Below are positions 1 through 42,794 of a stretch of 42,794 nt of DNA, one piece after another; positions within the stretch are counted from its first letter, which is position 1; each line of letters begins with the position of its first letter. Source of the stretch: Chrysophaeum taylorii (lineage: Eukaryota; Sar; Pelagophyceae; Pelagomonadales; Pelagomonadaceae). Under the pieces are notes generated by a model that saw nothing but the letters and a program-made list of their open reading frames with translations, ran no database searches and was not told the DNA's origin. The position numbers and the translations under genes are program-made. The stretch is from NCBI GenBank assembly GCA_029834535.1, contig JAQMWT010000123.1, forward strand, positions 1 to 42,794, in the 5' to 3' direction.

Positions 1-1
1 A

Positions 2-535
2 GCCACCGGGTTTGTCTTCTATCTTTTCAACTGCCTTATTGGTTGGAAAAGCAAACTTCAACCGATTGTCTCCTGCTCAACTCACGAAGCTGAGTTGATT
101 GCCCTCAGTATTCGTGCTGATGAGGCTGTTTGGCTACGCAAGCTGCTGTTGGAACTCTCCTTTGTCGTCAACCCCACCTTCTACGTCAACAATGCTAATG
201 GTGAGTACACCGCTGACCCTGTCGACTTCGATGACAATGACAACCCAATTGCTGAAGATATGCGCTTCATCAGAAGCCTACCTCTCTTGTCTGACAATGC
301 TGCCGCTGTGCACACCTCTAATAACCCAGATGGGTCTTCTCGATCCAAGGCACTGTCGACCAGATGGTTTAAGATCCGTGAGTACATCTCGCTACAGAAA
401 ATACGAGTCCATCATGTTCCCGGCAAGCTAAACGTGGCGGATGGTTTTACAAAGCCACTTGCTGCTGAGTTCTCCACTTTTCGTTCTCTACTCGGTATGC
501 ATCATACCTCTGACGACAAGCCTTTACAGGATTGA
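2..535 (+). CDS. RNase H, C-terminal part of copia pol (element A)
   Basis: The frame is open from base 2 to the TGA at 533-535, about 177 residues. It shows the hallmarks of copia RNase H: GFVFYLFNCLIGWKSKLQP, then SCSTHEAELIALS with the catalytic Glu, a WLRKLLLEL helix, and the end motif STRWFKI followed by HHVPGKLNVADGFTKPLA. RNase H removes the RNA strand during reverse transcription in the virus-like particle. The track start at base 95 is only an internal ATT codon; the true protein begins upstream of the window. The homologous end at 36342-36460 (minus) reads past this stop because of a one-base difference, so this TGA may be secondary. A 21-bp box lies 18 bases downstream in the same frame. 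Confidence 0.9.
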   Translation, partial: ATGFVFYLFNCLIGWKSKLQPIVSCSTHEAELIALSIRADEAVWLRKLLLELSFVVNPTFYVNNANGEYTADPVDFDDNDNPIAEDMRFIRSLPLLSDNAAAVHTSNNPDGSSRSKALSTRWFKIREYISLQKIRVHHVPGKLNVADGFTKPLAAEFSTFRSLLGMHHTSDDKPLQD

Positions 536-552
536 AGATGCCTAACTCTAGT

Positions 553-573
553 GACCGCACCGTCGTTAAACTA
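553..573 (+). other. 21-bp junction box, RNase H/ORF-X (A)
   Basis: GACCGCACCGTCGTTAAACT plus A. In the RNase H frame it reads T-A-P-S-L-N followed by TAG. The same position carries a box in B (31435) and I (36321). Confidence 0.8.
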
Positions 574-1495
574 GCCCTGGCCTTGCCTTCTTTTGCCACA
601 AATTTTTGTACGCGTGCGAGTGTTGCTCATGTCTTTTCTTGGCACTCCCGTGGCCGCGGCATCTCCCTAGTCGGTTGAAGGAAAGTCCTTTCTCGCTCTC
701 CACGGCCGAACCTTCCCCCAGGTTGTCGCAAAAGCAACGAACCATGACTGCTACTACTGCTACCACACTGGCTGCTGCGGTTGCACCGACACCAGCCGTG
801 CATATCTCACCTCAGTCGCTGACGTTCCAGGACGGCCTCAGTATTGACTATGCTGCTTACGAGCGAGGAATCTCTCTCCTTGAGAACTTCCGTGTCCCTG
901 TCACCCCATTTCTCTCTTCTTTGACGCGAGTGGAACTCACATTGCCCTATGAGTCTACTGACTTTTCATTGTTTGTAGACCAGACCACATTCATATCCAT
1001 GCGCTTACCCATTACTATACCTTGGGAAGCTGATCCTGCTATTGCTTATATTGGCTGCTACAGAGGCCCCAAAAGCGAACGTTTCATTTTGTCGCTTTCC
1101 TTTTTGTACGCAGTGCCTCAATGATCGTGGACAACCGACTTTCCTAGTCTCGACCACGTACAGTTCCAAGGCACAAACACCTCGTGAACTCCCCACTGAA
1201 GTGCTGAGTCACCTCAACACGGACGACCATAAGAAGAATGGTCACATCCCCATTTCTGCTATTACCACGAACATTTGCTGCGCTTGTCACAACACCGATC
1301 AGTTTACTTGTGACTCTTGTTCGAACACAGAGTCGCACAGCTCAGGCTATGCAAGCCATCCCTTCAGCATTTGATTTCTACTGTTGCTCGATCGCGTGTA
1401 CAACATCTTGACGACTACGCATCGTCCTCTGATGATACAGAACCGCTATCACTCCGGGATGTAATGTTCGGCCACACTTATACTCAGGCAGAACA
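574..1495 (+). pseudogene. ORF-X of element A (unknown protein, broken)
   Basis: The longest stretch, 606-1124, contains an Ala/Thr-rich start near MTATTATTLAAAV and a conserved core around LTFQDGLSIDYAAYERGISL and NFRVPVTPFLSSL. Homologues are at 35397-36320 (minus, closer) and 31456-32693 (plus, diverged). After 1124 the homology moves to other frames (1042-1374 and 1317-1499), so the gene carries frameshifts. The middle part has a Cys cluster (CCACHNTDQFTCDSC) that could bind zinc; the copy in B has lost some of these cysteines. I do not recognise the family. Its position after RNase H is where some retroelements place an extra env-like or other ORF, but I see no clear signal peptide or transmembrane segment. 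Confidence 0.55.
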
Positions 1496-2092
1496 TTGAG
1501 ACTTCCGGCGCTCCTTTTTTTTTTAACGTTGACCGAAACGTCGTTAAACTACTCACACTCCACGCTAGACGCTACTCTGGAGATATCTTCGCCATCGTTA
1601 CCTACGTCTTCTGCTTCGCTTGCTGATTTCGACGTCTTGTGCCAACAAGTCGACCAACTCCAGGAAACTCTTCGAATCTATATTACCGAGGCTGCCATTG
1701 CTTCAATCACCTCCCTGGAGAACCGGCTCTTCCCTCCTACAGCCAACACCCACGTGTTACTTATAACACTGTACAAGATCACAGAGCTGTTGTCTCGCTT
1801 GACACTCACCGCTCATGACCAACATGCTGCCAACCACTCCTCCCCGGACGATCACCTCCTTCATCTACGTGACAAGTTGCTCTCATGCTTCAGAGCATTC
1901 CGTCCGCTCTCATGTGAATCTGAAGACTCTTTTATCTTCGTTCGCCAAGTCCAACTTTTTGGAAAACCAACTGGACACCTTTCAACTAGATTCTCTGTCG
2001 CCATCCATACTGAATGCTCTACCTGCACTCACCCTTCTCTTGGCACCACATCATTCAGCTATTGGTGTTCACCACCTTACAGCAGAAGCTGA
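1496..2092 (+). CDS. ORF-Y of element A, predicted coiled-coil protein
   Basis: A frame of 198 codons holding the box near its start, then a Ser/Thr-rich stretch and a probable coiled coil around FDVLCQQVDQLQETLRIYI and ITSLENRLFPP. The LENRLFPPTANTHVLL block and the later DQH...HLRDKLL block are shared with B (32715-33483: LEHRLFPPTSN and DQH...LIHLRND) and with I (34700-35398). Similarity is partly lost after about residue 140, where an overlapping frame (1815-2102) becomes better, so a frameshift is likely. It is the last ORF before the purine tract and LTR. The family is unknown; a structural or oligomerising role is a guess from the heptad-like pattern. Confidence 0.5.
   Translation: MRLPALLFFLTLTETSLNYSHSTLDATLEISSPSLPTSSASLADFDVLCQQVDQLQETLRIYITEAAIASITSLENRLFPPTANTHVLLITLYKITELLSRLTLTAHDQHAANHSSPDDHLLHLRDKLLSCFRAFRPLSCESEDSFIFVRQVQLFGKPTGHLSTRFSVAIHTECSTCTHPSLGTTSFSYWCSPPYSRS
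1531..1551 (+). other. 21-bp junction box, ORF-X/ORF-Y (A)
   Basis: GACCGAAACGTCGTTAAACT plus A. In the frame of the downstream ORF it reads L-T-E-T-S-L-N-Y. It lies 978 bp after the first box of this element. Confidence 0.85.
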
Positions 2093-2319
2093 CGATGATT
2101 GATAATTCTAACACACTGTCTGTTGCATCTGTGTTTCTTAATGTTCTGTTCAAAAGGGTCAAATCGACTCTCAGCTCCACCAAGTCCAAGTCCTAAGACC
2201 CTTCTATACTCTTGATGCTTCGTATGTGACCTCTGCGACCATCAAGACTGTATTCTCCTTTTTTTTCTTCCTTCATCATCATCTTTCTCAAGAGATGTTC
2301 TATAGACGCACCTTGCGCT

Positions 2320-2336
2320 TAGACATCTCGAGGGGG
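2320..2336 (+). other. Polypurine tract of element A
   Basis: GACATCTCGAGGGGG directly abuts the TGCAGAG start of the LTR. The same tract precedes the LTRs of B (ending 33653) and I (34591 onward, minus), as expected for the plus-strand DNA primer. Confidence 0.75.
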
Positions 2337-2651
2337 TGCAGAGAAATCTGCTGCCTCTTACCCTTATCCGTCCGTTGATAACGTGATCTCTTCCTTACCC
2401 TTCTTCTTCCTTTCTACACAATCAAATAGTCCTCTGATTTGTGCTTACGCTCATCATCATGGTCTAGCGCGTCCCGAGGTATGTAGCACTATACACTTTA
2501 CCTTTCTCGTGTAGTTCTAGATGCCGCCTGTCGTGTTCTGAGGATGTAGGGAACATACCTTTTCATTCCCCGAATTAAATACTGCCAGACGTTCATGATG
2601 AGACGGGATGGTTTCCCAGGTGACTTACCACTGCTTGCTAAATGCTCTGCA
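2337..2651 (+). repeat. 3' LTR of element A (315 bp)
   Basis: Begins TGCAGAGAAATC and ends AAATGCTCTGCA, giving a TG...CA LTR with 7-bp inverted ends. Close copies lie at 34277-34590 (minus) and 20366-21838 (minus, interrupted by a Helitron); a diverged one lies at 33654-33963 (plus). The host flank begins at 2652. Confidence 0.85.
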
Positions 2652-2927
2652 CAGGGTGGATGTTCATCGGCTACGACGACGGCTCCTCCGGTTGGCTCCA
2701 AGCAGACGTTTTTTCAAGGCACCAAACCTGGCTCCTGGCGCTTCGAGCTCGACACCAACGAATACGACAAGGATGTGGATGAAACGGCGGGAGGCATCTT
2801 TTCTTAAGAGGACATGGACGTTTTCTTTCACCGACGAGCTCGCCGATTGACGGGCCGACGGTCGCCAACGGCCAACCAGCCGCCCAAATGGTCGACTTCG
2901 CACCGTGTGCTGGTCAGGAGTTCTTCG
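2652..2927. other. Unassigned flank of element A
   Basis: No complete gene. Two short frames (through 2807 and 2850) run together and look weakly coding, for instance GWMFIGYDDGSSGW and a stretch around GSWRFELDTNEYDKDVDE. I cannot assign them; they may be a remnant of the sequence into which A inserted. Confidence 0.3.
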
Positions 2928-3545
2928 GAGGAACCACATTGTCGAGTGGGTTCGCTTTCATGCGTTTTTACCTGGATTTCCACGTAAACTCGAGCAGCCG
3001 GTTCCTGCTCACGCTCATCAGCGGGGCTCTAGGAAATAAAGCAGCATAGAATCACGAGTGCGGGAGCTACGAGGGTGGCCTCAGGAGCAAAGTGGCCAGT
3101 TGGAAGCCCCTTTCGACGTCGATCGACTTTCCCCGGGCATTCAGTGGCAGGGGGGGGCTGTGCGCGTAACCACCTGGTTCCTTAACCCACCCTACCAGCA
3201 AGGCCTTTCAGCGTTGCACTTTTACTCTAAGTTGAAGGTAAAGTAAAAAGCCTTTACTCTGACTTTGCAAGGGGGGGGGGAGTTAAGGAACGAGTGGGTT
3301 CCCGCTCGCAGCCCCCCCGTGCCGCAGAATGCCCGGGGAAAGTCGATAGACGTCGAAAGGGGCTTCCAACTGGCCAGTGTGCTCCTGAGGCCACCCTCGT
3401 AGCTCCCGCACTCGCGATTCTATGCTGCTTTGTTTCCTAGGGCCCCGCTGATGAGCGTGAGCAGGAACCGGCTGCTCGAGTGTGCGTGGAAATCCAGGTA
3501 ATAACGCTTGAAAGCGAAACCACCCGACAATGTTGTGGCGGAAAC
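2928..3545. repeat. Foldback element: long inverted repeat
   Basis: Two arms of about 255 bp (roughly 2928-3183 and 3284-3545) are reverse complements with scattered mismatches. For example, TTTCCACGTAAACTCGAG pairs with CTCGAGTGTGCGTGGAAA, and CTACGAGGGTGGCCTCAGG pairs with CCTGAGGCCACCCTCGTAG. The spacer of about 100 bp holds G-runs and a short TTTACTCT-type direct repeat. No ORF is convincing. It is either a foldback/MITE-type element or two copies of one repeat in head-to-head orientation. Confidence 0.75.
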
Positions 3546-3922
3546 TCCCTCCTCCTACGGCTTACCCCTCCTTTAGCCCCCCCCCCCTTATTGGGTGTAC
3601 CCTGCTCCGATCTGATGATGTCAGTTTTCTCAATGACATCATATCCCTTTTCTGTGACATACGTCACCCTGATTTCTGTGATTCAAGAGTATCTTAATCA
3701 TAAGCAACAGCCGATCCTCGAGTTGTGAGGATCGGGCACGGAAGTTGTTTGTGGTTTTGTGGCGGGAGAACGGCCGGCTTCCACACTCGGCGACTCGATC
3801 AAGAGCACGGGCGTGAGCGGCGAACCTAGACCCGAAGGTGAGTATAGGTAGAAATTTCCCTGTCCGCCACAGGTGGTGGAGGAATACAAGATTCGAGCGG
3901 CCATGTCGGTCGCAGCGGACGA
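3546..3922. other. Non-coding stretch with small hairpins
   Basis: No supported gene. Two short perfect or near-perfect hairpins stand out: ATGATGTCA...TGACATCAT at about 3612-3642, and CCGATCCTC with GAGGATCGG around 3711-3736. The stretch could be the leader or LTR end of element F, but no second copy exists in the window to confirm it. Confidence 0.4.
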
Positions 3923-4419
3923 GTGCATCTTGCATTCTCTACACGGTCCGGACAAGCCGTGCGCGCCCTAATCAAGCGCGCCGACGAGAAGTTCGAGAGG
4001 GACCATTGCCGTGGGAGAGTTCCACGGTCGGATACGGATACGAGAGTCGTCGGAGGTGACGACGCGCGGATCGGTTCGAGCCGACGCGCAACCCGGGTAC
4101 CGCTGCCGCAGGCGAGCGGAGTGAGCTCGCAACTCACTATGACATTGATTGCCGAGCAGAGACGAATTCTGCTACCCGCCGGAACCGATAGATCGGTCGG
4201 TGGAAGGCGCACGCGGCGACGATATTACGCGTGACGTGGACAAGCCAACGTCCAGGAGCCGTCGGAGCAGAAGGACGACGACGACCCAACCTTTTTGGAC
4301 CCGTTCTGATTTTGGCCGATTAGAGCGAGCCGACGACGATATGGAGGAAGACGAAACTGCTGTCGAGCATGTACGAGAACCCTAACCTTCCACTCGTCCC
4401 GAGGGGACGAACGAACGGC

Positions 4420-4451
<32 letters not shown>

Positions 4452-4452
4452 A

Positions 4453-4484
<32 letters not shown>

Positions 4485-4535
4485 ACTGATGATGCTGATG
4501 ATACTGACGATACTGATGATGATGAGGAGGAAGAG
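4420..4535 (+). repeat. (GAT)n microsatellite inside a coding frame
   Basis: Imperfect GAT/GAC/AAT/ACT triplet array. In the gag-like frame it encodes a run of Asp with occasional Asn, Thr and Ala. On the other strand it creates spurious poly-His and poly-Ile frames. Confidence 0.9.
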
Positions 4536-4837
4536 GAGCTGAACTACAACGGCGACGAACCGCCGAGAGCACCGCCGGCGAGGCAACCGGCAGCCCATCC
4601 AGAACGTGCACGAGACGACGAACCACCGAACATTACGAGAATACACGACGCACATTTACGCGATATACGTCGAGAAAACGAGCGCGCTCAAGAGATCCTC
4701 ATCCAGCAGATAGAAGAAGAGAATATGCGTCGTGAACGGCTACGCCAGGAGGCGATAGAAGTAATGCAAGAGCAACTGCGGCACGCACACGCTCGATCAG
4801 ATGAGCTATACGAAAAAGTACGATTGTTGACCCGCGA

Positions 4838-5207
4838 TTTTGATACCCTTACCCTGTTCGCCGACTGCGGTTGCGATGGAGGACGGTGCCTCATGAATCC
4901 TGAGCCTTGCGAGGGCATCCGCCCTCCCGGCGTAGGTTGGCACCTATTCGCCTCCCGGGCGGGCGGGTTGGCAGCCGGAACGTTCGCAGTGGGACGGGGT
5001 ATGGCCTGGGGGCGAAGACGGAAGGTTATCGGCGAGTTGGTTGTCAGTCACATCGCGGTCTCCTCGTCGCATTGCGACAAGCTTGATGGTCACTCTCCGC
5101 CGACCGACCTTTCGGCGCTCCTCGTCTACAGGCCCGTGATTCCGGACTGGCTCCTGTCGGTCCGGCCTGGCTCCCATGCTCGGGAGAGGTCTGAAGTTAG
5201 TTAGTTA
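4838..5207 (+). mobile_element. TTAG-tailed retroposon copy 1
   Basis: A 370-bp insertion flanked by the 12-bp direct repeat GTTGACCCGCGA (4826-4837 and 5208-5219). It ends CGGGAGAGGTCTGAAG followed by GTTAGTTAGTTA. Removing it restores the flanking frame (V-R-L-L-T-R-E-R-D-E-L). Related copies are at 12980, 16934, 30930, 38590 and 42382. The small ORFs within it are not conserved coding frames. Target duplication plus a simple-repeat tail points to target-primed reverse transcription, as in a SINE or short LINE derivative. Confidence 0.85.
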
Positions 5208-5489
5208 GTTGACCCGCGAGAGGGATGAATTGCGTACGCCGAGCCGCTCGAGGCGAGCGAGCAGTCCGGAGGGAGAATCCCGACCCTCGGAAGAACCGCC
5301 GCCTACGCGAACGCGCGCGAAAGTTAGAAAGCCCCGCGACGACTACGACGATGACGAGACCAAGGAGGAGAAGCGCTACGATGGGAAGGACAACAACTTG
5401 AAGTTCCTCATGGACTTCATTGATCGATTCGCCAGCGCGTTGGTCAAGCACCATCGCAACAAGGATCAGCGGTCAACCTCCGGATTGAT

Positions 5490-5510
5490 GACCGCAACGT
5501 CGTTAAACCA
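5490..5510 (+). other. 21-bp junction box (F, first)
   Basis: GACCGCAACGTCGTTAAACC plus A. In the gag-like frame it reads M-T-A-T-S-L-N-H. Confidence 0.8.
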
Positions 5511-5575
5511 CGGGCGAGAGCAATCAAGTCGAACAAGCTCACCCAAACCAAAATCCCCACAGGATCGGAGAATCT

Positions 5576-5596
5576 GACGGAAACGTCGTAAAACTA
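5576..5596 (+). other. 21-bp junction box (F, second)
   Basis: GACGGAAACGTCGTAAAACT plus A. Its first bases overlap the TGA stop of the gag-like ORF. The usual box frame reads L-T-E-T-S and then TAA, because one T is missing. Confidence 0.7.
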
Positions 5597-5744
5597 TGGG
5601 CCGAAGCAACAACCGCTTGCTTGTGACCCGGTGTCACCGTTTGTGGCACGATATGATTTGTCGTCAGCTAACACAAACCTTGGCTTTGACGACGCACCGG
5701 TGTTATAAAAAAGGAATGGACCCGCCGCTGCTACGCTCGATGCT

Positions 5745-6743
5745 ATGAGTCTATCTCCGGACATTCAAGGCGATGACACTTTGTATCCCCAATCGATCAA
5801 CGATGCGTCGCAGAGGATTATCTCGAATGATAAGCGCGCACCGGTTTACACGCCCATCGAACGTTACGTGCCCTCTGATGGCCATTTCTTGACAGATGTG
5901 ACGTCGGCGACGACACCTTCTTCTTTCGCAGGGCCCCCCGACGAACCGATTGCACCGATTGCAGACGTTTTGTTCTTTTTGCCGATGGCAGACGTTTTGT
6001 GTGCAGACATTTTTAGTGACGAGGCGATTGCCGACATTTTAAGCGATGGAGCTGATGATAGGCCGAGTGAAGTGGCCGAGAAAATGAATACGAAATCTGA
6101 AGAGGTGATGAACCTCATAATGCAGGAACCGCCTTGCGTATTAATCACGAACGAAGAGCTCAAAGATCTTCAGCCTGCATATGATGATGGCTATGTGATA
6201 AAGAAAGATCCCGAACAGACTATGAGGGATGAGTATAGCTGCCGCCCAGAATCGAATTTGGATGGGACGATCAGCATGGATAAGAGGAAGATGTGCGTAC
6301 GGAAGATACGGATACGAGCTCACTGTTTCCTAAGGAAGAAACCGCCAGAGCGGAAAGAAGTGCGATTCCGACCCCGAGCCATGGATTTATTCGCCAACGG
6401 AGAGTTATTTTACGTTTCGTCGGAGTTTTGGCAAGAAGATGAGGTATGTGTCGGCGTTTCGGTAGACGAGACGGTTGAGGCAGTTTGGATAGACTTGGGA
6501 GCACCAGTCGACTACAGGGACGAAGCCGATCCAGAGATACTAGGCCCTGCCGAACTGACGCCAGAGAGAGACAAAGATAACAAGAGCCCCAGTCGAAGTT
6601 CGCGCCGGCACAGACGACGCCGATCGCGCGACGACGAATACGACGGAGGCCGATACCGATATAATTTGGGTTCTTTGAGCGCTACTTTCGCGTTTACGAC
6701 CCCTTGCGGTCAACAGTTACCATTAGGAGTGATGATGTACCCG
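5745..6743 (+). CDS. Unknown protein of element F, 3' truncated
   Basis: The frame starts ATGAGTCTATCTCCG and stays open to 6812, but from about 6744 it runs through the antisense of E's gag, so the natural protein is cut there (about 333 residues left). It has an acidic N-terminal half with repeated IADVL/MADVL/IADIL phrases near residues 70-105, a conserved-looking middle (KMCVRKIRIRAHCFLRKKPP, then MDLFANGELFYVSSEFWQE), a basic RRHRRRRSRDDE segment near residue 290 and a final RYRYNLGSLSATFAF. I recognise no family. It follows the gag-like ORF and two boxes, so it is probably the next domain of element F. A degenerate protease is conceivable but unsupported. Confidence 0.5.
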
Positions 6744-7160
6744 AGGACGGACAAGGTTGTACGACTCCTGGTAGTAAAGTCGTTCAAGATTATTACGGGC
6801 ATCAACTGTTAGTTGATGGGAAGAGTTGACGCGCCAAGTCTTTAAATGTTCGGCCAGGGCATCTTCATCAGGCAAGTTTAAATCATTAATTTGTCCAGCT
6901 TTCCATTGAGTGAAGATGATATCAACTTCTTGTTCAAGAAGTTGATTATATTCCGGAGCATTCCGGGTGTAAGCTTCATATGAATCGAAGCAGAATAACG
7001 CGTCCACATATGGACTTGTCATATGCCTGCGAAGCGCCTCAATTTGCAAGCTCACCTTGGTTGAGTTATCTTGGAAACGCAATCCTGCGTTAATTTTATC
7101 AACGGGGATTTGTTCTTGTTTGTAGATCTCCGTGGTGGATATTGTTTTTTGTTTTGACAT
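6744..7160 (-). pseudogene. gag1 of element E, C-terminally truncated
   Basis: The start MSKQKTISTTEIYKQEQ is followed by a block shared with gag1 of HC: KVSLQI, then DALFCFDSYEAYTR, a hydrophobic FTQWKAG segment and YNLVRP. The homologue at 18611-19938 continues for about 250 more residues. Here the match ends at R-P (about 6744), where sequence of element F begins in the opposite direction, so the gene is truncated by rearrangement. It lies downstream of an LTR and primer-binding site on the same strand, which identifies it as the first gag ORF. No zinc knuckle is visible; the structural role is inferred from position. Confidence 0.7.
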
Positions 7161-7630
7161 GATTGTGAACTATTAAGAGATAGGTTAGAGGATTGATAGA
7201 CAGATTCGACACGTAAGAATGAAGGGTTTCTCAAGTGCGGGTTCTATGTACAGTACGCTATTTTAAACGTGGGCTTATTGACAAGACCAAACAAATCAAC
7301 ATGCTATTTAAAACAGGGTGACTTGAGACTGAAGAATGGATTAGTTCTCGAGCAGTCAGTCTTTTGTTGGGGAATGGAAGCAAAAACCCGTACAAGTTTC
7401 CGCGGCGTGTATAGGAAAATTTTTAATTTTATTGGTTATGCGAGTGCATGTGACCAGTGACCGACCCAACTCGGTCACAAACCAATTTAACTGGTGGGCA
7501 CATACCGTCACACAACAAATATGTACAGTAGACCACCGCCAAACACATTGTCGCATTGTACTCGTGATCAGGCGCAAATTGATCATTCGATTTAGACGTA
7601 CAACACAGTTGGGCTGACACACCTACGCAT
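7161..7630 (-). other. 5' leader of element E
   Basis: About 470 bp between the primer-binding site and the gag1 start. No ORF or RNA structure is supported. A retroelement packaging or leader region is expected here. Confidence 0.5.
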
Positions 7631-7644
7631 CTGGGCCTATAACC
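7631..7644 (-). other. Primer-binding site of element E
   Basis: The plus strand reads CTGGGCCTATAACC directly next to the LTR end. It differs by one base from the anticodon arm of eukaryotic initiator tRNA-Met (CTGGGCCCATAACC), the primer segment used by Drosophila copia. Confidence 0.7.
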
Positions 7645-7874
7645 TGGAGAGATTTGACCCTCTCCGGGTACATGGTAGAGACTGCGTGCAGTCTTAAGCG
7701 TGTACAGACCATTCCGCTTGTCACATGCTACTACACAAGGTAGGGATTTAGGCCCTAACTCCTTAAGGACATTAGGTCCCATAGAAGCGTTTACACTGAC
7801 AACGGGGTACGAAGTCTCTGTTAATTAAACAGAAAACCCCGTACCCGACGGTACGCACCTGGAGGCCTACTCCA
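7645..7874 (-). repeat. 5' LTR of element E (outer boundary uncertain)
   Basis: On the plus strand it starts TGGAGAG, next to the PBS, and could end CTCCA at 7874 (TG...CA, 230 bp). Homology of the neighbouring linker with element I breaks only at about 8043, so the LTR or another insert may extend that far. There is no second copy in the window to settle it. Confidence 0.5.
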
Positions 7875-8043
7875 TGTTGGAAAAGAGCTTCAGACTGGGT
7901 TCTTCATAGTCATGAAATAAAAAGGGCTGAAGGGTAAGGAAGGAAAGAAAGAGGGAAAGCCGTATTACGGAGAGAAAACCCTCGTGTAGAGATAGGTGTG
8001 AAAATGTTCCAGTGTCGCACACATAATAGTGTAGCTCTCTGGA

Positions 8044-9547
8044 GGTTGTTAGGTTGTTTGGAACATGGGACAAGAATGAGGTCATCTTGTGCAAAAGGTC
8101 GTTGTAAGAAGGAAGCAAGGGCGGCGGTGGCATAGAGCCAGAATCGTCGACGGGAGCGTCTGAAGGGGGAGGAGAAGCAGGAGCAGGGGACGAAGAAGGA
8201 GCTGAGGGAGGTGGAGAGTGCCCCCTCTGAGGATGAGGTGTCCGTGTCCCCCTCTGAATGAAATGGTCTTGGATAGCAGCGTGGGGTGTGAGCGAGAAAG
8301 GCGCGGGTGGAGCGTGAGGCGGAGGAGCAAGTTCAGGATCAGGAGTAGGATGCTGGAGCATGTAGAGGAATTGCAGCTTGGACGAAACACTGATTTGTCC
8401 GTTTTCAGGGTTGAGGACGACGTCGGCAATATGGTCAACACGTGGGGAGACGAGCGGGTTTTGCGCGTTGGGGCAACATAGATATAAGTATTTGCGGCGG
8501 CACGGTTCCCACTTGTGGTGCTCGTGGGGTTCCAATAGAAGGTAGCATTCAGCGCCGAAGATCTTGAGCATGTCATGCTGGGGAGTGCTCAGTTGATTGT
8601 AGAGTAGCTGTTGCGGACTCAGGATAGCATGGTGAATGCTCTCAAGCGTGGCGTTCGGGAGAAAGTTGTAGCTTTGGATGGTGTGTACCACCGCCCAGGG
8701 AAACATGATGGCTGGTCCCACGATCTTGGAGCCACGATAATGAGCATTAAGGAGAGAGCGAAGGCGAGTTGAGGAGGCGGAGGCGATGAAGCCGATGGCT
8801 GACTCAACTTCAAAGTTAAAGTGGTGCATGTACGTCGGGAAAGCGATGAGCTGAATGCCCTTATCGACGCGGTACGGGGAGGTAATGTGCTGGCTAAATT
8901 AGGGCTTGAAGGCATCGGAGTAGAGGGTGCGCAAGTGCACGTTGAGTTGTGTACGACAAAAGTCATACACTAAGTCCAGAGCTTGAGTGAACTCCGTGGC
9001 GTTGGTGGTGCGTGTAAAGTACACCAAGAGAAACTTCGAGATAAGTTCTTTGAACACAATGATATGTGTGAAGCCTCCCCATTCGGACGGAATTGTCACA
9101 TAGCCGCCGTCGCACGCCCAGACTTCGCCGGCTTTGTGAGTTTGCTCAAAAGAGGGCTTGGTCGGATTGAAGTGCTTGTGCGGGTGGCGCTTGTTGTGCG
9201 CGGTGCAGTCGGTGCATAAGTCGCGATACGGTAGGTCTGAGGCAGAGAAGCCAGGGCGAGCCAGTACGTTGGGGGCCTTGGCTGCAACGTTGTCGGGGCA
9301 GTGGTGCACCCGGTGGAAGCGATTGGCTCGTTCTTTGGCGTTGAGATATTCAGCGGATCCGTGTGCGAAGGATTTGCGAGGAATGGGATGAGCGGGGATA
9401 TGACGTTTGCGCCGAAAATCGAACTTGAGTTCGGTGTCCAAGGCAGGAGGAGGCGGTGCGTCGTCATCCTGGTGCGCAGCAGGGTCACTTGGAGGTGAAT
9501 CCTCATCATCACAAGTAGCGAGAGTATCTTCGTAGGACGAAGACATA
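8044..9547 (-). pseudogene. Integrase of element HC (copia type, one nonsense codon)
   Basis: The domain starts after the box with an acidic Asp-rich spacer. An HHCC zinc region follows (FHRVHHCPD ... YRDLCTDCTAHN), then the catalytic core: first Asp in VWACDGGYVTIP, second in LYSDAFKP, and a Glu in FNFEVESAIGF about 35 residues later. After it comes the copia C-terminal block FPWAVVHTIQSYNFLPN, ILSPQQLLYNQL and LKIFGAECYLLLEPHEH, then a Pro-rich linker. Integrase inserts the cDNA into host DNA. A TAA splits it between S-D-A-F-K-P and F-S-Q-H; element I has TAC (Tyr) there, so the stop is a private mutation. No frameshift is needed. Homology with I ends at about 8044. Confidence 0.85.
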
Positions 9548-9568
9548 TAGTTTAACGACATTTCGGTC
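9548..9568 (-). other. 21-bp junction box, methyltransferase/integrase (HC)
   Basis: On the minus strand GACCGAAATGTCGTTAAACT plus A. In frame it reads L-T-E-M-S-L-N-Y, upstream of the integrase zinc region. Confidence 0.85.
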
Positions 9569-10005
9569 AAGCAGTTGCTGGAGATAGAAGTCATGAAGGC
9601 TTGTGCCAAAGACAAGGTATCTGTGCTGCACGTGGTGGAGGCCGGATCAAAGGTCACGAAGGTGGATACATAGGATTTCTTCATCACGGCAGCAGCATGT
9701 TGGAAGGTAGGGTCCAACATATGGGATTTAATATCGGCAACGAGGAGCGAGAGGTGCTTGTACAGTGTGCTGTACGTACCGGCAGGCAGAGCATTGCTGG
9801 GCATGTCTGTGCAAAGGTCGTGGCGAAGAGACAAGAGGAAAGGTTCCTGTTGTTTGGTGTGGTTGTTAGCACGAATCAACACCGGTCGAGTGGGATAGCG
9901 TAGTCTCCAGTTGCGAGGGTCGAGTAAGATAATGTCTGCATACCCTCGGACGGTGGGCAATGGAGCAAGCATGGCGTGGATTTTAGAGCCGAGTTTGCGG
10001 TCACT
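9569..10005 (-). CDS. Unassigned segment between methyltransferase and integrase
   Basis: About 145 codons in the polyprotein frame, starting SDRKLGSKIHAMLAPLPTV and passing through GYADIILLDPRNWRLRYPTRP, SLRHDLCTDMPSN and DPTFQHAAAVMKKSY to the box. The same segment is present, with small deletions, in element I (40467-40890), so it belongs to the element. It could be the target-recognition or C-terminal part of the methyltransferase or a separate domain. I do not recognise it. Confidence 0.55.
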
Positions 10006-11487
10006 TCAACGAAGATACCATATATAGCGACTATGGGATAAGTGGTGATCTTCCAGAGCAAAATGAGAATCCTTGTAGTCGAAAGAATTGTCGGTGGCCT
10101 TGTAGGTAAGGCAGCCAGGCATCACAAGAGAGCATCTGGACAAGAGCTTTTGTATGGCGGTGCCATAGGTGGCAGCGGAGCCAACTTGAGGAAGGGCTTG
10201 GATTATCCACAAGTAACCCATAAGCGGCTCCAAATATATAGATCTGTCTCTGTCGTGGGGAACGTTGGAGGCAGTAAACGTATACGTGCTTCCAAACGCG
10301 TCAATGGAAGCATGATATTTGGTGGCGGCGTTTTCTATGGTGAGGTTGCCGTCGGAGTGGTGGCCGCCGGTTCGGAAGTAGGTGTTGTGTGATGTTGATG
10401 AGGTTGTAAGTAGTAACCTATGTGACGGTTGGTCAGTTTCGAAAACGGTTATGTAATAGGACACAGGAGTGGGTGAGTTAGTGTGCAATCTGGCGAACAC
10501 GTTATATAGTATGGTAAAGGCCTTGACACGCAATGGATTAGTTGCATGTGGCAGTGGTTCCAAGGAGGAGCGTTTGAAACACAGCTGATGGTAAGTACAC
10601 TCGGATTGAACAGAGTGCGTGCGTTGCTCGTGAGCCTGTTGTGAGTGAAGGCGAAGAAATAATAAATTAAGTGTTTCAAGGTCAGTCATAGTAAGCTGAA
10701 CAGAACCTGTGCGAGAGTAAGGTGCAAACGTTTTAGGAACGGGGACATCTGGTGGATCGGGGAACACCCGGATCCAGTCTTTGGCAATATCCTTGGATAG
10801 CCAAAGTCGTTTAGGAATGGCTTGTATGTCATCCACGATCTTAAAGAAGGGGCGTGGGTGGTGGATAGGCCATGAAAGTATGTTGATTGGTCCAGTAGAA
10901 TACCTGCGTGCGATGCAGATCCATCTTTCCCTAGATTGGTAGTCGCCACATAGGTAGGTCGGGAACCTGTCAACAACATCGACACAGTAATCGAGTGTGG
11001 CATGGATGAGATTGGCCACAGTTATGTGGTCTTGATGACAGTACTTGTGGGGTGGTGTCATCTCAGCCAGTAGTACCAAGGGTTGGAGAAGTTTGATGAC
11101 AGACAGCATGCTGTCGAACAGAGAGTCGTCGAGCAGGCTGTGTAAGTCTTCGGTCTTATGCTGCTTTAGTAGATTCCTGTTAGTGCAAGGAGGAGTTATC
11201 TCAATAATATCGCAATAAAATTTGCGCCTTTCCTCTGGTGAGATTTGGTGAAGATGGTTGATAAAGGCGGGTAAAGATTCAAATAATAATACTGTAGGAA
11301 AACGGTGGCGTAACATGCGCACAAGCGTATCATCAGACTCAACAACAACTTTTACATTGATATTTAAGCCTAGGTCATTAGTGGCTTGAGACAGGAACGC
11401 TGGGGTTGACAAACCAGAACAAAGTAACATGACAGAGGGTTTGCGAAGATTGGGCTCTTGTGAGAGAAACACTGGGCGAGAAAGCAT
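10006..11487 (-). CDS. C5 cytosine DNA methyltransferase domain in copia pol
   Basis: This 493-codon frame holds the C5-methyltransferase motifs in canonical order. Motif I is VMLLCSGLSTPAF (residues 19-31, SAM site). KVVVESDDTLVRMLRHRFP (46-64) matches the motif II Glu and the following helix. Motif IV is EITPPCTNRN, with the catalytic Cys at residue 101 (11187-11185). Motif VI is LQPLVLLAEMTPP with Glu142, and motif VIII is YQSRERWICIARR (183-195). ATYGTAIQKLL near residue 435 may be motif X (GNAV-like). The enzyme would methylate cytosine in DNA. It is in frame with the protease upstream and the integrase downstream, separated only by TGA codons at 11488-11490 and 10006-10008; element I has TTA and GGA at these sites. 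Capture of such enzymes by retrotransposons is known in dinoflagellates and charophyte algae. Activity is unproven. Confidence 0.85.
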   Translation of the reverse strand: MLSRPVFLSQEPNLRKPSVMLLCSGLSTPAFLSQATNDLGLNINVKVVVESDDTLVRMLRHRFPTVLLFESLPAFINHLHQISPEERRKFYCDIIEITPPCTNRNLLKQHKTEDLHSLLDDSLFDSMLSVIKLLQPLVLLAEMTPPHKYCHQDHITVANLIHATLDYCVDVVDRFPTYLCGDYQSRERWICIARRYSTGPINILSWPIHHPRPFFKIVDDIQAIPKRLWLSKDIAKDWIRVFPDPPDVPVPKTFAPYSRTGSVQLTMTDLETLNLLFLRLHSQQAHEQRTHSVQSECTYHQLCFKRSSLEPLPHATNPLRVKAFTILYNVFARLHTNSPTPVSYYITVFETDQPSHRLLLTTSSTSHNTYFRTGGHHSDGNLTIENAATKYHASIDAFGSTYTFTASNVPHDRDRSIYLEPLMGYLWIIQALPQVGSAATYGTAIQKLLSRCSLVMPGCLTYKATDNSFDYKDSHFALEDHHLSHSRYIWYLR

Positions 11488-12546
11488 TCATGTTAATGGT
11501 GGGGTATTTTGCTGAACAAATTTGTTCTGTTTCCGAAGATTAAGAACCAAAGGGCGAATCCACGGGCGATCTGGTAAAACTCTCTTGAGGAGATAGTTAT
11601 AATATGCCAGTAGATCCCTGTTTTCGTGGTATCGCTTGAGCGGAAATGCGAGGGAGCGTAGTTCGAGTTGCTTGTCGCGAGCGATGTGGTAGGTGAGACA
11701 AGGGAGAGCAGGCAAATTAGCTGCTACGTTATGTATGGGAATACGCACATCTTTGTCTATGCGGCTCGTGACAGCGCTGAGCTTTGGCTCAGATCGATCA
11801 CTGAACACAGTGGTCAAGTTCGTCTGGTTCCACTCGAGCATGCTCAAGATAGCGAAATGTCGGTTGTGCACTGGCTGAAGACATAAAGCGAAGTCGATCT
11901 TAACATAGCCAACTTGTGGATGATCTGGTAGGGGAACAACTATGTTGCGCGTTAACATCATGTGTGAGGCACGTTGTTGTCCAGTGGCAGTTTGAATAAC
12001 AATCGGCGCGTATTTGGAGTCCAGTGGAATAATATGATTTGGTATTGCAAAATCGTACGTGGACATCAATGAGATGGTAGCACAAGAGTCAAAATATAGA
12101 AAGGAACAATGTTGAGGGACACTGTTTACCGTCATATAGTTGGTGAGGAAGGCATTTTCCGAATGCGGGCAAGTAGTGGAGAGGCTGGCAGTGAAGAAGT
12201 TCTCCAGAAATAACAGGTTAGTTGGAATGATAATCGGTTGAACAGGTGGTGATGGTTCGTCAGCCTCATCAGCCATGCCGTGCTTCTCATCAAATGATGA
12301 TAGCGAGGTCCTATCGACATCCCTTGTGGTTTCGGCTTGTGGTGGTTGGTTGATGGCTGATTGGACCTGTGAAGATAGCGAGGACAGTAACGCTGGTGGT
12401 AACGCCGAGATGGCGGAAGCAGTAAAGAAGTTAGGCACAATATCAGAGGGATTACCCTGTGTGTTAAAGGCATTCTTGGTATCGGTAGTAGGAGGAGTTG
12501 CCTTTGGGGTGGGAGCAGTAGCAACAGTATGATGTTGTGGCTCCAC
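11488..12546 (-). CDS. Aspartic protease region of element HC
   Basis: 352 codons, opening at GTG directly after the TAA of gag2 in the same frame. The N-terminal 110 residues are Pro/Thr/Ser-rich and probably unstructured. A retropepsin-like core follows: LYFDSCATISLM with Asp153 (12090-12088), a flap-like IVIQTATGQQ, a YVKIDFALCL strand and a FAILSMLEWNQTNL segment. The usual Asp-Thr/Ser-Gly is Asp-Ser-Cys here, which is unusual and may impair activity. In copia elements this enzyme cuts the polyprotein. The corresponding region of element I (41701-42794) lies mostly beyond a retroposon insertion. The terminal TGA at 11488 replaces a TTA in I, so protease and methyltransferase were probably one continuous chain. 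Confidence 0.7.
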   Translation of the reverse strand: MEPQHHTVATAPTPKATPPTTDTKNAFNTQGNPSDIVPNFFTASAISALPPALLSSLSSQVQSAINQPPQAETTRDVDRTSLSSFDEKHGMADEADEPSPPVQPIIIPTNLLFLENFFTASLSTTCPHSENAFLTNYMTVNSVPQHCSFLYFDSCATISLMSTYDFAIPNHIIPLDSKYAPIVIQTATGQQRASHMMLTRNIVVPLPDHPQVGYVKIDFALCLQPVHNRHFAILSMLEWNQTNLTTVFSDRSEPKLSAVTSRIDKDVRIPIHNVAANLPALPCLTYHIARDKQLELRSLAFPLKRYHENRDLLAYYNYLLKRVLPDRPWIRPLVLNLRKQNKFVQQNTPPLT

Positions 12547-12547
12547 T

Positions 12548-12568
12548 TAGTTTAACGACTTTTCGGTC
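12548..12568 (-). other. 21-bp junction box, gag2/protease (HC)
   Basis: On the minus strand GACCGAAAAGTCGTTAAACT plus A. It reads T-E-K-S-L-N and is followed immediately by TAA, after which the protease frame continues without a shift. Confidence 0.85.
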
Positions 12569-12979
12569 GAGGATATATGAACGTCTACATCATAAATGAT
12601 GTCTTCTGCGAACATAAGTTGTTCGTTTAGACGAAGTAAGTCACCATTGTCCTCAGTAGATGTGGTTGATAGAATATCGGCGGATTGCAGCAGAGTCTCA
12701 AATAACATGACGATGTTCAGTTGTAGCTGAGCCGTGATATCATTATCTGTCACATGCTTCGTAAGTTCACTACACTGCTCTTGCAGTGTATTTGTGGTGT
12801 GCTTCGTTCGATCCAATAATTTCATATTAGATCGAGAGGACCTGTCGAACGTGCGAGGGTAAATTGGACGGTCATGGGACTGTCCAGCAGTTTTCTTGGT
12901 GACATAAGAATCACCAGAACGATAATACGATAAGTCGCTGCGAGAGAAAGGGTGGCGTGCATCGTTAGAGTTACGCAAG

Positions 12980-13371
12980 CTAACTAACTAACTAACTTCA
13001 GACCTCTCCCGAGCATGGGAGCCAGGCCGGACAGGCAGGAGCCGATCCGGAATCACAGAGGAAAATCACGCAGTTGGGGCAGAGGCGAAGGACGAGGACT
13101 CGTCGATGACGGACCGCCACTGCGCGCGGTCTTGTGCGAAGTCGTGCAAGAGCGTCGCAGGCCGCAAACGTGTTGGTCCACGAACAATCGACCTGTCCGT
13201 CGCGTTCTGCCCAACCGAGCGAACCCCATCCCAGCGCGGACTTTCCGGGTGCTAACCGGCCAGCCCGGGAGGCGAGCAGGCACCGTCTCACTCCGGGACG
13301 GCCGGGGCCGCCGCAGGGAGCAAGCGTGTTAGGCGCCGTCCTCCATCGCAACCAACGGTTAGCGATCGCAC
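12980..13371 (-). mobile_element. TTAG-tailed retroposon copy 2
   Basis: Minus orientation: the tail reads as CTAACTAACTAACTAACTTC on the plus strand. It is flanked by TTACGCAAG (12971-12979 and 13372-13380). Practically identical to the copy at 16934-17335 in opposite orientation, including its non-coding frames, so both are recent. It interrupts gag2 of HC. Confidence 0.9.
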
Positions 13372-13537
13372 TTACGCAAGCGTCTAGCGTTAAACGTGGA
13401 GGATGTTCCTGGTTGAGGAGAAGTAATGGACGCAAGAGCGTTTGCAGTTTGAGTCGGACTTTTGTCTGATAGATCAATTGAACAGCTTAAAACGTTTTTT
13501 ACAACGGGCCAAAATACAATTTCGTTTGCTCTAGGTA

Positions 13538-14570
13538 TCCTAACTACTAATCGACAGATGTTTGTCTGTTTGTCCCTCGATTTAGGGTAAGGATCAGGTA
13601 GGCGCGAGAGTAAGGATCAGGTAGGCGCGAGAGCCAGACAGTGATCCTCCAAGCCGTCTACGGCGACCTCGCAGACTATTTCCACGACCCGCGGCGGCTC
13701 TTTCAGCGCGCCATTCTCACGCCCCGTCGAAACGATGTTGTCGATGCTGACAACGCGCGCATGACCGCGGCCTTTTTTTCCCGGAGACGAGGCGTCGGAG
13801 TTCTTTTCGGCTGACTAGGTTGGGTCGGAAGACGACGCCTCGCTCTTTACCTCGAGTTTTTTCCCGAGACAGGCAACGGAGTTCTTTCGGCTGACTGGTT
13901 TTGTCGCGACGTCTCGCAACCTCGACCCGTCGCACGGCCACTGCAACGGTACCAGATACATGATCGATCGTGTCGTTGTCACCGAGGCTCCTCCAACCTG
14001 TATCCCTTAAGGCCCGCCGACGCCAAACGATCACCAAGAGCCAGGGCCAGACGCCCGCGAGGTCGGCGTCCTCTTGGCGAAGCCCGTCTTCTGCCGCGTC
14101 CAGCTCTACGTGGCTCTCTGTCGATCGGCAACCCCGAGGATATCCTCTTCTGGGTCGACGACTCCACCCTACCCCACACGTGCTGCGCAATACCGATAAG
14201 CCCTCCCGGCGTCTACACGCGCACTGTAGGTGAACTTACTGGGACCAGGTGAACTTACTGGGGTTTGAGATTGGGACTAGGTGAACTTAGTGACCAGGTG
14301 AACTTACTGGGACCAAGTGAACTTACTGGGTTTTAGAGTGAACGCAAAGGCTAGCGGCGTGTACGGATCAAAGCAGCTTAGATTGGCGGAGGTGAGAGCG
14401 ACGAGCTCGAAGGAGAGTGGGGTGAGTGGGTGTGAGCACGAGTGGGCTTACAGTGTAAGTTACACCGAACTTACTAGGGTTAGAGATTGGGACTAGGTGA
14501 ACTTACTGGGACCAGGTGAACTTACTGGGGTTAGAGATTGGGACTAGGTGAACTTACTGGCCTGCACTTG
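13538..14570 (+). mobile_element. Helitron 3' fragment, array copy 1
   Basis: The unit begins TCCTAACTACTAATCGACAG after a flanking A (13537) and ends GGCCTGCACTTG. It carries a decayed C-terminal Pif1/Helitron helicase: the plus-strand frame near 13640-13800 reads AVYGDLADYFHDP, then the RAILTPRRNDVVDADNARM match to RAIL-P-N-DV--IN. Near 14020-14130 is the TINKSQGQT...LYVALCR region, broken by indels and by a duplicated Phe-Phe-Pro-Glu-Thr stretch. The last 330 bp contain repeated GTGAACTTACTGG. Confidence 0.75.
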
Positions 14571-15595
14571 TAACTACTAATCGACAGATGTTTGTTTGTT
14601 TGTCTGTCTGTCTGTTTGTCCCTCGATTTAGGGTAAGGATCAGGTAGGCGCGAGAGTAAGGATCAGGTAGGCGCGAGAGCCAGACAGTGATCCTCCAAGC
14701 CGTCTACGGCGACCTCGCAGACTATTTCCACGACCCGCGGCGGCTCTTTCAGCGCGCCATTCTCACGCCCCGTCGAAACGATGTTGTCGATGCTGACAAC
14801 GCGCGCATGACCGCGGCCTTTTTTTCCCGGAGACGAGGCGTCGCAGTTCTTTTCGGCTGACTAGGCTGGGTCGGAAGACGACGCCTCGCTCTTTACAGTA
14901 GAGTTTTCAACTCCCTGACAACCAACGGCATGCTGACTTTGATCGCGAGCTTAAAGTCTTCGCAACCTCGACCCGTCGCACGGCCACTGCAACGGTACCA
15001 GATACATGATCGATCGTGTCGTTGTCACCGAGGCTCCTCCAACCTGTATCCCTTAAGGCCCGCCTACGCCAAACGATCAACAAGAGCCAGGGCCAGACGC
15101 CCCGCGAGGTCGGCGTCCTCTTTCCCAAGCCCGTCTTCTGCCACGTCCAGCTCTACGTGGCTCTCTGTCGATCGGCAACCCCGAGGATATACTCATCTGG
15201 GTCGACGACTCCACCCTACCCCACACGTGCTGCGCAATACCGATAAGCCCCCTCCCGGCGTCTACACGCGCACTGTAGGTGAACTTACTGGGACCACGTG
15301 AACTTACTGGGGTTTGAGATTGGGACTAGGTGAACTGAGTGACCAGGTGAAACTGGGACCAGGTGAACATACTGGGGTTTTTAGAGTAAAGGGTTTTTAG
15401 AGTAAACTCAAAGGTTGGCGGCGCGTGCGGATCAAAGCAGCTTAGATTGGCGGAGGCGAGAGCGACGAGCTCAAAGGAGTTGGTGTGAGCTAGGTGAACT
15501 TACTGACCAGGTGAACTTATATGAAACTTACTGGGACCAGGTGAACTTACTGGGGTTAGAGATTGGGACTAGGTGAACTTACTGGCCTGCACTTG
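14571..15595 (+). mobile_element. Helitron 3' fragment, array copy 2
   Basis: Head-to-tail with copy 1. It starts TAACTACTAATCG (the first bases of the consensus TCC are missing) and ends GCACTTG. The helicase part reads LRQTINKSQGQTPREVGVLF and PVFCHVQLYVALCRS, matching the conserved Helitron motif TINKSQGQ...VG--L--PVF-HGQLYVA-SR. GTGAACTTACTGG repeats follow. Confidence 0.8.
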
Positions 15596-16830
15596 TCCTA
15601 ACTACTAATCGACAGATGTTTGTCTGTTTGTCCCTCGATTTAGGGTAAGGATAATGTAGGCGCGAGAGTAAGGATCAGGTAGGCGCGAGAGCCAGACAGT
15701 GATCCTCCAAGCCGTCTACGGCGACCTCGCAGACTATTTCCACGACCCGCGGCGGCTCTTTCAGCGCGCCATTCTCACGCCCCGTCGAAACGATGTTGTC
15801 GATGCTGACAACGCGCGCATGACCGCGGCCTTTTTCCCGGAGACGAGGCGTCGGAGTTCTTTTCGGCTGACTAGGCTGGGTCGGAAGACGACGCCTCGCT
15901 CTTTACAGTCGAGTTTTCAACTCCCTGACAACCAACGGCATGCTGACTTTGATCGCGAGCTTAATGTCTTCGCAACCTCGACCCGTCGCACGGCCACTGC
16001 AACGGTACCAGATACATGATCGATCGTGTCGTTGTCACCGAGGCTCCTCCAACCTGTATCCCTTAAGGCCCGCCTACGCCAAACGATCAACAAGAGCCAG
16101 GGCCAGACGCCCCGCGAGGTCGGCGTCCTCTTTCCCAAGCCCGTCTTCTGCCACGTCCAGCTCTACGTGGCTCTCTGTCGATCGGCATCCCCGAGGATAT
16201 ACTCATCTGGGTCGACGACTCCACCCTACCCCACACGTGCTGCGCAATACCGATAAGCCCCCTCCCGGCGTCTACACGCGCACGGTAGGTGAACTTACTG
16301 GGACCACGTGAACTTACTGGGGTTTGAGATTGGGACTAGGTGAACTGAGTGACCAGGTGAAACTGGGACCAGGTGAACATACTGGGGTTTTTAGAGTAAA
16401 GGGTTTTTAGAGTAAACTCAAAGGTTGGCGGCGCGTGCGGATCAAAGCAGCTTAGATTGGCGGAGGCGAGAGCGACGAGCTCAAAGGAGTTGGTGTGAGC
16501 TAGGTGAACTTACTGACCAGGTGAACTTATATGAAACTTACTGGGACCAGGTGAACTTACTGGGGTTAGAGATTGGGACTAGGTGAGCTGAGTGCCCAGG
16601 TGAACTAACTGGGACCAGGTGAACTAACTGGGACCAGGTGAACTTACTGGGGTGTTTAGAGTAAACTCAAGGGTTGGCGGCGCGTGCGGATCAAAGCAGC
16701 TTGGATTGGCGGGGGTGAGAGCGACGAGCTCAAAGGAGAGTGGGGTGAGTGGGTGTGAGCACGAGTGGGTTTACGCCGAACTTACTGGGGTAAGAGATTG
16801 GGAGTAGGTGAACTTACTGGCCTGCACTTG
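15596..16830 (+). mobile_element. Helitron 3' fragment, array copy 3
   Basis: Starts TCCTAACTACTAATCG and ends CTGCACTTG at 16830, followed by T (16831). It is nearly identical to copy 2 through the helicase, then has an extra block of GTGAACTTACTGG-type repeats (about 16580-16800). The longest helicase frame is 15699-16019 (ILQAVYGDLADYFHDPRRLF, RAILTPRRNDVVDADN), followed by 16026-16256. The array lies between A (13537) and T (16831), the A/T target typical of Helitrons. Confidence 0.8.
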
Positions 16831-16933
16831 TCATTTTATAATATTATATCGTTTTGTTTGTATTTTTTCAATTTTCGCTTTGAAAACCCTCTCAGAGCGT
16901 CAGTACTTGGTTGTCCAGTACTTTTGAGAGGCG

Positions 16934-17335
16934 AACCCTCACCCTGCGATCGCTAACCGTTGGTTGCGATGGAGGACGGCGCCTAACACGCTTGCTCCCT
17001 GCGGCGGCCCCGGCCGTCCCGGAGTGAGACGGTGCCTGCTCGCCTCCCGGGCTGGCCGGTTAGCACCCGGAAAGTCCGCGCTGGGATGGGGTTCGCTCGG
17101 TTGGGCAGAACGCGACGGACAGGTCGATTGTTCGTGGACCAACACGTTTGCGGCCTGCGACGCTCTTGCACGACTTCGCACAAGACCGCGCGCAGTGGCG
17201 GTCCGTCATCAACGAGTCCTCGTCCTTCGCCTCTGCCCCAACTGCGTGATTTTCCTCTGTGATTCCGGATCGGCTCCTGCCTGTCCGGCCTGGCTCCCAT
17301 GCTCGGGAGAGGTCTGAAGTTAGTTAGTTAATTAG
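16934..17335 (+). mobile_element. TTAG-tailed retroposon copy 3
   Basis: 402 bp, flanked by TTTGAGAGGCG (16923-16933 and 17336-17346), with the tail GTTAGTTAGTTAATTAG. It starts AACCCTCACCCTGCGATCGC and is probably near full length. Its sequence matches copy 2 almost base for base. It lies inside the 5' part of the hAT element. Confidence 0.9.
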
Positions 17336-17346
17336 TTTGAGAGGCG

Positions 17347-18496
17347 GCTGCGTCGACGAAGGTTGGTCGCAAAAAGAGCATCGTCGCGGACTACATCGTC
17401 AAGGGACCTACTAATTCCGATAATCAAACGACGTATTCTTGTGCGGCGCATGGCTGCACCTATTCGAAGGAGACGCAGACATGGACGGCGTCGTACTTGG
17501 CGGATCATATTGTTGGGTGCAAGTTTACTACTGATGAGGTCAAAATCGCCGTCGCCAAGTCCACCAATACGACGAGGACGCGGGCCTTTTCGAGCACTAT
17601 GGAGAACAGGGCCACGGAACTGGTGACGTGCGCCATGTCTGAATCGATCCCCTCTAAGCGAACAGCCGAGTCCGAGCCAGCCGCGAGCAGTAAGAGTAAG
17701 CAGGCCCGGGTCACTAGCTGCTTTGACCGTTGTGGCGACGCGCGTGCACAGCGCATCTCCGCGACGATCACCGAGTTCGTTGTCGGATGCGCTCTCCCGT
17801 TCTCCATCGCGGCAGGTTGGTCTCCTGGACTCGCTGCATATCTTCGCCTGGCTGGTAGACCCGTTCACGACGCCGACGTATGATGAGCTTTTTAACGTGA
17901 CAGACTGGGAAGACCACGGCATCACGATAATCGAGCGGTTCTACCCAGACTCTACTGATCGCGAGGTGGCCTTCACCGAGCTCAAGCAGATCGCTCTCCG
18001 CCGGGGCCACTGGGGCGCGCTCATCGAACGCAAGCAGTCCCTCATCAAACCGCCCGCCGACATGCGACTCAAGGCGTCCACCGAGCGCGAGATCTTCAAG
18101 CAGTCGCGGATGATGTCCGTCGCCGACGACTGGCGACTCACCGGCATCAAGCAATTCCCAAAGATCACCCCCATCGCCATCCGCATCGACGAGATGGCTG
18201 TCCAGTCTGCCGACGTCGAGCGAGTCTGCAAGACCCACAAGCTCATCCACACCAAGACGCGCAACCGCCTCTACACCCTCACCGTCCATCGCCTTCTCTT
18301 TACCTACGTCAACCTCCGCCTCCTCAACAAGTGCACTGAGGAGCTCGGCGACTTTCTCATGCAGACGCTGAGCAACTGCCACGATGAGGACGAGCCCCCT
18401 CTCAAGGCCGGGCGCTACGAAGACCCAGCCGCAGTCGCCGATGACGCCTCCTTCGTCGCCGCAGTGCTCGACGACGAGAGCATTTCCGAGATCTAA
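17347..18496 (+). pseudogene. hAT transposase, internal deletion
   Basis: The N-terminal part (from about 17347) reads STKVGRKKSIVADYIVKGP, then a BED-type zinc finger (YSCAAHGCTYSKE ... YLADHIVGCKF), a Ser/Thr-rich linker, and ITEFVVGCALPFSIA, where hAT proteins have their first conserved helix. Around 17815 the frame changes and the sequence jumps to the C-terminal region: HIFAWLVDPFTTPTYDELF, then the dimerisation domain with FPKITPIAIRIDEMAVQSAD, VERVCKTHKLIHTKTRNRL and LLFTYVNLRLLN, ending at TAA 18494-18496. The catalytic DDE middle is missing, so it cannot act on its own. Related BED N-termini occur at 25099-25934 (minus). Confidence 0.75.
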
Positions 18497-18610
18497 AGTT
18501 CGGCTGTTGGCTGTTGGTTTGTCTAATTTTGTATAGGCGTTTTTTATTTAAAAATGGCTTCTATATAATATCAATATAAAACGACAAAAAACGACATTAC
18601 ATTTTGGCAA

Positions 18611-19938
18611 TATAATATAGCGCTGTTCAATAGATAGATCCAGCGTGTTTGTCAGTAGAAATTCCAGTTTTTGTTGTGGTGTCAATCCTTCAACGTAAGG
18701 TTCCCAAGAAACAGGGCGTTCTAAGCGTCTTTTATTCGACCCATTTGATACTATATTATATAAGTCTAATGCGTATTCTAAGATATAGCTAGGGTTGGTA
18801 GGGTGACACAATCGTTCAGCGTCTGGCACAGGCCGAGATGAAGATCGAGTTTCATACATATAATACCAGTCTACCCAACCACGATCGTAACGATTGTTGC
18901 TTGTATTATCGGCATATAATGCCGATGTATCTCTTCATAAAATTTTCCACAAAGAGTACCAAAGTCGAATTGAAGGTCAGTCTCTCCCTGGTTAAGTTGG
19001 TAAGAGATTTGCCTAAATGCTAGGACAGCTTCAATAAAGACATGGACATACCAGTTAGGATTATAAACAACAGAGTTAAACTGCTGTTTCAGGTAGGACA
19101 CATCAGTAGTCGCATCAGACTCGTAGTGACTAAAGGCAATGAGCATAACGGCGCGAGCCTTGTTGGGCGAATAACTTTTGTTATACACTTCATTGATGGC
19201 GGGCCAGGCCGCAAGTGCTGGTTTTCCAACACTTTCGAGATTGAAGTAAGTATGCAAGAATGTAGCATACGTGTTCTGATAAGTGTGCCAATCAGCCGCA
19301 GTTAACGAAAACATGGTAACAGGGGCACGAACGCGGGTGTCAAAAGCTAATGCTTTCGGGTGCGCGCGATTTAAGATTCGTTCCTCTTCTAAGAAACGAA
19401 GATTGATTTCAGGGCGCAATGCCTTGACTTCATTGTCGTAACAGACAGTAGCTAGCTGAGCTACTTCTGCGTCAGTCAAGTTGGGGAAAGCTTCATTGGT
19501 GAAGTGCCATTCCCGATACTCTGGGGGCAATTCATCAACAGCTAAATGGAGATCAGCAGCCCTATCGGTCTTCCATTCCAGGAAAACGCGATCGAGAATT
19601 TTATTCCGGAGGATCTCGTAGTCCTTGCATGACCGAGTGTATGCTTCGTACGAGTCGTACTCGAGGAAGGCATCGGCATGACTGGACCGTAATAATTGTT
19701 GATTATGCTTAATTTGTAAGGACACCTTGCGGGTTTAAAGCTGAAGTCGATTTCCTTCATTGAGAAACTCAACTACAGGGGCTTCGAGCTTCAGGATGTC
19801 CGCACCTGTGATCGCCTTGGGTGCGGCTCGTGCTGCGTGTTCTGCCATAGCAGTTGACGGGGAACCTGTGGGTTCAGTCACGCAGTTGACACTGTCTAGA
19901 CATTCTAAGGGGGCCTGTCTATCGGTGTCTATGTACAC
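18611..19938 (-). pseudogene. gag1 of element HC (one stop, one frameshift)
   Basis: This is the longest gag1. A likely start is the ATG at 19848 (MAEHAARAAPKAITGADIL), placing the LKLEAPVVEFLNEGN segment like E's IYKQEQIPVDKINAGL. An in-frame TAA at 19735-19737 follows. The main frame 19725-18871 shows KVSLQI, FLEYDSYEAYTRSCKDYE, FLEWKTD, DNEVKALRPEINLRF, WHTYQNTYATFLHTYFN and PWPAINEVYN-like helices, to DLQFDFGTLCGKFYEEI. After a shift near 18880 the frame goes on as WVDWYYMYETRSSSR ... LTPQQKLEFLL ... LSIEQRYII, ending at the hAT target. It sits behind the LTR and PBS, so it is the first structural ORF. No known gag domain is recognisable by eye. Confidence 0.65.
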
Positions 19939-20351
19939 TCATGCGTTATCGATGGGAAAATGTCTATTTGACAACTGTGCAAGCTGTGAGTCCAGAGTAG
20001 TGCCGCTAAGCGTAGTCACTCATGGCAGCTGGTTATTTTGGTGCTCTCAAGGAGCTTGGTAGGTGCATTGCCATGGAATGTGCGAGTGGACGTACCCAAA
20101 ATATTCCATAACATGTGTGCAAGAGTACAGGTGACTTGCAAACACATCAACATTAACATGACAATACGATACTATGAACAGGTGCACACAAGGTTACACG
20201 ATCACGTGTGCAAACTATGCTATATACAGCCCAATGGTAATGGCGTTGTATTAACAGGTGTGTTTGCGTGGCGAGACTGGACCGGTGCGGTAACAGTCCA
20301 AAACCCATAGGTTACGTGCACGTTTTTACACATGGTTTCTCAGGGACCCGC
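19939..20351 (-). other. 5' leader of element HC
   Basis: About 410 bp between PBS and gag1, without a supported ORF. Retroelement leader by position. Confidence 0.5.
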
Positions 20352-20365
20352 CTGGGCCCATAACC
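20352..20365 (-). other. Primer-binding site of element HC
   Basis: The plus strand reads CTGGGCCCATAACC, directly next to the TGCAGAG end of the LTR. It equals 14 nt of the anticodon arm of eukaryotic initiator tRNA-Met, not its 3' end. This is the half-tRNA arrangement known from Drosophila copia. Confidence 0.85.
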
Positions 20366-20576
20366 TGCAGAGCATTTAGCATGCAGTGGTAAGTCACCTG
20401 GGAAACCACCCCGTCTCATCAGGAACGTCTGGAAGGTTAATTCGGGGAATGGAAGGTATGTTCCCTATATCCTCAGAACACGACAGGCGGCATCTAGAAC
20501 TACACGAGAAAGGCTAAGTGTATAGTGCTACATACCTCGGGGCGCGCTAGACCATGATGGTGAGCTCGAGCACAAA
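20366..20576 (-). repeat. 5' LTR of element HC, inner part
   Basis: Starts TGCAGAGCATTTAGC and follows the LTR at 34277-34590 base for base with few changes up to CACAAA, where the Helitron begins. Confidence 0.85.
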
Positions 20577-21740
20577 TCCTTACTACTAAGCGACAGATGT
20601 TTGTTTGTCTGTCTGTCTGTTTGTCCCCGATATAGGGTAAGGATCAGGTAGGCGCGCGAGCCAAGCAGTGATCCTCCAAGCCGTCTACGGCGACCTCGCA
20701 GACTGTTTCCACGACCCGCGGCGGCTCTTTCAGCGCGCCATTCTCACGCCCCGTCGAAACGATGTTGTCGATGCTGACAACGCGCGCATGACCGCGGCCT
20801 TTTTTTCCCGGAGACGAGGCGTCGGAGTTCTTTTCGGCCGACTAGGCTGGGTCGGAAGCCGACGCCTCGCTCTTAACAGTCGAGTTTTCAACTCCCTGAC
20901 AACCAGCGGCATGCTGACTTTGATCGCGAGCTTATAGTCTTCGCAACCTCGACCCGTCGCACGGCCACTGCAACGGTACCAGATACATGATCGATCGTGT
21001 CGTGTCACCGAGGCTCCTCCAACCTGTATCCCTTAAGGCCCGCCGACGCCAAACGATCAACAAGAGCCAGGGCCAGACGCCCGCGAGGTCGGCGTCCTCT
21101 TGCCCAAGCCCGTCTTCTGCCACGTCCAGCTCTACGTGGCTCTCTGTCGATCGGCAACCCCGAGGATATGCTCTTCTGAGTCGACGAGTCCACCCTACCC
21201 CACACGTGCTGCGCAATACCGATAAGCCCCCTCCCGGCGTCTACACGCGCACTGTAGGTGAACTTACTGGGACCAGGTGAACTTACTGGGTCTAGACATT
21301 GGGACTAGGTGAACTGAGTGACCAGGTGAGCTTACTGAGACCAGGTGAGCTTACTGGAGTTTTTTGACAACTCAAACTCAAGCCCCCTCCCGGCGCCTAC
21401 ACGCGCACTGTAGGTGAACTTACTGGGGCCAGGTGAACTTACTGGGGTTAGAGATTGGGACTAGGTGAACTCAGGGACCAGGCGAACTTACTGGGACAAA
21501 GTGAACTTACTGGGGTTTTTAGAGTAAACTCAAGGTTAGCGGCGTGTGCGGATCAAAGCAGCTTAGATTGGCGGGGGTGAGAGCGACGAGTTCAGATGGG
21601 AGTGGGGTGAGTGGATGTGAGTACGAGTGGGTTTACGCCGAATTTACTGAGGTTAGAGATTGGGACTAGGTGAACTTACTGGGACCAGGTGAACTTACTG
21701 GGGTTAGAGATTGGGACTAGGTGAACTTACTGGCCTGCAC
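20577..21740 (+). mobile_element. Helitron 3' fragment, copy 4, inside an LTR
   Basis: It begins TCCTTACTACTAAGCGACAG and ends GGCCTGCAC. It is flanked by the LTR halves ...CACAAA and AGGACTAATTG; uninterrupted LTRs read CACAAATCAGAGGACTATT, so the element is bounded within a few bases and the 3' junction has lost a few. The helicase remnants are AVYGDLADCFHDP, RAILTPRRNDVVDADNARM and TINKSQGQTP, with two frameshifts. It has more GTGAACTTACTGG repeats than the array copies and an internal duplication of the CCCTCCCGGCG...CGCGCACTG segment. Confidence 0.8.
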
Positions 21741-21838
21741 AGGACTAATTGACTGTGTAGAAAAGGAAGAAGAAGGGTAAGGAAAAGATCACGTTCTCAA
21801 CGGACGGATAAGGGTAAGAGGCATCAGATTTCTCTACA
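21741..21838 (-). repeat. 5' LTR of element HC, outer part
   Basis: AGGACTAATTGACTGTG to TTTCTCTACA matches the outer third of the LTR at 34277-34590. Together the two pieces make about 309 bp, the family length. G coding sequence starts at 21839. Confidence 0.8.
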
Positions 21839-22900
21839 GAAAGTAACATCAATGGAAGTGCGAATCACTGGACCGGTGGCACGTTGAAGAAGGATGCGAT
21901 AACCGGGACCACCAGAGGGATACCCAATAAAGATTCCAGTGATGGCTTTGGTAGGCCGTTTGTCGCCAGTGAGAATAGCAGCAGGGCAGCCCCAAACACG
22001 AAGAAAATCGACGCGAGGCAAGGTTTCGTGCAACATTTCGTATGGGTTCAGGTAACCAGGGTAGGATGCGTTAGGCATCAGCTCGAAGATGAAATCAGCC
22101 GTTTCCATGGCCCAACGCCAAAAATCAGGTGGACGGTGTGCATGCCCCAAAGGAGTTCGAGTAATATCTGCTGTTGAGCGATGGGAGCGTTCCACAACAC
22201 CTGAGAAAGCGTGCGCTTGGGAATGTTTGGACTGGGCAGCGGGAGAGCGTTTGATGGCGATGTTATTGCCCAGACAGAAGGTTTCAAATTGGCCCATGAG
22301 AGATTTGTCACGATCTGTGTAAAGAAGAGCAATATGGTAGCCAAAGGATCGAACCACAGTACACAGGGAAAGTTCGAGTTGACGAGCGTTTGTGAGCGCG
22401 TCGTGTCGAGCGTGTCGAGGAGCGAAGTAACGCGCACGGCGGCGCGTGTGATCATCGACAAAAGTAAGAATTGCATGGTCTTGGTAAATGAAAGAAGGAA
22501 CGCCTGTGAACATCAGATCAGCGTGGATGATAAGATAGGGCGCGACTCACGTGGGCGCGGCCAAACTTCGTTTTCAGGAAGAGAGCTGGGAGCTTGATCA
22601 CGTGATTTGCGATGGCCAACGTGAACAGCATGCATTTTACCCAACGCACAGGCAGGACAAAAAGAAAGAGACGCGGAACTTGGGAAGAAAGGTGCGCCCA
22701 CAGCGAGAGAGGACAAACGGCGGATGTGAGAGGGACTATAATGACCAAGGCGAGCATGCCACAGGTCGAATGTAAGTTGGGTGCGTTGAGACACAGCGGG
22801 AAAGGCGCAAGGTCGTGTAGGCGAGGGCAGGAAGAAAAGGGGAAACAAAGTCCGCGTAGGGTGCAGCGGTTGTATTGCCGATCCAACAGACAATCAATAG
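21839..22900 (-). pseudogene. Integrase of element G (frameshifted, 3' truncated)
   Basis: The zinc region LWHARLGHYSPSHIRRL ... FCPACALGKMH (H-x3-H, C-x2-C) is in the frame 22893-22513. The core then moves to another frame: Asp in IIHADLMFTGVP, Asp in LLYTDRDKSLM, Glu in FSGVVERSHRSTADI, followed by FWRWAMETADFIFELMPN, NPYEMLHETLP, LRVWGCPAAIL and the C-terminal IFIGYPSGGPGYRIL block. Spacing between the second Asp and the Glu is about 40 residues, longer than the usual 35. It ends at the LTR of HC. A frameshift near 22540 links the two parts; the protease frame upstream is also shifted by one. Confidence 0.85.
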
Positions 22901-23480
22901 GAGACCACAGCGACGGAGCAGAGGAATGACATGATGCGTCTGTCGGTGACGCAAAATTCGTTGAGGGTGGGTAGGCCCCATGTCTTGGATCGTATGGCAA
23001 TCATACCCGGCCTGCTCAAGGGCATGATCAGAAAGAATCCGCTTATCACCAAGGCCAGGAGAGACGAGAGTGTGGGGAAATGCAATGTGGACGCCATGAG
23101 GGACAGAAAGAGTGGGTGCTGGGGATGGAATACCACGATTGTCAATAGGCCCGATAGAAGGGAACGTTAAGTGGGCAGTGCCCGAGCCAGAGACAGAGCC
23201 AGTGCCAAGAGCAGAATTGATGGCGTGTTGTTGGGTGTTGTCGAGGTCCGTAAACCCAGAAGGGGAATTAAAGAGATTGACGTTGGCACCCGTATCGTAG
23301 ACAACAAGACGGAGGTTGTTGTAGTGAAGATAGTCGCGCTCACGGGCGGTGAGTAGAGCGTTGAGAGAGTTGGTGGAAGACAAGACTTGGTGAACCGTTG
23401 GAGATATGGAGAAAATATGAAAATTGAAAGACGGATAGGTGGCAGCAGTGGAAGGTGGGTCAGTAGGGGAAGGCATGGCC
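22901..23480 (-). pseudogene. Protease of element G
   Basis: LRLVVYDTGANVNLF carries the classical retropepsin Asp-Thr-Gly (Asp codon 23296-23294). A flap-like SALGTGSVSGSGTAHL follows, then a VSPGLGDKRILSDHALEQ block typical of the copia protease C-terminus. The long frame 24073-22736 overlaps gag in a different register (+1 relative to gag), which could be a natural frameshift as in Ty1 or a mutation. Downstream the register must change again to enter the integrase zinc region. Confidence 0.8.
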
Positions 23481-24606
23481 GTGGAAGGCGGGACAGAGGG
23501 TGTGGTGGAGGGTGGCAACGCAAGAAGCGGCGGAGAGGGTTGAGATGGGGGCAAGAGTGGTGTGTTTTGGGGCAGAGAGGTAGTTTTGGTATAATGGTGG
23601 ATTTGGGCGAGGTTGGTATTGGGAATGAGGGGGAGGTCGGGACGTGGCTTGTTTGAGTAAGTAGCGCTGACGCTTGCGACAATCTTTCTTGTAATGACCA
23701 GGAATGCCACAAAAGTGACAAAGGTCAGTAGCGCGTGGGCGCTTGGTGATAGGATAGTTGGGTTGGGGAAAAACACCCCGGTCGTGTGTGTTGTAAAATG
23801 GAGGCAGAAGCCTGGAACGGGAAGTTGGGCGGGGGCGTTGGTGCGGATTGGAGCGCAAGGGAGTATGGTGACGGGAGCGGCGAAAGCATTGAGCAGTGGA
23901 ATGGTTACGACGACCACAGATTTGGCACAAGCGAGAGTTGGAGTCACTGTAGCGATGGCGGGGTCCCTTGCTGATAGCAACATTGACAAGTGTATGCTTG
24001 TGTTGGGCGTGTTCATAGATCTTTGAGTTGAGGCGATCAACAAAACCATCACATGTTTGCAGTTTAGCATCAAGCGCTATGAGATCTTTGGACAAAATTG
24101 AATCAGGGATTTTCGTTTGAAGCAATTGCAACGCAGTAGCGTCGGGGATATCTTGATGATGCCGAGCAACTTGAACTCCGGTGATAAACTTGTTGAGGAA
24201 GTTCTCAAGATTATCAATATTGTTGGACACCAGCGTATGCAGCGAAGCAATAGCGGATTGAGCTACGCGCTCTCCGTGGCCCATGTAGACATCTGTAATG
24301 CGCTTGCGATGCCGCGTGAGGTTCATGTCGCGGTATTCACGGATGTCTGCACGATCAGTATCATGCATCGGGAGAGCCATGAAGAGGGCAGAGTACCAAC
24401 GTTGTTGCTTGACCCGAAATTCATCTTCAGAGCAGCCAGATTTCGAGATGCTAGTCCAAGTGTCATGGGTCAAGATAATATGATCACCGGTGGAGATGAT
24501 CATGTTCCCAAGACGACGTGTCCACTGGTGGAAGAGATGTCGCTCACCGCTGAAGGCATCGAGTTTTGCGAAAGCTTGCTATCTTTAATTTCGATCGAGG
24601 ACATGA
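23460..24606 (-). CDS. Gag of element G with two CCHC zinc knuckles
   Basis: The main frame 24503-23460 encodes a copia-type Gag: HDTWTSISKSGCSEDEFRV, RWYSALFMALPMHD and a helical NNIDNLENFLNKFITGVQ region. Two nucleocapsid knuckles follow, CQICGRRNHSTAQC and CHFCGIPGHYKKDC, both C-x2-C-x4-H-x4-C, in an Arg/Pro-rich tail. A likely true start is the ATG near 24604 (MSSIEIKDSKLSQNSM), joined through a one-base shift near 24505. Gag packages the element RNA. The overlap with the protease frame covers about 600 bases. Confidence 0.85.
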
Positions 24607-25098
24607 TAGACGACAACCAACCGAACACGTAGCAATGAACTGAAGCCGATGAGGAGTCCCCGTGAAGCCAAGCACAGGTTCGATCGAAACGAACGAACAC
24701 TACTGCAATGTGACAACTGGGCTTCTAACCCATAGGTCGTTCGATCGAAACGAACACCTGCTATCATGTGACAACTGGAATGGGGCGTTAGACTAGCGAT
24801 AAGGGAATGACGTAGGGATACTAGATACGTGCAGGGGTAAGTGTCATAGCTATAGTAGTGCAGGGGTAAGTGTCATAGCTTCCTCACACGGAGAGTGGAG
24901 TCCCAGGAATTGTCACGACAGAACTTCCGGACCGTACTGCAATCCATCCGGTTGAAGGAACACGTATCAGGTCTGCCCCCTACCGTACCTCTCGGTTTTT
25001 TACAGGGGTAGTTTAAACCTGTTTTTTTTTGTTTTTTTTTTCCGGTAAAAAACAACACACAAATTTGGGGGGTTTAGGTTTCGTACCGCCACGTCAGC
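24607..25098. other. Non-coding stretch with direct repeats
   Basis: No gene. Two copies of a 40-bp unit starting GTTCGATCGAAACGAAC and ending TGTGACAACTGG lie at 24678-24720 and 24739-24778. Two copies of GTGCAGGGGTAAGTGTCATA (plus GCT) lie at 24829-24851 and 24858-24880. Poly-T runs occur around 25021-25042. It may hold the leader and LTR end of G. Confidence 0.5.
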
Positions 25099-25934
25099 TC
25101 ACCATGTACACTCTTCCTGCCAACCCCGAGTTGAGCGCCCGGCCTCGGTTTTTAAGCCGTCGAACCCAATGGTTCGAGCGAAGTTGCCGGTGGCGAACCA
25201 CATCTTGTTGATATTATGTGCAGTCTCTTCATAAAGCCGTGGCGTGCGCCGAATGGCCTCGGACTTGAGCAAGCGCTTGACGTAGGCCGCGTTGAGCGCT
25301 TTGATCATATCGACGGAGAAAAAGGTGTTGACGATGCTGACAGGCAGAGCGCAACCAACCATGAATTTGGCGGTCTTCTCGTTGATAAGATTGGCACGGC
25401 GCGTATCACACCTGTCAGTGACTTCGGTGACTCTAGCTTGCTTCGACACGACTTGCGACGGAGCCGTCCCAGTCTTCGGCAACAACGAAGGCGCGGACGA
25501 TGTCGCTGCCGAGGCGCGAAGGTCGTGGACAGCGGCGGGCCGCTTATTCGTGGCCCATACACACGAAGAGATATTCTTAGCTGACGACTTGCTCGCGAGC
25601 GTGCACTTAACGCCATCGGGTGTGTGATTGCAATCCAGGACGATGTGCTCAACCCTTTGAGTGGCTTGAACTTTTTGCCCGTGCGTGCGTGCGTGCAGCC
25701 GCGTGCCGCACATCTCCATTCGAACGTGCCGTCGCCCTTAGGCGTTGTGATCACGTAGTCGCTCACCGAACTCCTGGGCCGTCCCCCCTTGAACTTTGTC
25801 ACCATAACGGTCACCAGCGTGTGCAACTTCAACAGGAGGCAGCGAGCGTGTGGCACAGAAGAGAAATGGAAGAGAAAATGCTCCCTGACCACAAACGGAC
25901 GTCCTGCAACGTTTTCTGAGCGTTTCGGTGTCAA
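25099..25934 (-). pseudogene. hAT transposase, N-terminal half (BED finger)
   Basis: The probable start is MVTKFKGGRPRSSVSDYVI (near 25801), followed by a BED-type finger (FEWRCAARGCTHARTGKK ... VEHIVLDCNH) that needs a one-base shift near 25670. The frame 25719-25099 continues with SKQARVTEVTDRCD, FMVGCALPVSIVNTFFSVDM, IKALNAAYVKRLLKS and TIGFDGLKTEAGRS, the start of the hAT catalytic region, then runs out. The order matches the deleted hAT at 17347 but the sequences are diverged. It is truncated before the second catalytic Asp, so it cannot be active. Confidence 0.75.
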
Positions 25935-26288
25935 CCGGACGCGAGAAGATGTTTAAAATCCAAGTTAAATCCGGTTTTAAACCGGTTTTAAAATGTACTA
26001 AAGACTAAAACTAAACCCTGACCTTTGATACCGGTATTTTAGGTTCGGTACTGCCCCCAGCGTACGTCGAGGCAGCAGATCGCGAATCTCCTGTCTGTCT
26101 GTGTGTCCTGTCAGTCTTCCGTATTTTCTTTTTAGTTCAAACGAAAGAAGATTAAGAAGAACAAGCCGCAATGTAGGGAAAAAGCACTAATGCAGGGAAC
26201 AAGAAAAAAGATTACGCAAAGATAAGCCGAAACGTACACGGAATGTCATGGTGCACGAAACGCCGGATTTCGTGCATACCGCTCGGCG
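25935..26288. other. Non-coding stretch
   Basis: No gene seen. A short palindrome CCGGTTTTAAACCGG lies at 25971-25985. The rest is unremarkable. Confidence 0.4.
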
Positions 26289-26615
26289 ATGCCCGAGCGT
26301 CAACGCGAGGCCAAGCGTATTGCAATTGCAGAGCGGCGTGATGATCGTCTAGAAGAAGCGGACGCCTGCGACGAGGACGCGATGCACGCGCTCGAAGACG
26401 AACGAGAGGCTGATCGTCTGCGCCACGTCGCAAGGCGCGACAAACGTTTAGAAGAAGCGCACGCCGGCGACGAGGACGCGATGCGCGCGCTCGAGGACGA
26501 ACGCGAGAGTGATCGTCTGCGCCACGCCGTATGCCGCAAGAGTCGCAGGGAAGCTAAACGAGCTGGTCGTAGTCACCAGCAGCGCCCCCCCCCTTTTCTC
26601 AATTTTTTTTTTTAA
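26289..26615 (+). CDS. Small highly charged repeat protein, hypothetical
   Basis: 108 codons from ATG (MPERQREAKRIAIAERRDD). It holds two tandem copies of a 33-residue unit, RRDDRLEEADACDEDAMHAL and then EDEREADRLRHV, repeated as RRDKRLEEAHAGDEDAMRAL and EDERESDRLRHA. It ends in a basic segment before a C/T-rich tract. Similar Arg/Glu repeat stretches precede some Helitron or other transposon proteins, but I cannot identify it. The DNA repeat is about 99 bp, so the frame is kept by the repeat itself; it may not be expressed. Confidence 0.4.
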   Translation: MPERQREAKRIAIAERRDDRLEEADACDEDAMHALEDEREADRLRHVARRDKRLEEAHAGDEDAMRALEDERESDRLRHAVCRKSRREAKRAGRSHQQRPPPFLNFFF

Positions 26616-26699
26616 CCGAAGCCTTGCCGCGCCGGCCCTAATGGTTGTAAGAGACTAAGAAAAGAAGGGCTAGGGTCACTAGTCTAGGGTTAGGAGCAC

Positions 26700-28890
26700 T
26701 GAATGGATGATCAAGGGACAGAACCCCGTGAACGTGCCGGACGGCCGAGGTGGGGTCTACAAGATAAAATCTTCGTTCGCCTCGTTTGACGAAAATTTCA
26801 CGTTTGTTCTGTTCGTTCTCGTACAACGACTGCCGCAGTCTGTCGTCTCCTCCCCCTTTCTCAAGAATACCGTCGCCGCGCTGAACGCCACGCATCGCTG
26901 GTTTGGCGTCCAATACTTGAAAAAAATGATCAGCTCAATCGCGAGGGCGCTCCATTCGAATATAAAGTCCGACCTCGCCATCGCAAAAAAATATCTTGGC
27001 AGCCGCTTCGTCGGATTGCAAGTCGACTTCTGGACCGACAACCAACAGAACTCCCACGGGTGCTTGACGGCGACGTGGATCGACCCTCAAACTCGCCGTC
27101 GTCGTCTTGCCGCTCTCGCGACGACGACGTTTCCTAACGCGTTCAAGAAAGACGGAAACATCGATGCCCGGGTGACGGGCGTGCTCGCGCAGTTTGATCT
27201 GACGTACGAGGTCTGCATCCTCTTCACGGCCGACGGGGGCGAGCGCTCGTTACTTATGAACAAAGCTATATGCCCTTGGCTCGTGTGCGTGTGCCACAAC
27301 ATGAAGCGGTGCGTCGTCAAGGCGCTCGGCTTTGAACACCAAGACGGCACGCTTGGGTTCGAGGACGAGACACCGGAGCCCGAGGCGAACACCTTCCTGC
27401 GCAAGATCCGTGGCCTCGTGACCTTCATCAAGAATTCGCCCAGGCAGCTCAAACTTTTGAGCCAGGTGCAGTCGTCCGCTAGGCGCCCCGTCGTGCGCCC
27501 GACTCTCGACGTCAGCACCCGGTGATGGTCGTCGCACACGATGCTGGAGAACTTCGTGCGCACCCGGCTCGACCTGACAGCGCTGTTCAACCAGTAAGCT
27601 CGAGACTATTCGAACTTCCCGATTACGCAGAACGACTTCATCACCGCGGCCCGTCTCGTTGCGACCCCGCCAAGAGCTTCGTGAAGACTCTAGAGGACCG
27701 AAAGTACTCGACCCTCAACAAGATCCTCCCCTTGATTCGGCGAGTCGATAGCGGTTACGAAACAGGTTACCTTTTCCGGGTAATGGCCGATCCCACGCAC
27801 CATACCGGTGGCACCGACGATGACAACGAAGATGATCTATTCGTAGAAGAGACAACGAGCGACATGGGCAAGTTTTCCCCCGACGTCATCGCCACCATGC
27901 GGAGTGAGATCAAGGACCGCTTTTCGCTCGATCCGGCGGACCACCGTTTCGCCCAGTGGAGTTCGGAAGTTCCCGAGATCCTGGTGCTGGCTCTCATTTT
28001 CGATCCCACTGTCGAACTGAGAAGGTACGAGACGCTCTCGGCGACATTCTGGAAATTCAACGCCGTGAGCGTCACCATGGCACCGGAGAAAAAGACCAAC
28101 ATTCTCAAGAATGCCAAGGAGCAGGTCGAAAAAATGCTGCAGTTTCAGTATGAAAACGCCAAGAAGAACGAGCCGACCCTCAGGCGTCACCTGCTGGAGG
28201 CCAACGAGGAAGGGCGCCGTCGCTCTTCTGTTGATGGCGGCGCACCCAAAGATGCCACACGCCGCCGGGTCAACTTGGACTCCGACTCGTCCGACGACGA
28301 CGAACCGGCGAGGATTCCGCCTTCGAGCGGCAAAACACTCCCCCGCCCGCGCCGTCCGCATTGAGCTTGGCCCCCTTCAGCAGATTCGCTCGAGTAGAGT
28401 CAAGAAAGACCAGCTTCCTAAGGGCGAAGATCAAATTCTCGCGTTCTGGGCGCTCCGAGAGGGCAAGATGCCCCTCACATTCCGCGTCGTCTGCAAGATC
28501 CTCGCCGCCTCCGCCTCCGAGGCCATGGTCGAGCGCACATTTTCCGCGCTCACGCACATCTTCCTCAACTTCCTCAACCGCGACAATATGGGCGAAGACA
28601 CTCGCGACTCCGTCGTTTTCGCCACGCTCAACCTCAACCAGATGAAGCGCGCGCAACCGGCTCAGGATGTACGCCAGGACCTCCACCCCGACGAGTACGC
28701 CGAAGCCCTCGCGCAGTTGGAGCGCGCGTCTGAGAGCGAGGAGACCTTTGCGATGACCGGGGGCGAGAGCCGGAAGAAGCGCCGTCTCGACGTCTCGTAC
28801 TGGTTTGAACAGGGGTTTCAGGACGGCGACCTACTCGAGGGCGCCGACGGCAACCTCGCGCCCGACCCCGTCGAAGAAAAAAAACGAGAG
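26700..28890 (+). pseudogene. hAT transposase, nearly full length, decayed
   Basis: The first frame (26707-27533) reads SFASFDENFTF, SSPFLKNTVAALN, then the catalytic region with Asp in FVGLQVDFWTDNQ, Asp in LFTADGGERSLL, and the C-x-C-H signature WLVCVCHNMKRCVV. A TGA splits the typical TRWSS motif (27523-27525), followed by TMLENFVRTRLDLTALF and further stops. A frame at 27522-28364 gives KTLEDRKYSTLNKILPLI, ALIFDPTVELRRYE and a charged insert. The dimerisation domain lies in a third frame: DQILAFWALREGKMPLTFRV, CKILAASASEAMVERTFSAL, and DSVVFATLNLNQMK. The protein ends around 28890. No terminal repeats or 8-bp duplication were identified. Confidence 0.8.
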
Positions 28891-29473
28891 CCTTGGCTTC
28901 CTCTAAAAAAAGAGCTGTGTTTCAAGTATGCCCGCCTCGTCTGCCTGCCCGCGCTCTCTTCTTCACGAGTTTCGTCGTGTCCCACCGCTCCTTTTCGTGC
29001 CTCTCTGCTGCCTTTCGCGCGGCTCCTGTGCTGCTGCACTTTCCACCTTCCCGCCGCCCTCCCGCGTCGTCCCTCTCTTCTCTACTCCGCCTCTCTCGCT
29101 TCTCTCGTCGTGAACCCACCCGCCTGCCTTGCCATACCGTGTCTCTCCTCCGCGCCTGCTGCCTGACGCGCGCCGGGGCGCGCGGGGGGCGGACCGCCCA
29201 GCCCACCGCCGGCCGCCCGCCGTATCCTTCTCCGTTGTTTGTTCTGGGGGTGGGCGGCCGCGCGGGCGGCGGTGTACGGCTTCTGACAGTCGACGCGCGC
29301 TGCTACTCACGCGACCGTCTTTGCCGCCAAAACAGTCATAACTAGCAAACTTGAGATGCGGGTGCGAGACGGGTACGGGACCTCCAACGATGCGGGTATG
29401 GCGAGGGTACGGCGGGGCGCTCGACGTGGGTACTTCGCCGACCCGGGTAGATGGCACACGCGGGTACGGCGCC
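28891..29473. other. C/T-rich and G/C-rich non-coding stretch
   Basis: A pyrimidine-rich plus strand (about 28930-29160), a GC-rich part and then diverged GGGTAC-type repeats that grade into the minisatellite. Long frames here are low-complexity artefacts. Confidence 0.5.
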
Positions 29474-29604
29474 GATCCGGGTACGTCGCCGATCCGGGTA
29501 CGTCGCCGATCCGGGTACTTCGCCGATCCGGGTCCTTCGCCGATCCGGGTACTTCGCCGATCCGGGTCCTTCGCCGATCCGGGTACTTCGCCGATCCGGG
29601 TACC
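29474..29604. repeat. 17-bp minisatellite
   Basis: About 7.7 tandem units of GATCCGGGTACTTCGCC with variants GTACG and GTCCT. Degenerate units extend on both sides (about 29420-29760). Because 17 is not a multiple of 3, all frames show a 17-residue repeat. Confidence 0.9.
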
Positions 29605-29789
29605 AGGACCCGGGGAGGCTGGGGGTCCAGGTGCGACGGGTAAAGAGGCTCTGCCGGGTACACCCACACCCGCTTGTGCACCCGGGTATGTCGACACCCG
29701 GGTGGCGGCGGCTCAGAGGGTACTAAGGGGGTCCCCACACCCGGGTACTGGACGCCCACCCAAATGGGACCCTACTGTTACTTGATTCA

Positions 29790-31427
29790 GGTTGCTTGAT
29801 CCACAAGACGATAAGTATCGCGGCCGCCGTTTACCCAAACTACTTAAGTCCCTGTACGGACTCAGACAACCCCCTTCACTTTGGAACAAAGAGATCGACA
29901 AATCTTTAGGAGTCTTGACTAGAAAAGACTGCGTGCTGATTCTTGCTTATATGTCCGTGTCTCTACTCATGCTCGCTTTCTTATCTGTAGTCTGTCTGTG
30001 GACGACATCGTCATAGTTCCTCATGATGAAGATCTTCGCACAGAACTCCAGGAAGCTCTGCGCCAACACTATTCTGTCGAGCAGTTTGAACCGGTTCACA
30101 CGCTCCTCGGAATGCGTGTCTGTCGAGCCTCTGATGGCTCTATATCACTGGATGTTCAAGCAAAGCTTGATGCTTTGTTCGATGATCATCCCATACTGAA
30201 AACGCCAACTCCATTGAAATACCCTATGTCTTCTACCTTTGTCTGCAAAGATGGCTCTCCCTCTACCGACGTGGAAGCCTACATTCATGATCACTTCGCC
30301 AATCTACTTGGCAAACTAATTTGCAGGCAAGTAGCCTGCCGACCGGATTTCTCGCGAGCCCTAGGACGATGCTCTCGAGGTATGCACTCTCCTACTTATG
30401 TGCACGTTCAGATGCTCCACCATCTTATACGGTATCTTAGCAAGCCCGAGAATAGAGCCCTTCGTCTTTGGTTCCATCCTAAGGGCAATGCCATCGAGAA
30501 CCATTTACGCATCATTTCCGCTAACCGAGTTGGCCTATCTACCATAGTTGATTACCAAGAAAGAGATATGGCCGTTGGCAAATTTGACCCTCTTGTCGCC
30601 ATGGTTGATGGTGACAACGCCCCATCCCTTGCTCAAGAAGACAGGAAATCAACCGCAGGTTTTGTCTTCTACCTCTTCAACTGCCTTATCTGTTGGAAAA
30701 GCAAACTACAGCCCATCGTTTCATGCTCTACACATGAAGCAGAGCTCATTGCTCTGATAATCGGCGCTGATGGAGCAGTTTGGCTCCGCAAGCTACTGCT
30801 CGAACTGTCCTTCGTGCTCAATCCCACATTCTTCATTATCACGCATGCTGATGAGGATCCTCCAACCGATTTCGATGCAGACAACAACCCTATAGCTGAG
30901 GATATGCGATTTATCAGAAGCCTACCACTACGTTCGCAGTGGGACGGGGTATGGCCGGGGGGCGCAGATGGAAGGTTATGGACGAGTTGGTTGTCAGTCA
31001 CATCGCGATCTCCTCCTCGCATGGCGACAAGCTTGATGATCACTCTCCGCCGACCCACCTTTCGGCGCCCCTCGTCTACAGGCCCGTGATTCCGGACTGG
31101 CTCCTGTCGGTCCGGCCTGGCTCCCATGCTCAGGAGAGGTCTGAAGTTAGTTAGTTAGCTACCACTCCGGTCAGACATTGCTGCAACCGTACGCACTTCT
31201 AACAATCCGGACAGCTCTTCCCGTAGCAAAGCTCTGTCTACTCGTTGGTTCAAGATCGGGGAATTCGTTGCTTTGCAAAAGATCCGCGTTCATCACGTCC
31301 CTGGCAAGTTAAATGTGGCTGATGGCTTTACCAACCTCTTGCAGCCGACCTTGCTGCATTTCGTTCTCTCCTAGGTATGTGCACCATATCCACTCTGACT
31401 CGACCCAAGGAGAAACCTAACTGCTAA
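29790..31427 (+). pseudogene. Reverse transcriptase-RNase H of element B
   Basis: RT motifs: LLDPQDDKYRGRRLPKLLKS, LYGLRQPPSLWNKEI, then (after a shift near 29960) the catalytic LSVDDIVIV at 29992-30018, VHTLLGMRVCR and TPTPLKYPMSS. The connection reads ANLLGKLICRQVACRPD and GRCSRGMHSPTYVHVQML. RNase H: AMVDGDNAPSLAQEDRKSTA, GFVFYLFNCLICWKSKLQP and STHEAELIAL; then retroposon copy 4 interrupts. Coding resumes with STRWFKIGEFVALQK and VPGKLNVADGFT, with a one-base deletion before a TAA at 31425. The active site reads Ser-Val-Asp-Asp where Tyr/Phe-Val-Asp-Asp is usual; element I has the same Ser. Confidence 0.85.
30930..31158 (+). mobile_element. TTAG-tailed retroposon copy 4, 5' truncated
   Basis: 229 bp between two copies of CTACCACT (30922-30929 and 31159-31166), with the tail GTTAGTTAG. 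It begins ACGTTCGCAGTGGGACGG, which matches the middle of copy 1, so the 5' part is missing as expected of incomplete target-primed reverse transcription. It splits RNase H of B. Confidence 0.9.
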
Positions 31428-31434
31428 CCCTGGT

Positions 31435-31455
31435 GACCGAAATGTCGTTAAGCTA
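31435..31455 (+). other. 21-bp junction box, RNase H/ORF-X (B)
   Basis: GACCGAAATGTCGTTAAGCT plus A. It reads V-T-E-M-S-L-S followed by TAG, and ORF-X goes on in the same frame. Confidence 0.8.
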
Positions 31456-32693
31456 GCCCTTTCTTTTTACCACTACCTCTACTTGCGTCGCCAATGCCTT
31501 ACTCGGCATTGCGCCCGTCTCTTCCTTGGGGAGTATCACTGCACGTCGCGAGCCCCCTCGCTCTCTTGCTCCTGTTGAGTCGTTAACTACACCCCCAGGC
31601 TCAAATCGCAGGAAGCCTACTCGAGACGACATTACCCAGCTGTTGTCTCGCTCTGCTTCATCGATGCGAGCGGAACTCTCAACCCTTATAACACTCGCCG
31701 ACGTTCTTACGTTCAATCTCAACGACTATGCAAACTGCTTGCCGGTCGTGGAAGTGTACAGAATACCACTCACTAACTTCCTTGCTATCTTCGCGCGTAT
31801 GGAACTTCCGTCAGCCTTAGATGCAATTCATGTGTCCAACAACACTTTCGCTTTCATGGAGCTATCTGCCTTCCTTTCTATACGTGCTCCTGTGGTGGTC
31901 ACCTTGGCATCTGCTCCTGCTATCAAGGCTACAATCTGCACGCGTGGGGGCAATAAGGATTCTCAATAATACATTTCGTTGTTTGCAGTGCCTCGGAAAT
32001 CATGGGGTACCACAGATTTCGATGTTGTAGCGTACAAAAAGAAGATGACCACCGAGCCTCCAAAGGCTGTCACAGAACACATATCCTGTCCTTCCACCTG
32101 GCTAACGCGTTCATTCCCATCTCCTCCCTCACAGTCTCTCTTTGCTATGCGTTCGCTAACGCTGACCATATCAAGTGTAGTTTGCAAGTTTTCGCTCGCC
32201 ATGCTACTACTACGTCTTTCCCTTGTGAACCGTCTCCTGCTGGCCATCTCCGGGCCACGATAATCATGGTCCACTTCCTTTCCCCTGAGCTTCGTGCTCT
32301 CCTACAGGATATATCTGATCAGCCTGATTTACCCGCTGACATTGTCCTCCTTTCTGCAGTCACCACAGATTTATATCAGATTCCGTATCCCCTGAATTCG
32401 AAAAAGATAACCAGACTGCAATTGAAGCACTTTTCCTTCTTGGTTGCTGTGGCACGCTCTCAAGCTAAGCGGTATTCGGTTATTAGGCCAAGTGCATATG
32501 CTACCACCATGGAAATTATGTCACAATCGCTCATCCGTCATATTGCGGATTACAACTCAACTTCAGACGAAACCAAGCCGCCATCTGTCTTTGATGACAT
32601 TCAGTCCTCTGCCTTTACAGATACTGAGCGGGAAGATTTTGCGAAGCTGCTGGCTTCGAAATGTTCTCAACTACACGCTGAACTTACAGCTTC
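31456..32693 (+). pseudogene. ORF-X of element B
   Basis: The frame is open from directly after the TAG of the box to 31969, without needing a start codon, and contains TRDDITQLLSRSASSMRAEL, VLTFNLNDYANCLPVVE and VYRIPLTNFLAIFARMELP. The last matches A's FRVPVTPFLSSLTRVELTLP. After a frameshift near 31975 the second part (within 32002-32793) gives VHFLSPELRALLQDISDQ, KHFSFLVAVARSQAKRYSV and SLIRHIADYNSTSDETKPP, up to the next box. Family unknown. Conservation between A, I and B at protein level, despite DNA divergence, argues that it was a real gene. Confidence 0.6.
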
Positions 32694-32714
32694 GACCGAA
32701 ACGTCGTTAATCTA
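32694..32714 (+). other. 21-bp junction box, ORF-X/ORF-Y (B)
   Basis: GACCGAAACGTCGTTAATCT plus A. In the ORF-X frame it reads S-T-E-T-S-L-I-Y. It lies 1259 bp after the previous box of B. Confidence 0.8.
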
Positions 32715-33483
32715 CCCGCCTAAATTCCCATCCTTGGCTGCAACCTCCCCTTCCCATACCGCTACTGTTACCTTGTCCAACCAAAACTCTTAGGTTCTGT
32801 CAGCTAATGTGGAGCCTCTCACTCAACGTGTTGACAGTCTTCAAGCGTTAGTCGATCAACAAACCAAGAAAATACAAAGTCCGACTTCCGAGAATTCTCT
32901 CTTACGCTCCGATTTGGCAAAAGACTTCACTACCGTCAATACCCTAGAACACCGTCTGTTTCCACCTACGTCCAATATATATATATATGTACTCCTCGTA
33001 ACGTCGTTTAAAATGTGTGCAGTCCTTAACCGACTCGCTCGGGTATTATATGATCAACACGATCTTGTGCACAGTGTCGCTGATGATACTCTTATTCATC
33101 TCCGCAATGATCTAAATCAAACCACACAGCACTCTTCTCTTCAACAATATGCTGAGTTACACCATGACCCTTTTATTGTGCCACATTTCGTTGAAGATCA
33201 CTTAGAAGAATTGCAACTGAGTGATTTCATTCCACAAATCCTGGACGGGATCCTCGCACTCACACATCGACTTGTTCCCCAACACTGCTCCGCCAAATGT
33301 GTAACTTCATCGCATGATTCATCTCCTGAGGGTGATGGCGTTTCTGCCATCTGCGGAATAGAAGAGAACCAAGCGATATCCTTGCAACCCAAAGCTCTCC
33401 CCCTACTCTCGCTTTTTGAAGTTTCACAAGCTCTTGCCAAAAGCATCCAAAGTGTCACCTCTTTGACCAAACCCAAATTCTGA
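32715..33483 (+). CDS. ORF-Y of element B, predicted coiled-coil protein
   Basis: After the box the frame runs to TAG at 32791; the main frame is then 32809-33483 (224 codons). It shows a heptad-like VEPLTQRVDSLQALVDQQTK and SENSLLRSDLAKD region, then LEHRLFPPTSNIYIYVLLV, DQHDLVHSVADDTLIHLRND, VEDHLEELQLSDFIPQILDG and a Ser-rich tail. It aligns with ORF-Y of A and I from the coiled coil through the HLR block and is the most intact copy. It is the last ORF before the purine tract. Function unknown; oligomerisation is inferred. Confidence 0.55.
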
Positions 33484-33636
33484 CACTCTCACCTTTACAT
33501 ATGACCTTACATCTGAATACGAACAACAGGTGTGCTTCTTCATGTGGCCTCTGTAGTTTCACACCTTTCTTGCTGTTCATCTACTGCTACTTCCATCTCA
33601 TCACTTTCTCTTAAGACATCAGATTGCTTTGCATTC

Positions 33637-33653
33637 TAGACATCTCGAGGGGG
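33637..33653 (+). other. Polypurine tract of element B
   Basis: TAGACATCTCGAGGGGG, adjacent to the LTR start. Same as in A and I. Confidence 0.7.
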
Positions 33654-33963
33654 TGGAGAGAAATCTACTGACTCTTACCCCTATTCCGTCCGTTGAGAAC
33701 GCGACATCTCCCTTACCCTTCTCCTTCCTTTTTCACCAAATCAATAGTCCTCTGATATGTGCTCACGCTCATCATCATGGTCTAGCGTGTCTCGTAGGTA
33801 TGTAGGATCACATGTTAACCTAGGTGTTGTCCTATGTATCGTCTGTCGTGTGCTGAGGCTAGGGGAACTAGCCTGCTCCCTGAACTTAACCTGCCAGACC
33901 CACACGGTGAGACGGGATGGTTATTCGGTGACTTTAAACCACTGCCTCGCGGAATTCTCTGCA
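33654..33963 (+). repeat. 3' LTR of element B (310 bp)
   Basis: Starts TGGAGAGAAATCTACTG and ends AATTCTCTGCA. Diverged from the LTRs of A, HC and I but alignable over its whole length (CTTACCC..TCCGTCCGTTGA, AGTCCTCTGATATGTGC, GAGACGGGATGG). Confidence 0.75.
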
Positions 33964-34276
33964 AACGACGCATAGGTCTCAGAATATTTCTGCCAGTTAA
34001 CCTTAGTAAATCCCGTATATTCACGATCAGACCAGGCTTCATCATAGATGATGAGACGAGGGAACTGATCACCCTGGTCGCAAATAACATCTTTGACCTG
34101 TGGATCAATCTCAGGACGAGCGAGATTGTACTCATTGCGAAAGAATAGCATAGTAAGCGACACCTTCTCGTCCGAAGTGAGAGTATGATAGGCCGGCATA
34201 TAGTGCCAAGCCCGGAGATGATCTGGCAGCTCTGACATAGAAGATTGGCTATGATCTTTGACCTGTTCTTGTTGTC
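33964..34276 (-). pseudogene. gag1 fragment between two LTRs
   Basis: The minus-strand frame reads MSELPDHLRAWHYMPAYHTL, SDEKVSLTMLFFRNEYNLA, RPEIDPQVKDVIC and TKVNWQKYSETYASF, matching gag1 of HC (REWHFTNEAF..., DNEVKALRPEINLRF, WHTYQNTYATF). The gene is cut on both sides: by the LTR end of B at 33963 and by the LTR end of I at 34277. There is no PBS next to the LTR at 34277, so this is target sequence, a third gag1 copy into which other elements inserted. Confidence 0.65.
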
Positions 34277-34590
34277 TGCAGAGCATTAGCAAGCAGTGGT
34301 AAGTCACCTGGGAAACCATCCCGTCTCATCATGAACGTCTGGAAGTATTTAATTCGGGGAATGAAAAGGCATGTCCCCTATATCCTCAGAACACGACAGG
34401 CGGCATCTAGAACTACACGAGAAAGGTAAAGTGTATAGTGCTACATACCTCGGGACGCGGTAGACCATGATGATGAGCGTAGGCACAAATCAGAGGACTA
34501 TTTGATTGTGTAGAAGGGAAGAAGAAGGGTAAGGAAGAGATCACGCTCTTAACGGACGGATAAGGGTAAGAGGCAGCAGATTTCTCTGCA
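34277..34590 (-). repeat. 3' LTR of element I (314 bp)
   Basis: On the plus strand TGCAGAGCATTAGC to GATTTCTCTGCA, nearly the same as the LTR of A reversed. The purine tract CCCCCTCGAGATGTC (minus: GACATCTCGAGGGGG) abuts it at 34591-34605. Confidence 0.85.
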
Positions 34591-35375
34591 CCCCCTCGAG
34601 ATGTCTTAAGCGCAAGGTGCGACTGTAGAGCATCTCTTGAGAAAGATGATGATGAAGAAAAAAGAGGGAATGCAGTCTTGATGGTCACAGAGGTCACGTA
34701 CGAAGCATCAAGAGTATAGACGGGTCTTAGGACTTGGACTTGGTGGAGCTGAGAGTCGATTTGACCCCTTTTTTTTTTTTTTTTTGAACAGAACATTAAG
34801 AAACACAGATACAACCGACAGTGTGTTAGGATTGTCAGCTTCTGCTGTAAGGTGGTGAACACCAATAGCTGAATGATGTGGTGTCAAGAGAAGGGTGAGT
34901 GCAAGCAGAGCATTCAGTATGGATGGTGACAGAGAATCTAGTTGAAAGGTGTCCAGTTGGTTTTCCAAAAAGGTTGGACTTGGCGAACGAAGATAGAAGA
35001 GTCTTCAGATTCACATGAGAGCGGACAGAATGCTCTGAAGCATGAGAGCAACTTGTCACGCAGATGAAGGAGGTGATCGTCCGGGGAGGAGTGGTTGGTA
35101 GCATGTTGGTCATGAGCGGTGAGTGTTAAGCGAGACAACAGCTCTGTGATCTTGTGCAGTGTATAAGTAATACGTGGGTGTTGGCTGTAGGAGGGAAGAG
35201 CCGGTTCTCCAGGGAGGTGATTGAAGCAATGGCAGCCTCGGTAATATAGATTCGAAGAGTTTCCTGGAGTTGGTCGACTTGTTGGCACAAGACGTCGAAA
35301 TCAGCAAGCGAAGCAGAAGGCGTAGGTGACGATGGCGAAGATATTTCCAGAGTAGCGTCTAGCGTGGAGTGTGAG
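34591..35375 (-). pseudogene. ORF-Y of element I
   Basis: The frame from the box (35398-35126) reads TETSLSCSHSTLDATLEIS, FDVLCQQVDQLQETLRIYI and SLENRLFPPTANTHVLL, like A. It then shifts into 35288-34938 and 35113-34835, so at least two frameshifts are present. A T-run near 34769-34785 marks the 3' end region. It is followed by the purine tract. Confidence 0.55.
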
Positions 35376-35396
35376 CAGCTTAACGACGTTTCGGTC
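35376..35396 (-). other. 21-bp junction box, ORF-X/ORF-Y (I)
   Basis: On the minus strand GACCGAAACGTCGTTAAGCT plus G; reads L-T-E-T-S-L-S. Confidence 0.8.
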
Positions 35397-36320
35397 AACG
35401 TTAAAAAAGGGGGTGCAGGAAGCCTTAATGTTCTGCCCGAGCATAAGTGTGGCCGAACATTACATCCCGGAGTGATAGCGGTTCTGTATCATCAGAGGAT
35501 GATGCGTAGTCGTCAAGATGTTGTACACGCAATCGAGCAACAGTAGTAATCAAATGCTGAATGGATGGCTTGTATAGCCTGAGCTGTGCGACTCTGTGTT
35601 CGAACACGAGTCACAAGTAACTGATCGGTGTTGTGATAATGGGGATGTGACCATTCTTCTTATGGTCGTCCATGTTGAGGTGACTCAGCACTTCAGTGGG
35701 GAGTTCACGAGGTGTTTGTGCCTTGGAACGGTACGTAGTCGAGACTAGGAAAGTCGGTTGTCCACGATCATTGAGGCACTGCGCAAAAAAAAAAGGAAAG
35801 CGACAAAATGAGACGTTCGCGTTTGGGGCATCTGTAGCAGCCAATAGAAGCAATAGCAGGAGCAGCCTCCCAATGTATAGTAATGCGTAAGCGCATGGAT
35901 ATGAATGTGGTCAGGTCTACAAACAATGAAAAGTCAGTAGACTCATAGGTCAGTGTGAGTTCCACGCGCATAAAAGAAGAGAGAAATGGGGTGACAGGGA
36001 CACGGAAGTTCTCAAGGAGAGAGATTCCTCGCTCGTAAGCAGCATAGTAAATACTGAGGCCGTCCTGGAACGTCGTCAGCGACTGAGGTGAGATATGCAC
36101 GGCGAGTGTTGGTGCAAACGCAGCAGCCAGTGTGGTAGCAGTAGTAGCGGTCATGGTTCGTTGCGTTTGCGACAACCTGGGGGGAGGTTCGGCCGAGGAG
36201 AGTGAGAAAGGACTGTCCTTCAACCGACTAGGGAGATGCCGCGGCCACGGGAGTGTCGGAAAAGACATGAGCAACACTCGCACGCGTACAAAAATTTGGC
36301 AAAGAAGGTAAGGCCAGGGC
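35397..36320 (-). pseudogene. ORF-X of element I
   Basis: Directly after the TAG of the box the same frame runs on without a stop to 35768: RLKDSPFSLSSAEPPPRLSQ, the MTATTATTLAAAFAPTLAV stretch, LTTFQDGLSIYYAAYERGI and FRVPVTPFLSSFMRVELTL. After 35768 the homology with A continues in other frames (35853-35611 and 35607-35425). It supports the view that ORF-X is read in the pol frame behind one stop codon. Confidence 0.6.
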
Positions 36321-36341
36321 TAGTTTAACGACGTTGCGGTC
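36321..36341 (-). other. 21-bp junction box, RNase H/ORF-X (I)
   Basis: On the minus strand GACCGCAACGTCGTTAAACT plus A, then G completing TAG. It reads T-A-T-S-L-N-stop in the ORF-X frame. Confidence 0.85.
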
Positions 36342-38107
36342 ACTAGAGTTAGCATCTTCAATCCTGTAAAGCTTGTCGTCAGAGGCATGATGCATACCGA
36401 GTAGAGAACGAAAAGTGGAGAACTCGGCAGCAAGTGGCTTTGTAAAACCATCCGCCACGTTCAGCTTGCCGGAACCATGATGGACTCATGTTCAGCATAG
36501 AGATGTACTCACGGATTTTAAACCATCTGGTCGACAGTGCCTTGGATCGAGAGGACCCATCTGGGTTATTAGGGTGTGAACAGCGGCAGCATTGTCAGAC
36601 AAGAGAGGTAGGCTTCTGATGAAGCGCGTTCTTGCAATTGGGTTGTCATTGTCATCGAAGTCACAGGGTCAGCGGTGTGCTCACCATTAGCATTGTTGAC
36701 GTAGAAGGTGGGGTTGACGAAAGGAAGTTCCAACAGCAGCTTGCGTAGCCAAACAGCTCATCAGCACAATACTGAGGGCAATCAACTCAGCTTCGTGAGT
36801 TGAGCAGGAGACGATCGGTTGAAGTTTGCTTTTCCAACCAATAAGGCAGTTGAAAAGATAGAAGACAAACCCGGTGGTAGATTTCCTATCTTCCTGTGCT
36901 AAGGAAGGGCCGTTGTCAGCGTCAACCATGGCAACTAAGGGATCAAACTGTCCAGTAGATACATCCTGCGGTTGGCAGTCGACCACAGTGGATGGATCAA
37001 TTCGATTAGCGGAGACGGTGGCGAAGGTGAGCGAAGCAAATGCTCTAGCATTTGGACGTGAACGTACGTGGGTGCATGCATACCACGCGAACATCTGCCC
37101 AAGGCTTGCGAGAGTGGTCTGCAGGCAACTTGCATGAACACCAGCTTGCCAAGGAGGGTGGCAAAGTGCGAATTGATACAACTCTGTTTCAGAGCTGGGA
37201 GTGCCATCTTTATACTTGAAGGACGATGACATAGGATATTTAAGCAGGGTCAGTTGCTGCAAGACTGGGTGATCAGCGAAGAGTTCATCCAGCTTGCGCA
37301 TCCAGAGAAATGGAACCGTCAGATGTGCGACACACGCGCATGCCTAGGAGTATGGACAGGTTCAAACTGCTCAACAGCATACCGTTTGTGGAGGGATCCT
37401 GTAACTCAGTACGAAGAGGGTCATCATTGGACACATAACAATGTCGTCTACAGACAGACGCGACAGAACTTGCATGTGCGGATACTCGAGCATATAGGCA
37501 AGAGTCCGATGCAGGCGTTTGTAAGGCTACGGAAGAAGCCGTCTATCTCTGTTCCAAAGAGATGGTGATTGCCGAAGTCCATAAAGTGACTTCAGAGTTT
37601 CGGTAGACGTCGGCCCTTGTACTTAGCGTCATCGGGGTCGATAAGCTTGATGCCGTCTGGTAACTGAACATAGACGTTGGAATCAATGTCAGACTGAACA
37701 AGGCGTTCGGGACGTCTGCATGGTAGACAGGCAATTGCTTGTATGCTGCAATAGCTAGTAGTACCCGGATTGCGGTCATGGTGGCCATGGGGCTGAAGGT
37801 GCCAAAGAAAGCGCCAAGAGATGCTAGGAAGCCACGTAGCACGAGGCGAGCCTTGTGCTTAACGTATTTGCCTGCAGAGTCTGTTTTAATCTTCAGCACC
37901 ATCTTGCTGTCAATAGGACGAGAGACACCGTCGGGTAAAAGGAAGTTGAAGCAGCCAAAGCGGATAATCGTGGGTTCTTGGCGATGGCGAGGTAGGCGTG
38001 CCTGTTTTCAGGCGACAAACCGTGGAGGCACTTGAGTTTATATTCGTCAATGGAAACGTCCTTCTTGGACCTTATATTCGTCAGGACCAACAGTGGCTGG
38101 TGAATTA
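36342..38107 (-). pseudogene. Reverse transcriptase-RNase H of element I
   Basis: RT begins shortly after the box: LPDGVSRPIDSKMVLKIKTD, VKHKARLVLRGF, MATMTAIRVLLAIAAYKQLP and VYHADVPNALF (frame 37902-37543), then IKLIDPDDAKYKGRRLPKL and SLYGLRQSPSLWN in another frame. The catalytic box reads Ser-Val-Asp-Asp (37454-37443). The frame 37301-36687 gives LKYPMSSSFKYKDGTPSSE, AMVDADNGPSLAQEDRKSTT, GFVFYLFNCLIGWKSKLQP and STHEAELIALS. The RNase H end (ADGFTKPLAAEFSTFRSLLG) is in 36458-36228. Several indels make it non-functional. Confidence 0.85.
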
Positions 38108-38128
38108 TAGTTTAGCGACGTTGCGGTC
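38108..38128 (-). other. 21-bp junction box, integrase linker/RT (I)
   Basis: On the minus strand GACCGCAACGTCGCTAAACT plus A. Reads S-T-A-T-S-L-N-Y-N-S and lies directly upstream of RT. Confidence 0.8.
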
Positions 38129-39100
38129 GAGCAGTGTGCGCAACTGGGATAAGCGAAACAGCGTCAGTAGGGTAGGAGAAGCAGATTCCAGTTGAATATG
38201 GATAGTAGGGTCGGTGTAAGGACCGGGTGATAAACTCTGTAGAGACCAGAAGGTATTCCCAAGTCAGCCAGAGATGCAGAAGTAGCGCCAAACTCGGAGG
38301 GTTGTGATCAATAAAGCTGGTCGGCGCCAGGTACGTAAGTGTATTGTAAGGAAGAAGTGCCAAAGGCAGCAGCGTGTTCAGTGAACGCAGATAAAAGGGG
38401 CGCGAGGATGGGGCACGTAGGTGAACCATCAGCATTGAAAGGACGCTGGGATGCTGGATGCGCACTTGGCGTGGGCAAGTAACCATCGACGTGCGGGTAG
38501 CGGGCAGGTAAGTCAATGCGCAACAGGATGATCGCCGACTGCCGAGGATGGAAGGGCGATGCGATGAGCGGCAGGGCGCCCTTGGCGTGACGCAGCGCCT
38601 CCCGGGCGGGCTTGGCAGCCAACGTGCAGTGGACGCGTGGCCGGGGAGACGGAGTTATCGAAGGGTGAGTTGTCAGTCACGTGCGGTCTGTCGCATGGGA
38701 CAAGAAGGATGGTCACTGCAGACGGCGACAGGCCCGTGATCGGACTGATGTCGGTCCGGCCTGGCTCCAGCTCGGGAGAAGTGCAGTAGTAGTGAGAGAA
38801 AAACGGGAGAAGACGGGCACAACGCGTTCCCCCCTATGAGCAGATAGCAGACCAGAGGATATACCACGGAGATGAAGGGCGGAGAGGGGGACTTGAACGT
38901 AAGAAGGCGGTGGCGAAGATCCCAGCGGAAATCGGCGAGTTTGCCACCAGCGGCGTAAGCACCAATAGTAGACGCTGTAACCGGGCTTGGATAGTTTTCA
39001 TAGAAGTGGCCTTGCGGGTGTTGGGCTGTTTGGAACATGGGACAAGAATGAGGTCATCTTGTACAAAAAGGTCTTTGTAAGGAAGCAAGGGCGGCGGTGA
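38129..39100 (-). pseudogene. Linker between integrase and RT (I)
   Basis: The minus-strand frame 38622-38308 reads LRIDLPARYPHVDGYLPTPS, QRPFNADGSPTCPILAPLLS and FGTSSLQYTYVPGADQLY; further pieces follow in other frames to the box. The upstream side (38834-39100) is the Pro/Ser-rich tail shared with HC. Degenerate retroposon copy 5 splits it. No known domain is recognised; variable linkers between integrase and RT are normal in copia pol. Confidence 0.5.
38590..38790 (+). mobile_element. TTAG-tailed retroposon copy 5, degenerate
   Basis: GCCTCCCGGGCGGGCTTGGC, then GTCAGTCACGTGCGGTCT and GTCGGTCCGGCCTGGCTCC match copy 1 in order, with many small deletions. The tail is no longer recognisable and no target duplication was found. 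Ends are approximate. Confidence 0.65.
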
Positions 39101-40450
39101 CATGGAGCCAGAATCGTCGGCGAGTGTTAGAAGAGGGAGAAGAGGCAGGAGCAGGGGACGAGGAGCTGAAGGAGGTGGGGAGTGCCCCTCTGAGGATGAG
39201 GGTGGTCCCCCTCTGAATGACATGGTCTTGGATAGCGGTGTGGGGTGTGAGCGAAAGAGCGCAGGAGGCGTGAGGCGGAGGAGCAATTCAGGATCAGGGA
39301 GGATGCTGCAACATGTGAGGATTGCAGCTTGGACGAAACACGATTTGTCCGTTTTCAGGGTTGAGACGACGTCAGCAGATGGTCGACGCGTGGAGAGACG
39401 AGCGGGTTTTGCGCGTTGGCGCAACATAAGATATTTGCGGCGCGCACGGTTCCACTGGTGTTCATGGGGCTCCAATAGAAGGTAACATTCAGCGCCAAAA
39501 ATCTTGAGCATATCATGTTGGGAGTGTTGAGTTGGTTGTAGAGTAGCTGTTGCGGACTCAGGATAGCATGATGAATGCGCTCGAGCGTGGCGTTCGGGAG
39601 AAGGTTGTAGCTTTGAACGGTGTGTATCACCGCCCATGGGAACATGATGGCTGGTTCCACGATCTTGGCGCCACGATAGTGAGCATTAAGGAGAGAACGA
39701 AGGCGAGTTGAGGAGGCGGAGGCGATGAAACCGATGGCAGACTCAACTTCAAAGTTAAAGTGGTGCATGTACGGCGGGAAGGCGATGAGTTGAATGCCCT
39801 TATCGACGCGGTACGGGGAGGTAATGTGCTGGCTAAAGTAGGGCTTGAAGCAAGGAGTAGAGGGCGCATGTGCACGTTGAGTTGTGTACGACAGAAGTCA
39901 TACACAAAATCAGAGCTTGAGTGAACTCCGTGGCGTTGGTGGTGCGTGTAAAGTACACCAAGAAATTTTCGAATGCCCTTGAAGACGATGATATGTGTGA
40001 AGCCTCCCCACATAGCCATAGCCGCCGTCACGCCCAGACTTCGCCGGCTTTGTGAGTTTGCTCAAAAGAGGCAGTCGCATTGAAATGCGTGCGGGTGGCG
40101 CTTGTTGTGTGCGATGCAGTCGGTGCATAAGTCGCGATATGGTATGTCAGAAGCAGAGAATCCAGGGCGAGCAAGTACGTTGGGGGCCTTGGCAGCGACG
40201 TTGTCAGGGCAGTGATGCACCGGTGAAGCTTGGCACGTTCTTTGGCATTGAGATATTCGGTGGATCCGTGTGCGAGGACTTACGAGGAATGGGATGAGCG
40301 GGAATGTGCCGTTTGCGCCGAACATCGAACTTGAGTTCGGTGTCTAAGGCAGGAAGGCGGTGCGTCGTCATCCTGGTGCGCAGCAGGGTCACTTGGAGGT
40401 GCATCCTCATCATCACGAGTAACGAGGTATCTTCGTAGGACGAAGATATA
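39000..40450 (-). pseudogene. Integrase of element I
   Basis: Frames broken by small deletions align with HC throughout: PRTRIHRISQCQRTC..., the zinc region with YRDLCTDCIAHNKRHPH, the first Asp region, then KPYFSQHITSPYRVDKGIQ (where HC has a stop), MHHFNFEVESAIGFIASAS, FPWAVIHTVQSYNLLPN and AILSPQQLLYNQL. It serves mainly as the comparison showing that the stop codon in HC integrase is private to HC. Confidence 0.8.
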
Positions 40451-40466
40451 TAGTTTAAGCAAGGTC
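40451..40466 (-). other. Decayed junction box, methyltransferase/integrase (I)
   Basis: On the minus strand GACCTTGCTTAAACTA: the box of HC at 9548 with five bases deleted, in the homologous position. Confidence 0.6.
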
Positions 40467-41700
40467 AAGCGGCTGGAAATAGACATCATAAAGCATGCCA
40501 AAGACAAGGTATCTGTGCTGCACGTGAGGAAGCTTAATGGTCATGAAATTGGATACAGGACTTAGTCGGCAGCAGTATGTTGGAAGGTAGGGTCCAACAT
40601 AAGGTTTAATATCGGCAACGAGCGAAAGGTGCTTGTACAGAGTGCTGTACGTACCGCAGGCAGAGCATTGCTGAGCATGTCACAGCAAAGGTCATGGCGT
40701 GAGACAAGAGGAAGGATTCGTTGTTTGGTGTGGTTGTTAGCACGATCAACTCCGGTCGAGTGGGGTAGCGTAATTTCCCGTTGCGAGGGTCGAGTAAAAT
40801 AATATTGGCATACCCTCGGACGGTTGGCAATGGAGCAAGCATGGGTGGATTTTAGAGCCGAGTTTGCGGTCACTTCCACGAAGGTACCCATATAGCGACT
40901 ATGAGATAGTGGTGATCTTCAGAGCAAATGAGAATCCTTGTAGTCGAAAGAGTTGCGGTGGCCTTGTAGGTAAGGCAGCCAGGCATCACAAGAGAGCATC
41001 TGACAAGAGTTGTATGGCGGTGCCATAGGTGGCAGGCCCACTACAGGGAAGGGCTTGGACTATCCACAAGTAACCTAAACGGCTAAATATATGGACTGTC
41101 CCGGTCGCGGGGATGTCGGAAGCAGTGAACGCTGTGCTCTACGTGCCAAAGGCGTTGATGGGGTTTGATGTTGGTGGTGGCGTTCTCTATGGTGAGGTTG
41201 CCGTCGGAATGGTGGCCACCAGTTAAGAAGTAGGAGTTGTGTGATGTTGATGAGGTTGTAAGCAATGACCTGTGTGACGGTTGGTTAGTTCCGAAAACGG
41301 TTATGTAATAGGACACAGGAGTGGGTGAGTTAGTGGCAGCTTCAAACAAATTATAGATGATTGTAAAACGCTTGACGATGCATAGGATTTTGGTGCATGG
41401 GTGACCCCATGAAGCGTTTAACAGATGATGACGAGTACCTCGGATTGAACAGAGTGAGTGCGTTGTTCGTGAGGGATATGGAGGATCGGGAACACCCGGA
41501 TCAGTCTTTGATACGTGTTTAGGTAGCCAAAGGCGCTTGAATGGCATTGACAGACAACGTAGTAGAAAGGGAGTGTAGTCAGCAGGCTGTAAGTCTTCTG
41601 TCTTATGCGTCAATGAAATTCGCGTTTGTGCAAGGGAGGTGATCTCAATTGGTATCGCAATGGAATGTGCGCCTTTCCTCTGGTGAGATTAGGTGAAGGT
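40467..41700 (-). pseudogene. DNA methyltransferase region of element I, decayed
   Basis: The minus strand aligns with HC along the whole domain: LVRMLRHRFPTVLLFPESLP and INHLHLISPEERRTFHCD before the catalytic motif, where a one-base deletion destroys the Pro-Pro-Cys frame (near 41630). Then come KTEDLQ, FKRLWLPKHVSKTDPGVPD, PVSYYITVFGTNQPSHRSLL and SDGNLTIENATT, and the segment up to the box (GYANIILLDPRNGKLRYPTR). Roughly 200 bases of the central part are missing compared with HC. It shows the methyltransferase is a family trait, not a chance insertion in HC. Confidence 0.75.
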
Positions 41701-42381
41701 GGTTAATAAAGGCGGGGAGCGATTCAGGAAATAATAGCACAGTAGGAAAACGGTGGCGCAACATACGAACAAGCGTAATCAGACTCAACAACAACTCATT
41801 GATGATAAGCCTAGTCGTGTGGCTTGAACAGGAACGCCAGTTGACAAACCAGAACAAATGACATGACAGAGGTTTGCGGAGATTAGACTCTGCAGTGAGA
41901 CGCGGGCGTGAAAGTAGTAAAGTTAATGGCTGCGTATTGTGCTGAACAAATTTGTTCTGTTTCCGAAGATTGAGAACCAAAGGGCGAATCCACGGCGATC
42001 TGGTAAGACTTTCTTTGCAGAGTAGTATTTGGTATGCAGTAGATGCTGTTTTCATGGGCGTAAGCAGAGGGAAATGCAGGGAACGAAGTTTGAGATTACC
42101 TGTCGCATGTGAGTGAGACAAGGAAACAGGTAAATTAGCTGCCAGGCGAGGTATACAGCATCTTTGTCTATGCGGCTCGTGACAGCGCGCGAGCTTTGGC
42201 TCAGCTCGATCGTGGAACACGGCGGTCAGGTTCGTCTGGTTCCACTCGAGCATGCTCAGGATAGCGAGATGTCGGTCATGCACTGGCTGAAGACATAAAG
42301 CGAAGTCGATCTTAACATAATAACTTGTGGATGATCTGGTGAGGAACAACAATGTTGCGATATTAACATCGGCGTGTGATG
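41701..42381 (-). pseudogene. Protease region of element I
   Basis: The minus-strand frame reads YVKIDFALCLQPVHDRHLAI, LSMLEWNQTNLTAVFHDRAE, PWIRPLVLNLRKQNKFVQ and then, without the stop present in HC, PLTLLLSRPRLTAESNLRK into the methyltransferase. The catalytic Asp region lies upstream, beyond retroposon copy 6 and outside the window. Confidence 0.7.
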
Positions 42382-42702
42382 CGGCGATGGTGTGATGCGT
42401 GGGCATCGCCCTCCAGCGTAGAGTTAGCACCATTCGCCTCCAGGCGAACCGGTTGGCGGCGGAACGTTGCGCGGTGGGACGGGGCGTGGCCGGGGGCGCA
42501 GACGGAAGGTTAAGATGAGCGAGTTAGGTTGTCAGTCACATCGCGGTTCTGCGTCGCATGGCGACAAGCTTGAATGATCGCCTCCGCCGACCCACCTTTG
42601 CGGCGCCCCTCGTCTACAGGCCCGTGATTCGGACCCCGGCCTGTCGGTCCGGCCTGGCTATCCCATGCTCAGGAGGAATTTGAGTTCGTTCGTTGATTGA
42701 AT
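42382..42702 (+). mobile_element. TTAG-tailed retroposon copy 6, degenerate
   Basis: GGGCATCGCCCTCC, GTGGGACGGGGCGTGGCC and CTCGTCTACAGGCCCGTGATT follow copy 1, with a decayed tail GTTCGTTCGTTGATTG. Flanks ATC..GTGTGATGC and ATCATGTGATGCC suggest a target duplication of about 13 bp that has since diverged. It splits the protease region of I. Confidence 0.7.
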
Positions 42703-42794
42703 TATCATGTGATGCCGTTGTTGTCCTGTAGCCGTACGAATAACAATCGGCGTATTGGAATCAGGATTATATGATTGGTACAAAATGGCGAGTG
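42703..42794 (-). pseudogene. Protease region of element I, upstream part (to window edge)
   Basis: TTGTTGTCCTGTAG and GAATAACAATCGGCG on the plus strand match HC at 11970-12010, so element I continues past the window. Confidence 0.65.

Follow-up and report, generated by a model that had tools for sequence, protein, structure and literature searches.

A C5 methyltransferase fixed between the protease-like region and the integrase of a copia-like retrotransposon lineage in Chrysophaeum taylorii

DNA methyltransferases (DNMTs) carried by retroelements have been published for LINE, DIRS and Gypsy elements, in dinoflagellates and charophytes (PMC5890265). In KnitGypsy-Dnmt3 of Klebsormidium nitens, described by de Mendoza et al. 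in 2018, a C5 methyltransferase (MTase) lies within the pol polyprotein of an LTR retrotransposon, has kept its catalytic residues and is under purifying selection, with Ka/Ks < 0.2 in KnitGypsy (PMC5890265). The same source describes two further DNMT-carrying multi-copy elements, SymbioDIRS-Dnmt3 and SymbioLINE-Dnmt of Symbiodinium, proposes for SymbioDIRS that the element methylates its own cDNA, and presents Copia elements of Symbiodinium without any DNMT domain (PMC5890265). One sentence in another paper puts DNMT3 members in "LTR Copia and DIRS" elements (PMC12344493); it cites the 2018 paper, which describes Gypsy, and gives at that place no structure, organism list or recoding site. Searching the literature by title and abstract opening, we found no paper on a copia-borne DNMT.

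The element analyzed here was found in a stretch of 42,794 nucleotides from the pelagophyte Chrysophaeum taylorii (contig JAQMWT010000123.1, positions 1 to 42,794), hereafter the window. It belongs to a copia lineage in which a C5 MTase is fixed between the protease-like region and the integrase, in frame with integrase and reverse transcriptase (RT). We call its family F1 and a sister family F1b. As in KnitGypsy-Dnmt3, the MTase of F1 is part of a retrotransposon pol polyprotein, with catalytic residues kept and purifying selection. However, KnitGypsy-Dnmt3 is a Gypsy element with a DIRS-type repeat arrangement and a Dnmt3-like enzyme (PMC5890265), whereas F1 is a copia element with an orphan MTase and a conserved UGA; the Symbiodinium elements, multi-copy and DNMT-bearing like F1, belong to the DIRS and LINE classes. 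As far as our searches show, the copia context, the fixed site between protease-like region and integrase, the conserved UGA and the orphan MTase family are apparently new, as is the presence of several MTase-bearing families in one 70.8-Mb genome that also has DNMT5.

The F1 copy in the window consists of the following parts, identified in part by comparison with two other copies, L009 and L012.

18632-19938, minus strand: initial segment of gag belonging to this F1 copy (93-94% identity to the L012 gag-protease ORF by tblastn)
11491-12984, minus strand: remaining gag sequence with the protease-like region (95.6% identical to residues 463-960 of L012)
11488-11490, minus strand: in-frame TGA at the border of protease-like region and MTase, conserved in F1 and F1b copies
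10009-11487, minus strand: C5 MTase domain with C-terminal extension, 493 aa, core at about residues 14-346
10006-10008, minus strand: private TGA where MTase and integrase meet, a defect of this copy (sense codon in 20 of 20 other copies)
8092-10005, minus strand: integrase and linker, 3'-truncated (89% identity to L009)

The window's list of ORFs and their translations gives 493 aa for the minus-strand ORF 10006-11487, which shares its frame with the protease-like ORF 11488-12546 and the integrase ORF 8899-10005. The preliminary description of this DNA had placed the MTase in one reading frame with both neighbors. This is correct for the frame itself but not for its continuity, as a TGA stands at each border of the MTase; the upstream one is conserved in the family, the downstream one occurs in the window copy only. 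The protease call rests on the FDSCATISL motif and on position, and a Pfam scan returned no protease match in the F1 protease-like ORF or in L009. Pfam recognizes the window's integrase part (rve, E 0.0059; SH3_retrovirus, 3.3e-5), which contains one TAA, and tblastn gave no RT match 3' of the integrase. The first part of gag is separated from the rest of the copy by other DNA with satellite-like repeats. With its split gag, private TGA, TAA in the integrase and lost RT, the window copy is defective.

Several repeats accompany these elements. A repeat starting with (CTAA)n occurs at window positions 12981-13056 (in gag), 17334-17259, 5210-4846, 31162-30930 and 42694-42396, and at another F1 locus (L010, near 3866) an insertion with a (CTAA)n tract is found at the conserved stop. 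Satellite-like tandem units of about 1 kb lie at 13559-16000, within the split F1 copy, and also in L011 (7193-9901). At 29394-29631 of the window, a 17-bp tandem repeat adjoins an F1-like RT fragment.

Two other elements of the window can be set beside this copy.

41921-42319, minus strand: protease-like part of a second, decayed element (60% identity to L012)
40909-41917, minus strand: decayed MTase of the second element (tblastn pieces 41917-41615 and 41538-40909)
36441-40877, minus strand: integrase and RT/RNase H remnants of the second element (tblastn pieces)
21824-24578, minus strand: a different copia-like element, for comparison (ORFs; copia label assigned by eye)

In the second element the MTase remnants lie between the protease-like part (42319-41921) and the integrase (40877-38883), and a profile built from F1 MTases matches two ORFs of the decayed MTase with E 1.7e-13 and 1.4e-6. 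The decayed second copy reported earlier is thus real and holds the same position, but it runs from 41917 to 40909 and not from 40467 to 41700. The comparison element has a protease-like motif at 23299 and an integrase ORF from 22546, and the F1 profile finds no MTase match within 21824-24578.

Motif I of the MTase and its residues after PPC are unusual. The residues singled out in the preliminary description are all present and were scored at 23 loci, corresponding to 21 distinct places (two loci are duplicates and one repeats the window copy).

11338-11340, minus strand: Glu50 (VVESDD), the acidic residue of the second strand (23 of 23 loci)
11185-11187, minus strand: Cys101, the putative catalytic cysteine of the PPC motif (23 of 23 loci; also in the relatives P0002 and P0003, F1b and F2)
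11062-11064, minus strand: Glu142, the motif VI glutamate (23 of 23 loci; invariant in the alignment of F1b, F2, P0002 and P0003)
10924-10938, minus strand: Q184-x-R186-x-R188, motif VIII (Q184 and R186 at all 23 loci, R188 at 22)

On its own, the window protein matches no Pfam family at E<=1 and has no PDB relative, and the DNA_methylase profile (PF00145) finds no match in it, in three other F1 copies or in the F1b MTase. A missing match to this profile was to count against the assignment, but the relatives overturn that reading: P0003 reaches 23.0 bits, over the curated cut-off of 22, and P0002 reaches 20.2. A profile of F1 sequences built without F2, a second MTase-bearing copia family introduced below, matched the MTase ORFs of all ten F2 loci among 806 ORFs (E 4.6e-8 to 1.3e-4), with a best E of 0.57 in a reversed-sequence control. 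In PDB searches, the profile of F1, F1b, P0002 and P0003 (set A8) found no C5 MTase at E<=1; an earlier set (A3) had a cytosine MTase in its top row at E 0.64; and set A6, to which F2 rows had been added, found C5 MTases at 1.6e-5 and 2.8e-4, values partly owed to F2, which by itself finds M.HhaI at E 0.045. The predicted structure matches the C5 MTase fold, at 11-19% identity in 45 C5 MTase rows, in a model of modest confidence (mean pLDDT 50.8) whose alignment included F2 rows; AlphaFold on F1 copies and P0002 alone gave a mean pLDDT of 34.4. In this range of identity F1 differs from M.HhaI, DNMT5 and the other C5 MTases of the PDB, and it differs from them also in its motif I and in being embedded in a retroelement polyprotein.

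It could be argued that the motifs are a chance likeness or that the domain has another fold, as the window protein lacks a Pfam match and set A8 lacks a C5 MTase in the PDB. With P0003 exceeding a curated cut-off, F1 linked to F2 under a clean reversed control, the fold matched and the catalytic residues kept under selection, we reject a chance likeness and consider a protein other than a methyltransferase highly improbable. The domain is almost certainly a C5 MTase. Among 1574 candidates from a search of 5.8 billion proteins, no long polyprotein with an F1-type MTase was found at E<=0.01. P0002 (source MMETSP) is a transcript product; its ORF of 392 aa, recorded as complete, stops shortly beyond the MTase. 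It shows that a relative is expressed somewhere, and could represent either an independent gene or a truncated copy from another protist.

F1 has 89 matches in the 70.8-Mb genome, 24 of which run without a stop from residue 4 or earlier to residue 493. F1b, with an MTase 51% identical to that of the window over residues 8-296, has 131 matches in the same genome, which brings the two families to at least 220 matched MTase stretches, in addition to F2. With so many dispersed matches, we reject the idea that a recent segmental duplication multiplied a single aberrant copy. In the open copy L009 (contig C42), MTase, integrase (rve, 784-866), SH3 (968-1007) and RVT_2 (1431-1651; 7.7e-42) follow one another in one frame of 1691 aa, and by this domain order we assign F1 to Ty1/copia. 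To score the position of the MTase, we paired 108 of 116 protease rows (8 ending early were dropped) with 70 of 87 integrase rows (the other 17, being partial, were left out), which gave 38 pairs. The gap between protease and integrase is 1072-2488 nt in all 38, and 1402-1490 nt in 29; two gaps are shorter (1072 and 1174) and seven longer (1608-2488). Judged by length, every scorable copy thus keeps an MTase-sized or nearly MTase-sized stretch, and homologues lacking the domain were not among them.

Substitutions common to at least two copies have a ratio of nonsynonymous to synonymous rates of 0.136 in the MTase core and 0.073 in the integrase, as against 0.58 and 0.69 for singletons (Fisher p 6e-14 and 1e-17, respectively). 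Gapped codons and codons present in fewer than 10 copies were skipped, and since the linker and RT columns of the alignment are noisy, the claim is based on the MTase and integrase figures. Singletons are mostly decay after insertion. The low ratio among shared substitutions, as compared with singletons, therefore indicates that purifying selection acted on the MTase during the spread of the element, and its activity has very probably been kept by selection. As in the elements of de Mendoza et al. (PMC5890265), the DNMT is in frame with pol domains, present in many copies and under purifying selection. Copy number, selection, gap lengths, profile links and fold together bear out the earlier view that a copia-like pol has a C5 MTase among its stable components.

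F1 and F1b are not the only MTase-bearing elements of this genome. The copia family F2 (L026-L035) has a more orthodox MTase (FTLPCQ, VENV) and frames of up to 1952 aa. F3 (L036 and L037; contigs C235 and C686) has RVT_1 and RNase H, is Gypsy-like and carries a C5 MTase that scores 21.9 bits against PF00145 in L036, just below the cut-off, and 23.5 in L037. F4 (L038, L040 and L041; contigs C178, C57 and C260) also has a C5 MTase, with 35.0 bits in L038 and 34.0 in L041; it is Gypsy-like by eye, with no RT match in the single ORF scanned whole. In F3 and F4 the MTase stands before the reverse transcriptase and, by eye, apparently after a protease. The recognized enzymes of the host itself are DNMT5 (L025/L039, 3e-143 to 7r76, a sequence titled DNMT5; with an SNF2 domain) and DNMT2 (L024, 3.9e-39 to 1g55). 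No other host DNMT came to light in a six-frame, intron-blind search in which 123 of 474 candidates were scored and a minority of the rows inspected. At L039, 3468-8999 on the plus strand, the DNMT5-like gene forms one open frame of at least 1844 aa with DNA_methylase and SNF2. The profile of F1, F1b, P0002 and P0003 finds none of the host DNMT2, host DNMT5, F3 or F4 ORFs.

The integrases of F1, F1b and F2 are nearer to each other (F1 to F2, E 1e-17) than to that of the comparison element in the window (E 0.003 to F1 and 1.3 to F2). Because of this closeness and the specific likeness of the F1 and F2 MTases, we favor one capture in the ancestor of F1, F1b and F2 over two captures of related enzymes, in a comparison where the RT tree was rooted at the midpoint only. 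The sequences thus suggest a single MTase capture in this copia lineage. The preliminary description had considered an independent capture, and this idea gains partial support: neither the class of element nor the place of the MTase within it matches the cases published for LINE, DIRS and Gypsy, and the related MTase of F2 points to one capture within the copia lineage. Viruses are unsupported as a source of the MTase by a search of IMG/VR that may omit records closely resembling this genome, in which 10 pattern matches yielded 0 confirmed cases.

The stop that precedes the MTase is conserved in F1 and F1b. In F1, a TGA stands directly before the MTase in 18 of 19 copies scored by script and in one more by eye, or 19 of 21; one of the exceptions has lost the TGA and the other has an insertion there. 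In F1b it is present in 13 of 13 copies examined. Any other codon of the F1 frame is a stop in at most 3 of 19 copies, as a raw count with indels uncorrected. A stop shared at a single, constant position by families with 51% identity between their MTases argues for a programmed site; the UGA is probably a functional recoding site, and the MTase would then head the product made past it. The context after the stop is UGA-CUA in part of F1 and UGA-CGC in F1b; UGA-CUA is a leaky stop context. Tca2 of Candida albicans, which we take to be a copia member, provides a parallel. It too has a UGA between gag and pol ORFs of the same order (PMC2194720). In Tca2, however, a potential pseudoknot follows the stop and the available text mentions no MTase (PMC2194720), whereas the F1 stop follows the protease-like region, and RNA folding after the UGA showed nothing unusual in three sequences (z 0.42, 0.22 and -0.33), leaving a stem-loop there unsupported.

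This lack of structure would also suit another reading, in which the stop is just the end of ORF1 and ORF2 is expressed from its own transcript or by re-initiation. In one F1 subfamily an ATG comes directly after the UGA, as re-initiation would have it, and the gag-pol junction of Tca2 alone gave no readthrough in yeast (PMC2194720). Most other F1 copies and all 13 F1b copies, however, have no ATG right after the stop, and yet their frames stay in register across it. We therefore consider this reading possible but appreciably less probable than recoding.

If the UGA is recoded, the following scheme can be proposed. Gag-protease would come from normal termination at the UGA, and a minority of ribosomes would pass it (or restart there) to make MTase-integrase-RT. 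The MTase, as a pol-level component, would be packaged in the particle and would methylate the element's double-stranded cDNA before or at integration, a step in line with what de Mendoza et al. proposed for SymbioDIRS (PMC5890265). The host maintenance enzyme DNMT5 could then propagate the marks through every round of replication; a fresh insertion would thus start out marked and be quieter or better tolerated. Taken as a whole, with a selected copia MTase, passage of the UGA, cDNA methylation and upkeep by DNMT5, we hold this scheme to be somewhat likelier than its alternatives combined; for cDNA as the main substrate we see about an even chance. Singletons show no excess of CpG transitions (5.85 versus 6.64 per kb, p 0.54), which lends no support to lasting CpG methylation of the copies but may be compatible with methylation in another sequence context or with good repair. 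The earlier suggestion that the enzyme marks the element's own cDNA or alters silencing thus draws no support from CpG decay and stays inferential.

Other substrates can be envisaged. As a C5 RNA methyltransferase, the enzyme could act on the element's genomic RNA or on its tRNA primer, as DNMT2 does on tRNA. It shows no specific likeness to DNMT2, however, the F1 profile misses the host DNMT2 ORF, and a pol position beside the integrase also suits a DNA substrate; we think an RNA substrate unlikely. Fusion to the integrase would bring the MTase to the target site, and chromatin modules are known from other retroelements (PMC5890265), so that it might instead act on host chromatin near the insertion or on host genes, marking or silencing neighborhoods rather than cDNA. 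Since the ORFs that were scanned revealed no additional domain for binding DNA or histones, we give this even less credence than an RNA substrate. A broader idea, tentative and in our judgment rather doubtful, starts from DNMT5, a maintenance enzyme, as the only recognized DNA methyltransferase of the host's own: several MTase-bearing element families would write de novo marks on cDNA or target sites and DNMT5 would copy them, so that the host would maintain a cytosine methylome written by its parasites, with the copia writer held at a low, set ratio through the UGA.

The retroelements of this alga carry the kind of enzyme that is used to silence them, and the parasite may therefore help to write its own silencing marks. 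This makes the source of new methyl marks in organisms that possess DNMT5 and lack a known de novo enzyme a question that can be tested here, and the dose of the MTase may be set through the conserved UGA directly in front of it. As single-sequence Pfam scans miss this orphan MTase family, surveys of DNMT-bearing elements may undercount them.
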